DNA of 51,224 nucleotides from Pseudoflavonifractor phocaeensis (lineage in GTDB: Bacteria > Bacillota > Clostridia > Oscillospirales > Oscillospiraceae): NCBI RefSeq assembly GCF_021531815.1, contig NZ_JADYUM010000018.1, positions 1 through 51,224 of the forward strand, in the 5' to 3' direction. The position numbers and the translations under genes are program-made. The first letter of the stretch is position 1. Every line of letters starts with the position of its first letter. Below the pieces are notes generated by a model. The model was not told the origin of the DNA. It ran no database searches and saw only the letters and a list, made by a program, of their open reading frames with translations. This document shows, piece after piece, positions 1-51,224 of the stretch.

Positions 1-2443
1 TGGTTGCGGTAGCAGTCTCCTTGTGAGTGTCATCCTTAGTGCAGACGCGCTCAGCGGTGCAGGACTTGCCGTCATCTGCCCACTTGTAGGTAGGCTCGCC
101 CCAAACGTGGGTGTGGGTTTCAGGTGTGTCCTTCCAAATTGCAGTCAGCGTCGCCCCGTTGGCAGAAGACCATATAGTTTTTGTGTCTCCCGGTTTGAGA
201 TAACTGTCATCCTTACTGAACTGCCACTTATCAAACACCTTATTTGCCGGCGGTGTAAATGTGCAATCCGGAGCGATTAATTCATAATAACCATAGGTGG
301 CTTTTAGAATGAGTGGCTCCATCGTGCCGCTTCCTTCGCCTGCCGCCAAGTTGATCGTGATATAAGAGCGATAGGTCGCTTTCACGCTGACTTCGCCGGC
401 AGGCATTGTGAAGGTGGTGGTTGCGCTGTTTGCGTCCGCAAGGGTGATGCTTGCACTTCCATCCTCTACAACCCATTTATCAAATATCATACCGTCAGAA
501 GCCTTATTTGCGGTCAGGGTAACCTCTGTACCTTCTGCCGCTTTACTGATTTCAGTGCCTGCGCCTACTGTCGCCTTACCATTCGTTACGGCGATTGTGT
601 ACTCTGTCGATTCCGCAGTAGTTGTAAACTCTGCATAGTAGTTGATGTAGTCTTTACCATTCGTGTAAAGCGTGCCCGTTTTGGAACCGTTAAAAGTGGC
701 TGTTGGATTATCTGCAAATTCATACCCACTGTCCGGATTCACTATGACATGTACTTTATAAGTTTCTCCCGCTGCAAACGTATCCGATGCAGAAAGCTTA
801 GTTCCATTATGATACCATTCCGTTGTGCCAACACTGACGTTAGCGGTGTTAGAGACTGCGTCCTGCGGCTGAGCCCCTGCGACAGGTTCCGTGATCTTTA
901 CGTCTACAGAGTCAATAGGAGCATTTGCAGCAGTAAACTCTGCATAGTAGTTGATGTAGCCTTTACCATTCGTGTAAAGCGTGCCCGTTTTGGAACCGTT
1001 AAAAGTGGCTGTTGGATTATCTGCAAATTCATAACCGCTGTCCGGATTCACTATGACATGTACTTTATAAGTTTCACCCACTACAAACGTATCCGATGCA
1101 GACATCTCAGTGCCACTATGATACCATTCTGTTTTGCTTACACTGACGTTAGCAGTATTTGAGGTTGCAGTCTCCTGCGGCTTAGCCCCTGCCACAGGCT
1201 CTGTGATTGACACGTCCACAGAGTTAAGGATACTATTTCCAGGAGTATACTCTTTCTCGAAAGTAATGGTGCGATTACCTACACCTGGGCGTTCAAAATC
1301 CGTGACTGCTGTGGAACCGTTAATAGTGACTGTTAGCGGATCTCCAAAGAAATAATCATTTTTGGTATAAACCGAGACTTGTACTTTATAAGTTTTGCCC
1401 GCCTCAAACGTACCTGTTTCAGGAATCACCGCACCGTCGGATGACCACACGGTTGATAACACTTTGGTATTCTCTGGTGTTGAACTTGCAGGCTGCGGCT
1501 GAGCGCCTACAACAGGCACAGTGATATTTACATCCACAGCGTCAATACGCTTCGTTCTGACAGTCAACTTCTCTGTCGTACTCGTTACGGATGTTCCGTC
1601 AAATACAGAAGTTCCATTGCTGTCTGTATAATAACGGTCTGTGCCCAGCATATCTGACAGATTGAGGTTAGCATCACTTGCATCAATTCCGTCATAGGTG
1701 CCGCCGTTCAGAGTAACCTTTGTAGTTGAACATTTATTTACAAGACCATAGGTTTTAATGCTGTCTGCATTAGCCGTTGCATAGAAAGAACCATCTTCAA
1801 TGGTCAGTTCAGCTAACTGATCAACGATTACTGCATCTATACTATCATAAACCACCGACGCGGAATATCCGGAAAATGTTCCGCTCAGGATTTTCGTCTT
1901 GCTTCCACCCGCCAAATACAACGCTCTGCCAAAAGTCGCTCCGTTAGCGTTGCCTACAAGAGTTACATCCTGTATGGTCAGTGAGTGTGAAGCGGCAATG
2001 TAGATTACGGCACCAAGGCCACCGCTATTGCCATGTCTATATTCCAAGGTTCCGCTTCCCTTTACATTCAGCTCTGAACGCACGTATAAAAGGCAGTTAT
2101 TATTACCGTTCATTGGGGCTACAAATGTGTTTGTTCCCTCCACAATCAATGTTTTCGGGGAAGTTTGTTCTATCGCAGCCGCAAGCGTTGACTGAGCAGG
2201 AATAATTTCAATTGTTCCCGTCAGCTTCACATAAGTGATTTCTGTGTTTTCCATTGCCGCCTTGAATTCGGCAAAGGTATCGCAGACGACGGGGTCGGCT
2301 TCCGTTGCTCCGCTTCCCGTTGTGCCTTCAATACCGCCTGCGCTGTAGGCATACGCCACCTGACCCATGGGCAGCAGTCCCACTACCATCACAAGGGCGA
2401 GGAGCATACTCAGCAGCTTATGCGGTTTCATTTTTGCTTTCAT
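1..2443 (-). CDS. Secreted repeat-rich surface protein, C-terminus outside the window
   Basis: The frame is open from the ATG at 2443 to the left edge: 814 codons without a stop, with the C-terminus missing. The start is set by an AGGAGG-type ribosome binding site 7 bases upstream. Residues 1-32 form a signal peptide (MKAKMKPHKLL, a hydrophobic core, a cleavage site after VAYA). About residues 40-290 resemble the beta-helix style of gut Firmicutes adhesins (recurring short T/S/G strands such as LTIQDVTLVGN and KTKILSGTFSG). Three modules of about 103 residues follow (GxTYKVHVIVNPDSGYEF), then an InlB-B-like repeat (TLTANKASDGMIFDKW) and a Cys-containing HVWGEPTYKW...C...C segment near the edge. 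The likely role is a cell-surface or secreted adhesin. No sorting signal can be seen because the end is absent. It lies downstream of a receiver-domain gene and a two-component operon on the same strand. Confidence 0.85.
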   Translation of the reverse strand, partial: MKAKMKPHKLLSMLLALVMVVGLLPMGQVAYAYSAGGIEGTTGSGATEADPVVCDTFAEFKAAMENTEITYVKLTGTIEIIPAQSTLAAAIEQTSPKTLIVEGTNTFVAPMNGNNNCLLYVRSELNVKGSGTLEYRHGNSGGLGAVIYIAASHSLTIQDVTLVGNANGATFGRALYLAGGSKTKILSGTFSGYSASVVYDSIDAVIVDQLAELTIEDGSFYATANADSIKTYGLVNKCSTTKVTLNGGTYDGIDASDANLNLSDMLGTDRYYTDSNGTSVFDGTSVTSTTEKLTVRTKRIDAVDVNITVPVVGAQPQPASSTPENTKVLSTVWSSDGAVIPETGTFEAGKTYKVQVSVYTKNDYFFGDPLTVTINGSTAVTDFERPGVGNRTITFEKEYTPGNSILNSVDVSITEPVAGAKPQETATSNTANVSVSKTEWYHSGTEMSASDTFVVGETYKVHVIVNPDSGYEFADNPTATFNGSKTGTLYTNGKGYINYYAEFTAANAPIDSVDVKITEPVAGAQPQDAVSNTANVSVGTTEWYHNGTKLSASDTFAAGETYKVHVIVNPDSGYEFADNPTATFNGSKTGTLYTNGKDYINYYAEFTTTAESTEYTIAVTNGKATVGAGTEISKAAEGTEVTLTANKASDGMIFDKWVVEDGSASITLADANSATTTFTMPAGEVSVKATYRSYITINLAAGEGSGTMEPLILKATYGYYELIAPDCTFTPPANKVFDKWQFSKDDSYLKPGDTKTIWSSANGATLTAIWKDTPETHTHVWGEPTYKWADDGKSCTAERVCTKDDTHKETATAT
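624..1550 (-). repeat. Tandem 309-bp coding repeats in the surface protein gene
   Basis: Two adjacent units with a period of 309 bp (624-932 and 933-1241) are almost identical over their first 150 bases, including a shared stretch from GTAAACTCTGCATAGTAG onward. A third unit at 1242-1550 keeps the same module layout but is clearly diverged. Each unit encodes one domain of about 103 residues. Confidence 0.85.
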
Positions 2444-2610
2444 AAGCAATTCCTCCTTGTTTCTTTCCGGCATTTTGCCGGGTGATCTGACCGTGTGAAT
2501 TGATTTATCGGCTCTCCCACACGGCAAAGAGAGCGTCCGCCGTTCTTCATCCGTTCGGAGAACGAAGAAGCGTCAAATACATTCATATCATTCCATCACT
2601 CCCGTCCTCC

Positions 2611-2994
2611 TTACAAAGCATCGATGACCGCCGAAAGATAGGTGGAAGAAACAGAGCCGTAGATGAAATTGTCAACAAGCCCGTCCTTCTTCGCCTGACG
2701 CACCTTGTCCGCCAGCTTCTTTTCGGTGTTCTCGTCCACAACCAGTACAATTTTGCAGTCCGGGTTGGTTTTCTTCAGCTCGGCACGGATCTTCATCCGC
2801 TCCTCCAGCTTCCACGGCGTGTAGGCTGTGACCTCCATGATCAGAATATTCGCTTCCGTAAAAACGCATAGATCCGTGGTTTTGTCAGGGCTTTCACTTT
2901 GCTGTACCTCAAAGCCCGGATCAAAGTTCCGCAGAGCCGTTGCAATGGCGTCGGCAAACAAAGCATTTTGCATATCAACAACAACTCTCCGCAT
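2611..2994 (-). CDS. Stand-alone atypical receiver-domain protein
   Basis: This 127-residue protein has the alpha/beta alternation of a response regulator receiver domain and no output domain. D7 fits one acidic-pocket position. The phospho-acceptor position reads LIMEV, so residue 54 is Glu where Asp is expected. The usual conserved Lys after the fifth strand is not evident (NFIYGS). Such receivers are normally not phosphorylated and act by protein contact; that role here is inference. The start has a textbook ribosome binding site (GGAGGTGA, 4 bases before ATG). The gene lies between a terminator at 3134-3163 and the surface protein gene, so it is transcribed apart from the kinase operon, perhaps together with the surface protein 167 bases downstream. 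Confidence 0.7.
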   Translation of the reverse strand: MRRVVVDMQNALFADAIATALRNFDPGFEVQQSESPDKTTDLCVFTEANILIMEVTAYTPWKLEERMKIRAELKKTNPDCKIVLVVDENTEKKLADKVRQAKKDGLVDNFIYGSVSSTYLSAVIDAL

Positions 2995-3035
2995 GAAATC
3001 ACCTCCGATTCAGAATTGAAAATCGACAACGCAGA

Positions 3036-3093
3036 TTTATACCGTGATCATCGTAGCAGGTTTTTTTCGTTTGCACACTGTCCCTAAGTACAG
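3036..3093 (-). promoter_or_regulatory. Candidate regulated promoter of the receiver and surface protein genes
   Basis: On the minus strand a TATAAA -10 (3036-3041) has no good -35 at 17 bases (AAAACC). Upstream, at 3078-3093, lies an inverted repeat CTGT-N8-ACAG, about 55 bases before the expected transcription start. A poor -35 with an upstream inverted repeat fits activation by a LuxR-type regulator such as the one encoded at 3184-3837. This is inference. Confidence 0.3.
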
Positions 3094-3133
3094 GTTCGGT
3101 CACTTTTTTCAAAAAAATTTTCGAAAAATACTG

Positions 3134-3163
3134 AAAAAACACCCGGCTCCAAAGGGAGCCGGG
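3134..3163 (-). terminator. Rho-independent terminator after the response regulator
   Basis: A perfect 9-bp stem (CCCGGCTCC / GGAGCCGGG, 3142-3163) with a short loop is followed on the minus strand by a T run at 3134-3139. It lies 21 bases past the response regulator stop. Confidence 0.9.
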
Positions 3164-3183
3164 ATAGACGGAACAGGTTCCGG

Positions 3184-3837
3184 TTATTCGGTTTTGGAAA
3201 ACGCCTGTTCTTCCGGGAGGTTCGGAACGATGAATTTCTTGTTTGTTACCGCAATGGCCAGCCGGGTCCTGTTGGCATATCCGGTTTTTGATAAAATGTT
3301 GGAAACATGGTATTTGACGGTTCTTTCCGAAACAGCCAGCTTGCCGGCGATCTCATCGTATTCCAAGCCGTCGCAGATCAGCCGCAGTACCTCGATCTCC
3401 TTTGCCGTCAGCTCCGTGCTTTCCACCAGGCCCAATTGAACCTTCGGCGTTTCGTTGGGGAAAAGACGCTCCCCCGCCATGGTCCGGTCGATCACGTCGA
3501 TCAGCGCTTCCGGGCTGATATCCTTATACCAGAAGCTGTCCACCCCGGCGGCTTTGGCCCGTTCCAGGTAGCTCACCTCAACCATGGAGGTGACAATGAT
3601 GATCTTGATATTCGGAAACTTCGCCTTGATCTCTGCGGCAGCTTCAATGCCGTCTTTACTCCCCGAAGTGCAGACATCCATCAAAATCAGGTCAATGTGC
3701 TGCTGTCCGCATTTCAAAATAGCAACATCCGCCCCGTTGAGACTGCCGGCCAGCTCATATCTGCCGCTGTCGGAAAGCGTCCGCTCCATGTTTTCACGGG
3801 GCATCCGCTGATCCTCCACAATAAGAACCCGTTTCAT
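3184..3837 (-). CDS. LuxR/NarL-family response regulator
   Basis: A DNA-binding response regulator of 217 residues. The N-terminal receiver domain has E8-D9, phospho-acceptor D54 (LILMDV), a Thr/Ser in IIIVTSM and a Lys in FWYKD, so it looks functional. The C-terminal LuxR-type helix-turn-helix (about 140-200) shows LTAKEIEVLRLICDGLEYDE, then VSERTVKYHVSNILSK, the usual family pattern. Its ATG overlaps the kinase stop by 4 bases (ATGA), so the two are translationally coupled. It is last in its operon. Likely targets are its own operon or the receiver/surface protein genes just downstream; this is inferred from position only. Confidence 0.93.
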   Translation of the reverse strand: MKRVLIVEDQRMPRENMERTLSDSGRYELAGSLNGADVAILKCGQQHIDLILMDVCTSGSKDGIEAAAEIKAKFPNIKIIIVTSMVEVSYLERAKAAGVDSFWYKDISPEALIDVIDRTMAGERLFPNETPKVQLGLVESTELTAKEIEVLRLICDGLEYDEIAGKLAVSERTVKYHVSNILSKTGYANRTRLAIAVTNKKFIVPNLPEEQAFSKTE

Positions 3838-5123
3838 TCTCTACCCTCCTGTATCGCCGGGAGAACCACGGTGAGCGCAAAGCCCGGCTTCGACTGTATT
3901 TCCATCGTGCCGCCGCAACCCATGATATGGCGGTATAGGTTGAGAAGTCCGCCCTTGGGAACGACCTCAGTTTCGGGAGGTTTTCCGTCGTTTGTGATCT
4001 GCATGGATACGCTGTCTCCCTTTTGCTCCACCGTGATCTGTATGGTTGTTGCTCCGGCATGACGCACGCTGTTTGTCAGACATTCCCGCATGGCAAGGAT
4101 CATCACCCGCCGAAGCTCCTCCTGCTCAGGCAACTCTCCGGACAAATTTACGGTTATGCCGATGGCCCCGGCATCCTGCAGGAATCTGTCCAGCTCGCTG
4201 TGCCCCCTCGGATCGGCATTATCGTATTTGATGGCGCTGACAGCACGGCGGAACAGATCCATGGCATTGGCCGCTTCCTCCGTTTGGTTGTTGTGAAGAA
4301 TGTGCCGTATGGCGATCAGCCCCGCTCCCATATCGTCATGCAGTTTCGTCTTGGCGGACAGCACTTCCTTTTCTCTTGTCAGGATCAGAGCATTGTCAGA
4401 AAGCCATTTGAGTTCCCGGGAAATGGCATTCAGCCGCTTGATCTGCGCTTTCAGCTCCAGACTCTTATGATACAGCTCCGTGACATCCGAAAAGATGGCT
4501 TCCGTATACACGACGCCGTCTGACGCTTTCACCTCGGTCTGCCGATAACTCCAGGCTTTGCCGTCAGGGAAAAGATAGGTCTGCATCTCCTGAGAGAGCC
4601 GGATCACGCCGCTGCACGCGTCGCAGCCGGACAGTGCGTCCCGCAGTTCCGCAAGCGTCTGGAGATCACACTGTGAGATCGAGCGGAACAGAGAATCCAT
4701 TTGCCGGTTGCACAGCTTCACGCTCCCGGAGGGCGTGAAATAGCAGATACCGCTTGGCAGCATATCCAGAGCCTGTTTGATGGAATCGCGGCTGAGCGCC
4801 TGCTTTCCTTGTCTCCGCAGCCCTGCCATATCCCATAGCAGCAGAAGATCTGCCGCAAATGTCATGCCCCATAAAAGCCACATAGGCAGAGGCAGCCATG
4901 TCCTGTACGCCAGTCCTTCGGTCATCCGGGAAAAAGCATCCGCCAACACGGACAATAAGATCAGAAAGAACAGAAATACGGACAGACGCAGAATACTTTT
5001 CCGTTTGTCACGCTGTCTGCCGTAAGCCTCAAGCATCAGGAAAAGGGAGAAAATCAGGGTGAGGAACAGGGCGACCAGCAGCGTCGTCTGTGCCGGAGCA
5101 GAAGAAAGATAAAAATTCCTCAT
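3834..5123 (-). CDS. Membrane histidine kinase, NarL/DesK type
   Basis: A 429-residue sensor kinase that should phosphorylate the regulator encoded immediately after it. Three hydrophobic segments lie within the first 100 residues, followed by a PAS-like region (about 113-212, around ICYFTPSGSVKLCNRQMDSL) and a helical linker. The phospho-acceptor box is HDDMGAG at about residue 262. The C-terminal ATPase domain has an N box (LTNSVRHAGA), a G1 box (ITNDGKP) and a G2 box (GGLLNLYRHI). The HDxxG box and a LuxR-type partner are typical of the HisKA_3 class. It overlaps both neighbours by 4 bases in a tight three-gene operon. Confidence 0.92.
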   Translation of the reverse strand: MRNFYLSSAPAQTTLLVALFLTLIFSLFLMLEAYGRQRDKRKSILRLSVFLFFLILLSVLADAFSRMTEGLAYRTWLPLPMWLLWGMTFAADLLLLWDMAGLRRQGKQALSRDSIKQALDMLPSGICYFTPSGSVKLCNRQMDSLFRSISQCDLQTLAELRDALSGCDACSGVIRLSQEMQTYLFPDGKAWSYRQTEVKASDGVVYTEAIFSDVTELYHKSLELKAQIKRLNAISRELKWLSDNALILTREKEVLSAKTKLHDDMGAGLIAIRHILHNNQTEEAANAMDLFRRAVSAIKYDNADPRGHSELDRFLQDAGAIGITVNLSGELPEQEELRRVMILAMRECLTNSVRHAGATTIQITVEQKGDSVSMQITNDGKPPETEVVPKGGLLNLYRHIMGCGGTMEIQSKPGFALTVVLPAIQEGRE

Positions 5124-6757
5124 GCCGGTTCACCCGCCTTTCCGATCCGCAGAGAAAAGCGCCATACGCCTTCCTCACAGGCGCAGGTGTCGGCAAGAGC
5201 GGACAGCGTCGACAAATCGGCTTTGCTTTCCGCCTGCAAGTAAAAGATGACAGCATCTTCCAGACTGCGGGCTTTCAGCCAGACAAAACGAAGGTCATCC
5301 ATGGCCGCTTCCGCCATGGCTTCGAAAAAGTCATAGACACGGATCGCGTCACGGGTATCAATGCTGTTTTTGCCCGGAATATCAATGGCACACTCCACAC
5401 CCATCAGCTCCAGATTGGCAAAGGATTCCTTCAGACAGGCTGACAGTTCGGCGGTATCTGTTACATTGGATTTTTCACCGATAAACATCAGATTACCCCG
5501 GCGTTTTATGTAGGCGCCGATCACCGCCGCTTTGGCCAGCAGACTGCGGCGAATCTCCGGGTCGGTTTCCGCCTCATTTTGCGTCAGCAGCTGATCCAGC
5601 AGCTCAATCTGATGGGCGGTTTGTGCCTGCAGCCGGTCATAGAGCCGGTTCTTTTCCCGGACTGCATTGATCTTTACCTTGGTTTTGTAGTTTTCCTGCT
5701 CCACATCATTGCTTTCCGAGATCGTTTTCCGGTTTTCCTCCAGCTTTTCCAGCAGAGCGGTAATGTCTGTAATATCCTCCTGCCACATAACATGGCCGCC
5801 ATTGATCTTACTGCTTCTGAGCAGCGTGTTGTGATCCAGCTTTGCCGCCTCGCTCTCCGCCGAGCGCATTATTTCCGCCGAAAGCTTAGGTGTGTTTGAA
5901 GAAGCATAACGGGTATCATAGTCCGTATCAACGATCTGCGCACCGATGGAGCCTGCTTCAAACAGCGCCTGGTAACCGGTGTTGGTCTGTATAAGCCCGC
6001 ACTGAATACAGCATTCCAAGATTCCGGTGAACATCAGGCACTGCGCTGCCGTGATGTCTCCGCCGATCAACTGCATCCATTCCACGCCGCTGACATATAT
6101 AAAGGCATATACGATAGAACATGCCAGCAGCAAAAACGGCAGATATTTTTTCCTATATGAGAGCCGACACTTGATTATCATAATAACAAATGCCGCTAAA
6201 GCGCAAAGGATCTCCCACCCGATCACGAAAAAATATCCGAATGAATAACTCATGTTATCGTCCGTCCATACCTCTCCTTCGGGGAAGGAAAAGACAAGCT
6301 GATGGAGATCATTTGTAAGCACCAGCAGCAGACAAAGAACCGTGGGAATAGATAATAACAGCAGCGCCGTTTTCGACAGCCTTGCGTTCTCGGGCTTGCC
6401 CAGTGAGATGGCCACAAACAAAGAAAACAGCGGGATAAACAGCATTGGCAGGTAGTACCAATACCACAGCTGCCGTGCTATTCCGATATCGGTTATAAAA
6501 AAGTATCTCATTGAACGGATCACAAACCAAAAAACCATTAAGCCGGAAACGGCAATCAGACAATGGCGCACCTGTACCTGAATGATCCGTTTGCTGACGG
6601 AAATTCCCCATCCGATATAAAGGGCGATATAGATCAGCGAGCGGAGGATCCCACCCGGAACTTTCAAGATATCAAACTTTCCCAAAACCCGTAAGGCAAT
6701 CGCAAAGAAAACCATTACAGCTACAAGAAAGCCTGTTTTGTGATTCTGTTTCGTCAT
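5120..6757 (-). CDS. 7TM sensor protein, kinase-like but lacking ATPase motifs
   Basis: This 545-residue membrane protein begins with about seven hydrophobic helices (residues 10-250), resembling the 7TM extracellular-sensing region found in front of many Firmicutes histidine kinases. A PAS-like part and a long polar helical segment (about 340-410, around NRLYDRLQAQTAHQIELL) follow. The C-terminal 130 residues occupy the place of a kinase ATPase domain, but I see no N box or glycine boxes, so it is probably a non-catalytic sensor or co-sensor. Its stop overlaps the start of the true kinase by 4 bases, which suggests they work as a pair. The start at 6757 has AGGAGGT 7 bases upstream. Confidence 0.75.
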   Translation of the reverse strand: MTKQNHKTGFLVAVMVFFAIALRVLGKFDILKVPGGILRSLIYIALYIGWGISVSKRIIQVQVRHCLIAVSGLMVFWFVIRSMRYFFITDIGIARQLWYWYYLPMLFIPLFSLFVAISLGKPENARLSKTALLLLSIPTVLCLLLVLTNDLHQLVFSFPEGEVWTDDNMSYSFGYFFVIGWEILCALAAFVIMIIKCRLSYRKKYLPFLLLACSIVYAFIYVSGVEWMQLIGGDITAAQCLMFTGILECCIQCGLIQTNTGYQALFEAGSIGAQIVDTDYDTRYASSNTPKLSAEIMRSAESEAAKLDHNTLLRSSKINGGHVMWQEDITDITALLEKLEENRKTISESNDVEQENYKTKVKINAVREKNRLYDRLQAQTAHQIELLDQLLTQNEAETDPEIRRSLLAKAAVIGAYIKRRGNLMFIGEKSNVTDTAELSACLKESFANLELMGVECAIDIPGKNSIDTRDAIRVYDFFEAMAEAAMDDLRFVWLKARSLEDAVIFYLQAESKADLSTLSALADTCACEEGVWRFSLRIGKAGEPA

Positions 6758-6797
6758 GCGGGACCTCCTTTCTGATCGACAGAATCATACAAAATAT

Positions 6798-6826
6798 ATT
6801 ATACGAATATCCGCAATTTTTCAAGA
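6798..6826 (-). promoter_or_regulatory. Promoter of the sensor operon
   Basis: On the minus strand TCTTGA (6821-6826) and a consensus TATAAT (6798-6803) are separated by 17 bases, about 40 bases before the start codon of the 7TM sensor gene. Confidence 0.7.
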
Positions 6827-7000
6827 ATCTGGCGTGAATTGTTCTTGAGCTCTGGAGTGCCGACTTCATTACGCAAAGGCTTTTTTAGGCCGGGGTTATG
6901 CAGTACGGCGGTGCTGCGAAGCAGATGTCATGCAACCATGTAAACAGCGGCGGGCATTGTCCTGCGCTCTTACAAATCATTTATTCAGGTTGATTTAAAC

Positions 7001-7040
7001 AGAAATAGCGGGAGCGCATCGTATAAAATGCACTCCCGCT
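7001..7040 (-). terminator. Hairpin after the relaxase-like remnant
   Basis: A 13-bp stem with one mismatch (7007-7019 with 7028-7040) follows the minus-strand stop codon at 7048-7050. The following bases are T-rich but not a clean run. It is probably the original terminator of the truncated mobility gene. Confidence 0.5.
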
Positions 7041-7047
7041 GTAATTT

Positions 7048-7180
7048 CATCGTTCCCAACTGTCTCGGCTTTTCTTCTTGTTCTGTTTCTGCTGATGTTG
7101 CTTCTGAAACAGACGTTCACGGATGGAGCGTGTCTCCGCTTCCTCAACTACATCCACTTCTATAATCATCAGCGTACTAT
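7048..7180 (-). pseudogene. 3' remnant of a relaxase-like conjugative-element gene
   Basis: The minus strand reads through about 44 codons to a TGA at 7048-7050. The end is very polar and basic (IRERLFQKQHQQKQNKKK, then SRDSWER). It resembles the C-terminal tails of relaxases in Tn1549-like conjugative elements and is followed by a hairpin, as those genes are. The upstream part is gone: from about 7180 the DNA instead encodes an AP2 domain on the other strand. The family call rests on recall of such tails and is tentative. Confidence 0.4.
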
Positions 7181-7182
7181 TT

Positions 7183-7425
7183 CGAGGCGTCTACTATAAT
7201 AAGAAACGTAACAAATGGATTGCTCAGATCATGTTTAAACGGAAGTGTTACTACCTTGGCGGATTCGAAAAGATTGAGGACGCAGTAAAGGCGCGGGCAA
7301 GAGGGGAAGAAATGTTTGACAACTTTCTGGACTGGTATTATGGACAAAGAAAAACTTTTGGAGGTGATATACTTGCGATCAATCATAAATCTACTCATGC
7401 GATACATGGAAACCTGCCCCTTTGA
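7183..7425 (+). pseudogene. AP2-domain protein fragment
   Basis: The reading frame encodes an AP2 DNA-binding domain: RGVYYNKKRNKWIAQI, then YYLGGFEKIEDAVKARARGE and FDNFLDWYYG. In bacteria this domain usually sits in phage or mobile-element proteins together with an HNH endonuclease or integrase part. Only the AP2 part is present. The residues before it match no family, and no ribosome binding site precedes the ATG at 7123, so I read it as a fragment joined to the relaxase remnant. Its 3' end overlaps the next gene. Confidence 0.5.
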
Positions 7426-7678
7426 CACTGGCGATTCGGATTGCCAGACTGTGCTGGATCAGCTATTTTGGGTCTACAGAGACTCCCACGAATCCGATCC
7501 GCCAGAGATCCGGAACAGCTTCCGGGAACTGGATGCCCTACTGAGGCATCTGCCGCTGGATGACAACAATGCGGTCTTCAATCTATGCTGCAGTCTCTGT
7601 ACGGCATATGAGTACAAGGCTTTCATCGACGGATTCCATTACGGCGTACAGCTAATAATGCAGTTGGACAAAAAGTAA
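7373..7678 (+). CDS. DUF6809-like small protein of mobile elements
   Basis: This is a protein of about 101 residues if translation starts at TTG 7373, which has GGAGGTGA 5 bases upstream; in-frame ATGs at 7316 and 7340 lack such a site. It is predicted to be all-helical. The ending, EYKAFIDGFHYGVQLIMQL, matches the pattern of the short DUF6809 proteins common on Firmicutes islands (a pairing helix, then Y-x-F-x-x-G-F-x-x-G). Function is unknown. A terminator follows directly. Confidence 0.55.
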   Translation: MRSIINLLMRYMETCPFDTGDSDCQTVLDQLFWVYRDSHESDPPEIRNSFRELDALLRHLPLDDNNAVFNLCCSLCTAYEYKAFIDGFHYGVQLIMQLDKK

Positions 7679-7687
7679 TATTTTCAC

Positions 7688-7731
7688 AAAAAAGCACCTT
7701 GCTAAGATTACTTCCTTGGCAGGTGCTTTTT
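7688..7731 (+). terminator. Rho-independent terminator
   Basis: A stem of AAAAAGCACCT with AGGTGCTTTTT encloses a 20-base partly paired loop and ends in a T run, 10 bases past the stop of the DUF6809-like gene. Confidence 0.85.
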
Positions 7732-7783
7732 GCATTTTTTACAAAATCTCTCTAATTTCCCGTGCGATATTTATGTGAATATC

Positions 7784-7812
7784 TAGCAATTAGTCAAACT
7801 GTGTGGTAGAAT
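7784..7812 (+). promoter_or_regulatory. Candidate promoter of the McrB-like operon
   Basis: TAGCAA (7784-7789), a 17-base spacer and TAGAAT (7807-7812) precede a leader of about 140 bases. The -10 region GTGGTAGAATAT recurs exactly at 14237-14248, ahead of the zinc-ribbon/DUF5067 gene. The rest of the 275-base gap shows no gene. Confidence 0.4.
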
Positions 7813-7953
7813 ATATTTTAGTAGATTATATCTAAGCTAGGATAGAGAATCCTTTACCGGTATAGTCTTACATACTATGAAAGGTGTGATTTCGAGGCAA
7901 AATTCGTTTTTTGACAATACACATAAATAAACAGAGAAAGAAGGGTAATTAGT

Positions 7954-10512
7954 ATGGGCGATTATTTAGGCTTTATTACAATTAGAAATCGGTATGTAAA
8001 TTTCAAACCACTATTCGAATACGTTGATGACGAATTTCGTCGTATGACCTCATATGATCGGCAAGCACTTCTGCCTGAATCACAATTTGAGGATATAAAC
8101 TTTTACTGCGAAGACGGCCACGACGAGGATTTTTTCGTAGATGGAGAATACTGTTTACTGACCCTAGAAGACGAAGATTTAGAGGACAATTTTTCCTACG
8201 GAGTCAGAAACCCAACCGGCTACAAGATTAACATTTCACCCAAAATGGATAACGGCGAAATCCGTTCTCTCAGTGAAGTGAACCGCTATCTTCTGTTAAC
8301 CAAGTCAAGATATGACGGTTCGTACAAAGCAAATCCCAAACTGATTATCAAGGATTCCTGTGTTTATGCTGGACTCAAGGTAGTTATTCTTGATGAGGAT
8401 AACTCCAACACTGTTATAGGTCCGTTTACCGTTGAACAATCTGATGGCGACGATGCACCATTTATTCGCACGGGACTTCAAACGCAAAAATATATCCTTT
8501 GGGGATACAAGTACCCTACGCATTTGGATCAGTATGGCATTAGTCTCGGTCGCTACGGAGATCAACGCACATATATAAAAGTTAACGATACTGTATGCAC
8601 TCGAATTCCAATTGATGTTATTACAAAAGCTCAATTGTTGACCGCATTTCGAGATGCAATTGGCCAAGAGTATTTTGTCGACGGAAAAATTGACTTGTCA
8701 CAGATTGATGCTTTATTGAAGGCCCAGGAAAGCTCGTTGTTTGTAGGGGAGCAAATTCCCGAATCTGTGCGAACAGCACGTTTTGAAACTCTCAGTAATC
8801 TACTTACAGATGAGGAGAATTTGAACGAAACCTTTGGATTCATATCTTCGACGATTACTTCTCTTTTAGAAAAATATCAGGGAGATCCGCAGTACAATCA
8901 CTTGGTTGAAAGATTGGCCAACGATTCTGATTTTATGTCCAGGATTCAACGGTTCCATATTATTTCGGAGAAAATAAAAGCCGAGGAATCCAAACTGCGT
9001 GAACTCAGTGACCAGGTAGATGCCCTTCAGCAGCAATTGGCACAACAGCCCCAAAGGGAATATGCAGAAGGCTTGCTTGCGGAATACGAAGATAAAATCC
9101 AAGAACTACGCAAGGAGAAATCTGCACTGGAAGCAGAAATCACCTCCCTATTAGCTTCGCATAAAGAATTCAGTACTCTTGCTGAGCTTGAGCAACAGGT
9201 TTCCCATAGAAAGTTAGAGCTGCGAGATATCGAAAGGGATACAGATGCCCTCGATAGAAAATTAGGGCGAATCTTCGACGATGCCGCAGAAAAGGCTGCT
9301 AACTTTGCCTTTGACGGAATGCTCTTCAATAAGATGCTCCGCAAAGCAGCAGAATGGGAAAATGCCCAAAATGCTGCAGACTATAGCACTAAAGAAACTG
9401 CATTCATGCAGATTCCTCTTTCTAGCGCAACCGGAGCAGACTTGATTGATCATTTGGTTGCAGAAATCCAAGCTGTGCGCCCTAACTATGACCGCAACAC
9501 AATTCTGAATATCTTGATCTGTTATACGCAGGGCTTCCTTACTGTTTTCTCGGGAGAACCAGGCACAGGTAAAACTTCAATCTGTAAAATTCTGGCATCT
9601 GTGTTGGGACTGTCAGTACCCGAAAAAACACTTCCTGCCTTTGCGGATGGATATGTTCCCACTCGCTTTATTCCTGTTTCTGTCGAGAAGGGTTGGACGA
9701 CCAAGCGTGATTTTATTGGCTATTATAACCCCCTCACAAAGTCCTTTGATCGCAGCAATAGAAGAATATTTGATGCGTTAAATATCCTTGATATCGAGGC
9801 AAGAGGGACTGGGGCAGATTTGCCTTTTGCTATTCTTTTGGATGAGGCAAATCTTAGCCCGATGGAGTATTACTGGGCTGACTATATGAACCTGTGTGAT
9901 GAACTGGACTCCAATAGTGTCATCAATTTGGGAGATAATTTCTGCTTCAGAGTTCCGACGAATCTAAGATTTGTTGCTACAATTAACAATGATGATACTA
10001 CTGAATCGCTGTCTCCTCGTTTGATTGACAGAGCGTGGATCATTAGATTGCCCAAGGCCCGTTCGGGAACGGCAAAACCCGTCAAGATCCGGACATCTGG
10101 CGATATGATTCCTTGGAGTGCTTTGGTTCATACCTTTGGCACATCCGAACAGAATTATACAGAAATGAGTGGTGTTGCCAAGAGTATTTATGAAGAACTA
10201 CTCGGTAAGTGCAGAACAGCCAAGATTAATGTCAGCACACGTGTGGACAATGCCATTCGTATGTATTGGTCTGCTGCTCAACGGCTTTTTGAGTCTTCTG
10301 CTGATACAGATGCTTCTATTTCTGCGTTGGATTATGCTGTTGCACAGAGAATTCTCCCGCATATTGACGGCAGTGGTGTGAACTTTGGTGAACGGTTAAA
10401 GGAAATCCAACAATTTTGCAGTGACAAAAATTTGCGTCTTTCTGCAGAGATTTTACAAGAGATTATTCATACAGGTATCAACTCCATGCAGTATTATCAT
10501 TTCTTCGCATAG
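7954..10512 (+). CDS. McrB-like AAA+ motor protein with coiled coil (type IV restriction-like)
   Basis: An 852-residue protein, probably the NTP-driven motor of a McrBC-type defence system. Residues 1-240 are an unrecognised beta-rich region where McrB proteins carry their target-reading domain. Residues about 335-440 form a long coiled coil (KAEESKLRELSDQVDALQQQ and onward). The AAA+ module has Walker A GEPGTGKTS at about 533, Walker B ILLDEAN at about 626 and a sensor region ATINNDDTTESLSPRLIDR at about 674. The NTADRS-type signature of classical McrB is not present, so GTP specificity cannot be assumed. The start follows AGAAAGAAGGG. The nuclease gene begins 11 bases after the stop. Base use is much AT-richer than in the core. 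Confidence 0.85.
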   Translation: MGDYLGFITIRNRYVNFKPLFEYVDDEFRRMTSYDRQALLPESQFEDINFYCEDGHDEDFFVDGEYCLLTLEDEDLEDNFSYGVRNPTGYKINISPKMDNGEIRSLSEVNRYLLLTKSRYDGSYKANPKLIIKDSCVYAGLKVVILDEDNSNTVIGPFTVEQSDGDDAPFIRTGLQTQKYILWGYKYPTHLDQYGISLGRYGDQRTYIKVNDTVCTRIPIDVITKAQLLTAFRDAIGQEYFVDGKIDLSQIDALLKAQESSLFVGEQIPESVRTARFETLSNLLTDEENLNETFGFISSTITSLLEKYQGDPQYNHLVERLANDSDFMSRIQRFHIISEKIKAEESKLRELSDQVDALQQQLAQQPQREYAEGLLAEYEDKIQELRKEKSALEAEITSLLASHKEFSTLAELEQQVSHRKLELRDIERDTDALDRKLGRIFDDAAEKAANFAFDGMLFNKMLRKAAEWENAQNAADYSTKETAFMQIPLSSATGADLIDHLVAEIQAVRPNYDRNTILNILICYTQGFLTVFSGEPGTGKTSICKILASVLGLSVPEKTLPAFADGYVPTRFIPVSVEKGWTTKRDFIGYYNPLTKSFDRSNRRIFDALNILDIEARGTGADLPFAILLDEANLSPMEYYWADYMNLCDELDSNSVINLGDNFCFRVPTNLRFVATINNDDTTESLSPRLIDRAWIIRLPKARSGTAKPVKIRTSGDMIPWSALVHTFGTSEQNYTEMSGVAKSIYEELLGKCRTAKINVSTRVDNAIRMYWSAAQRLFESSADTDASISALDYAVAQRILPHIDGSGVNFGERLKEIQQFCSDKNLRLSAEILQEIIHTGINSMQYYHFFA

Positions 10513-10523
10513 GAGTATGAATT

Positions 10524-13232
10524 ATGAATGAATTAATCTTGCGGCTTTTGCCGGATCATGGTGATCCGCAGGATCTGGTTCTTTTAGATCATCAAACAGA
10601 AAATTCGATACTCGATACAGCAAAGCTATCCACATCGTTTGTATTCTGTGACCATAAATATCATGCACAACTGGTAAACCTGAATGAGCCTATCGAAAAT
10701 TTAAGATTCTTCGTTAACGGAGAACCTGTCCGCATTAATTATTCATCAGATAGTGGGGATATTACCTTTTTTGATGAATCATTTGGTGCACGAATTTTCC
10801 AGGAATGCTATGGCTTTGTGCAGATTACTGTTATCTACAACGATGCTAGTGGCAACCAACACTTCCGAGATACGGAATATATTCAAGTCATGGTACGGAA
10901 AGGTCGCCAAAATGACTCGGTCCGTCGCATCACTGAATATGTATACACCCAAAATGCTGAATTGCTTTACGGAAAGTCTTTGCCTCGGGAAACTGCTGGA
11001 TTAAGAGAAAACGCAAAAAAGACCCTCGAGTCTCGAATTCTTCTGCTTGAACGCATTGCAGTTGTTTATGAAGAAAATTATCGTTATTTCAAAATAAACT
11101 GCAGATTTAAAACAATCCCTCACGAACGAGTGGATCATTTTGAAAAACTGCAGTATGTTTCTAATAATACACTGCAATATATTGCTCAGCATCCAGAAGA
11201 ACTTCAGCCTGTTCACTATTCTACCGGCATAAAGGTTGGCCGTAACTTCTACCAACCTAACAAAACATTGATAACAGATAGTGTCAAATCTTTTGACATA
11301 TACGAAAACCAAGTTGTTGTCGGATTTTTGATGCATCTTAACACTGAAATAAAAAGAATTGAGCAAGAACTAATTTCCATCACTGCTAGTGTTCCGCAAC
11401 AAGTTTTTGAAACGGATGACTACATTACTTCTTCTTATTTCATATACGCCAATACAATCGCCGCCCTGAAAATTATATTGACGGATGTCGAAAAGTTGAG
11501 GCAAAAATACGAACATCTGTGTATTTCGTATTCTGCTATCCTTCCAATAAAAACCATTCCCATTACCGGAATACCCCGATTTACACATCTTTTTAAATCT
11601 GTACAGCAGTACCATCAGATTTATCAGTGTGCAATTTCTTGGTTCTCGATGGGTGCGTTTTCTTTGAGTGAGGAAAACTTTATGCTTTCGTTCATAAAAA
11701 TGAGCGCTTTGTATGAAGTATATGTACTAGCTAAGATGATCGCCTTTTTTAAATCAGCGGGATTTGAAGTTGCAGATACAAATCGGCTATTGTATCCCGT
11801 ATCTGCATCATCTCGATTCCGCAATGCACATTGCAATAATGTATATGTGTTGAGAAAAGGAAGCAGTACGGTAACGCTTTACTATCAGCCGGTTATATAC
11901 AGCACCGATATGAGTTCTTTCAGCGGTGTTGGCTTATACCGAAATACTGCAATTTCTTTTCCTGATGCTGATGCCGGAAGCATAATTCAGAGGAGAACTC
12001 AAGATTACAATCCGATGTATACACCTGATTTCTTGTTGAAATATGAGTCTGAAGATACTGAAGGCGCTCGATATCTTATTGCAGACGCAAAGTTTAGCAC
12101 GGTTAAAACTGTAAAAACACATCAAGTGGCAAAATTGGCATATAAATATTTATTCTCAATTTCGCCTATTTCTGCATCAGATTCCGTTGTAGGACTGTGT
12201 GTGTTTAATGGTCAGTCGAATGTTGATGATGATAAAATGCACAATATTTATGATTTCGAACTGGCTAATACAATCTCCCCTAAGGCCGAAATCGTAACGT
12301 TGACCGAGAATTCTATTGATAATCGTGCGCTGCATGAGGTGCTGTTACACAATTCGATAGGGTTGTATGTAAGCTATCCTCCTCGCAGAACTATGCTGTT
12401 GCCACAACTGGGTTCTATACCGGAAACTTCTCGTAGGCCGCAGCTAGAGGAGGAATCTCATACGCCCGCCGTATCTATCGGCAATACACCTACTGCGCCA
12501 GCAGAACCTCCAGCTGAGTTACATGCACCTTCTGTACATGATTCGGTGGTATCCGATTTACCGGAAGTTCCTAACCCTTCTATTGAAATTCCTGTTGAAA
12601 CTGGCTCTTCGCCCCCACAAAAGCAGGCTTCAAAAAAGAAGAAGGGGAAAACTGAAAACAATCCAATGCTGATGAATATTGCAATTCTCAAGCTGGATAA
12701 GAATACTGCTACTAGACTTCAGGAAGCAGGAATCACAACTATTGGTGATTTAGTTCCAAACCGTAGTAAGCACGATCTTGCTGATAATCCTCTTTTAAAT
12801 CGCAAACTTAGGCGCGAAATCGAGGCTCGGCTCAAGGCATTGAAAGTGACATTGAGTGCAAACCCAAAGCCAAAAGCACAAATCAAAACGACTCCTATTG
12901 TCCAAATTCCGCCCTTACCCCAGGGAGATCTGAAAATTGGTGAGTTTGTACGTTTGGCTCTGCTAAATTTGAGTGCAAGTGGTTACGAGTTCAACCCCGA
13001 AGAAATCGATGAAATGTGCTCCTCGGAATGGTCCGTCAAAACATTCCATACGAAACACACATTTATGAAACGCTATACACCAGGATTGTCTGATAACAAG
13101 GGACAAGATGGCTATGTTCGTTACTGGAGTGAACCATTTTCTTTTGGTGGAGTTCAAGTGTTGATTTCCAAGGAATGGTTTGAGGGGAATCAGCGCAATT
13201 ACTTTATAAGCTGGTATAGCTCTCTAAGCTAA
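10524..13232 (+). CDS. McrC-like DUF2357 / PD-(D/E)XK nuclease with C-terminal HhH domain
   Basis: A 902-residue partner of the AAA+ protein encoded upstream. About residues 60-330 match DUF2357, the family found in McrC-like nucleases (YIQVMVRKGRQ; SFDIYENQVVVGFL). A PD-(D/E)XK core follows: TPDFLLKY near 503, then YLIADAKF near 518-525, giving the D...D-A-K pattern, with a downstream helix THQVAKLAYKY. A Pro/Glu/Ser-rich linker (about 640-705) leads to a helix-hairpin-helix domain resembling the RNA polymerase alpha C-terminal domain (RLQEAGITTIGDLVP, about 730). A final region of about 100 residues ends in a Trp/Tyr-rich WFEGNQRNYFISWY. The tail domains are unlike classical McrC (about 350 residues). 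It probably cleaves nucleic acid recognised by the AAA+ partner. Confidence 0.82.
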   Translation: MNELILRLLPDHGDPQDLVLLDHQTENSILDTAKLSTSFVFCDHKYHAQLVNLNEPIENLRFFVNGEPVRINYSSDSGDITFFDESFGARIFQECYGFVQITVIYNDASGNQHFRDTEYIQVMVRKGRQNDSVRRITEYVYTQNAELLYGKSLPRETAGLRENAKKTLESRILLLERIAVVYEENYRYFKINCRFKTIPHERVDHFEKLQYVSNNTLQYIAQHPEELQPVHYSTGIKVGRNFYQPNKTLITDSVKSFDIYENQVVVGFLMHLNTEIKRIEQELISITASVPQQVFETDDYITSSYFIYANTIAALKIILTDVEKLRQKYEHLCISYSAILPIKTIPITGIPRFTHLFKSVQQYHQIYQCAISWFSMGAFSLSEENFMLSFIKMSALYEVYVLAKMIAFFKSAGFEVADTNRLLYPVSASSRFRNAHCNNVYVLRKGSSTVTLYYQPVIYSTDMSSFSGVGLYRNTAISFPDADAGSIIQRRTQDYNPMYTPDFLLKYESEDTEGARYLIADAKFSTVKTVKTHQVAKLAYKYLFSISPISASDSVVGLCVFNGQSNVDDDKMHNIYDFELANTISPKAEIVTLTENSIDNRALHEVLLHNSIGLYVSYPPRRTMLLPQLGSIPETSRRPQLEEESHTPAVSIGNTPTAPAEPPAELHAPSVHDSVVSDLPEVPNPSIEIPVETGSSPPQKQASKKKKGKTENNPMLMNIAILKLDKNTATRLQEAGITTIGDLVPNRSKHDLADNPLLNRKLRREIEARLKALKVTLSANPKPKAQIKTTPIVQIPPLPQGDLKIGEFVRLALLNLSASGYEFNPEEIDEMCSSEWSVKTFHTKHTFMKRYTPGLSDNKGQDGYVRYWSEPFSFGGVQVLISKEWFEGNQRNYFISWYSSLS

Positions 13233-13280
13233 ACCTCAAGAACCATTCCAATTGCACCATTACGATCCACGTAAACAGCA

Positions 13281-13320
13281 AAAGACCACACTAAAGGTTT
13301 TACCCTTTGGTGTGGTCTTT
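13281..13320 (+). terminator. Rho-independent terminator after the McrBC-like operon
   Basis: AAAGACCACAC (13281-13291) pairs perfectly with GTGTGGTCTTT (13310-13320), with further inner pairing (AAAGG with CCTTT). It can act on both strands. Confidence 0.9.
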
Positions 13321-13374
13321 ACTCGTTGTACCGCCCGAAAAGAATCAGATGAAATTAGTTTGTTGTACTAATCC

Positions 13375-13533
13375 CTAACCGCAACTCCCGTTGGAGCATT
13401 TCTTTTGTTTCAACCATTTGTCCAGATATTCCGGCAGGCTGTCCAAATGCATTTCACTGCGATTTTCAGCAAAGTAGTCCAGAATGTTGTCTGATTGGCT
13501 GATCTCATGGGTCAGCTCGTCTGTTGTTTTCAT
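13375..13533 (-). pseudogene. Truncated HTH-family protein (N-terminal stub)
   Basis: A 52-residue reading frame starts at ATG 13533 with GGAGGTGA 6 bases upstream. The sequence MKTTDELTHEIS...LPEYLDKWLKQK looks like the N-terminal lead of a family of Clostridia regulators in which a helix-turn-helix continues after this point. Here the frame turns into KKCSNGSCG and stops. A good promoter and ribosome binding site remain, so a short peptide may still be made. It could be a genuine small protein rather than a broken one. Confidence 0.5.
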
Positions 13534-13566
13534 GTGGCTTTCACCTCCAACCACGATACTACGCTC

Positions 13567-13604
13567 ATTATAGCACAAAAAGGTTAGCTGCCAGCTAACC
13601 TTTT
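13567..13604 (-). promoter_or_regulatory. Promoter with palindromic operator
   Basis: On the minus strand a consensus TATAAT (13567-13572) lies just downstream of a perfect inverted repeat, AAAAGGTTAGCT-GCC-AGCTAACCTTTT (13578-13604), which covers the expected -35. This is the layout of an auto-repressed promoter. The palindrome could also fold as a terminator, but nothing obvious needs terminating there. Confidence 0.55.
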
Positions 13605-13673
13605 CTGATTTTGTCCCTGCTATGATATGGAAAGAAGCCCCCAATAAAATATGAAAAGGAAAGAGGAAATCAA

Positions 13674-13829
13674 ATGATCTCTGCTGTGCTTTCTGTTGTA
13701 ATTGTCAATATTGCTTATAAGCTCTACGCCAAGCTGATTGGTGCGGATGTGATGTTCTTCAGTGGGAAAAAGAAGCTGGCGGCATACGTTGTGCTGTGGG
13801 CGCTTCTCTTTGCTACAATCGGAATCTAA
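13674..13829 (+). CDS. Small membrane peptide, 51 residues
   Basis: ATG 13674 follows AAAGAGGAA at a suitable distance and opens a frame of 51 codons to TAA at 13829. The peptide has two hydrophobic helices (ISAVLSVVIVNIAYKLYAKL and AAYVVLWALLFATIGI) around a short GKKK turn, so it should span the membrane as a hairpin. I recognise no family. It sits between two small regulator-like genes on the opposite strand, a position where toxin-like peptides occur; that role is speculation. Confidence 0.5.
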   Translation: MISAVLSVVIVNIAYKLYAKLIGADVMFFSGKKKLAAYVVLWALLFATIGI

Positions 13830-13864
13830 ATCACTGCAGCGGGGTTTCCTTCGCCGCAGTGATC

Positions 13865-14191
13865 TTAATCCACTTTCATCAAGAACAGTTTCAACACTTC
13901 CTCGGCCAGTTTCAATTCTCTGTCTGTGCAACGGGAAAGCAGCTCTTGTACACCGGATGTGTCCCCCGGTTCATAACCGGAACCGTGAATAATATATTCC
14001 ATTGGAAGGTGCATGGATTGAGACAGCTTAATGAGTGTGTCGATGGACATTTGCGAGGTGCCAACTTCAAGCTGACCGTAATACCCTGTTCCAATGTCCG
14101 CCAGCTCAGCCATCTTTTCGCGGGTCAGTCCCAATTCCTGCCGCCGTTGCCGCAAACGCTGGCCTATTTCAATCAGCTGTTGCTTTTCCAT
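13865..14191 (-). CDS. XRE-family transcriptional regulator
   Basis: A 108-residue protein with an N-terminal Cro/C1-type helix-turn-helix (residues 6-62: IGQRLRQRRQELGLTREKMA, then LEVGTSQMSIDTLIKLSQSM). A C-terminal helical tail of about 40 residues probably dimerises. The start at 14191 is preceded by AGAGGTGG. It is divergent from the zinc-ribbon/DUF5067 gene and shares a 108-base intergenic region with it, so it may control that gene. It converges with the small membrane peptide gene; an imperfect hairpin (about 13829-13863) lies between them. Confidence 0.88.
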   Translation of the reverse strand: MEKQQLIEIGQRLRQRRQELGLTREKMAELADIGTGYYGQLEVGTSQMSIDTLIKLSQSMHLPMEYIIHGSGYEPGDTSGVQELLSRCTDRELKLAEEVLKLFLMKVD

Positions 14192-14217
14192 TACGCCTTA
14201 CCACCTCTTTTTCGTTA

Positions 14218-14246
14218 TTGTAATATGAGAATAGACGTGGTAGAAT
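14218..14246 (+). promoter_or_regulatory. Promoter of the zinc-ribbon/DUF5067 gene
   Basis: TTGTAA (14218-14223), a 17-base spacer and TAGAAT (14241-14246) lie in the divergent region between the XRE regulator and this gene. Confidence 0.6.
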
Positions 14247-14299
14247 ATGTTATAAGATATCTAAAAATAATACTTATAAAAGTAGGTGGGGCAGATAAT

Positions 14300-16174
14300 A
14301 TGAGTTATATATGTAAAAAATGTGGAAACGAACTGACGGATGATGCTTTATTTTGCAGCAGATGCGGGGAGAAGGTCACGATTACGGCACCGAAATGCCC
14401 TAACTGCGGGCGAGAACTCTCAGAATATGCGAAATTCTGTGCATTTTGCGGAACTAAAATCTGCGGTGACAGCCAGCCTCTTTCGGAGCAGTCCTCGGAG
14501 CACACGGCTGAACAACCTGAAGGAGCACTTTTGCCTGATTTTGAGCCAGCAGTGGAAGAACAGACTGACCACAGCAAGGATACCATTGATTCCCAGTCCG
14601 AATCAACACAGCAGTTAGACATTTATAAGCAGCTCAAGAGCTATGAGCAGGCGGGAAAGGATAATACCGTAGAATATTATGAGTTGCTGAAAAAAGAGAA
14701 GAAAGCTTACTTCTGGAACAAACTGATTGGATTTATTGCCGCGATTATGGCCTGTTGCCTTGTGCCAATTCTGTTTAGCGAGGGCGGAATTGGAAGCAAA
14801 CTATTGAAGATCACCGTGCTCGGCTTCGCATTTACAATTCCCATGTTTTTATGTTCTTCAAGAATTCAAAAGCTAACAGGGATTAAAGTAGGTATTTCAT
14901 TATCAAGCCTGTTTGCCAACAAGACCAAGGATGAGGAAACTGCGGAAGAAAAAGAGATCGATGCGGGAATGGATTATTTCATCCGCTGTGTGAAAGGGCG
15001 CCATCCGGGTGCGGATCGGACTGTCAGGATCCTGATGGTTGTTGCGACTGTGATTGCAATCGTTTGTTTTGTCATTTGTATTGGCGCGGAAATCAATTTC
15101 TGGGAGTCCCTCCAGCTTGCGCTAATGCTTCTATATTCCATTGCCGCTGTAATTTATGGAATTTGGACCTTCAAATTTGCCATTATTCTTATTTTGCTCG
15201 CAATCGGAGCCATTCTTTCTCTATTTTCCGATGACAAGGGCATATCTTCTTATCCGATTAACACAGAAACATCGCAGGCCGTATCATCACAGGCCGAAGA
15301 TACCTGCGTTACAATTAGCGGCGCAAGGTTGGACGAATACAACGGAAAGGAAGCAATCGTTGTTTCCTACTCCTGGACAAATACAACCAATTCCAAAACC
15401 AGCGCCATCTATAATGTAGCAATTCATGCGTACCAGAACGATATCGAACTGGAGAAAGCCTATTTTACAGATGCTGATGATGAACTCTTGTCGAGAAATA
15501 TAAAACCGGGTGTCACAGTTGATTTGAAAGAAGCGTTCTATTTGGACGATCCGGATGCTGATATTCTGGTAGAAGCAACACCGTGGATTGCACTGGATGG
15601 TGAAGTTTACATCAGCGAAACATTTACCAGAAGCACAGAACAAGCAAGCGAAAGTGACAATGATCGGCCATCATGGGAATATGACGATTATGTTCGTTAC
15701 TACGGCGTTGATCCAGCTGACTATGGATACATGTGGTACAATGAAATAAGGAGCGGTCCTCTGGACGAATTCTTTGAGTATGCAATGGAAGCTATCTACG
15801 GAGAATCCAATACCTCAACCTCTCGCCTTTACGACATAAGTAATCCATACGAAGCATATTTGACACCGGATGACTTCATTGGAACATGGCGAACAGATGG
15901 CGGCATCATATTCACAATTCAGTATACGGATGGTGAGTACTCAATAGATTTGTCAGAAAATGAAGGACTTGGGATTCTTGGAGGTTGGTTTTCTGAGAAA
16001 CTCTACAATGTAGAGGGAACCTTTTGCGGGCTAGCCGGTTCGAATGGGGTAACAGAATTTTCCGTTTCTTATGAATATGGCAGTGAGCCCCCTATAGATT
16101 CATGGCTTACCCTTATACTCGTAGATAGCGCTGGCCAAGAAATCTATGACTATGTTCCTCTCATTAGCAATTAG
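14300..16174 (+). CDS. Membrane protein with double zinc ribbon and DUF5067-like domain
   Basis: The ATG at 14300 (AGGTGGGG upstream) gives 624 residues. Residues 4-52 contain two zinc ribbons (CKKCGNEL...CSRCG and CPNCGREL...CAFCG). An acidic, Ser/Gln-rich linker leads to about five membrane helices between residues 140 and 315. The outer part begins with a DUF5067-like domain (about 340-450: VTISGARLDEY, IVVSYSWTNTTNSKTSA), known from Clostridia extracytoplasmic proteins. A final region (about 520-624) holds DDFIGTWRTDGGIIFTI, resembling lipocalin-like stress proteins. Function is unknown. The layout, a cytoplasmic zinc ribbon with an external sensing or binding domain, suggests signal relay or envelope monitoring. 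In-frame codons upstream of 14300 overlap the XRE gene and are not part of it. Confidence 0.75.
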   Translation: MSYICKKCGNELTDDALFCSRCGEKVTITAPKCPNCGRELSEYAKFCAFCGTKICGDSQPLSEQSSEHTAEQPEGALLPDFEPAVEEQTDHSKDTIDSQSESTQQLDIYKQLKSYEQAGKDNTVEYYELLKKEKKAYFWNKLIGFIAAIMACCLVPILFSEGGIGSKLLKITVLGFAFTIPMFLCSSRIQKLTGIKVGISLSSLFANKTKDEETAEEKEIDAGMDYFIRCVKGRHPGADRTVRILMVVATVIAIVCFVICIGAEINFWESLQLALMLLYSIAAVIYGIWTFKFAIILILLAIGAILSLFSDDKGISSYPINTETSQAVSSQAEDTCVTISGARLDEYNGKEAIVVSYSWTNTTNSKTSAIYNVAIHAYQNDIELEKAYFTDADDELLSRNIKPGVTVDLKEAFYLDDPDADILVEATPWIALDGEVYISETFTRSTEQASESDNDRPSWEYDDYVRYYGVDPADYGYMWYNEIRSGPLDEFFEYAMEAIYGESNTSTSRLYDISNPYEAYLTPDDFIGTWRTDGGIIFTIQYTDGEYSIDLSENEGLGILGGWFSEKLYNVEGTFCGLAGSNGVTEFSVSYEYGSEPPIDSWLTLILVDSAGQEIYDYVPLISN

Positions 16175-16386
16175 AAAGTTTTTCTCACCTATATTTTTGC
16201 TTAGAAATGCCGAAATGTGAGATAGAATACAGGTGGCTAGATAACACAGTCAAAAGATAATCCTCCGGAATCCATTGAAATAACAGGGATTCCGGGGGAT
16301 GCAGCAAATGTCGGAGAACTACCTGAAAAGCGGCACAATGTACTCCTAAGCGGAAGAAACGTATCTTGTCTATCAAAATATAACGT

Positions 16387-16420
16387 CCTCGATTCACTTT
16401 GGAATCGAGGGCGTTGTTTT
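16387..16420 (+). terminator. Rho-independent terminator in the gap before the OLD gene
   Basis: CCTCGATTC (16387-16395) pairs with GAATCGAGG (16402-16410) and is followed by a T-rich run. The gap 16175-16560 also holds a second hairpin (16262-16273 with 16287-16298) and the promoter described next. I see no gene in it. Confidence 0.65.
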
Positions 16421-16484
16421 TGGTTAAGCGCTAGCACCTATGGCACACAAAAATGCAAATTTACTGTCACAAAAGCGAGATTCA

Positions 16485-16513
16485 TTGCGATAATTGTCAG
16501 GCAATGATATAAT
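16485..16513 (+). promoter_or_regulatory. Promoter of the OLD nuclease gene
   Basis: TTGCGA (16485-16490), a 17-base spacer and a consensus TATAAT (16508-16513) lie about 47 bases before the start codon. Confidence 0.8.
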
Positions 16514-16560
16514 TGTAAAAAAAGACATTATAAGTGCCGAATTGAGGAGGCAAGTCGCAA

Positions 16561-18282
16561 ATGAAAATTGCAAACTTACAAATACAAAAGTTTAGGTCAA
16601 TAGACAACGCGACGATTACAATTGAACAAATATTAGCTGTTGTAGGTGCTAACAATGCGGGCAAGTCTCATTTTCTACGTGCACTAAATGCTTTTTTTAA
16701 TTACAATGATGAAAAAGAATCATTTCTAAGCCAAGACCATGTATATAGTCTTCGTTCTCGTCCAAAGATTACAGTAACTTTCACTGACATCCAGCCCGAG
16801 GATCAGATAAACCCTGATTATATTTACGACGATTCCCTTACAATACGTTTTACGTACAGATGGGATAGAAAAACTCCTTCTTATGATATTATTAAAGCAC
16901 ATCATGCACAAACAATTAGTGTTGACCAATTTGAATCCCTAATTAGCCATTTTCGTTATATATACGTTCCGATTGTTAGAAATTACGAAAGTGCAATTTC
17001 TGGAGACGGGGGCATAGCATATGGTCTTTTAAAATCTATATTCCAGCATCAAGTTGCCAATAGAAATACTATTCAGCCTTTGGTTGATCGCTTAACCGAC
17101 AAGATAAAAAATACAGTTTTCAAGTCAGCTCTTAATAGCATAAAGCAGTATTATCCATTAGGAAATGCAGACTTCGCTATACAAGCTGTGAATAACGAAG
17201 TTGTGGATTTGATCCTCCGCTCAGTTTCCTTGTTTTTGTCTGAAAATACTCAAAGCAATGAAATTAACAACTGCGGAAGTGGAATTCAAAGTGCAGTATA
17301 TTTTGCGATTTCTATGGCAGTAGCAATTGAGGATAATATAAACTATTTAGTTGGCATAGAAGAGCCAGAACTCAATATGCATCCACAAGCACAGCGGCAA
17401 CTTATTGAAACATTAAAAAATCCAACGAAGTATCCTAAAACTCAATTTATTTTAACAACTCATTCGACTGTTATAATCGATAAACTTGGCCACACGTCAA
17501 TAGTATTATGTCGCAAGAGCAAAGTTCCTGGCAGAGACGTTGTCACAACAGCAACACAAATTTTGCCGAATTTTTGGGAGAAATATAGTTTCAGCCAAGA
17601 GCGATATTACAATTTTTACCAATACAAAAACAGCGATTTCTTTTTTAGCAATTACATCATCATAACAGAGAGTCCTACTGACTGTAATATTATTGCTGCG
17701 TTGCTTTCGAAATGTAATATTGATATAGAAACTAGAGCAATATCTTTAATACCTGCTGATGGAGAAAAAAGCATTAAGTATCCATATGCTCTGGCAAAGG
17801 AACTTGGGATTCCTTTTATCTGCATTGTTGATAGGGATGTATTCCTGCCATATTCAGAGAATAGTCGAAAAGAAAGTTTAGGGGAAGATGGAATACCGCA
17901 ATACCGTCCCGTCAAAAAGGAATCTTCACCAATCTATGATTTATTGAAGCAACATGATTTAGATCAGGTCGTTAATTCTTTCATAAATAATAAATATGAT
18001 GAAGTACTAGAACTACTGCATCCGTATCATATCGTATGTATGCGGTATGCAATTGAAGTTGATTTAGCGGTATGCACCTCATATTGCAACGCGATTTGTG
18101 ATGTCCTTGAATTACCTGAAGAAAACAAAACCACAGCGTTTTTACTGAAAAAAAGAAGCAATCGCATTAAGGATTATGATGTGATCACTGCTACTTTTAA
18201 TATGGTGCCAACAAAGAATCTTCCCAAATCTTACAAACGGATTATCGCCTGTGTAAGAGAAATGATTAGAAACAACACATGA
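16561..18282 (+). CDS. OLD-family ATPase / TOPRIM nuclease
   Basis: A 573-residue anti-phage-type nuclease. The N-terminal ABC-like ATPase has Walker A GANNAGKSH (about 30-38), Walker B GIEEPELNMH (about 264) and the H-loop TTHST. The C-terminal TOPRIM domain has the catalytic Glu in IIITESPTD (about 369) and the DxD motif as DRD (about 423). The size and order match OLD class proteins, including GajA of Gabija, but no UvrD-type helicase follows, so it is a solitary OLD gene or one of another subtype. GAGGAGG precedes the ATG. It is strongly AT-rich compared with the core. Confidence 0.88.
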   Translation: MKIANLQIQKFRSIDNATITIEQILAVVGANNAGKSHFLRALNAFFNYNDEKESFLSQDHVYSLRSRPKITVTFTDIQPEDQINPDYIYDDSLTIRFTYRWDRKTPSYDIIKAHHAQTISVDQFESLISHFRYIYVPIVRNYESAISGDGGIAYGLLKSIFQHQVANRNTIQPLVDRLTDKIKNTVFKSALNSIKQYYPLGNADFAIQAVNNEVVDLILRSVSLFLSENTQSNEINNCGSGIQSAVYFAISMAVAIEDNINYLVGIEEPELNMHPQAQRQLIETLKNPTKYPKTQFILTTHSTVIIDKLGHTSIVLCRKSKVPGRDVVTTATQILPNFWEKYSFSQERYYNFYQYKNSDFFFSNYIIITESPTDCNIIAALLSKCNIDIETRAISLIPADGEKSIKYPYALAKELGIPFICIVDRDVFLPYSENSRKESLGEDGIPQYRPVKKESSPIYDLLKQHDLDQVVNSFINNKYDEVLELLHPYHIVCMRYAIEVDLAVCTSYCNAICDVLELPEENKTTAFLLKKRSNRIKDYDVITATFNMVPTKNLPKSYKRIIACVREMIRNNT

Positions 18283-18521
18283 ATATGGTCTATCCTGTAA
18301 CCCTGTTTAACCTTTGAGATGGCAGCCTGAATAGTAATCAGACGGGCAATAGATTTGTGGTGCCCGTGGTGCTGGAATGGTGCCAGATGCTCATGTGACT
18401 CGTATAATATCAATCTTTGTGAAAAAGTGACGCAGTATAAAAAGTGTGAATTTTGGCTCTATTCCTGATATTTAACGTCACAATTTGAGGCTCTATATAA
18501 GCACCTTCTTTCTGTTATTTC
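18283..18521. other. Gene-free end of the island
   Basis: This AT-rich stretch lies between the OLD stop and the tRNA copy. A minus-strand frame (18231-18413) overlaps the OLD gene and lacks a ribosome binding site. I see no supported gene, and no integrase. Confidence 0.5.
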
Positions 18522-18578
18522 CCTCGAAATCAGGTTGTCCGCAAGGGCACGTGGGTTCGAATCCCACCGTCTCCGCCA
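18522..18578 (+). other. 3' part of tRNA-Ser(CGA), putative attachment site
   Basis: From the anticodon loop (CTCGAAA) onward the sequence is a proper tRNA-Ser 3' half: anticodon-stem 3' strand TCAGG, a long variable arm, T arm GTGGGTTCGAATCCCAC, acceptor strand CGTCTCC, discriminator G and encoded CCA. The 5' half is missing: the bases before the loop cannot pair with TCAGG. A tRNA cut at the anticodon loop is a standard crossover scar of tyrosine-integrase elements. The intact gene should lie beyond the left edge. Confidence 0.8.
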
Positions 18579-18579
18579 C

Positions 18580-18618
18580 GTCGTCGCAAGCTATATATCG
18601 CTTGCGACGACTTTTTTT
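18580..18618 (+). terminator. Terminator of the original tRNA-Ser gene
   Basis: GTCGTCGCAAGC (18580-18591) pairs perfectly with GCTTGCGACGAC (18600-18611) and is followed by seven T residues. Confidence 0.92.
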
Positions 18619-18725
18619 AAAAATCATCGTGCGCTCATTCCGCTGCGGCTCCTCTCCAAACCAAACCCGCTGCGTTGGGCTTCGGCTTGGCTATGATATT
18701 GGCCGTCAAAATAGAATCCGCACAC

Positions 18726-18762
18726 AAGAGGCCTTCTCCACCTTAGCCGGAGAAGGCCTCTT
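18726..18762 (-). terminator. Hairpin terminator after the LysR gene
   Basis: A perfect 14-bp stem (AAGAGGCCTTCTCC with GGAGAAGGCCTCTT) lies 33 bases past the minus-strand LysR stop. The T run is short. Confidence 0.7.
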
Positions 18763-18794
18763 ATTTGATCGTTTACAAATAGATCCGCCCCGTT

Positions 18795-19706
18795 TTACTG
18801 TGCGGAAAAATGATCCTTGAAGTAATCCAGAAACAACCGCAGACACCGGGAGGTATACCCGGCGCTGTTCCACAGAAGGATAGGCGTGGTGGCGGCATTG
18901 ATACCCGCCACCCGTTTCAGATGCACCTGCCGGCATCGCAGCAGGTGAAAAATATCCTCCGGAATGTAACAGGCCGCCAGTCCTGCACAGGTCATCATCA
19001 GCGAGGAAAGCGCGCCGTTACATTCGTAAATGGCGTTGAGGCTGAATCCCTTCCGCATACACTCGTTTTGCAGCATAGCGTTATAGTCCCAGTTCCGGTA
19101 TTCCCAATTCAGCGCGCCGATCTGGGCGCAAAAGGGAAGCCCCTTCAATTCTTCTATCTGGATCACATCCCGCTCAGGGCAGGGGTCCATATTCTCATGG
19201 ACGGCCAGGACCAGAGACTCCTCTTTCATCACCATATAGGGAAAATTCCCCGTTTCCGACATCGGAGAGCGAAGAAAGGCCACGTCGATCGTGCCTTTTT
19301 GCAGGCTGATGAGCAGTTCGCTCGGGAGGCTGGGCTCGATATAAAAATTCACATTGGGATACCGCTTCCGAAAGCCCTCCACGCCTTTGGCAAAACAGGG
19401 AATGGCTGTATAGATCGTGCCCACGCTGATCTTTCCCCGCACGCCGGCCTCCGCCTCCTGCACCGCCTCCATGGTGTCCCGCATGTCGCTCAGCAGGGTC
19501 TTGCTCCGGGAGTAGAGGATCTCCCCCGCGTTGGTCAATTCCACTCCCCGGTTTGTGCGGACAAAGAGCTTGGCCCCCATCTCCTCCTCCAGCAGGGAGA
19601 GTTGCCGGCTCATAGGCGGCTGGGACACAAAAAGGCGTTTGGCCGCCTGGGTAATGTTCTTGGTTTCCGCAATTGCCACGAAGAATTCCAATTGTCGCAA
19701 ATTCAT
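18795..19706 (-). CDS. LysR-family transcriptional regulator
   Basis: A 303-residue regulator. The N-terminal winged helix-turn-helix is typical (MNLRQLEFFVAIAETKNITQ, AAKRLFVSQPPMSRQLSLLE). The remainder is the two-lobed effector-binding domain (about 90-295). It is transcribed away from the oxidoreductase and TRAP transporter genes. LysR regulators usually control the divergent gene in response to a small molecule, so it most likely senses the substrate of that pathway. GC content is core-like, so it lies outside the island. Confidence 0.93.
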   Translation of the reverse strand: MNLRQLEFFVAIAETKNITQAAKRLFVSQPPMSRQLSLLEEEMGAKLFVRTNRGVELTNAGEILYSRSKTLLSDMRDTMEAVQEAEAGVRGKISVGTIYTAIPCFAKGVEGFRKRYPNVNFYIEPSLPSELLISLQKGTIDVAFLRSPMSETGNFPYMVMKEESLVLAVHENMDPCPERDVIQIEELKGLPFCAQIGALNWEYRNWDYNAMLQNECMRKGFSLNAIYECNGALSSLMMTCAGLAACYIPEDIFHLLRCRQVHLKRVAGINAATTPILLWNSAGYTSRCLRLFLDYFKDHFSAQ

Positions 19707-19894
19707 AATTTTTCCCCATTTTAACGCCGCAAATTCTGCAATACAAAAATTGAATTGCCACTCAAAAGTTTTTGATATTTTACATTATAGCAAAAGGACG
19801 TTACAATGACAACAACCAAAAAATGTGCACAGTTTTTCTGGGACGGAGGCGGCCGGTCCGGCCGGTCTTTATCAAAGAGAAAGGAAGTTGCAGC
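19707..19894. promoter_or_regulatory. Divergent control region between lysR and the oxidoreductase gene
   Basis: An AT-rich stretch (about 19740-19800) separates the two divergent genes. A possible plus-strand promoter is TTGAAT, 17 bases, TGATAT. LysR sites are expected here, but I cannot pick a single T-N11-A box with confidence. Confidence 0.35.
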
Positions 19895-21859
19895 ATGACT
19901 CCTTATCCAAATTTGTTCTCTCCGGTCACGATCCGTGGAAAAAGGATCCGCAACCGGATCGAATCATCCCCCATGGGCCACAGCGGTTCCATCCCGCTGT
20001 ATACCCGGGAGGCACAGGAATTGTATCGTGGTTTTGCCAAAGGAGGCGCCGGAATCGTCACATTAGGCGAGGCCGGCGTCGATTCCTATACGGATGACTG
20101 TCACCCCTCCATGCCTCATCTGGACAACCCGGACATTCTTCCTTCCCTGACCCAGACAGTGGACGCCGTCCACATGTGGGGCGCCCTGGCATCGGTGGAA
20201 CTGAACCACTCAGGCAACCGTTCCAATCCAAAATTTGTGGCCCCGGGATACCACATCATGGGCCCCAGCGCCATGACCAACCTATATGGCGCTCCGGTCG
20301 TGGAAATGGACGAGGCCATGATGGACCGTATCGCAGACAAATTCGCTTACGCAGCCTACCTGGCCCAATTCGCCGGCATGGATATTGTAAACATCCACGG
20401 CGGTCACGGGTGGCTGCTTGGGCAGTTCCTCTCAGACTTGGACAACCACCGGACGGATGAATATGGCGGCTGTCTGGAAAATAAAGCCAGATTTCCCCTG
20501 ATGGTCATCGACCGCATCCGCCAAAAATGCGGAAAGGACCTGATTATCGAATTCCGGCTCAGCGGCGACGAGACGCTGGAGGGCGGCATCACCCCGGAGG
20601 AGACCGTGGAGCTGGCCAAACTGCTGGACGGGAAGGTGGACATTATCCACGTGTCCGCCGCCACCTTCCACACCACCGACACCGTCTGCCGGATGCTCCC
20701 CACCGTGTTCACTCCCAGAGGCTGCAACACGGACATCGCCGCCCGGATCAAAGCGGTGGTCAAACACTCCCTCGTCTCTGTGGTGGGCGGTCTGAACGAC
20801 CCGGACATCATGGAACAGACTTTAGCCCAGGGGAAGGCGGACCTAGTGGTAGCAGGACGCGCGTTTCTGGCCGACCCCGATTTCCCTCAAAAGGCCAAAA
20901 GCGGCCAGGCTGACCAGATCATCCACTGCATCCGCTGCACCAGCTGCATGAGCGCAGGTTTTATCCCCCATGTACCCTTTGCCTCCGGCGTACTCCGCTG
21001 CTCGGTCAATCCCACTTTAGGCCGCGAGTTTGAGACCAGCCACAGGGAGGGAGCCGCTCCCTCTCCCAAAAAGGTGCTGGTGGCCGGCGGCGGTCCCGCC
21101 GGCATGGAGGCCGCCCTGACCGCTGCGCGCCGGGGACACCAAGTGGTCCTGTGCGAAAAGTCAGACCATTTGGGTGCAAACCTGTACTACGCGGACGCCA
21201 TTTCCTTTAAAGATGACCTGGTGGCCTTCCGCCGGAGCCTGATCGCCAACGTGGAACACCAGCAGGGGCTCCGGGTCCGGCTGAACACGCCGGTGACCCG
21301 CGATGTGATCGCACAGGAGAAGCCCGACGCACTGATCGCCGCCTGCGGCGCGGTTCCGGTCATCCCACCCATTCCCGGCGTGGAGGGTCCCAATGTCCAC
21401 CATGTGACCGACCTATTCCAGAAGGGGCTGCGGCCTGGCCGGCGTATCGTGATGATCGGCGGCGGGCAGGCAGGCTGTGAAGAAGCGCTGGCGCTGGCCG
21501 ACGAGGGACACACCGTCACCATTGTGGAGATGCAGCCCGAGCTGGCCCACGAGGCCTACTTTATCCACTGGAAACACATGCTGCGCAAGATCGCGGAGCA
21601 CCCCGGGATCGCGGTCCTGTGCAGCACCCAGGTGAAGGAAATTGGTCCGGAGGGCGTGACAGTAACCAGTCCCGACGGCACCGGGCAGGTGCTGCCTGCG
21701 GATACCGTCCTCATCGCCGCCGGTATGAAGGGCAACGACGCCATGCTGGCAGAATGGGAGGCCCTGGTGCCCGAACTGCGCGTCATCGGTGATTGCGCCC
21801 ACGCCGCCCGGATCATGGAGGCCATGCGCACCGGCTACTGCGCCGGCTATACAGTTTGA
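19895..21859 (+). CDS. NADH:flavin oxidoreductase, old yellow enzyme / 2,4-dienoyl-CoA reductase type
   Basis: ATG 19895 with AAAGGAAG upstream gives 654 residues, the usual size of this three-part family (FadH, BaiCD, BaiH). Residues 1-370 are the FMN-binding TIM barrel; the substrate loop reads HGGHGWLLGQFLS and continues with HRTDEYGG. The 4Fe-4S motif is CIRCTSC...RCSVNP (about 348-377). Two Rossmann folds for FAD and NAD(P) follow (VLVAGGGPAGMEAALTA; RIVMIGGGQAGCEEALAL). It should reduce an activated C=C bond in an anaerobic pathway. The position of the family's usual HGY Tyr is Trp, as in some Clostridia subgroups. A TRAP transporter lies 82 bases downstream, suggesting an imported unsaturated carboxylate as substrate. 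Confidence 0.88.
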   Translation: MTPYPNLFSPVTIRGKRIRNRIESSPMGHSGSIPLYTREAQELYRGFAKGGAGIVTLGEAGVDSYTDDCHPSMPHLDNPDILPSLTQTVDAVHMWGALASVELNHSGNRSNPKFVAPGYHIMGPSAMTNLYGAPVVEMDEAMMDRIADKFAYAAYLAQFAGMDIVNIHGGHGWLLGQFLSDLDNHRTDEYGGCLENKARFPLMVIDRIRQKCGKDLIIEFRLSGDETLEGGITPEETVELAKLLDGKVDIIHVSAATFHTTDTVCRMLPTVFTPRGCNTDIAARIKAVVKHSLVSVVGGLNDPDIMEQTLAQGKADLVVAGRAFLADPDFPQKAKSGQADQIIHCIRCTSCMSAGFIPHVPFASGVLRCSVNPTLGREFETSHREGAAPSPKKVLVAGGGPAGMEAALTAARRGHQVVLCEKSDHLGANLYYADAISFKDDLVAFRRSLIANVEHQQGLRVRLNTPVTRDVIAQEKPDALIAACGAVPVIPPIPGVEGPNVHHVTDLFQKGLRPGRRIVMIGGGQAGCEEALALADEGHTVTIVEMQPELAHEAYFIHWKHMLRKIAEHPGIAVLCSTQVKEIGPEGVTVTSPDGTGQVLPADTVLIAAGMKGNDAMLAEWEALVPELRVIGDCAHAARIMEAMRTGYCAGYTV

Positions 21860-21941
21860 ATGCCGGCATGATAAAGAAGACGTTTGACCGCATCCCGCGG
21901 AAGAATAAGATTGTTCCATACATCAAAAGGAGGAATTTTGA

Positions 21942-22997
21942 ATGAAAAAGATGCTTTCTCTGGTCCTGACCTTGGCCTTGGCCCTGACTCTGTCCGGCTG
22001 TGCGGGCAGCAACAGCAGCGGCAACGCCGGCGGCGGTTCCTCCGCCTCCCAGTCCGGCAGTTCCTCCGGCGAGACCATGACCATCAAGCTTGCCACCATC
22101 GGTCCCGAGACCGGCACTGTCATGGCCGAGGCGGAACACGTTTTGATGGACTATATTGAGACGGCCAGCAACGGCGCCATCCAGGTGGAGTACTTCCCCA
22201 ACGGCGCCCTGGGCAGCGACCTGGACCTGGCGGAGGGCCTGTCCAACGGCTCCATCCAACTGGCTACGCTGGGCACCTCCGTCCTGACCTCCTACACCGA
22301 TAAGATGGGTATTCTGGATATGCCCTTCCTGTTCACCAACAGCGATTCCGCTCTGAAGGCGCTGAATGAGGGCGAGCTTGGCACCATTCTGGCGGACGCC
22401 ATGGATGGGACCGGCATCCGCTTTTCGGAGGGCAACTGGTGCTTCGGCGGCTACCGCGGACTGAGCAACAGCGCCCACACCATCCGTACCCCTGATGACA
22501 TGAAGGGACTGAAGATCCGCGTGATGGAGAGCCCCATTTTCATCGACAGCTTCACCCTGCTGGGCGCCAACCCCACTCCCATGGCCTTCGGCGAGCTGTT
22601 TACCGCCCTTCAGAACAAGACGGTGGACGGTCAGGACAACGACCCCTCTCTGACCTACACCTGCAAGTTCTACGAGGTACAGGGCTACTATACCGACCTG
22701 GAGCACATCCTGACCGTGAGCAACATGTTCATGAGCGAGAGCTGGTATAACAGCCTCAGCGACGACTATAAAGCCATCATCGACGAAGCTTGCCGCCAGT
22801 TCGCCGAGTACAGCACCGAAAAGGGCCTGGAGTCCTACGAGGAGAACCTGAAGCTGCTGGAGGACGAAGGCGTGGAGGTCACCCGGCTCACCGACGACGA
22901 GCGCAAGCAGTTCAAGAACGCTATCATCAGCATGTACGATTCTTACATCGAGACCATGGGCCAGGAGATCTTTGACGCCGCCCAGGCCTATAACTGA
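21942..22997 (+). CDS. dctP: TRAP transporter substrate-binding lipoprotein (DctP family)
   Basis: A 351-residue extracytoplasmic solute receptor. It has a lipoprotein signal (hydrophobic core then LSGC at about 20-23) and a Ser/Gly-rich tether. The DctP fold shows IKLATIGPETG, YFPNGALGSDLDLAEG, and MKGLKIRVMESPIF with the conserved Arg that binds the substrate carboxylate. A consensus AGGAGG precedes ATG 21942. It is the first gene of a dctPQM set and is separated from dctQ by a strong hairpin. The substrate is probably an organic acid; its identity cannot be read from sequence. Confidence 0.92.
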   Translation: MKKMLSLVLTLALALTLSGCAGSNSSGNAGGGSSASQSGSSSGETMTIKLATIGPETGTVMAEAEHVLMDYIETASNGAIQVEYFPNGALGSDLDLAEGLSNGSIQLATLGTSVLTSYTDKMGILDMPFLFTNSDSALKALNEGELGTILADAMDGTGIRFSEGNWCFGGYRGLSNSAHTIRTPDDMKGLKIRVMESPIFIDSFTLLGANPTPMAFGELFTALQNKTVDGQDNDPSLTYTCKFYEVQGYYTDLEHILTVSNMFMSESWYNSLSDDYKAIIDEACRQFAEYSTEKGLESYEENLKLLEDEGVEVTRLTDDERKQFKNAIISMYDSYIETMGQEIFDAAQAYN

Positions 22998-23018
22998 GCA
23001 CATTCTTTCAGTCCCTGG

Positions 23019-23049
23019 CGTGCCTGCGGCATTCCCCGCCGCAGGCACG
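23019..23049 (+). other. Intercistronic stem-loop between dctP and dctQ
   Basis: A perfect 12-bp stem, CGTGCCTGCGGC with GCCGCAGGCACG, has a 7-base loop and no T run. Its position after a binding-protein gene suggests mRNA stabilisation or partial termination, giving more receptor than permease. Confidence 0.7.
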
Positions 23050-23080
23050 GCTGAATATCACAGGAGGAGGGGACCCTGAC

Positions 23081-23587
23081 ATGAAAAAACTGATTTCCAT
23101 TTATAACAAGCTGGAAGAATACTTTTTGGTCTACAGCATGATCCTGATGGTCATCGTGGTGTTCATCCAGGTGATCTGCCGCTACATTCTGAACAGCTCC
23201 CTGAGTTGGAGCGAGGAGCTGGTCCGGTACATCTTCGTCTGGCAGGTATGGCTGGGCGCCAGTCTCGGCATGCGGATCAACGAGCACATCCGGGTGGACA
23301 TGTTTGTGAAAAAGCTGCCTGAAGCAGCCCAGAAAGTTCTGGACCTGCTCATCATCTTGCTGCTTCTTTGGTTCTATGGCTTTTTGATCCTGTATGGCTT
23401 CCGGTATCTCCAGAGCGTCATCGCCAAGAATATGACCTCCACCGCCCTCCAGATCCCGCTGGCCTATGTGTACGCCTCCCTTCCCATTGGCTCCCTGGTA
23501 ATCGCCATCCGCTATGTGGCGCTGTTTCTCCAAAAAACGGCCGCACTGTTCCGCGGTCCGTCCGGGAAAGGAGGGGATTCTCTGTGA
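23081..23587 (+). CDS. dctQ: TRAP transporter small permease (DctQ family)
   Basis: A 168-residue protein with four predicted membrane helices, and the conserved SLSWSEELVRYIFVWQVWLG followed by GASLGMRINEHIRVDMF that defines the DctQ family. AGGAGGAGG precedes the ATG. Its TGA overlaps the GTG start of dctM (GTGA at 23584-23587). Confidence 0.92.
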   Translation: MKKLISIYNKLEEYFLVYSMILMVIVVFIQVICRYILNSSLSWSEELVRYIFVWQVWLGASLGMRINEHIRVDMFVKKLPEAAQKVLDLLIILLLLWFYGFLILYGFRYLQSVIAKNMTSTALQIPLAYVYASLPIGSLVIAIRYVALFLQKTAALFRGPSGKGGDSL

Positions 23588-24852
23588 ACGGCGCATTGAT
23601 CCTGTTTGTTCTATTCTTTATTCTCATCATTCTGGGCGTCCCCATCGGATATTCCATCGGCATTTCCTCGCTGATCGCGATCTTGGCCGCCGGGATCAAC
23701 CCCGTCGTCTTTATCACCAGTTCGCTGGCGGGCAGCAACTCCTTCACCCTGTTGGCGGTCCCCTTCTTCATGCTGGCCGGCAACCTGATGGCCACAGGCG
23801 GCGTGGCCAAACGTATCGTCAACTTTGTCAACAGCTTTTTCGGTTATGTGACCGGCGGTCTGGCTATCGTGACCACGGTGGCCTGCATGTTCTTCGGGGC
23901 CATTTCCGGCTCCGCCGTGGCTACCACCTCCGCCATCGGCTCTTTTATGATCCCGGAAATGGAAAAACATGGATATGACCGGGATTTTGCCGCCACTCTG
24001 ACCGCGTCCGCAGGTTCCGTAGGCGTTATTATTCCTCCTTCGGTGCCCTTCGTCATCTATGCCGTGGCGGTGAACGCCTCCGTCAAGGACCTGTTCATTG
24101 CCGGCGTGGTACCCGGTATCATGATGGGCGTAGCCATGATCATCATCTGCATCATCACCGCGCGGAAGGAGGGCTGGCACGGCAATACGGGCCGTCCCTC
24201 CCTGGCTAACGTATGGAAAACGTTTAAAGAAGGCTTTTGGGCTCTGCTGATGCCTGTCATCATCCTGGGCGGCATTTACGGAGGCATTTTTACCGCCACA
24301 GAGGCCAGCGTCGTGTCCGTGGTATACTGTGTCTTCATCAGCATGTTCGTCTACAAGGAGATGGACTGGAACGGCCTGTACAAAACCGTACGGGATATGG
24401 TGGGGCTGAGCGGCGTGACCATGTTCATGATGGGCTTTGCCAACGCATTCAGCTATTACCTTACCATGGAACGGATCCCCAACGCCATCGCCGAGGTGTT
24501 CCTCCGGATCAGCGACAACCCCATTATCATTCTGCTGCTGATCAATGTACTGCTGCTGATTGTGGGCTGCGTGGTGGACAACATCCCCGCCACCATCATT
24601 CTGGCGCCCATTCTGCTGCCCGTGGTGGAGCAGCTGGGGATGTCCCCCATCACCTTCGGCGTCATGCTGACGATGAACCTGGCCATCGGCTTTGTGACTC
24701 CTCCTTACGGCATCGACCTCTTTGTGGCCAGCGCCGTCTCCGGCGTCCCCATCGAAAACATGTGCAAGCGGGTGCTGCCCTTCATCGCCGCCCTGCTGAT
24801 CGTTTTGATGCTGATCACATATGTGCCCTGGTTTACGCTGTTCTTGCTGTGA
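23584..24852 (+). CDS. dctM: TRAP transporter large permease (DctM family)
   Basis: The GTG at 23584 is coupled to the dctQ stop and preceded by AAAGGAGG, giving 422 residues, the family's normal length. About 12 hydrophobic segments are visible, with signature pieces GAISGSAVATTSAIGSFMIP, ASAGSVGVIIPPSVPFVIY and LAIGFVTPPYGIDLFVAS. It is the Na+-coupled transport subunit. A frame extending upstream of 23584 lies inside dctQ and is not used. Confidence 0.92.
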   Translation: MNGALILFVLFFILIILGVPIGYSIGISSLIAILAAGINPVVFITSSLAGSNSFTLLAVPFFMLAGNLMATGGVAKRIVNFVNSFFGYVTGGLAIVTTVACMFFGAISGSAVATTSAIGSFMIPEMEKHGYDRDFAATLTASAGSVGVIIPPSVPFVIYAVAVNASVKDLFIAGVVPGIMMGVAMIIICIITARKEGWHGNTGRPSLANVWKTFKEGFWALLMPVIILGGIYGGIFTATEASVVSVVYCVFISMFVYKEMDWNGLYKTVRDMVGLSGVTMFMMGFANAFSYYLTMERIPNAIAEVFLRISDNPIIILLLINVLLLIVGCVVDNIPATIILAPILLPVVEQLGMSPITFGVMLTMNLAIGFVTPPYGIDLFVASAVSGVPIENMCKRVLPFIAALLIVLMLITYVPWFTLFLL

Positions 24853-24908
24853 CGGCGTTCATGGGCTCCCCGGCACCAGACGCCGGATGACAATTTCAGA
24901 ATCATCAA

Positions 24909-24941
24909 GGGCCCTCCGTCCGTAAAACAGGCGGAGGGTCC
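24909..24941 (+). terminator. Probable terminator after dctM
   Basis: GGGCCCTCCG pairs with CGGAGGGTCC (one G-U) around a 13-base loop, followed by a weak T-rich stretch, 57 bases past the dctM stop. Confidence 0.6.
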
Positions 24942-25087
24942 TCCGTGTTTCCCATTTCTCCTCCATTCAACGAGAATTTCTTTCCTTTCCATGGAAGTAA
25001 CAGCCAAAACGTGCTATACTAACCATAATTCTTATTGTGCCGTTTACATGGCGGCTACACTTTCTGATACGGTTGGAGGCTGCGGAT

Positions 25088-26317
25088 ATGACATCGGAAA
25101 TTTTGCTCCGGGAAGCGGAACAGCTGGCTTCCCAAGTTCTGACTGACCGGCGGGCCCTGCACCAGATACCGGGGACCGGCTTTGACATCGCGGACACCCT
25201 GGCCTACGTCAAGGCCCAGCTGACGGCCATGGGCTACCAGACCCAGGACTGCGGGCGGGCCGGCGTGGTGGCCCTGGCAGGCGGAAAACGGCCCGGCAAG
25301 GTATTTCTCCTGCGGGCGGACATGGACGCCCTGCCCATCCGGGAGGAGTCCGGCGTGGAGTTCGCCGCCCAAAACGGCCGGATGCACGCCTGCGGCCACG
25401 ACCTGCACACCGCCATGCTGCTGGGCGCCGCCCGCCTTCTCAAGGCCCATGAGGATGAGATCCTGGGCACCGTCAAGCTGATGTTCCAGCCCGCCGAGGA
25501 GATCTTCGAGGGCTCCCACGACATGATCGAAGCGGGGGTCCTGGCTGACCCGAAGGTAGACGCCGCCCTGATGATCCACGTCATGGCCGGGATGCCCTTT
25601 CCGGCGGGGACCGTCGTCGTCTCCGCCCCCGGCGTCAGCGCCCCGGCGGCGGACTACTTCACCATCACGGTCCAGGGCAAGGGCTGCCACGGCTCCATGC
25701 CCAACACGGGGGTGGACCCCCTGACCGCCGCCGCCCATATCCTCATCGCCCTCCAGGAGATCCACGCCCGGGAGCTAGCCATGGATGACCGGGTGGTGCT
25801 GACCATCGGCACCATGAACGCCGGAACCGCCGCCAACGTGATCCCCGACACCGTCTCCATGGGCGGCAGCATCCGGACCTTTGACGAGGAGACCCGGGCT
25901 TTCATCAAGGAACGTATGACAGAGATCGCCGAAGGCACCGCCAAGGCCTTCCGGGCGGAAGCGTCCGTGACCTTCGGCAGCGGCTGCCCCACCCTGGTCA
26001 ACGACCGGGACCTGTCCCAGTGCTGCGGGCGCTATATGAAGGAGCTGCTGGGACCGGGCAAAGCCTTCTCCGTGGCGGAACTCAACGCCATGGGCGGCGG
26101 CGGACAGGGCTCCAAGAGTGCCGGCTCCGAGGACTTCGCCTACGTCAGCCAGGCCGTCCCCTCCATCATGCTGGCCCTGGCCGCCGGACAGCCGGAGAAG
26201 GGCTACCGCTATCCCCAGCACCATCCCATGGTGAAATTTGACGAGAGCGTCCTCCCCGGCGGCAGCGCGGTATACGCCTGGGCAGCCCTGCGCTGGCTGG
26301 AAGAGCATCCAGACTGA
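25088..26317 (+). CDS. M20-family amidohydrolase (hippurate hydrolase / N-acyl amino acid deacylase type)
   Basis: ATG 25088 with GGAGG 9 bases upstream gives 409 residues. Metal-binding motifs of the M20D group are present: ALHQIPGTGFD at the start (usually LHxxPE), RADMDALPI, HACGHDLHTAMLLGA, the QPAEEIFEGSHDMI glutamates, and SAGSEDFAYVSQAVPS near the end. The dimerisation lid lies between about 190 and 300. Such enzymes hydrolyse N-acyl amino acids or aminoacyl conjugates. A candidate -10 (TATACT, 25015-25020) and the hairpin after dctM suggest its own transcript. The link to the TRAP substrate is only positional. Confidence 0.85.
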   Translation: MTSEILLREAEQLASQVLTDRRALHQIPGTGFDIADTLAYVKAQLTAMGYQTQDCGRAGVVALAGGKRPGKVFLLRADMDALPIREESGVEFAAQNGRMHACGHDLHTAMLLGAARLLKAHEDEILGTVKLMFQPAEEIFEGSHDMIEAGVLADPKVDAALMIHVMAGMPFPAGTVVVSAPGVSAPAADYFTITVQGKGCHGSMPNTGVDPLTAAAHILIALQEIHARELAMDDRVVLTIGTMNAGTAANVIPDTVSMGGSIRTFDEETRAFIKERMTEIAEGTAKAFRAEASVTFGSGCPTLVNDRDLSQCCGRYMKELLGPGKAFSVAELNAMGGGGQGSKSAGSEDFAYVSQAVPSIMLALAAGQPEKGYRYPQHHPMVKFDESVLPGGSAVYAWAALRWLEEHPD

Positions 26318-26417
26318 TTTTTCCCCGGACATACGACATATCCCGGACGCCGCCCGCCACCCGGCGGCGTCCGGGGCGTCCCGTTCCCCGTTCTTTTCCA
26401 AAAATCCGTTTTCGCTC

Positions 26418-26446
26418 TTGCAAAGCCCGTTTTTTTATGATATAAA
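26418..26446 (+). promoter_or_regulatory. Promoter of the T-box/pheST operon
   Basis: TTGCAA (26418-26423), exactly 17 bases, then TATAAA (26441-26446), just before the T-box leader. Confidence 0.82.
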
Positions 26447-26459
26447 TACCCTTAGTCTA

Positions 26460-26695
26460 AATGCGAAGAACGGGAAAATAGCGCGTATCAGTTTCGCAGA
26501 GAGGGGCGGTCACCGGCTGAAAGCCGCCCTGAAACCTCACCGCTTGGTTCGCCCGGGAGCGGCCCGTGAGAACGGGACGGTTTTCTCCGCCGTTATTGGA
26601 GTTCAAGTGCGTGCCCTCCGGGGCGCGAATGCGGGTGGTACCGCGGAAGGTTAGCCTTTCGTCCCAACATATCAGAAGGGACGGGAGGTTTTTTT
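26460..26695 (+). promoter_or_regulatory. T-box leader, predicted tRNA-Phe specific
   Basis: A complete T-box riboswitch. Stem I carries the AGAGAG element (about 26498-26503) with an apical GC stem. The likely specifier is TTC at 26548-26550, a Phe codon. The antiterminator has the T-box core GCGGGTGGTACCGCGGAA (26631-26648), whose TGGT pairs with the ACCA end of an A-discriminator tRNA, consistent with tRNA-Phe. The competing terminator is CCTTTCGTCCC (26655-26665) with GGGACGGGAGG (26678-26688) and a T run. The downstream pheST supports the assignment. Uncharged tRNA-Phe should switch the operon on. Confidence 0.9.
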
Positions 26696-26715
26696 CGACT
26701 CTTTTGGAGGTAAAC

Positions 26716-27831
26716 ATGATGCGTCTGATCCGTTCCGCAGCCGCAGCCGTCCTGTTGGCGGCACTGCTGGCGGGGCTGACAGCCTGTCAGTCCACCCCCG
26801 GCAGTCTTTCCCCGTCCGTACAGCCCCCCGCCGCCCAGAGCCGGGAGGAGGCCGTCCCAGGCCAAAGTCAGGAGGAAACCGCCCCAGCCCAGGCGCCTGC
26901 GCCGGAGCCGGAAGCCCCTGTCCCCCCTCCCGAGAACGTACCTTCCCAATCCCAGGCGGACCCGGAACCGGTTCCGGACCCTGAGCCCGAACCCGCCGCC
27001 CCGCCGGAAACGGAGCCCGCCGCACCTCCTGATCCCGCACCGGACCCTGTTTCACCCCCGGAACCTGTCCAGGAGCCTGAGCTGGAGCCTGTTCCGGCAG
27101 CAGAGCCTGAACCGGAGGTCCCGGTCCAGCCCGAGCTTCCCGAAGTGGAAAACCACACGCTCTATATTCTGATGTACCACCACATGGTGGAGGATGGACA
27201 GAATTACAACACCTGGACCATCACCACTAGCCGGTTCCGGGAGGACCTCCAGTGGCTCCGGGACCACGGCTACACCTGGCTGCTGCCCAGCCAGCTTGCC
27301 GCCGGAGAACCCCTGCCGGCCAAGGCGGTGCTCATCACCTTCGACGACGGCTACGCCAGCAACTACCAGCTGGCCTTCCCCATTCTCCAGGAGTTTCAGG
27401 CCAAGGCCGTCATCTCCCTGATCACCAGACATGTGGAAGACCAGGACCCCGATTTTCTTTCCTGGGATATGTGCCGGGAGATGGCCGCTTCCGGTCTGGT
27501 GGAGTTTGGTTCCCACACCTATGACTCCCACGGGGAGGCCCCGCGGGGCATCAAGCGCGCTTTCAGAGAGAGCCGTGGGGACTACGAAACCCGGATCTTC
27601 CCTGACATCCAGGCCAGCATCGACCAGATCCGGGAAAACTTGGGCACTGAGGTCCTGTTTTTCGCCTATCCCCACGGCCAGACGGAGCGCTGGGCCAGCG
27701 GTTTTCTGCGGGAGCACTTCGCCATCACCGTCACCACCCGCCACGGCCCCGCGGACCTCTCCCGCGGCCTGTATGACCTGCCCCGCCACAACATTACGGT
27801 GGAGCACCCGGTCAGCGAATTCTTAAAGTAG
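26716..27831 (+). CDS. Lipoprotein polysaccharide deacetylase (NodB domain)
   Basis: ATG 26716 with GGAGG gives 371 residues. A lipoprotein signal ends in LTAC (about residue 24). About 115 residues of Pro/Glu-rich tether follow, rich in PEPE and PAAPP repeats, and would reach through the wall. The NodB catalytic domain begins near 152 with LYILMYHHMVE, then ITFDDGYASN (metal-binding DD, about 205) and GSHTYDSH (metal His, about 266-272), and ends with FFAYPHG. It probably removes acetyl groups from a cell-wall or surface glycan. It is the first gene after the Phe T-box and reads into pheS with only a 36-base gap and no terminator, so it should be controlled by Phe-tRNA charging. Confidence 0.88.
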   Translation: MMRLIRSAAAAVLLAALLAGLTACQSTPGSLSPSVQPPAAQSREEAVPGQSQEETAPAQAPAPEPEAPVPPPENVPSQSQADPEPVPDPEPEPAAPPETEPAAPPDPAPDPVSPPEPVQEPELEPVPAAEPEPEVPVQPELPEVENHTLYILMYHHMVEDGQNYNTWTITTSRFREDLQWLRDHGYTWLLPSQLAAGEPLPAKAVLITFDDGYASNYQLAFPILQEFQAKAVISLITRHVEDQDPDFLSWDMCREMAASGLVEFGSHTYDSHGEAPRGIKRAFRESRGDYETRIFPDIQASIDQIRENLGTEVLFFAYPHGQTERWASGFLREHFAITVTTRHGPADLSRGLYDLPRHNITVEHPVSEFLK

Positions 27832-27867
27832 TGTTATTTTCTTCCAAATGAAAAAGGAGAATCAATT

Positions 27868-28893
27868 ATGAAAGAACAGTTAGCAAAGATCCGCACGGAG
27901 GCCCTGGCCGCCTTTGAAGGGGCCCAGGACTCCGCCGCGCTGGACGCCCTGCGGGTCCAGTATCTGGGCAAGAAGGGCGAGCTCACCGCTGTTTTGAAGC
28001 AGATGGGCAGGTTGTCCGCCGAGGAGCGCCCCGCCATGGGCCAGCTGGCCAACGAGGTCCGCGCCGCCCTGGAGGAGGCCATTGAGTCTGCCTCCAAGAA
28101 GCTGGAGGCCGCCGCCCTGGAGGCCAAGCTGGAGGCTGAGGCTGTGGACGTGACCATTCCCGGCGCTCCGGTGTCCATCGGCCACAAGCACCCCATGTAC
28201 AGCGCCCTGGACGAGATCAAGGACATTTTCGTGGGCATGGGCTTCACCGTTCTGGACGGCCCCGAGGTGGAGCTGGCCTACTACAATTTCGACCGCCTCA
28301 ACGCCGAGGAGGGCCATCCCTCCCGGGACTGGTCCGACACCTTCTACTTTGACGCCGACAGCCGGGTGATGCTCCGTTCCCAGACCTCCCCCATGCAGGT
28401 CCACGCCATGGAGACCATGCCCCTGCCTATCCGCATCATCGCCCCCGGCCGGGTGTACCGGAAGGACGAGGTGGACGCCACCCACTCCCCCATGTTCCAC
28501 CAGGTGGAGGGCATGGTCATCGACAAGAACGTCACCATGGCCGACCTGAAGGGCACCCTGAACGCCGTGGTGGAACAGCTGTTCGGCAAGGGTACCGTCA
28601 CCCGCTTCCGCCCCCACCACTTCCCCTTCACCGAGCCCTCCTGCGAAATGGACGTCCAGTGCCACAAGTGCGGCGGCAAGGGCTGCCCCACCTGTAAGGG
28701 CGAGGGCTGGATCGAGGTGCTGGGCGCCGGCATGATCCACCCCAAGGTGCTGGAGATGTCCGGCATCGACCCCGAGGTCTACTCCGGCTGGGCCTTCGGC
28801 ATGGGTCTGGAGCGTCTGGCCATGCGCCAGTTCAAGATCACAGACCTGCGTCTGATCTTTGAAAACGACATCCGCTTCCTGGAGCAGTTCTGA
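27868..28893 (+). CDS. pheS: Phenylalanine--tRNA ligase alpha subunit
   Basis: A 341-residue catalytic subunit of the (alpha-beta)2 synthetase that charges tRNA-Phe. The N-terminal coiled coil (about 1-95) is followed by the class II core with motif 2 (APGRVYRKDEVDATHSPMFH), the Phe-pocket sequences and motif 3 (GMGLERLAM). A Cys4 knob (CHKCGGKGCPTCKG, about 270) is the usual metal site of the Clostridia form. AAAAGGAG precedes the ATG. Confidence 0.97.
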   Translation: MKEQLAKIRTEALAAFEGAQDSAALDALRVQYLGKKGELTAVLKQMGRLSAEERPAMGQLANEVRAALEEAIESASKKLEAAALEAKLEAEAVDVTIPGAPVSIGHKHPMYSALDEIKDIFVGMGFTVLDGPEVELAYYNFDRLNAEEGHPSRDWSDTFYFDADSRVMLRSQTSPMQVHAMETMPLPIRIIAPGRVYRKDEVDATHSPMFHQVEGMVIDKNVTMADLKGTLNAVVEQLFGKGTVTRFRPHHFPFTEPSCEMDVQCHKCGGKGCPTCKGEGWIEVLGAGMIHPKVLEMSGIDPEVYSGWAFGMGLERLAMRQFKITDLRLIFENDIRFLEQF

Positions 28894-28909
28894 GGCCGCG
28901 CCCCGCATT

Positions 28910-28958
28910 TGTAGGGGCGGTGTCAACCGCCCGCAGGCGCATTATATGTGCCCCTACA
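28910..28958. repeat. Inverted-repeat element in the pheS-pheT gap
   Basis: TGTAGGGGC (28910-28918) and GCCCCTACA (28950-28958) form a perfect 9-bp inverted repeat around an inner hairpin (GCGGTGTCAACCGC). It looks like one of the short palindromic intergenic repeats seen in Oscillospiraceae genomes. Copy number cannot be judged from one window. Confidence 0.55.
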
Positions 28959-28984
28959 TCCGACATATTAAGGAGTTTTGAGAT

Positions 28985-31672
28985 ATGAATCTATCCCGTA
29001 AGTGGCTCAACGAGTTCGTCACCGTTGAGGCCAATGACAAAGAATTTGCCGAGGCTATGACCCTGTCCGGCTCCAAGGTGGAGGTCACCGAGGACCTGGG
29101 GGCTGAGATCTCCAACGTGGTGGTGGGCCAGATCCTGTCCATGGAGCGTCACCCCGATTCCGACCACATGTGGGTCTGCCAGATGGACGTGGGCAAGGAG
29201 GAGCCTGTCCAGATCGTCACCGGCGCCTGGAACATCCACGCCGGCGACCTGGTCCCCGCCGCCCTCCACAAGTCCACCCTCCCCGGCGGCAAGAAGATCG
29301 AGAAGGGCAAGCTGCGGGGCGTGCTGTCCAACGGCATGCTGTGCTCCCTCAGCGAGCTGAAGCTGGATGAGCGGGACTTCCCCTACGCCGTTATCACCGC
29401 CGCCGCCCTGCTGAACGACTACAAGCCCCTGGACAAGGACAAGCCCTCCATCCCCGCGGACGTTCAGCCCGGCCACAAGATCTACGGCCCCGTAGTGGCC
29501 GCCCAGGTGACCGCTGTGGAAAACGCCGGCGTGAACCTGTGGAAGTGCACCCTCAACGATGGCAAGAATACCGCCCAGGCGGTCACCCCTTGCCAGAATA
29601 TCCATGAGGGCGATATGGTGGCTCTGAACACCAAGACCGGCGCCATCTGCACTCTGGCCGACCTCCACGCCGATCAGAAGGAGTTCCCCCACTGCATCCC
29701 CGACGGCATCTTCATCCTCCACGAGGACGGCGTCAAGCCCGGCGACGACATCAAGCCCGTCATCGGCGCTGATGACCACGTGGTGGAGTTTGAGATCACC
29801 CCCAACCGCCCCGACTGCCTGTCCGTCATCGGTCTGGCCCGGGAGGCGGCGGCCACCTTCCACGCCGACCTGCGGCTCCACGAGCCCGTGGTCAAGGGCG
29901 GCGGCCAGGGCGACCTGATGGAGCTGCTGGACGTGGAGACCCCCGCCGCCGACCTGTGCCCCCGGTACACCGCCCGGATGGTCCGGAACGTGAAGATCGG
30001 CCCCTCCCCCAAGTGGATGCGGGAGCGGCTGCGCGCCATGGGCGTGCGCCCCATCAACAACATCGTGGACATCACCAACTACGTCATGCTGGAGTACGGC
30101 CAGCCTATGCACGCCTTTGACTACCGCTACGTAAAGGGCGGCAAGATCGTGGTCCGCCGGGCGGAAGACGGCGAGGAGCTGACCACCCTGGACGGCAACG
30201 TCCGGAAGCTGAACTCCAACATGCTGGTCATCGCCGACGACACCCGGGCCGTGGGCCTGGCGGGCATCATGGGCGGTTTAAACAGCGAGATCGTGGCTGA
30301 TACCGTGGACGTGGTCTTCGAGTCCGCCAACTTCGACGGCACCACCATCCGCAAGACCGCCCTGGCCCTGGGCATGCGCACCGAGGCCTCCGCCAAGTTT
30401 GAGAAGGGCCTGGACATTCTCAACACCCTGCCCGCCGTCAACCGTGCCTGCGAGCTGGTGGAGCTGCTGGGGGCCGGTGAGGTGCTGGACGGCGTCATCG
30501 ATATTCTCAACTATGTTCCCCAGCCCACCACCCTGAAGCTGAACCCCCAGCGGATCAACGCCCTGCTGGGCACCGACGTGGAGGCCCCCGAGATGGTCCG
30601 CATCCTGGAGAAGCTGGGCTTCGGCGTCAGCGGAGACGACGTCACCATCCCCTCCTGGCGCTCCGACGTGGTGGGCATGGCCGACCTGGCCGAGGAAGTG
30701 GCCCGGTTCCACGGCTACAACAACATCCCCTGCACCCTCCAGCGGGGCGAGACCACCCAGGGCGGCTACTCCGACGTCCAGAAGCTGGAGCGGTCTCTGG
30801 GCTCCGTCTGCCGGTCCATGGGCTATGACGAGATCATCACCTACTCCTTCATCTCCCCCACCTACTATGACAAGATCCGCTGGGACGCCGACGATCCCCG
30901 CCGGAAGTCCATGAAGATCATGAACCCTCTGGGGGAGGACACCTCCATCATGCGCACCACCGTTCTGCCCTCCATGCTGGAGATCCTGACCCGGAACTGC
31001 AACTTCCGCAACAAGTCCGCCCGCCTGTACGAGCTGGGCCGGACCTACTTCGAGCGGGAGGACGGCCTGGCCGACGAGCCCAAGGTGCTGTCCCTGGGCG
31101 CCTACGGCGGCGGCATGGACTTCTTCGCCCTGAAGGGCGCGGTGGAGGCCATCCTCAGTTCCATCCGGGCGGAGGACGTGACCTTCGAGGCTGTGACGGA
31201 CAACCCCTCCTACCACCCCGGCCGCTGCGCCCAGGTGCTGGTGGGCGGCAAGCATGTGGGCGTGTTCGGCCAGATCCACCCCCTGGTGGCCCAGAATTAC
31301 GGAGTGGATGTGGAGCTGTACTGCGCCGAGCTGTCCTTCGACGCCCTGTTCGCCGCCATGGGGGCCGCCCCCATTTACAAGCCCCTGCCCAAGTTCCCCT
31401 CTGTCACCCGGGATATCGCCGTGGTCTGCCAGGAAGCTATCACCGTGGGCGCGCTGGAGAACGCCATCCGCAAGGGGGCCAAGGGCCTGCTCAAGGAGGT
31501 CAAGCTCTTCGACATCTACCGCGGCAAGGGCGTAGAGGAAGGCAAGAAGTCCGTGGCCTTCAACCTGGTCCTCCGCGCCGACGACCGCTCCCTCACCAGC
31601 GAGGAGGCGGATGCTGATGTAAAGAGCATTCTGGAGACGCTGGAAAAAGAGTGCGGCGCCGTCCTGCGCTGA
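28985..31672 (+). CDS. pheT: Phenylalanine--tRNA ligase beta subunit, enlarged N-terminus
   Basis: An 895-residue beta subunit, compared with about 800 in most bacteria. Usual parts are present: the N-terminal start MNLSRKWLNEFV, the tRNA-binding OB region (about 40-95), B3/B4 editing (EITPNRPDCLSVIGLAREAA onward), B5 and the catalytic-like core, and the C-terminal anticodon-binding FDX domain (PKFPSVTRDIAVV to the end). The extra length lies at about 135-235, where a second OB-like stretch (VVAAQVTAVENAGVNLWKC; CQNIHEGDMVALN) mirrors the first (VVVGQILSMERHPDSDHMW; AWNIHAGDLVPAA). AGGAG precedes the ATG. It is cotranscribed with pheS. Confidence 0.95.
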   Translation: MNLSRKWLNEFVTVEANDKEFAEAMTLSGSKVEVTEDLGAEISNVVVGQILSMERHPDSDHMWVCQMDVGKEEPVQIVTGAWNIHAGDLVPAALHKSTLPGGKKIEKGKLRGVLSNGMLCSLSELKLDERDFPYAVITAAALLNDYKPLDKDKPSIPADVQPGHKIYGPVVAAQVTAVENAGVNLWKCTLNDGKNTAQAVTPCQNIHEGDMVALNTKTGAICTLADLHADQKEFPHCIPDGIFILHEDGVKPGDDIKPVIGADDHVVEFEITPNRPDCLSVIGLAREAAATFHADLRLHEPVVKGGGQGDLMELLDVETPAADLCPRYTARMVRNVKIGPSPKWMRERLRAMGVRPINNIVDITNYVMLEYGQPMHAFDYRYVKGGKIVVRRAEDGEELTTLDGNVRKLNSNMLVIADDTRAVGLAGIMGGLNSEIVADTVDVVFESANFDGTTIRKTALALGMRTEASAKFEKGLDILNTLPAVNRACELVELLGAGEVLDGVIDILNYVPQPTTLKLNPQRINALLGTDVEAPEMVRILEKLGFGVSGDDVTIPSWRSDVVGMADLAEEVARFHGYNNIPCTLQRGETTQGGYSDVQKLERSLGSVCRSMGYDEIITYSFISPTYYDKIRWDADDPRRKSMKIMNPLGEDTSIMRTTVLPSMLEILTRNCNFRNKSARLYELGRTYFEREDGLADEPKVLSLGAYGGGMDFFALKGAVEAILSSIRAEDVTFEAVTDNPSYHPGRCAQVLVGGKHVGVFGQIHPLVAQNYGVDVELYCAELSFDALFAAMGAAPIYKPLPKFPSVTRDIAVVCQEAITVGALENAIRKGAKGLLKEVKLFDIYRGKGVEEGKKSVAFNLVLRADDRSLTSEEADADVKSILETLEKECGAVLR

Positions 31673-31911
31673 ACCTCCGTTCCGCCTCCTCGGGGGCCCT
31701 GCGCAGCGGGGCGCGCGTCAGCGCGTACAATGTTTTGTGAGCAAAATATTGACGCAAAACATTGGCGCAGGCGGAATTGAGTTCCGCCGAGCATTTGAAA
31801 AGCCCTTGGGGTCCCATTTGGATGCCGGCATCCAAATGGGAGGCGGCGGATGCTGATGTAAAGAGCATTCTGGAGACGCTGGAGAAAGAGTGCGGCGCCG
31901 TCCTGCGCTGA
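31607..31911 (+). repeat. Duplicated 3' end of pheT flanking a hairpin-rich spacer
   Basis: The last 66 bases of pheT (31607-31672) occur again at 31846-31911 with one mismatch, 239 bases downstream. The spacer 31673-31845 holds several palindromes: a perfect 28-base one, CCCATTTGGATGCC with GGCATCCAAATGGG (31813-31840), an AATGTTTTG/CAAAACATT pair, and a GGCGGAA/TTCCGCC pair. The second copy has no start codon or ribosome binding site and is not a gene. Confidence 0.85.
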
Positions 31912-31941
31912 GTGCCGGAAGCAACCCAAAAATGCAATGAC

Positions 31942-31974
31942 AAAAGGCCTCGGGGATGTCCCCGAGGCCTTTTT
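31942..31974. terminator. Bidirectional terminator between pheT and the VanZ-like gene
   Basis: AAAAGGCCTCGGGG pairs perfectly with CCCCGAGGCCTTTT around a 4-base loop, with T-rich tails on both strands. It serves both convergent genes. Confidence 0.93.
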
Positions 31975-31979
31975 CCACA

Positions 31980-32954
31980 TCAAGCAGGACCTGTTTTATT
32001 GTTTTGTCCCGCCCAAACCGTCCATATCAGACATGCCAGCCACAGCGCCAGGGCCCCGAGGGCCCCCAGCGCGGCAAAGCCCAGGCCCCAGCCCGCCGCC
32101 GGGATCCCGCTCAGCACAGCCAGACCGCCGCCCAACAGGCCGCCGGCCGCCGGGCAGGCCCAGAGGGAACGTGGCAGGGATAGTCCCGCCAGCGACGCCG
32201 TCATCACAGCTCCGCAGCCCACCAGCGCGCAGCAGGCCAGATAGAGGACCTCCCGCAAAATAGGGGCCAGACCGGCCAGCAGCTCCGCCTGTCCGCCGGG
32301 GTCAAGCTCTGTAAACCCGGGAATAAACCGCTCCGCCGCCCAGGCGAAGGGAGGCAGGCCGGTCAAATCCCCCGGATAAAACGCAGCCAGCGCCGCCAAA
32401 ACGACGCACAGCGCCGCAGGGATCCAGGCCCATGACCTCTTTCGGCCCCCGGTCCGGCAGCGGTCGATCCAAAATATCACGCCCAACAGCAGCAGCGCCG
32501 CCCCAACTCCTGCCAGGTCAATGGCCACGTCCTTCAGCTGTCCGCTGCGCCCGGGCACATACCGCTGGTGGAGCTCGTCCAGTCCCGCCAGAGCGGCACA
32601 TGCCAGCAGCGTCAGGACCATTTTTAGGTTCTTCTCCCTGGCCAGCCGGGCGGCCGCGAAATAAACCAGCAGCGCCAGGACAAAATACAAAAACATATGG
32701 GCGGCTTTCCGCTCAAAATAGGACAGCAATTCCACCGCGGCGTTCTGCGTCGCCGTGTCCACCGCCCCGAAGGCCGGGGACAGGGCATCCATCAGCCGCC
32801 ACAGAAGACGGTCCGACAGGTCTCCGGACACGGCGGCCGTCTGGGCGGAGAAGCCCCAGATGACCCGGTACCAGAGGAGGGCGGGCAGCCAGGAAAAAAT
32901 AGTTCCGAGCCTTTTCATGCCGTTTCCCTGCACGCTTCCCTTCCGCCCTCTCAC
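31980..32954 (-). CDS. VanZ-like family membrane protein
   Basis: Up to 324 residues, with about eight hydrophobic segments. The first half carries the VanZ signature: a membrane-edge ERKAAHMFLYFVLALL, then LDELHQRYVPGRSGQLKDV and an Asp-containing helix. VanZ proteins are linked to low-level teicoplanin resistance; the function of most family members is unknown. The second half (about 190-324) is extra hydrophobic sequence. The first start is GTG 32954, overlapping the cdd stop (GTGA); ATG 32918 is an alternative that still precedes the first helix. It forms an operon with cdd. Confidence 0.8.
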   Translation of the reverse strand: MRGRKGSVQGNGMKRLGTIFSWLPALLWYRVIWGFSAQTAAVSGDLSDRLLWRLMDALSPAFGAVDTATQNAAVELLSYFERKAAHMFLYFVLALLVYFAAARLAREKNLKMVLTLLACAALAGLDELHQRYVPGRSGQLKDVAIDLAGVGAALLLLGVIFWIDRCRTGGRKRSWAWIPAALCVVLAALAAFYPGDLTGLPPFAWAAERFIPGFTELDPGGQAELLAGLAPILREVLYLACCALVGCGAVMTASLAGLSLPRSLWACPAAGGLLGGGLAVLSGIPAAGWGLGFAALGALGALALWLACLIWTVWAGQNNKTGPA

Positions 32955-33349
32955 CGGACCAGGGACTTGGGTCCAAAGCCGTGGGGCAGCAGGTCAGCCA
33001 GGGGGACCGTCTGAAAGTCCCCATCCCCCCGGGCGGCGATCACCCGCAGGCCGGGCGCGAACTCATAGAGCATCTGGCGGCAGGCGCCGCAGGGCCAGCA
33101 GTAGTCCTCTCCCTGTCCCGCGATGGCGATGGCCGTCCAGTCCTCCCTATGTCCCTCGCTGATAGCCTTGAGCAGGGCGGTGCGCTCGGCGCAGATGGTG
33201 GAGCCGAAGGCGGCGTTCTCCACGTTGCAGCCGGTAAACACCGTCCCATCGGCGCACAACAGAGCCGCCCCCACCGGGAATTTGGAGTAGGGCACATAAG
33301 AAAAGCGGTGCATGTCAAAGGCGCGCTTCACCAGTTCTTCGTCACTCAT
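32951..33349 (-). CDS. cdd: Cytidine deaminase
   Basis: A 132-residue homotetrameric-type enzyme that deaminates cytidine and deoxycytidine to uridine forms in pyrimidine salvage. The zinc site is complete: catalytic Glu in TICAERTAL and the two cysteines in PCGACRQ. The substrate loop FPVGAALL and GCNVENAAFG are canonical. GGAGG precedes the ATG. It is divergent from the thiamine operon. Confidence 0.96.
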   Translation of the reverse strand: MSDEELVKRAFDMHRFSYVPYSKFPVGAALLCADGTVFTGCNVENAAFGSTICAERTALLKAISEGHREDWTAIAIAGQGEDYCWPCGACRQMLYEFAPGLRVIAARGDGDFQTVPLADLLPHGFGPKSLVR

Positions 33350-33381
33350 GAGAAATCCTCCTTACTTGGACCGTTTTCTTT

Positions 33382-33433
33382 AGCATAGCGCATGAGAAAA
33401 AAACTTGCAATCTTCTTTTATCCGGATTATAAT
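33382..33433. promoter_or_regulatory. Divergent promoters sharing one -35 hexamer (cdd and thiamine operon)
   Basis: TTGCAA at 33405-33410 is its own reverse complement. Rightward, 17 bases separate it from TATAAT (33428-33433), which serves the thiamine operon. Leftward, 17 bases separate it from TATGCT on the minus strand (33382-33387), which serves cdd. Both are good promoters, but they would compete for the same hexamer. Confidence 0.75.
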
Positions 33434-33487
33434 AATGCCTGCTGAACAAGCCTCAAGCTGCGGCGCCTCAGGGCGGCGCGGCACAAC

Positions 33488-33568
33488 AAGGGAGCTCGCA
33501 AACGGGCTGAGAGGAAGCTGTGCGCTTCGACCTGTGACCTGATTTGGGTAATGCCAACGTAGGGAGAT
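33488..33568 (+). promoter_or_regulatory. TPP riboswitch (THI element)
   Basis: The conserved core is present in order: GGGAGCTCGC, then GGGCTGAGAGG (pyrimidine-binding arm), a variable stem, ACCTGATTTGGGTAATGCC, and AACGTAGGGA. It sits between the promoter and thiM, and a terminator hairpin follows, so high TPP should stop transcription. Confidence 0.95.
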
Positions 33569-33583
33569 AGTTTTCGGCCAAAC

Positions 33584-33630
33584 CGCCGCGGGAACGTCTT
33601 CTGAACGTCAGGACGCCCCGCGGCGTTCTT
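33584..33630 (+). terminator. Expression-platform terminator of the TPP riboswitch
   Basis: CGCCGCGGG pairs with CCCGCGGCG, with an inner ACGTC/GACGT-type stem, and is followed by TTCTTATTT. Confidence 0.7.
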
Positions 33631-33658
33631 ATTTACAGCGAAAAGGAGGAATCCCACC

Positions 33659-34480
33659 GTGCTGGGAACTTGTCTGGAGAACGTCCGCAAGGCCGCTCCC
33701 CTGATCCACTGCATCACCAATTACGTCACTGTCAACGACGTGGCCAACATCCTGCTGGCCTGCGGAGGCAGTCCCATTATGTCCGACGACATCCAGGAGG
33801 TGGAGGACATCACTGCCCTGTGCGCCGGCCTGACTCTGAATATCGGAACCCTGAACCAGCGCACCCTCCCCTCCATGCTGGCGGCGGGCAAGCGGGCCGC
33901 CGCACTGGGCCACCCGGTGGTACTGGACCCTGTGGGGGCCGGCGCCAGCCCCCTGCGCACCCAGTCCGCCCGTTCTCTGATAGAGGCCATCCCCTTCACC
34001 CTCATCCGTGGCAACATGTCCGAGATCAAGGCCCTCTCCCAGCTGTCCATCTCCTCCCGCGGTGTGGACGCCGGCACAGGGGACGGGGTGACAGAGGAGA
34101 CTCTGGAATCGGGCGTGGCCTTCGCCAAGGATGCCGCCCTCCGGTTTGGGACCATCGTATCCATCACCGGCGCCATCGATCTGGTCTCTGACGGGGCGCG
34201 CTGCTACGTGATCCGCAACGGCAGGGCCGAGATGGGCCGGATCACCGGCACCGGCTGCCAGCTGTCCGCCCTCACCGCCGCCTACCTGGCCGCCAACCGG
34301 GGCAACGAGCTGGAGGCGGCGGCCGCCGCCGTGGCCTCCATGGGGCTGGCCGGGGAGATCGGCTGGAGCCATCTGGCCCCCTACGAGGGCAACGCCACCT
34401 ACCGCAACCGCATCATCGACGCCATCTTCCGCATGGACGGAGAGGTCTTGGAGAAGGGAGCCAACTATGAACTGCGATAA
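33659..34480 (+). CDS. thiM: Hydroxyethylthiazole kinase
   Basis: A 273-residue kinase that phosphorylates salvaged thiazole alcohol for thiamine synthesis. It starts at GTG 33659 with AGGAGG upstream. Family motifs: PLIHCITNYVTVNDVANILLA, GGSPIMSD, VLDPVGAGAS, LIRGNMSEI, and the catalytic GRITGTGCQLSAL. It is the first gene after the TPP riboswitch and overlaps thiE by 14 bases. Confidence 0.96.
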   Translation: MLGTCLENVRKAAPLIHCITNYVTVNDVANILLACGGSPIMSDDIQEVEDITALCAGLTLNIGTLNQRTLPSMLAAGKRAAALGHPVVLDPVGAGASPLRTQSARSLIEAIPFTLIRGNMSEIKALSQLSISSRGVDAGTGDGVTEETLESGVAFAKDAALRFGTIVSITGAIDLVSDGARCYVIRNGRAEMGRITGTGCQLSALTAAYLAANRGNELEAAAAAVASMGLAGEIGWSHLAPYEGNATYRNRIIDAIFRMDGEVLEKGANYELR

Positions 34481-35108
34481 GAACGATCTGCGGCTCTACG
34501 CCGTCACCGACCGGGCCTGGCTGGGGGACAAGACTCTGGTTCAGCAGGTGGAGGAGTCCTTACAAGGCGGGGCTACCATGATCCAGCTCCGGGAAAGGCA
34601 CCTGGACCGGGCCGCCTTCAAGGCGGAGGCCCTGGAGCTGAAGGAGTTGTGCCGGACCTACGCCGTCCCTCTCATCATCAACGATGACGTGGAGCTGGCC
34701 CTGGAGATCGGGGCCGACGGCGTCCATGTGGGCCAGGAGGACCTGGAGGCGGGCCGTGCCCGGGCCCTGCTGGGGCCGGACAAGCTTCTGGGCGTCTCCG
34801 CCCACTCTGTGGAGGAGGCCCTCCGGGCGCAGGCAGCCGGGGCCGACTATCTGGGCGCGGGCGCGGTATTTCCCACGGGCACCAAGGACGATGTGTCCGT
34901 CCTCCCCTATGAACGGCTGAAGGACATCTGCGCCGCCGTGGACATCCCGGTGGTGGCCATCGGGGGCATCGGTGAACACAATATCCTCCAGCTCGCCGGC
35001 AGCGGCGTCGCCGGGGTGGCGGTGGTTTCCGCCATCTATGCCCAGCCCGACGTGCGGGCCGCCGCCCGGCGCCTGAAAGCTTTGGCGGAGGAGATGGTGG
35101 CCAAGTGA
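34467..35108 (+). CDS. thiE: Thiamine-phosphate synthase
   Basis: A 213-residue TIM-barrel enzyme that joins HMP-PP and thiazole phosphate to give thiamine phosphate. Motifs: LYAVTDRAWLG, the MIQLRERHL diphosphate loop, PLIINDDVELALEIGADGVH, GQEDL, and PVVAIGGI near the end. It overlaps thiM upstream and the HAD gene downstream (GTGA). Confidence 0.96.
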   Translation: MNCDKNDLRLYAVTDRAWLGDKTLVQQVEESLQGGATMIQLRERHLDRAAFKAEALELKELCRTYAVPLIINDDVELALEIGADGVHVGQEDLEAGRARALLGPDKLLGVSAHSVEEALRAQAAGADYLGAGAVFPTGTKDDVSVLPYERLKDICAAVDIPVVAIGGIGEHNILQLAGSGVAGVAVVSAIYAQPDVRAAARRLKALAEEMVAK

Positions 35109-35761
35109 AGCTGGATGGCGCCATTTTCGACCTGGACGGCACCCTCGTGGACTCCATGGACATCTGGAACGAGGTCCCCAAGGCCCTGGTCCGCCGGTTC
35201 GGCGGCACGCCCCCGGAGGACCTGGCACGGGACATCGAGACGATGAGCCTCCGGGACGCCTCGGAGTATCTGATCCGGACCTTCCGCCTGGACTGCACCC
35301 CGGAGCAGGTGATGGAGGGGGTCAACAGTCTGGTCACCGCCCAGTACCGGGACACGGTCCCCATGAAGCCGGGCGCGGACCGGCTGCTGGAGCGGCTGGC
35401 CGCCCTGGGAATCCCCTGCGGCATCGCCACCGCCAGCGAGGACTTCCAGGCCCAGGCCGCCATGGAACGGCTGGGGCTGTGGGACCAGTTCCGCTTCGCC
35501 GTCAGTTCCAGCCAGTACGGGTCCAAGACGTCCCCGGACATCTATTGGGAGGCGGCCCGGCGGCTGGGCAGCGCTCCGGAACGCACCTTGGTCTTTGAGG
35601 ACGCCCTTCACGCCGCCCAGTGCGCCAAACAGGCGGGGTTCCTGGTGGCCGGGGTGTACGACGCCTCGGCGGAAGCAGACCAGGAGGCATTGAAACAGCT
35701 CTGCGACTGGTACCTGCCCCGGCTGGACATGCCATATTTTATGGATGAATTGGGCAGATAA
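35105..35761 (+). CDS. HAD-family phosphatase in the thiamine operon
   Basis: A 218-residue beta-phosphoglucomutase-like HAD hydrolase. Motif I is FDLDGTLVDS (nucleophile and acid/base Asp), motif II is ATAS, motif III a Lys in SSQYGSKTSPDIY, and motif IV VFEDALH. The alpha-helical cap lies at about 15-85. It starts at GTG 35105, coupled to the thiE stop. Its place inside a thiamine operon suggests it dephosphorylates a thiamine intermediate such as thiamine phosphate. Plant TH2 fuses a TenA-like and an HAD part with that activity. The substrate here is inference. Confidence 0.85.
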   Translation: MKLDGAIFDLDGTLVDSMDIWNEVPKALVRRFGGTPPEDLARDIETMSLRDASEYLIRTFRLDCTPEQVMEGVNSLVTAQYRDTVPMKPGADRLLERLAALGIPCGIATASEDFQAQAAMERLGLWDQFRFAVSSSQYGSKTSPDIYWEAARRLGSAPERTLVFEDALHAAQCAKQAGFLVAGVYDASAEADQEALKQLCDWYLPRLDMPYFMDELGR

Positions 35762-35871
35762 ACCAAAGTTTACGATCACAACTTCATATCCCCGCCGCGG
35801 TGGATCGGGGGCACCACCTTCCGCCGCGTTATAAAACTTCAATGCGTTTCAAGAATGAAAGGAGAATGTTT

Positions 35872-36669
35872 ATGAAAACAGCATTGACGATCGCTGGAAG
35901 CGACTCCAGCGGAGGCGCCGGGATCCAGGCCGACATCAAGACCATGAGCGCCAACGGCGTATACGCCATGAGCGCCATCACGGCCCTGACGGCCCAGAAC
36001 ACCACCGGCGTCTACGGAATTCTGGAGGCCACCCCAGATTTTCTGGCCAACCAGCTGGACTGCATCTTCACCGACATCTATCCCGACGCGGTGAAGACGG
36101 GCATGGTCTCCTCCACTGCCCTGATCCAGGTCATCGCGGACAAGCTGACCCAGTATCAGGCGAAAAGCATCGTGGTGGACCCGGTGATGGTGGCCACCAG
36201 CGGGTCCCGGCTCATCTCTGAGGAGGCCGTGGACGCTCTGAAGGAGCGGCTACTCCCCCTGGCCACCGTCCTCACGCCCAACATCCCCGAGGCCGAGGTC
36301 CTGTCCGGGCTGACCATCCGGAACGCCGCCGACATGGAGGCCGCCGCCCGGGCCATCAGCGAGGCCTACGGCTGCGCCGTGCTGTGCAAGGGCGGACACC
36401 AGATCAACGACGCCGACGACCTTCTGTGGCGGGACGGCGCGGGCAAGTGGTTCCGGGGCAAGCGGATCAACAACTCCAACACCCACGGCACCGGCTGCAC
36501 CCTGTCCTCCGCCATCGCCTCCAACCTGGCCAAGGGCTATGGTCTGGACGAGGCCGTGGAGCGGGCCAAGGCCTACATCTCCGGCGCTCTGGGGGCCATG
36601 CTGGACCTGGGCGCGGGCAGCGGGCCCATGAACCACCTCTTTGACCTGAAGGGGGAGTTTGTCCAATGA
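35872..36669 (+). CDS. thiD: Hydroxymethylpyrimidine/phosphomethylpyrimidine kinase
   Basis: A 265-residue ribokinase-fold enzyme that phosphorylates HMP and HMP-P. Motifs: TIAGSDSSGGAGIQADIKT, NTTGVYG, VVDPVMVATSG, PNIPEAEVLSG, and the catalytic NTHGTGCTLSSAIA. ATG 35872 is favoured by AAAGGAG 7 bases upstream; an in-frame ATG at 35866 is too close to that site. A 110-base gap separates it from the HAD gene, with no clear promoter or terminator. It overlaps the next gene by 4 bases. Confidence 0.96.
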   Translation: MKTALTIAGSDSSGGAGIQADIKTMSANGVYAMSAITALTAQNTTGVYGILEATPDFLANQLDCIFTDIYPDAVKTGMVSSTALIQVIADKLTQYQAKSIVVDPVMVATSGSRLISEEAVDALKERLLPLATVLTPNIPEAEVLSGLTIRNAADMEAAARAISEAYGCAVLCKGGHQINDADDLLWRDGAGKWFRGKRINNSNTHGTGCTLSSAIASNLAKGYGLDEAVERAKAYISGALGAMLDLGAGSGPMNHLFDLKGEFVQ

Positions 36670-37274
36670 TCTCTCCCATCATCACCGCCGTCTTTACCGT
36701 CGGCTACCTCCTTGTCACCCTCTGGCTGTGCCGGGGACTGAAGCTGGACGCCAAGGCCCTGGCCCTGGGGGGCGTCACCTGCGCCATCACCCTGGCGCTC
36801 TCCTCCATCTACATCCCCCTGCCCACCGGCTCCGCCATCACCGCCGGCTCCTGGATCCCCCTGATGCTGCTGGCCCTGACCTATGACCGCCGCCTGGCCT
36901 TCGTCACCGGCTGGGTCACCGGCGTCCTGGCCCTGTTCCTTCTCCCCCTCTGGGCGCCCGTCCACTGGGCCCAGATCTTCGTGGAACACCTGGTGGCCTT
37001 CTCCTGCCTGGGCTACGCCGGCCTGTTCGGCAGCGACAAGAAATGGAAAGTGCTGGCCGGGGTCCTGCTGGCCATCCTCCTGCGCTTCATCGGCCAGGTG
37101 CTGTCCGGCGTCATTTTCTTCTCTGACAACGCCTGGGACGGCTGGGGCGCTTGGGCTTACAGCATCACCTACCACCTGTCCTCCAAGATCCCCGAGGGCA
37201 CCGTCACCGCCCTCATTATGCTGGCCCTGCCTCTCCAGACCATCAAGAAAGCGATCGGAGGGGACCGCAAATGA
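36666..37274 (+). CDS. thiT: Thiamine ECF transporter S component
   Basis: A 202-residue membrane protein with six hydrophobic helices. It matches ThiT (YuaJ): GGVTCAITLALSSI, SAITAGSWIPLMLLAL, the conserved SGVIFFSDNAWDGWG and AYSITYHL that line the thiamine pocket. It captures thiamine and works with shared ECF ATPase/T subunits encoded elsewhere. It is coupled to thiD and tenA by 4-base overlaps. The related ThiW is an alternative name for a protein in this position, but the aromatic motif favours ThiT. Confidence 0.82.
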   Translation: MISPIITAVFTVGYLLVTLWLCRGLKLDAKALALGGVTCAITLALSSIYIPLPTGSAITAGSWIPLMLLALTYDRRLAFVTGWVTGVLALFLLPLWAPVHWAQIFVEHLVAFSCLGYAGLFGSDKKWKVLAGVLLAILLRFIGQVLSGVIFFSDNAWDGWGAWAYSITYHLSSKIPEGTVTALIMLALPLQTIKKAIGGDRK

Positions 37275-37939
37275 CCTTTCTGGAAGAATGTATTCAGGAC
37301 AGCATGCCCATCTGGGAGTCCTGCCTGGACACGGAATTTCTAAAGGGGATCGCCGACGGCTCCCTGCCCGAGGACTGCTTCAAGGGCTATATCGTGGATG
37401 ACAGCCTCTATCTCCGGGAGTACTCCAAGGTCTTCGCCTGGGGCATGATCAACTCCCACGACATGGAGGAGATCCGCAACTACTACTCTCTGCTCTCCTT
37501 CGTCAACGAGAGCGAGGACGCCACCCGCCGCTACTACCTCAAGCGCTACCACATCACCGACGAGGAGATCCAGCCCCTCCCCCTCCGCCCGGAGAATCAG
37601 GCCTATGTGGACACCATGCTCACCGCCGCCCGGGAGGGGCAGGGCGCTGCCGAGTGTATGATGGCCTGCCTGCCCTGTATGCTCAGCTATGGCTGGATCT
37701 TCGGTGAGATGATCCGCCGCGCCCCCCAGGTGGAGCGCACGCCCTACTGGCCCCTGGTCAGCGACTACGCCGGCAACCGCTATGACGCCATCTGCAAGGC
37801 CTGGTCCCAGTTCACCGACAAGGTCTGCCGGGACCTGTCCCCGGAGCGCCGGCAGCGGTGTATGGAGATCTTCCGGGCCTGCTCCCAGCATGAGTACCAC
37901 TTCTGGGAGATGAGCGCCCGGCCCCGAACCGATATTTGA
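37271..37939 (+). CDS. tenA: TenA family protein (thiaminase II / aminopyrimidine aminohydrolase)
   Basis: A 222-residue all-helical enzyme of thiamine salvage, releasing HMP from degraded thiamine (aminopyrimidine). The N-terminal helices show KGYIVDDSLYLREYSKVFAWG. The predicted catalytic Cys is in ACLPCMLSYGWIFGE (about residue 136), and Tyr and Glu residues typical of the family follow (HEYHFWEM at the end). It starts at ATG 37271, overlapping thiT. Confidence 0.88.
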   Translation: MTFLEECIQDSMPIWESCLDTEFLKGIADGSLPEDCFKGYIVDDSLYLREYSKVFAWGMINSHDMEEIRNYYSLLSFVNESEDATRRYYLKRYHITDEEIQPLPLRPENQAYVDTMLTAAREGQGAAECMMACLPCMLSYGWIFGEMIRRAPQVERTPYWPLVSDYAGNRYDAICKAWSQFTDKVCRDLSPERRQRCMEIFRACSQHEYHFWEMSARPRTDI

Positions 37940-37961
37940 GATGACAAGGAGTGCATGATAG

Positions 37962-39269
37962 ATGGAACGCAATTACGCTACCCAGATGGACGCCGCCCGC
38001 CGGGGCATCGTTACCCCCGAGCTTCAAACCGTAGCCAAGAAAGAAAAGATGACCGTGGAGGAGCTGATGCCCCTGGTGGCCTCCGGCAAGGTGGCCATCC
38101 CCGCCAACCGCCTCCACACCTGCCTGGACGCCGAGGGCATCGGCTCCATGCTCCGCACCAAGATCAACGTGAACCTGGGGGTCTCCCGGGACTGTAAGGA
38201 CTACGACATTGAGATGCAGAAGGTGCTGTCCGCCGTCAACATGGGGGCCGAGGCCATCATGGACCTGTCCAGCCACGGCAACACCCAGCCCTTCCGCCGC
38301 AAGCTCACCGCCGAGTGCCCCGCCATGATCGGCACTGTCCCCGTCTATGACAGCGTCATCCACTACCAGCGGGACCTGAACACCCTCACCGCCCAGGACT
38401 TCATCGACGTGATCCGCCTCCACGCCCAGGACGGCGTGGACTTCGTCACCCTCCACTGCGGCATCACCCGCAAGACCATCGACCAGATCCGCACTCACAA
38501 GCGGAAGATGAACATCGTCTCCCGGGGCGGCTCCCTGGTCTTCGCCTGGATGTGCATGACCGGAGAGGAGAATCCTTTTTATGAATATTACGACCAGATC
38601 CTGGACATCTGCCGGGAGTACGACGTGACCATCTCCCTAGGCGACGCCTGCCGCCCCGGCTGTCTGGCCGACGCCACCGACGTGTGCCAGATCGAGGAGC
38701 TGGTGCGCCTGGGCGAGCTGACCAAGCGGGCCTGGGAGAAGGACGTTCAGGTCATGGTGGAGGGCCCCGGCCACGTGCCCATGGACCAGATCGCCGCCAA
38801 CATGAAGGTCCAGCAGACCATCTGTATGGGCGCTCCCTTCTATGTACTGGGTCCCCTGGTCACCGACATCGCCCCCGGCTATGACCACATCACCGCCGCC
38901 ATCGGCGGGGCCATCGCCGCCATGAGCGGCGCCGCCTTCCTGTGCTACGTCACCCCCGCCGAGCACCTGGCCCTCCCCAATCTGGAGGATGTGAAGCAGG
39001 GCATCATCGCCAGCAAGATCGCCGCCCACGCCGCCGACATCGCCAAGGGCGTCCGGGGTGCCCGGGACATCGACGACAAGATGGGCGACGCCCGCCGGGC
39101 CCTGGACTGGGAGGCCCAGTGGGCCTGCGCCCTGGACCCCGAGACTGCCAAGGCCATCCGGGCCGACCGCTCTCCGGAGCACGACGACACCTGCTCCATG
39201 TGCGGCAAGTTCTGCGCGGTGCGCAGCATGAACAAGGCCCTGAACGGGGAACTGGTGGACATCCTTTAA
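37962..39269 (+). CDS. thiC: Phosphomethylpyrimidine synthase
   Basis: A 435-residue radical SAM enzyme that converts AIR to HMP-P. It is the short form lacking the N-terminal domain of the E. coli protein, as is common in anaerobes. Recognisable segments: [55 protein letters not shown] and YVTPAEHL. The 4Fe-4S motif reads CSMCGKFC, one residue shorter than CX2CX4C. It is last in the thiamine operon and gives de novo pyrimidine supply. No thiazole synthesis genes are nearby. Confidence 0.95.
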
Positions 39270-39290
39270 ACGCTGTTTTCCCAATGCTTC

Positions 39291-39323
39291 GGAACGCCGG
39301 ACGGCCTTGCCGTCCGGCGTTCC
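39291..39323 (+). terminator. Terminator hairpin after thiC
   Basis: GGAACGCCGGACGGC pairs perfectly with GCCGTCCGGCGTTCC around CTT. There is no long T run. It lies between convergent genes and may serve both. Confidence 0.75.
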
Positions 39324-39328
39324 TCCGC

Positions 39329-39523
39329 TTACAGGTCCAGGGCGTCGGCCAGGCTGTCCACGGCCTCGTTGACCCGCTTGGCGGCCATGTGGGCCGCCCG
39401 GCGGATCTGCCGCTGGGAGGGCGCCATGCTCATGCCCAGCACCGTCCCGGCCGCCATCCCCGCGGCCATTCCCATGAAGAACTTCCCGCTGCCCGAACAG
39501 GTATTCCCGCTCACGCTCGTCAC
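39329..39523 (-). CDS. Small glycine/alanine-rich hypothetical membrane protein
   Basis: About 61-64 residues, starting at GTG 39523 or, more likely from the spacing to GGAAGGAG, GTG 39514. One Gly/Ala/Met-rich helix (FFMGMAAGMAAGTVLGMSMA) is followed by a basic-amphipathic helix (QRQIRRAAHMAAKRVNEAVDSL). It resembles small YtxH-like proteins of Firmicutes. Function is unknown. It is convergent with thiC and divergent from pyrC. Confidence 0.6.
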   Translation of the reverse strand: MTSVSGNTCSGSGKFFMGMAAGMAAGTVLGMSMAPSQRQIRRAAHMAAKRVNEAVDSLADALDL

Positions 39524-39596
39524 TCCTTCCGGCGAAAGGGCGGACCGTCCGCTCTCACGCCCGCCATTATTCTTTCCGGAAATCCGGAAAAATCCG

Positions 39597-39625
39597 TTGC
39601 TAAATCCTGTCTGTTCCGCTATAAT
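39597..39625 (+). promoter_or_regulatory. Promoter of the pyrimidine operon
   Basis: TTGCTA (39597-39602), 17 bases, TATAAT (39620-39625). A leader of about 130 bases follows before pyrC. I see no clear PyrR-type attenuator in it. Confidence 0.8.
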
Positions 39626-39764
39626 TTATCATGCCACTGGTACGGGCAGTTTTCCCCTTTCCCGTTTCAGAGAAATGTGGAATTTTCTCCCATTCCCAGA
39701 CTGTTTTGGCTGATTTTTCATTGAATACGGCTTTGGCCCGAAATATCCGGAGGAATTTGATCCC

Positions 39765-41042
39765 ATGAAACTTCTCATCAAAAACGGACGGGTGGTCCAC
39801 CCGGTCACCAGCGCGGTCCTCCTTCAGAACCTGCTGGTGGAAGACGGCAAGGTATCTCTGTTGGAACGCGGCCTGGACGTGGAAGCCGACCAAGTCATCA
39901 ACGCTTCCGGGCTGGTGGTCTGCCCCGGTCTGGTGGACATGCACGTCCACCTGCGTGACCCCGGCCTGACCTACAAGGAGGACATCCTCACCGGCTCCGC
40001 CGCCGCCGCCCGGGGCGGCGTCACCTCCATGGCCTGCATGGCCAACACCGATCCCACTGTGGACTGTCCGGAACAGGTATCCTACATTCTGGAAAAGGCC
40101 AAGCTGGGCTCCGGGGTCCAGATCTACCCCATCGCCGCCCTGTCCAAAGGCCTGCGTGGGGAGGAGCCCACCGACGCGGAGGCGCTGAAAAAGGCCGGGG
40201 CCATCGCCCTGTCCGATGACGGCAACAATGTGGACAACGCCAACCTGATGCGGGACGTGCTCATCCGCGCCCGGCGGCTGGACCTCCCCGTCCTTTGCCA
40301 CTGTGAGGACACCTCTATGGTGGCGGGCCGGGCGGTGAACGAGGGCAGCGTCTCCCGCCAGCTGTGGCTGGAGGGCCGTCCCGCCATCGCCGAGGAGATC
40401 GTGGTCATGCGGGACGCCATGCTGGCCGAGGAAACCGGCGCCCACGTCCATATCTGCCACGTCTCCACCGCCCGCAGCGTGGACATCATCCGCAAGATGA
40501 AAAAGAAGGGCGTCCCCATCACCTGCGAGACCTGCCCCCAGTACTTCACCCTCACCGAGGACGAGGTGCTCACCAAGGGCTCCATGGCCCGGGTCAATCC
40601 GCCCCTGCGCACCGCCCAGGACGTGAAGGGCATCATCGCCGGACTGAAGGACGGCACCATCGACGTCATCGCCACCGACCACGCCCCCCACTCCGCCGAG
40701 GAGAAGGCCCGTCCCCTCACCCGTGCCCCCAGCGGCATGATCGGCCTGGAGACCTCCCTGGCCATCACCCTCACCGAGCTGTACCACACCAAGAAGATGG
40801 AACTGCCCGTCATCATCCGGCGGATGACCACCAATCCCGCCGATATCCTCCACCTGCCCAAGGGCCGCATGTCCCTGGGCGTGGACGCCGACCTGACCAT
40901 CTTCGACCCCGACGAGGAGTGGACCATCGATCCCGAGCAGTTCGCCTCCAAGGCCCGGAACACCCCCTTCGCCGGACGCCGGGTCAAGGGCCGGGTCAAA
41001 TACACCATCGTGCAGGGGAAGGTCATCTATCAGGACCAGTAA
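39765..41042 (+). CDS. pyrC: Dihydroorotase
   Basis: A 425-residue type I dihydroorotase that closes carbamoyl aspartate to dihydroorotate. Metal ligands are present in DMHVHLRDPG, in HCED, in HICHVSTA and in ATDHAPHS. The carboxylated Lys is expected near YKEDILTGSAAAARGG. CGGAGGAA precedes the ATG. It is first in the pyrC-pyrF-pyrK-pyrD operon. Confidence 0.96.
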   Translation: MKLLIKNGRVVHPVTSAVLLQNLLVEDGKVSLLERGLDVEADQVINASGLVVCPGLVDMHVHLRDPGLTYKEDILTGSAAAARGGVTSMACMANTDPTVDCPEQVSYILEKAKLGSGVQIYPIAALSKGLRGEEPTDAEALKKAGAIALSDDGNNVDNANLMRDVLIRARRLDLPVLCHCEDTSMVAGRAVNEGSVSRQLWLEGRPAIAEEIVVMRDAMLAEETGAHVHICHVSTARSVDIIRKMKKKGVPITCETCPQYFTLTEDEVLTKGSMARVNPPLRTAQDVKGIIAGLKDGTIDVIATDHAPHSAEEKARPLTRAPSGMIGLETSLAITLTELYHTKKMELPVIIRRMTTNPADILHLPKGRMSLGVDADLTIFDPDEEWTIDPEQFASKARNTPFAGRRVKGRVKYTIVQGKVIYQDQ

Positions 41043-41087
41043 TTTCCCCTCAACATAGCTCACCGGAGAAGAAAGGATTTGAATCAT

Positions 41088-42011
41088 ATGTCTTTTGACG
41101 TTTTACAGGACAAGATCCGCGCCATGAAAAACCCCACCGTGGCGGGACTGGACGCCCGCATCGAGTATGTCCCCGCGTATCTCCGCCAGGCCGCCTTTGA
41201 GGAGTACGGCGTGGGCCTGAAGGGGGCCGCCGAGGCCATCTACCAGTTCAACGTGGGCCTTATCGACGCGCTGTGCGACATCGTCCCCGCCGTCAAGCCC
41301 CAGTCCGCCTACTACGAGAACCTGGGCTGGCAGGGCATGGAGATGCTGGAGCGCACCATCCGGTACGCCAAGTCCAAGGGGATGTTCGTCATCGCCGACA
41401 TCAAACGCGGTGACATCGGCTCCACCGCCACCGCCTACGCCGAGGGCTGGCTGTCTGGTGCCAAGATCGAGGGCCAGACCTTCAAGTCCTTCGACGTGGA
41501 CTGTGTGACCCTCAACGGCTACATGGGCTCCGACTCCATCAAGCCCTTCCTGGAGGCCGCCAAGGAGGAGGACAAGTGCGCCTTCGTCCTGGTCAAGACC
41601 TCTAACCCCGGCTCCGGGGAGCTCCAGGACATCATCGCCGGGGACCGGCTGGTCTACCAGGTGATGGGCGACCTGAACGAGCGTATTGCCAAGGGCACTG
41701 AGGGCAAGTACGGCTACACCATGGCCGGCGCCGTCACCGGGGCCACCTATCCCTCCGACATCCGGGCCCTGCGCAAGCGCCTGGAGCACACCTTCTTCCT
41801 GGTCCCCGGCTACGGCGCCCAGGGCGGCACCGCCGACGACGTGCAGTACGCCTTTGACAAGTACGGCCACGGCGCCATCGTCAACTCCTCCCGGGGTATC
41901 ATGTGCGCCTGGAAGAAGACCGGCGGAGACGGCCATGATTTTGCTGAGGCCGCACGGAACGCCGCCATCGCCATGCGGGACGATATCAAGCAGTTCGTGA
42001 CCATCGTGTAA
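41088..42011 (+). CDS. pyrF: Orotidine 5'-phosphate decarboxylase, type 2
   Basis: A 307-residue enzyme making UMP from OMP. The length and motifs fit the longer type 2 family: VGLIDALCDIVPAVKPQSAYYE, the catalytic DIKRGDIGSTATAYAEGW, VLVKTSNPGSGELQD and VPGYGAQGG. ATG 41088 is preferred over TTG 41079, which lies too close to the AAAGGA site. Confidence 0.96.
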   Translation: MSFDVLQDKIRAMKNPTVAGLDARIEYVPAYLRQAAFEEYGVGLKGAAEAIYQFNVGLIDALCDIVPAVKPQSAYYENLGWQGMEMLERTIRYAKSKGMFVIADIKRGDIGSTATAYAEGWLSGAKIEGQTFKSFDVDCVTLNGYMGSDSIKPFLEAAKEEDKCAFVLVKTSNPGSGELQDIIAGDRLVYQVMGDLNERIAKGTEGKYGYTMAGAVTGATYPSDIRALRKRLEHTFFLVPGYGAQGGTADDVQYAFDKYGHGAIVNSSRGIMCAWKKTGGDGHDFAEAARNAAIAMRDDIKQFVTIV

Positions 42012-42043
42012 AATTTCAGCCCGACCACTGAAAGGAGGCCGTC

Positions 42044-42535
42044 ATGGCAAAGGAAAAGCCCCGCTGCGTCCTGTGCGGACAGGAGACCGGCCTGTTTGAC
42101 CGCGACTCCATCCGCTTTTACCGCACCACCCAGGTCGTCTGCTCCAAATGCCGGGACCGCTACGAAAAGGCGGAGGGACCGGAGCGGGACGCCCTGGACC
42201 AGCGTATTCTGTCCTCTCACTGCCTGGAAAACCGGGATGTGGTCCGCCGCGGCTATGAGGCGGCCCAGGAACAAAAGCGCGCGGAGGAGGAAGCCCGGCT
42301 GGAGCAGGAGCGGCAGACTCAGGAGCGCCGGGAGCGGCAGCGGGCCGTTCTCACCTGCTGCGGGCAGGAGATGACTTCCATGGGGGTGTCCACCTTCCAG
42401 TTAGGCGAGCACACCTTCCTTTTGGGCGACCTGGACAACCTGCTCTCCGGCTCCCTGGAGCTGGCCCTGTTCCGCTGTGAGCGCTGCGGACAGATCAAGT
42501 TTTTTGACCCCGCCTGTGTGAAAGAGTCTCTTTAA
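42044..42535 (+). CDS. Hypothetical protein with two zinc ribbons, in the pyr operon
   Basis: A 163-residue protein with AAGGAGG before the ATG. The N-terminus has a treble-clef-like pair (CVLCG at 8 and CSKCR at 32). The centre is a charged helix rich in Glu/Arg/Gln (about 75-103). The C-terminus has a second cysteine set (CCGQEM near 106, CERCG near 147). I recognise no named family. It sits between pyrF and pyrK on the same strand with short gaps, so it is probably cotranscribed. Confidence 0.75.
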   Translation: MAKEKPRCVLCGQETGLFDRDSIRFYRTTQVVCSKCRDRYEKAEGPERDALDQRILSSHCLENRDVVRRGYEAAQEQKRAEEEARLEQERQTQERRERQRAVLTCCGQEMTSMGVSTFQLGEHTFLLGDLDNLLSGSLELALFRCERCGQIKFFDPACVKESL

Positions 42536-42586
42536 GTTCTCCCCATCAAGGTCCCTTTTGCGGGGGCCAATGAAAGTAGTGCTGTC

Positions 42587-43363
42587 ATGAAAGTAGAACG
42601 CAAGTGTAAGATCGTCTCCAAGCAGCAGATGGGAGACGCCGTCTATATGGTCCTGGAGGTAGGCGACATGGTGCGCACCTCCTGCAAGGGACCCGGCCAG
42701 TTTGTCCACATCAAGTGCGGCGACGGCCTGCTGCTGCGCCGCCCCATCTCTGTGTGCTCCTGCCAGGAGGATGACCCCAGCGACCTGCTGGCCATCGTCT
42801 TTGAGGTCCGGGGCGAGGGCACCGCGTGGCTGGCCAACCGCCCGGTGGGCCACAGCGTGGACGTGATGGGCCTGCTGGGCAACGGCTTCCAGATCAAGCC
42901 CGAGGGCCGCTACCTGCTGGTGGGCGGCGGCATCGGCATCCCTCCCATGCGGGGCTGCGCCCAGTACACCCAGGGCCGGTCCACCGCCATTCTGGGGGGA
43001 CGGTCCGCCGACAAGATCATCCTTCTGGACCAGCTCACCCAGGAGTGCGCCAAGGTGCTCATCGCCACCGATGACGGCTCCGTGGGCTACCACGGCTTTG
43101 TGGACGCTCTGGTGCGCCAGGAGCTGGAGCAGGACAAGAACTATGACGCCGTGCTGGCCTGCGGCCCCAAGCCCATGCTCCGGAACGTGGCCAAGGTGGC
43201 CGAGGAGCTGGGCGTACCCTGTCAGGTGTCCATGGAGGAACGGATGGGCTGCGGCATCGGCGCCTGCCTGGTGTGCGCCTGCGACATGAAGGACGGCAGC
43301 CGGAAGCACGTGTGCAAGGACGGCCCTGTCTTTGATTCCAAGGAGGTGGACTGGAATGTCTAA
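42587..43363 (+). CDS. pyrK: Dihydroorotate dehydrogenase B electron transfer subunit
   Basis: A 258-residue FAD and 2Fe-2S protein that passes electrons from PyrD to NAD+. FAD binding is shown by GDGLLLRRPISVCS; the NAD part by YLLVGGGIGIPPM. The iron-sulfur cysteines are in MGCGIGACLVCAC and HVCKDGPVF. It overlaps pyrD by 8 bases. Confidence 0.95.
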   Translation: MKVERKCKIVSKQQMGDAVYMVLEVGDMVRTSCKGPGQFVHIKCGDGLLLRRPISVCSCQEDDPSDLLAIVFEVRGEGTAWLANRPVGHSVDVMGLLGNGFQIKPEGRYLLVGGGIGIPPMRGCAQYTQGRSTAILGGRSADKIILLDQLTQECAKVLIATDDGSVGYHGFVDALVRQELEQDKNYDAVLACGPKPMLRNVAKVAEELGVPCQVSMEERMGCGIGACLVCACDMKDGSRKHVCKDGPVFDSKEVDWNV

Positions 43364-44276
43364 CATCGACCTGTCCGTCACTCTGGCGGGGATGACCATG
43401 AAGAACCCCGTGGTGGTGGCCTCCGGCACCTTCGGCTTCGGCCGGGAGTATAACCAATTCTTCGACCTGTCCGAGCTGGGGGGCATCTGCGCCAAGGGCC
43501 TGACCCTCCACCGCCGGGAAGGCAATCCCGCCCCACGTATTGCTGAGACTCCCATGGGCATCCTAAACTCCGTGGGCCTGCAAAACCCCGGTGTGGACGC
43601 CTTCATTGCGGAGGAGCTGCCCTTCCTGCGGCAGTTTGACACCCGGGTCATCGCCAACATCTCGGGCAACACCCCCGAGGAGTACGGCATCATGTGCGAA
43701 AAGCTGGCCGGGGCCGGGGTTGACATGATCGAGGTCAACATCTCCTGCCCCAACGTGAAGGCGGGGGGCCTGGCCTACGGCACCCGGCCTGAGCTGGCCG
43801 CCGAGGTGACGGAGGTGGCCAAGGCCCATGCGGGCAGCGTGCCCGTGATGGTGAAGCTGTCCCCCAACGTCACCGACATCACCCAGATCGCCAAGGCAGT
43901 GGAGGGCGCCGGGGCCGACGCGGTGTCCCTGATCAACACCATCCGGGGCATGCGCATCGACGTGAACACCCGCCGGCCTGTGCTGAAAATGAACACCGGC
44001 GGCCTGTCCGGTCCCGCCGTCCTGCCCGTGGCGGTACGGATGGTGTGGGAGGTGGCCCAGGCCGTGAACATCCCCATTCTGGGCATGGGCGGCGTGGCCA
44101 AGGGGGAGGACGCGGCCCAGCTGATGCTGGCGGGCGCCTCCGCCGTGGCGGTGGGCACCGCCCTGTTCGCCGACCCCTTCACCCCCATCAAGGTCCGGGA
44201 GGGTCTGGCCGCCATCGCGGAAAAGCAGGGCCTGTCCAACCTCCGGGAACTGACCGGCGGAGTGAAGCCCTGGTAA
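43356..44276 (+). CDS. pyrD: Dihydroorotate dehydrogenase B, catalytic subunit
   Basis: A 306-residue FMN enzyme of class 1B that oxidises dihydroorotate to orotate together with PyrK. Motifs: NPVVVASGTFGFG, GLQNPGVDAF, VNISCPNVKAGG with the catalytic Cys, VKLSPNVTDI, LINTIRGM and GMGGVAKGEDAAQLMLAGA. ATG 43356 is preceded by AAGGAGGT and lies within the end of pyrK. No pyrE or pyrB is in the window. Confidence 0.96.
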   Translation: MSNIDLSVTLAGMTMKNPVVVASGTFGFGREYNQFFDLSELGGICAKGLTLHRREGNPAPRIAETPMGILNSVGLQNPGVDAFIAEELPFLRQFDTRVIANISGNTPEEYGIMCEKLAGAGVDMIEVNISCPNVKAGGLAYGTRPELAAEVTEVAKAHAGSVPVMVKLSPNVTDITQIAKAVEGAGADAVSLINTIRGMRIDVNTRRPVLKMNTGGLSGPAVLPVAVRMVWEVAQAVNIPILGMGGVAKGEDAAQLMLAGASAVAVGTALFADPFTPIKVREGLAAIAEKQGLSNLRELTGGVKPW

Positions 44277-44336
44277 AGCAGGAGCAGGGACACAGCCCGC
44301 TGTATCCCTGCTCTGCAGCGCTTATAAGGAGGCATC

Positions 44337-44654
44337 ATGCTGGAACGTCTCATTGAGCTGATCCTGCCCACCATCATCTCGGCCTGCGAGCTGATGGGCA
44401 TTTTCGTGGTGACGGTATCCGCCCTGATCGCCTTCTGGCGCTACTGCAGGGGGCTGGTCACCCACCACCCCTGCAACATCAAATTTGATCTGGCCAACGG
44501 CCTTGCCACCAGCCTGGAGTTCAAAATGGCCGCCGAGATCTTGAAGACCGTCATGGTCCGGGACCTGAACGAGCTGCTGGTCCTGGGGGCCGTGATCCTT
44601 TTGCGCGCCCTGCTCTCCCTCCTGATCCACTTTGAGATGAAGGGGCAGGAATGA
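44337..44654 (+). CDS. DUF1622 family membrane protein
   Basis: A 105-residue protein with two membrane helices (about 9-32 and 77-97) around a cytoplasmic loop. The loop carries the family pattern LANGLATSLEFKMAAEILKT and VRDLNELLVLGAVILLR. Function is unknown. AAGGAGG precedes the ATG. Confidence 0.85.
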   Translation: MLERLIELILPTIISACELMGIFVVTVSALIAFWRYCRGLVTHHPCNIKFDLANGLATSLEFKMAAEILKTVMVRDLNELLVLGAVILLRALLSLLIHFEMKGQE

Positions 44655-44687
44655 CCGCGCGTTACTCCACAGCAAAGGACTGAAGCT

Positions 44688-45839
44688 ATGACTACCATTT
44701 ACCTCATCCGCCACGCCGAGGCCGAGGGCAACCTGTACCGCCGCATCCACGGCTGGTACGACGCCCTGATCACCGACAACGGCTTCCGGCAGATCGCCGC
44801 CCTGGAGGAGCGCTTCCGGGATATTCCCGTGGACGCGGTATACTCCAGCGACCTGTACCGCACCAAGACCACCGCACGGGCGGTCTATCTCCCCAAAAAA
44901 CTGGAGCTGCGCACCGACCCTCAGCTCCGGGAGATCCACATGGGGGACTGGGAGGACAGGACCTGGGGGGAGATCCGCCACTTCGACCTGGAGGGCATCA
45001 CCCGGTTCAACCGGAGCGACCCCACCTGGCGCGCTCCCAACGGAGAGGACCTGGCCGACGTGGGCAGCCGGGTCGCCCAGGTCATCCGCCGCATCGCCCA
45101 GGCCCATCCGGACCAGACTGTGGCCATCTTCTGCCACGGCACCGCCATCCGTCAGGCACTGGCCCAGCTCAGGGGCGTGGCTCCCCAGGACTGGTGCACC
45201 CTGGGCCACAGCGACAACACCGCCGTCTCCAAGCTGACCTGGGACGGCGCAGACTTTCAAATCGACTATGAGGCGGACGCCTCCCACCTGGATCCCTCCA
45301 TCTCCACCCTGAGTCGGCAGTCCTGGTGGCGGAAGGACCGGAAGGCGGAAGACGTCAACCTCTGGTACCGCCCCATCCGCTGGGAGGAGGAGAAAGCCCT
45401 CTACCTGGAGGCCCGCCGGGAGGCCTGGGTGTCCACCCACGGCCCTGACATCTCCTTTGACGGCGGCGGCTTCCTGGCGGCCGCGGAACAGGACCTGTCC
45501 CGCTCCCCCTGGGGCGTCACGGTGGCCATGGCCGGAGACGCGGCGGCAGGCGTCCTCCAGGTGAACACGGAGCGCTACCGGGAGGAGGGCGCCGGGTACA
45601 TCGCCTTCTGCTACATCATGCCGGAGCGCCGGGACCAGGAGCTGGGCGTCCAGCTCATCGGCCAGGCGGTATCCTTTTTCCGGCCTCTGGGCCGGGACAA
45701 GCTGCGGCTGCGGTGCGCTCCCTACAACGACCGGGCCCAGCACTTCTACAAAAAGTACGGCTTCGTCAAGGTGGGCGAGGAGCAGGGCAGCCGGGTCCCC
45801 CTGGACATCATGGAAAAGTACATCGGGTACGAGCGCTGA
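44688..45839 (+). CDS. Histidine phosphatase fused to a GNAT acetyltransferase
   Basis: A 383-residue fusion. Residues 1-200 are a phosphoglycerate mutase-like histidine phosphatase: the phospho-acceptor in LIRHAEAEGN, the acid in LREIHMGDWE and the second His in FCHGTAIRQ. Residues about 225-383 are a GNAT domain: GYIAFCYIMPERRDQELGVQ (acetyl-CoA loop region) and YNDRAQHFYKKYGFVKVGEE. AAAGGA precedes the ATG. Substrates of both halves are unknown. A single continuous frame links them, so it is a genuine fusion. Confidence 0.85.
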   Translation: MTTIYLIRHAEAEGNLYRRIHGWYDALITDNGFRQIAALEERFRDIPVDAVYSSDLYRTKTTARAVYLPKKLELRTDPQLREIHMGDWEDRTWGEIRHFDLEGITRFNRSDPTWRAPNGEDLADVGSRVAQVIRRIAQAHPDQTVAIFCHGTAIRQALAQLRGVAPQDWCTLGHSDNTAVSKLTWDGADFQIDYEADASHLDPSISTLSRQSWWRKDRKAEDVNLWYRPIRWEEEKALYLEARREAWVSTHGPDISFDGGGFLAAAEQDLSRSPWGVTVAMAGDAAAGVLQVNTERYREEGAGYIAFCYIMPERRDQELGVQLIGQAVSFFRPLGRDKLRLRCAPYNDRAQHFYKKYGFVKVGEEQGSRVPLDIMEKYIGYER

Positions 45840-45884
45840 GCGCCGTACCCTTTTTCCTGACACTACTATGAAACGAGGCACATC

Positions 45885-47900
45885 ATGAGCTTTGACCGCG
45901 ATTTGTTCCTCCCGGTGTCCCGGGAGGACATGGCCCGCCGGGGCTGGGACTTTTATGATTTTCTTCTCATCACCGGCGACGCCTATGTGGACCATCCCTC
46001 CTTCGGTCCCACCATCATCGGCCGGGTCCTGGAGGCCAAGGGCTACCGGGTGGCCATCCTGTCCCAGCCCGACTGGAAGGACCCGGCGGCTTTCACCGTC
46101 CTGGGCCGGCCCCGTCTGGGGGTCCTGATCTCGGCGGGCAACATCGACTCCATGGTGGCCCACTACACGGCGGCCAAGAAGCGACGCCACGACGACGCCT
46201 ACTCCCCCGGACGGCGGGCGGGTCTGCGGCCCGACCACGCCACCGTGGTCTACTCCAACCGGGTGCGGGAGGTCTTTGGGGACATCCCCATCATCATCGG
46301 CGGACTGGAGGCCAGCCTGCGCCGCTTCGCCCACTATGACTACTGGGAGGACAAGGTGCGCCGCTCCATCCTTTTTGACGCCCAGGCCGATATTCTGACC
46401 TACGGCATGGGGGAGAAAGCCTCCCTGGAGATCGCCGCCCGGCTGGCCTCCGGCACCCCGGTGGGCGAGATCACCGACGTACGGGGCACCTGTGTGGCGG
46501 CAAAATATCCCGGCCTGTGCGCCTATCCCAAGGTGGAGGTGCCCTCCTTCGAGGAGGTAGCCGCCTCCAAGGAGGCCTATGCCCGGGCCAACATGGTGGA
46601 GTACCAGGAGCACGACCCCGTGGTGGGCAAGGCCATCGTCCAGAAACACGGAAACCAGTTTTTGATCGTCAATCCCCCCGCCCCGCCTCTGACCACCGAG
46701 GAGATGGACTGGGTGGCCGAGCTGCCCTATGTCCGGGAGCCCCACCCCATGTACGACGAGATGGGGGGCGTCCCCGCCATTGAGGAGGTCCGCTTCTCCG
46801 TCACCCACAACCGGGGCTGCTTCGGCGCCTGCAACTTCTGCTCCCTGGCCTTCCACCAGGGCCGGGCCATCTCCTGCCGCAGCCATGAGAGCGTCATCCG
46901 GGAGGTCACCGCCCTCACCAAGCACCCCGGCTTCAAGGGCTATATCCACGACGTGGGCGGTCCCTCCGCCACCTTCCGCCGCCCCTCCTGCCAGAAGCAG
47001 CTGAAATACGGCATGTGCAAAAACCGTGCCTGTCTGGCCCCCGAGCCCTGCCCCAACCTGGACGCCGACCACACCGACTATATGATGCTGCTGCGCAAGC
47101 TCCGGGCTATCCCCGGGGTGAAAAAGGTGTTCATCCGGTCCGGCATCCGGTTTGACTACCTGATGAAGGACCCCAGCGGGGAGTTTTTCACCGACCTGGT
47201 CCAGCACCACATCTCCGGCCAGCTGAAGGTGGCTCCGGAGCACTGCGTCAACCACACCCTGGACTATATGGGCAAGCCCCACATCGAGGTCTATGAAAAG
47301 TTCCGGGAGAAGTATTTCAAGCTCAACCGCCGGTACGGCAAGGACCAGTATCTGGTGCCCTACCTCATCTCCTCCCACCCTGGCTGCACCCTGGAGGACG
47401 CGGTGCGCCTGGCCGAGTGGCTGAACAAGGAGGGCCACATGCCCGAGCAGGTCCAGGACTTCTACCCCACCCCCGGCACCCTGGCCACCTGCATGTGGTA
47501 CACCGGCATCGACCCCCGGACCATGAAGTCGGTCTTTGTCCCCAAGACGCCCCACGATAAGGCCCTCCAGCGGGCCCTGATGCAGTGGCGCAAACCCCAG
47601 AACCGGAAGCTGGTGCTGGAGGCCCTCCACAAGACGGGCCGTGAGGACCTGATCGGCTACGGCAAGCGGTGCCTGGTCCGCCCGGACAAGGGACAGGCTC
47701 TCGGAGAACAGGGCAGCCACACCCGTCCTCAGGAAAAGGGCAAAGTTCCCTCCCGCTCCAAGCAGGACAGCGGCCGCTTCGATGGCCGCCGCCGGGTGGA
47801 GAAGAAGGACTCTGCCGCCCAGGGCGGAAAGCCTGTCCGGAAGGCGGGTTGGGCCAAGGCCAAGGCTCCCGCCAAAAAGGGCGTCAAAAAACGAGGATAA
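45885..47900 (+). CDS. YgiQ family radical SAM protein
   Basis: A 671-residue protein. The N-terminal B12-binding-like region has LLITGDAYVDHPSFG. The radical SAM cluster motif is CFGACNFCSLAFHQGR (CX3CX2C, about 311-318). A second Cys-rich stretch, CKNRACLAPEPCPNL, and CTLEDAVRLAEWL are typical of the YgiQ group. The last 75 residues are Lys/Arg/Gln-rich and disordered. The reaction is unknown; the family is conserved but uncharacterised. It ends with a bidirectional hairpin. Confidence 0.92.
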   Translation: MSFDRDLFLPVSREDMARRGWDFYDFLLITGDAYVDHPSFGPTIIGRVLEAKGYRVAILSQPDWKDPAAFTVLGRPRLGVLISAGNIDSMVAHYTAAKKRRHDDAYSPGRRAGLRPDHATVVYSNRVREVFGDIPIIIGGLEASLRRFAHYDYWEDKVRRSILFDAQADILTYGMGEKASLEIAARLASGTPVGEITDVRGTCVAAKYPGLCAYPKVEVPSFEEVAASKEAYARANMVEYQEHDPVVGKAIVQKHGNQFLIVNPPAPPLTTEEMDWVAELPYVREPHPMYDEMGGVPAIEEVRFSVTHNRGCFGACNFCSLAFHQGRAISCRSHESVIREVTALTKHPGFKGYIHDVGGPSATFRRPSCQKQLKYGMCKNRACLAPEPCPNLDADHTDYMMLLRKLRAIPGVKKVFIRSGIRFDYLMKDPSGEFFTDLVQHHISGQLKVAPEHCVNHTLDYMGKPHIEVYEKFREKYFKLNRRYGKDQYLVPYLISSHPGCTLEDAVRLAEWLNKEGHMPEQVQDFYPTPGTLATCMWYTGIDPRTMKSVFVPKTPHDKALQRALMQWRKPQNRKLVLEALHKTGREDLIGYGKRCLVRPDKGQALGEQGSHTRPQEKGKVPSRSKQDSGRFDGRRRVEKKDSAAQGGKPVRKAGWAKAKAPAKKGVKKRG

Positions 47901-47901
47901 A

Positions 47902-47932
47902 AAGCGGGGGCAGGCGAAAGCCTGCCCCGCTT
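47902..47932. terminator. Bidirectional terminator between ygiQ-like gene and lipoprotein gene
   Basis: A stem of AAGCGGGG(G)CAGGC with GCCTGCCCCGCTT closes on a GAAA tetraloop. The flank is A-rich on the left, giving a T run on the minus strand. Confidence 0.85.
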
Positions 47933-47946
47933 CGTCACCGGGCGCT

Positions 47947-48474
47947 TTAATAGTTCGTGGCGCTCCGGGCCGCGTTCTGCACGCCGCGGCCAACATCACC
48001 CACGGCATTGCCCACGCCCCGGCCCACGTCGCCGATGGCGTTCCCGGCGCCCCGGACCAGGTCCCGGGCTCCCTGGGTCAGGTCCTGTCCGGCAGTATTC
48101 CACCGGCCGTTGACCTGGCCATTGCCGTCGGCGGCGTACCGGCCGTCGTTGAGATAGTCATAGGCGGTACGCCGGGTGGCGGTGTAGCCGTTATAGGAGG
48201 TCCGGCTGTTCCGGGTCTGGCTCCCGCTGGCCGCGCCGCTGCCCGCCGCCGAACCGCTCGGCGCGGTAGCGGGGTTGCCGCCGCCCATGCTGCCGTTTTC
48301 CAGACTGCCGCTGCCGGCATAGGGGTCGCTCAGGCTGCCGTTGCCCACGCTGCCGCTGCCTGTGGTACCGTTCCCATTGACGGTGCCGTTGTTTCCGTCC
48401 CTGTTGCCGCCGCAGGCCGTCAGCGACATGGTCAGCGCCACGGCCAGGGCAGGAACCATCCATTTTTTGTTCAT
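47947..48474 (-). CDS. Gly/Asn/Ser-rich lipoprotein of unknown function
   Basis: ATG 48474, 8 bases after GGGAGG, gives 175 residues; the ATG at 48483 overlaps that site. A lipoprotein signal ends in LTAC. The next 75 residues are low-complexity Gly/Asn/Ser. A Tyr/Arg segment (YNGYTATRRTAYDYL) follows, and the C-terminus has an internal repeat (GNAIGDVGRGVGNAVGDVGRG). It is a surface-exposed protein with no recognised family. Confidence 0.75.
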   Translation of the reverse strand: MNKKWMVPALAVALTMSLTACGGNRDGNNGTVNGNGTTGSGSVGNGSLSDPYAGSGSLENGSMGGGNPATAPSGSAAGSGAASGSQTRNSRTSYNGYTATRRTAYDYLNDGRYAADGNGQVNGRWNTAGQDLTQGARDLVRGAGNAIGDVGRGVGNAVGDVGRGVQNAARSATNY

Positions 48475-48637
48475 TCGCTGCATCCTCCCGCTCTTTTTTC
48501 CAACGGAAGTCCCATCCGCCGGCTAGTATGTGCCGTTTTTCCGCAGGAACACCCGGAAATCGCTGCCCGGTCTGGGACCTCCTTCCATTTTTACGATTTC
48601 TTTGCCTCCCTTTTTGGAAAAAACTTCTCCCCGCCCC

Positions 48638-48666
48638 TTGCAATCCGGGCGGCAATATGGTATAGT
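48638..48666 (+). promoter_or_regulatory. Promoter of the rimP-nusA operon
   Basis: TTGCAA (48638-48643), 17 bases, TATAGT (48661-48666). Confidence 0.8.
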
Positions 48667-48692
48667 TTCATTGTAATTAAGGTAGTATTGGT

Positions 48693-48721
48693 AAGAGTGG
48701 GGTCGAGGCTCCGCTCTTTTT
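48693..48721 (+). promoter_or_regulatory. Leader hairpin upstream of rimP
   Basis: AAGAGTGGGG pairs with CTCCGCTCTT (two G-U pairs), followed by a T run, about 25 bases after the promoter and 56 bases before rimP. Its form is that of an attenuator, comparable to the known rimP-leader hairpins. NusA acting on it would give feedback; that is inference. Confidence 0.6.
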
Positions 48722-48776
48722 GATTGACCAAATCCGGCTGACCCGGCCCTCCGGGCAGCTTTTCAGGAGGAATTCC

Positions 48777-49232
48777 ATGGCAAAAGTAACAGACACCGTG
48801 GCCGCTTTGGCCGCCCCCATCGTGGAGGGAGCAGGCTGCTCCCTGTGGGACGTGGAGTATGTGAAGGAGGCCGGGACGTGGTTCCTCCGGGTCTATATCG
48901 ACAAGGAGGGCGGCGTGTCCATTGACGACTGCGAGGCCGTCTCCCGTCCCCTGTCCGACAAGCTGGACGAGGCCGACCCCATTGAGGGCAGCTACACCTT
49001 TGAGGTGTCCTCCGCCGGGGCGGACCGGGTACTGAAAAAACCGGAACATTTCGCCCGGTTCCAGGGCCAGGAGGTGGAGGTCAAGCTCTACCGCCCCCGG
49101 GAGGGCCGAAAGGAATTTGTGGGCCTGCTCCAGTCCTGGGAGGATGGAGACGTGACCCTGGAGATCAACGAAACCCCCGTCCGTTTTGAAAAAAAAGAGA
49201 TCGCGCTGGTACGGCTGTACCCCCGCTTCTGA
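48777..49232 (+). CDS. rimP: Ribosome maturation factor RimP
   Basis: A 151-residue protein needed for 30S subunit maturation. The N-terminal alpha/beta domain shows GCSLWDVEYVKEAG, LRVYIDKEGGVSIDDCEAVS and YTFEVSSAGADRVL. The C-terminal SH3-like barrel follows (VEVKLYRPREGRKEFVG). ATG 48777 has AGGAGG upstream. Upstream of nusA is its standard place. Confidence 0.96.
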   Translation: MAKVTDTVAALAAPIVEGAGCSLWDVEYVKEAGTWFLRVYIDKEGGVSIDDCEAVSRPLSDKLDEADPIEGSYTFEVSSAGADRVLKKPEHFARFQGQEVEVKLYRPREGRKEFVGLLQSWEDGDVTLEINETPVRFEKKEIALVRLYPRF

Positions 49233-49249
49233 TTTAGGAGGAAAAGACC

Positions 49250-50410
49250 GTGGCTAAGAGAACGACAAAGAAAGTCAACAGTAACGAGCTGGACGGCGAG
49301 GAGTTTTTCGCCGCCATCGCCCAGATCGAGCAGGAAAAGGGCATCAAACCCGGCTACATGATGGAGAAGATCACCCAGGCCCTGCTGTCCGCCTACCGCC
49401 GGGACCACGAGGGCGTGGGCGACAACCTGGTCATCGAGGCCAACAAGGAGACCGCCACCGTCCGGATGTTCCTGAAGAAGGACATCGTGGAAGTGGTGGA
49501 TAATCCCGCCACCGAGATCAGTCTGGACGAGGCCCGCACCGTTCTGCCCCAGGCGCAGCTGGGCGACGTGGTCCGCATCGAGCTGAAGCCCCGCAACTTC
49601 GGCCGTATCGCCGCCCAGACCGCCCGTCAGGTCATTATCCAGGGCATCCGCGAGGCGGAGCAGGGTATGGTCTACGACGAGTTCTCCTCCAAGGAGCACG
49701 AGTTGCTCACCGGCGTGGTCACCCGTATCGACCCCCGGAACGGTTCCGTGGCCCTGCGCATCCACTCCGGCTCCGAGTTCACCGACGCCTATCTGGGCAC
49801 CAACGAGCAGGTGAAGGGCGAGAGCTATGTGGAGGGTCAGCGGCTGAAGGTCTATGTGGTGGAGGTCCGCCGGGCCACCAAGGGCCCCCAGGTCCTCATC
49901 TCCCGCACCCATCCCGGTCTGGTCAAGCGGCTGTTCGAGCTGGAAGTGCCCGAGATCTACGAAGGCACCGTGGAGATCAAGTCCGTGGCCCGGGAGGCCG
50001 GTTCCCGCACCAAGCTGGCCGTCTGGTCCGCCGACCCCAACGTGGACCCCATCGGCGCCTGCGTCGGCCCCCGGGGCCAGCGGGTCAACACCATCGTGGA
50101 AGAGCTGAAGGGCGAGAAGATGGACATCATCAAGTACTCCGAGGACCCCGCCGAGTACATCGCCGCCGCCCTGTCCCCCGCTGACGTCATCAGCGTGGAG
50201 GAGCTGCCCGACGGCAAGAGCTGCCGGGTGGTGGTCCCCGATGACCAGCTGTCCCTGGCCATCGGCAAGGAGGGCCAGAACGCCCGTCTGGCCGCCAAGC
50301 TCACCGGATACAAGATCGACATCAAGCCCGCCTCCGCCCCTCTGGAGCCCATTGAGGACGCTGGCGAGGACCTGTTCGTGGAGGACGAGGCCACTCCCGC
50401 GGAGGAGTAA
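49250..50410 (+). CDS. nusA: Transcription termination/antitermination factor NusA
   Basis: A 386-residue RNA polymerase-binding factor. Order: N-terminal polymerase-binding domain (1-125), S1 domain (about 135-200, [17 protein letters not shown]), KH1 (about 200-275, [20 protein letters not shown]) and KH2 (about 280-350, [38 protein letters not shown]). It lacks the acidic C-terminal repeats of E. coli NusA, as in other Firmicutes. It starts at GTG 49250 after AGGAGG. Confidence 0.97.
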
Positions 50411-50485
50411 TGCTCCACGGTCCGCCGTGTCCCTACGGCTCATTTCACACATTTTCTTTCTAATTTCAACTCGGGGGTGACCCAG

Positions 50486-50761
50486 GTGCCCAAAAAAATC
50501 CCTCTGCGCCAATGTGTTGGCTGCCGGGAAATGAAACCAAAAAAAGAGCTGATCCGGGTGGTACGCTCCCCCGAGGGGGCGGTGAGCCTGGATTTCAAGG
50601 GCAAACTGCCCGGCCGTGGAGCCTATGTGTGCCCCGACCCGGCCTGTCTGGCCAAGGCCCGGAAGTCCAAGGGGCTGGAGCGGGCCTTTGAGACCGCCCT
50701 CCCCCCCGAGGTCTGGGAGGCCCTGGAGAACCAGATGAAGGGAGGGGACCAGGATGGCTAA
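50486..50761 (+). CDS. rnpM: YlxR family RNA-binding protein (RnpM)
   Basis: A 91-residue protein. Signature: RQCVGCREMKPKKELIRVVR, then LPGRGAYVCPDPACLAKARK. The B. subtilis homologue modulates RNase P. GTG 50486, 6 bases after GGGGGTG, is the likelier start; GTG 50477 is inside that site. It overlaps the next gene by 8 bases. Confidence 0.9.
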   Translation: MPKKIPLRQCVGCREMKPKKELIRVVRSPEGAVSLDFKGKLPGRGAYVCPDPACLAKARKSKGLERAFETALPPEVWEALENQMKGGDQDG

Positions 50762-51224
50762 CGATCCCGTGCTCCATCTCCTGGGGCTGGCCAAAAAGGC
50801 CGGACGGCTGGAGATCGGCGAGGAGCCGGTGGGCGCCGTCTGCCGGGCCCACCATGCCCGGCTGGTCCTCCTGGCCTCCGACGCCGCCCCCAACACCCGG
50901 CGCCGGGCCGCCCACTTCGGAGAGGCCGGCAACGTGCTCTTTTTGGAGCTGCCTTTCACCAAAGCGGAGCTGGGGTTCCTCCTGGGCCGCAGTTCCTGCG
51001 CCATGCTGGCCCTGACCGACGCCGGCTTCGCCGCTTCCATTCTGGAAAAGCTGGCTGCCCGTGATCCGGACCGCTACGGTCCCGCCGCCCAGCAGCTGCG
51101 GGAAAAGGCCGACCGGATGCTCCAGCGCCAGCGGGAAAAACGCCAGCACGAAAAAAACCTGCGGGAGGGCAAGCGGAAGCCCTGGGCGCCTCCGCCCCCG
51201 CCGCCCAAGGCCCCCGAGGAGCGG
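50754..51224 (+). CDS. L7Ae-family ribosomal-like protein, C-terminus outside the window
   Basis: The frame is open from ATG 50754 to the right edge (157 codons). Residues 1-100 match the L7Ae/YlxQ fold (LLGLAKKAGRLEIGEEPV; LVLLASDAAPNTRRR). A basic helical tail rich in Arg/Gln/Lys and then a Pro run follow, longer than the 100-residue B. subtilis YlxQ. An infB gene is expected next. The long tail could be an extension or, less likely, a fusion toward IF-2. Confidence 0.85.
   Translation, partial: MANDPVLHLLGLAKKAGRLEIGEEPVGAVCRAHHARLVLLASDAAPNTRRRAAHFGEAGNVLFLELPFTKAELGFLLGRSSCAMLALTDAGFAASILEKLAARDPDRYGPAAQQLREKADRMLQRQREKRQHEKNLREGKRKPWAPPPPPPKAPEER

Follow-up and report, generated by a model that had tools for sequence, protein, structure and literature searches.

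A probable two-gene McrBC-type restriction system of the NxD branch from Pseudoflavonifractor phocaeensis, with an added tail on its McrC-like nuclease

Two adjacent genes on contig NZ_JADYUM010000018.1 of Pseudoflavonifractor phocaeensis probably constitute a mobile restriction system of McrBC type (type IV-like) that belongs to the NxD branch. Its McrC-like protein carries an additional tail that would serve in tethering or targeting. The window analyzed here is this whole contig (51,224 nucleotides), and the pair consists of two plus-strand open reading frames (ORFs) that encode proteins of 852 and 902 amino acids and are separated by a gap of 11 nucleotides (Table 1). A GGAG sequence located ahead of the McrC start overlaps the McrB stop, and a terminator-like hairpin follows the pair; the region contains 18 such sites compared with 9.5 in shuffled sequences. 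Two-component genes are also present upstream. These are not counted as part of the system because they lie on the other strand and are not seen at L002, the locus whose McrB is 97% identical.

In the open-access literature searched, neither the pair nor its terminal module is described and no defence phenotype is reported for the family, with the reservation that subscription papers and the announced follow-up to PMC11090510 may differ. The pair is a compact, two-gene NxD member with a relative that is intact in some E. coli genomes, and thus its motor, nucleotide, and target are directly open to experiments. Similarly, the unnamed module at the end of the McrC-like protein is found on several unrelated nucleases and may point to a reader through which their choice of DNA could be explained.

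Table 1. Features of the gene pair and its right flank, with positions in the window and amino acid residues where applicable.
Feature	Position	Strand	Basis
McrB-like AAA+ protein, 852 aa	7954..10512	+	ORF; Pfam AAA E 3.8e-4; relatives L002 97%, L003 50-52%
McrB N-terminal region, putative reader, residues 1-245	7954..8688	+	conserved in 12 relatives; without Pfam or PDB match
McrB coiled coil, about residues 325-440	8926..9273	+	SMC/Rad50-type matches; helices in low-confidence model
Walker A GEPGTGKT, residues 534-541	9553..9576	+	sequence, alignment
Walker B ILLDEAN, residues 627-633	9832..9852	+	sequence, alignment
N-x-D signature N678-N679-D680	9985..9993	+	N678 and D680 invariant in 9 relatives
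McrC-like nuclease, 902 aa	10524..13232	+	ORF; DUF2357; hhalign to other NxD-type McrC
McrC possible beta-sandwich, residues 1-125	10524..10898	+	strands in low-confidence model
McrC DUF2357 match, residues 201-288	11124..11387	+	profile scans
McrC conserved E398	11715-11717	+	invariant in 9 relatives
McrC PD-(D/E)xK motifs P501-D502 ... D521-x-K523	12024..12092	+	invariant in 9 relatives
McrC Pro-rich linker, residues 616-700, running into a Lys-rich stretch	12369..12623	+	sequence
McrC RpoA-CTD-like helix-hairpin-helix, residues 711-771	12654..12836	+	weak profile matches; weakly Foldseek
McrC unnamed terminal module, about residues 803-902	12930..13229	+	recurs in other proteins
Terminator-like hairpin 3' of the pair	13578..13604	+	12 pairs
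T-arm and CCA end of a tRNA, by reading; likely right edge of island	18548..18578	+	sequence, G+C shift

By the sequence of its motor, the McrB-like protein is a member of the NxD branch of McrB, which is a major branch in the accessible part of its published description (Bell et al. 2024, PMC11090510). An earlier note, made from the letters of this DNA, had drawn attention to the absence of the NTADRS signature. The signature is indeed absent, and the corresponding motif reads TINNDD, which preserves the consensus-loop Asn and Asp with one residue fewer between them. Across 9 aligned McrB proteins N678 and D680 never change, and position 681 holds H four times, D twice, and S, E, and A once each. 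Because this last residue varies, the motif is to be read as N-x-D, which explains the missing NTADRS as a feature of a published branch and not as an oddity. The alignments used for this purpose (A5 and A6) comprise 9 related pairs and leave out L081 and the divergent L052 and L053 pairs, of which the L053 motor reads TLQKD, without the Asn. A control motor from L078 reads TMNSADQ, i.e., NSAD, and is of the NxxD type. According to the accessible part of PMC11090510, no NxD McrB had yet been characterized.

The same note had described an unrecognized N-terminus and a coiled coil in the McrB-like protein, and both descriptions hold. Residues 1-249 of the window member match 0 Pfam families at E<=0.1 and no PDB sequence at E<=10, and the N-termini of all 12 members of the alignment yield only three stray Pfam families, each in one member, with a best E of 0.014. 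An invariant G-P-F (residues 156-158) is present in this region in the alignment of 12 relatives. Judging by position alone, our guess would be that this region serves as the target reader. Residues from about 284 to 440 match profiles of the SMC/Rad50/LmuB type, and the low-confidence AlphaFold model has long helices at 325-363, 372-401, and 409-472. Structure prediction had been proposed as a check, and it did hint at these helices and at strands in the McrC-like partner, but both models are poor (mean pLDDT 39.8 for the McrB-like and 46.2 for the McrC-like protein) and served as hints only.

The claim that the pair is McrBC-like and retains a nuclease core is likewise upheld by the sequences. 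Both the motor motifs and the PD-(D/E)xK motifs are invariant in 9 relatives, and the residues E398, P501, D502, D521, and K523 are all unchanged in the 9 aligned McrC proteins, which supports a nuclease that looks intact. The match to DUF2357 scored 24 bits in one scan and 22.0 bits (E 1e-4) in another, around a cut-off of 23.3. Profile comparison with hhalign related the McrC-like protein both to its counterparts in other NxD pairs (prob 99.1, E 1.2e-18) and to those of Type I-B-like loci (prob 98.2, E 4.5e-14). L084, the one CnuC of Type II/III-like kind compared, gave prob 0.3 and no profile match.

The McrBC systems of E. coli K-12 and T. gammatolerans share with the window pair the adjacent McrB and McrC genes, the AAA+ motor, and the combination of DUF2357 with a PD-(D/E)xK nuclease. 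The window pair differs from them in having NxD in place of NxxD, a long coiled coil, an unrecognized N-terminus, and a tail on McrC. In the accessible part of the published account (PMC7680126), McrB is a GTP-specific AAA+ hexamer, and McrC, the nuclease-bearing partner, stimulates its hydrolysis and has a finger domain that it inserts. By analogy, the McrB-like subunits would assemble into an AAA+ ring, with the N-terminal region recognizing the target while spaced from the motor by the coiled coil. The McrC-like partner would then dock in the ring and stimulate NTP hydrolysis, and its PD-(D/E)xK nuclease would cut the invading nucleic acid, most likely DNA, to provide defence.

PDC-M26 of PADLOC also has an NxD-type McrB, and identity of the window pair with this system was considered and rejected. 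The McrB-like protein matches PDC-M26A in part (E 4.7e-27, residues 335-659, 92.8 bits), PDC-M26B matches 0/6 of the family's McrC proteins, and the McrB-like protein and PDC-M26 fall on different branches of the tree. PDC-M26A is also matched by 8 other scanned NxD McrB proteins inside or outside the family (E 6.7e-21 to 6.5e-57), and a full PDC-M26 pair used as a positive control (L083) scored 1107.4 and 1428.2 bits.

The likeness to CoCoNuT systems that had been suggested in the earlier note is partly sustained, and it leads to the first alternative, in which the pair belongs to the Type I CoCoNuTs (most likely to I-C, or to a sister group). Its CnuB would then carry an OB/YTH-like reader, its CnuC an Ig-like sandwich, and its target would be RNA, such as components of translation. 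Compared with Type I CoCoNuTs as described in the accessible part of PMC11090510, the window pair has the same NxD motif, an N-terminal region and coiled coil on the motor, and possibly a beta-sandwich at the start of McrC, and it shares the two-gene layout of Types I-A and I-C. In the same paper, RNA is the predicted target of CoCoNuTs, including Type I ones of similar layout, with DNA perhaps a further target for many. These likenesses are what remains of the suggestion, and against them stand a motor group of its own and a lack of CnuH-, CnuE-, or HEPN-type genes among the 5 window neighbors scanned. A signal-peptidase gene, the companion in CoCoPALM, was also absent from these 5 neighbors. 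Related loci are similar in this respect: at 9 of them, no CnuH helicase or CnuE gene was seen by eye, the one exception being a helicase of UvrD type that belongs to the element following L071. The controls L084 and L085 do carry the helicase.

For the placement of the motor in trees, CoCoNuT anchors (n=9) were chosen by gene context. Two are Type II/III-like (L084 and L085), with a UPF1-like helicase (AAA_11/AAA_12), a weak-wHTH protein, an McrB-like gene, and a DUF2357 gene, and seven are Type I-B-like rows from Bacillota. Six of these seven (L086-L091) are loci whose surroundings were inspected and that, as in Type I-B, have a coiled-coil-like gene upstream of the McrB and McrC genes, by eye, and the seventh (L033) is an anchor by grouping. 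Four of the upstream genes were scanned with Pfam; two gave no match and two gave weak matches of coiled-coil type, without the PYD or REC of CnuA. In a 46-row tree, a branch with support 97/88 sets off the window pair together with 11 relatives, and all nine anchors belong to a different group (97/95). A 39-row tree, from which L024, L029, L052, L053, L010, L017, and L020 were omitted for long branches or distance, likewise has the family (10 rows) on one side of a branch with 99/99 and the nine anchors on one side of another with 89/86.8. For this second tree the program warned that L078, an outgroup with a very long branch, attaches beside the family, whose basal place may therefore be an artefact; deep placement is accordingly weak. 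These trees compare the window with Type I-B-like and II/III-like anchors, and Type I-A and I-C sequences are not among their rows.

Separate branches for family and anchors argue against a Type I CoCoNuT, but an approximately unbiased (AU) test of the two as a single clade gave p-AU 0.316, a value compatible with that alternative. Ordinary Bacillota NxD pairs were also considered as the nearest kin, and a single clade with them was marginally rejected (p-AU 0.046). The N-termini provide further evidence against, as hhalign found no detectable homology to those of Type I-B-like loci for either McrB (against CnuB, prob 0.3) or McrC (prob 0.1). The Type I-A helical insert has no room in the window protein, in which 49 residues separate the start of Walker B from the start of T-I-N-x-D; the same spacing is 60 in L084 and ranges over 53-69 across the Bacillota rows L005-L033 (n=29). 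The N-terminal extension of the relative L051 resembles the start of CnuA (prob 80.2, E 1.4e-5), which favors a Type I CoCoNuT, and L050 alone or L050 and L051 aligned gave prob 0.1 in the same comparison.

The start of the McrC-like protein also speaks for a Type I CoCoNuT, to the extent that its poor model has strands there. In a Foldseek search with that model, a weak row without a residue range pointed to chain B of 2n80 (p75NTR DD:RhoGDI), which we take to be RhoGDI (prob 0.82, E 0.028). Likeness to RhoGDI is named for the CnuC of Types I-B and I-C, and the domain also occurs in non-CoCoNuT NxD McrC, in the accessible part of PMC11090510. Both the intact PD-(D/E)xK motifs and the helix-hairpin-helix (HhH) domain in the tail, which together with the unnamed module is a further difference from Type I systems, weigh against this alternative. 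Overall, membership in Type I appears unlikely, and the sequence comparisons are most consistent with a lineage that is separate from, or a sister to, the CoCoNuTs.

Evidence that an McrBC-type system of this kind is mobile comes from its surroundings and from its relatives. The pair sits in DNA of 35-50% G+C that ends near 18578, beyond which the value is 60-65%, and the tRNA end read at this point is likely the right edge of an island. The window spans the whole contig, and the right edge alone of the island is visible. A scan of the window with ARAGORN yielded no tRNA, 6700-19800 lacks direct repeats at least 20 bases long, and the tRNA-end sequence occurs as a single copy in the assembly with up to 3 mismatches allowed. 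A tmRNA as the island site in the window was considered and set aside, since the 16-bit match reads as a tRNA 3' end; the related locus L003 lies directly 3' of an intact tmRNA gene. No empty site emerged from sister genomes: 0/40 others matched the left-flank gene, and the right-flank gene belongs to a family with many copies.

The relatives L002 and L003 (the latter with an McrB of 50-52% identity) come from metagenome-assembled genomes (MAGs) of cattle and goat colon, and genome searches produced two further full pairs (G334 and G499). Searches with the McrC protein matched 16/391 genomes of the class, of which 3, own genome included, cover most of the protein, and a five-sequence profile matched 13/398 genomes of the phylum, 2 of them (own included) with E below 1e-100. 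Within the genus, 0/48 other genomes matched, many of them incomplete; among 80 genomes, 54 of which are at least 90% complete, the own genome was the 1 that matched.

Mobile carriers recur among these relatives. A related pair is present on an IMG/VR contig (L054) together with genes that appear integrase-like by eye, and no McrC relative was found in a phage collection. When McrB was compared with plasmids by tblastn, 253 records matched, 1 of them covering at least 80% of the query, and this led to related pairs on plasmids of Klebsiella, Citrobacter, and Acinetobacter. Sequences similar to the Klebsiella pair are present in 63 plasmid records, 25 of which hold at least 80% of the pair, and in 0/5426 E. 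coli genomes; the Citrobacter pair is present at 100.0% identity in 3/5426. The one of these three E. coli loci that was inspected (L095) is part of an element with TraI and an integrase beside tRNA-Phe. The two-gene NxD pairs L069, L070, L071, L081, and L095 share the tree group, layout, G-P-F, and NxD of the window pair, and L069-L071 also share nuclease motifs with its McrC. They differ from it in being only about 17-24% identical and in having either no tail or, in L081, an unrelated one.

Carriage on plasmids and an ICE-like element would also suit a function in competition or maintenance, in which the system serves its carrier element against other plasmids or ICEs and is not directed at phages. 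Defence genes also travel on plasmids and ICE-like elements. Moreover, a gene for an OLD/GajA-like nuclease (16561-18282) lies in the same low-GC stretch as the pair, which argues against such a function, and we regard it as rather improbable.

The tail domains had been presented as part of the system, and as a defining trait they are not supported, since 9/12 related McrC proteins end near residue 530-630 and are tail-less; it follows that the core works without the tail. Tails are found on 3/12, being of one kind in the window and L002 and an unrelated, charged kind in L081. The L003 McrC is 54% identical in the core and ends at ~626 amino acids, without a tail. As a lineage-gained addition, the flexible linker, HhH domain, and terminal module might tether or direct the nuclease.

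The resemblance of the HhH domain to the C-terminal domain of RNA polymerase alpha, which had been proposed from the sequence, is supported by signals that are weak but concordant. Pfam gave an RpoA-CTD-like match with E 0.033, below the family cut-off, NCBIfam TIGR02027 gave E 5.8e-5, below the whole-protein cut-off, and Foldseek with the poor model gave alpha-CTD chains in rows without a residue range (prob 0.93 and 0.97, E 0.075 and 0.18). The same stretch weakly matches PglW of BREX (E 0.0036 and 0.0039). For the terminal module, searches of Pfam, NCBIfam, PHROGs, and PDB sequences returned no named family that is taken as real; weak matches that were not counted came from NCBIfam (1-2/11 members, best E 0.0024) and PDB (best E 0.031).

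The terminal ~100 residues are found in two other architectures (profile E 2.1e-10 for L077 and 9.5e-9 for L078), and because they recur in other proteins they represent a real domain rather than a chance similarity. In L078, the module precedes the motor of an NxxD McrB and a cytosine methylase gene adjoins, and the L077 host protein is HNH-like by eye, with no HNH given by Pfam. The module also ends GIY-YIG proteins on two IMG/VR contigs, with 65-67% and 55-57% identity; the GIY-YIG assignment has a Pfam E of 4.8e-6, and no HhH match was obtained on these proteins. One of these copies (L073) is directly 3' of Vsr and PLD genes and a gene for an MZB-domain protein. In the phage collection, two records match the L072 protein in its GIY-YIG part only and not in the module. 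Further copies are carried by proteins of ~345-375 amino acids beside HsdR (L038, and L039 by eye), HNH_2 (L041), WYL (L044), and other genes. L079, patatin-like by eye, was examined as another carrier and was not counted (E 1.2e-4, 52/97 columns).

Another alternative is an effector linked to transcription, whose alpha-CTD-like domain would bind RNA polymerase or promoters and so deliver the nuclease to sites of phage transcription. It would make use of the RpoA-CTD-like match and its weak Foldseek counterpart, but it is very doubtful given that HhH is a general DNA-binding fold, that the stretch also matches PglW, that most relatives lack the tail, and that GIY-YIG proteins bear the module with no HhH match of their own. 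For the favored restriction system, the terminal module may instead be a portable part for target selection or tethering. Neighboring genes and host proteins lead us to guess that the module binds DNA. A more ambitious version, put forward here tentatively, is that the pair represents a lineage of NxD McrBC systems that is undescribed, lies outside the CoCoNuT types, and is distributed on mobile elements across Bacillota and Pseudomonadota, and that the end of its McrC is a portable recognition domain acquired for target choice by unrelated defence nucleases (GIY-YIG, HNH-like, and NxxD McrB). A profile search for the module matched 6/196 genomes of the class, own genome included, and two Priestia plasmid records also carry it. 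Across 11 sequences, the module has one invariant R and two invariant W residues.

The likely right edge of the low-G+C island that carries the McrBC pair coincides with a stretch that looks like a tRNA gene's 3' end. A terminator-like hairpin comes after it, and G+C content steps at this point from 0.35-0.50 to 0.60-0.65. No further copy of this end was found in the assembly in a search allowing up to three mismatches. On sequence grounds, the OLD/GajA-like gene is probably a second defence gene of the island. On the left side, the island may extend as far as the contig start, because the protein of 5120-6754 had no match in any of the 40 other genus genomes searched.

Features near the McrBC pair and at related loci
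Location	Strand	Feature	Basis
Window 3184-6757	-	Two-component-type genes	By eye
Window 7123-7425		Small ORF, AP2-type DNA-binding match	E 2.1e-6, below cut-off
Window 13865-14191	-	HTH gene adjoining next entry	
Window 14300-16174		Protein with double zinc-ribbon and DUF5067	
Window 16561-18282		OLD/GajA-like ATPase-TOPRIM nuclease	PADLOC Old E 4.4e-43
Window 18548-18578		Apparent tRNA gene 3' end incl. CCA	Read from sequence
L003:751-2020		smpB; intact tmRNA gene (1335-1686)	smpB by eye
L081:12694-13386		Plasmid protein	Matches sigma-70 region 4 + RpoA-CTD
L072:1-918		GIY-YIG protein, C-terminal unnamed module	IMG/VR contig
L073:2377-3291		GIY-YIG protein, C-terminal unnamed module	IMG/VR contig
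L078:439-2697	-	NxxD-type McrB, unnamed module ahead of motor	

Among loci with related McrBC pairs, the pair at L003 starts just downstream of the smpB and tmRNA genes, and the one at L081 lies a few genes before the sigma-70 region 4/RpoA-CTD protein gene. The N-terminal extension of the related McrB at L051:308-733 resembles the start of CoCoNuT Type I-B CnuA in one hhalign comparison (probability 80); this likeness was not found by hhalign in the relative at L050.

The unnamed module that ends the window McrC also recurs in the tabulated proteins at L072, L073 and L078. At L073, the GIY-YIG gene bearing it follows MZB, PLD and Vsr genes, and at L078 a C5-cytosine methylase adjoins the module-bearing McrB.
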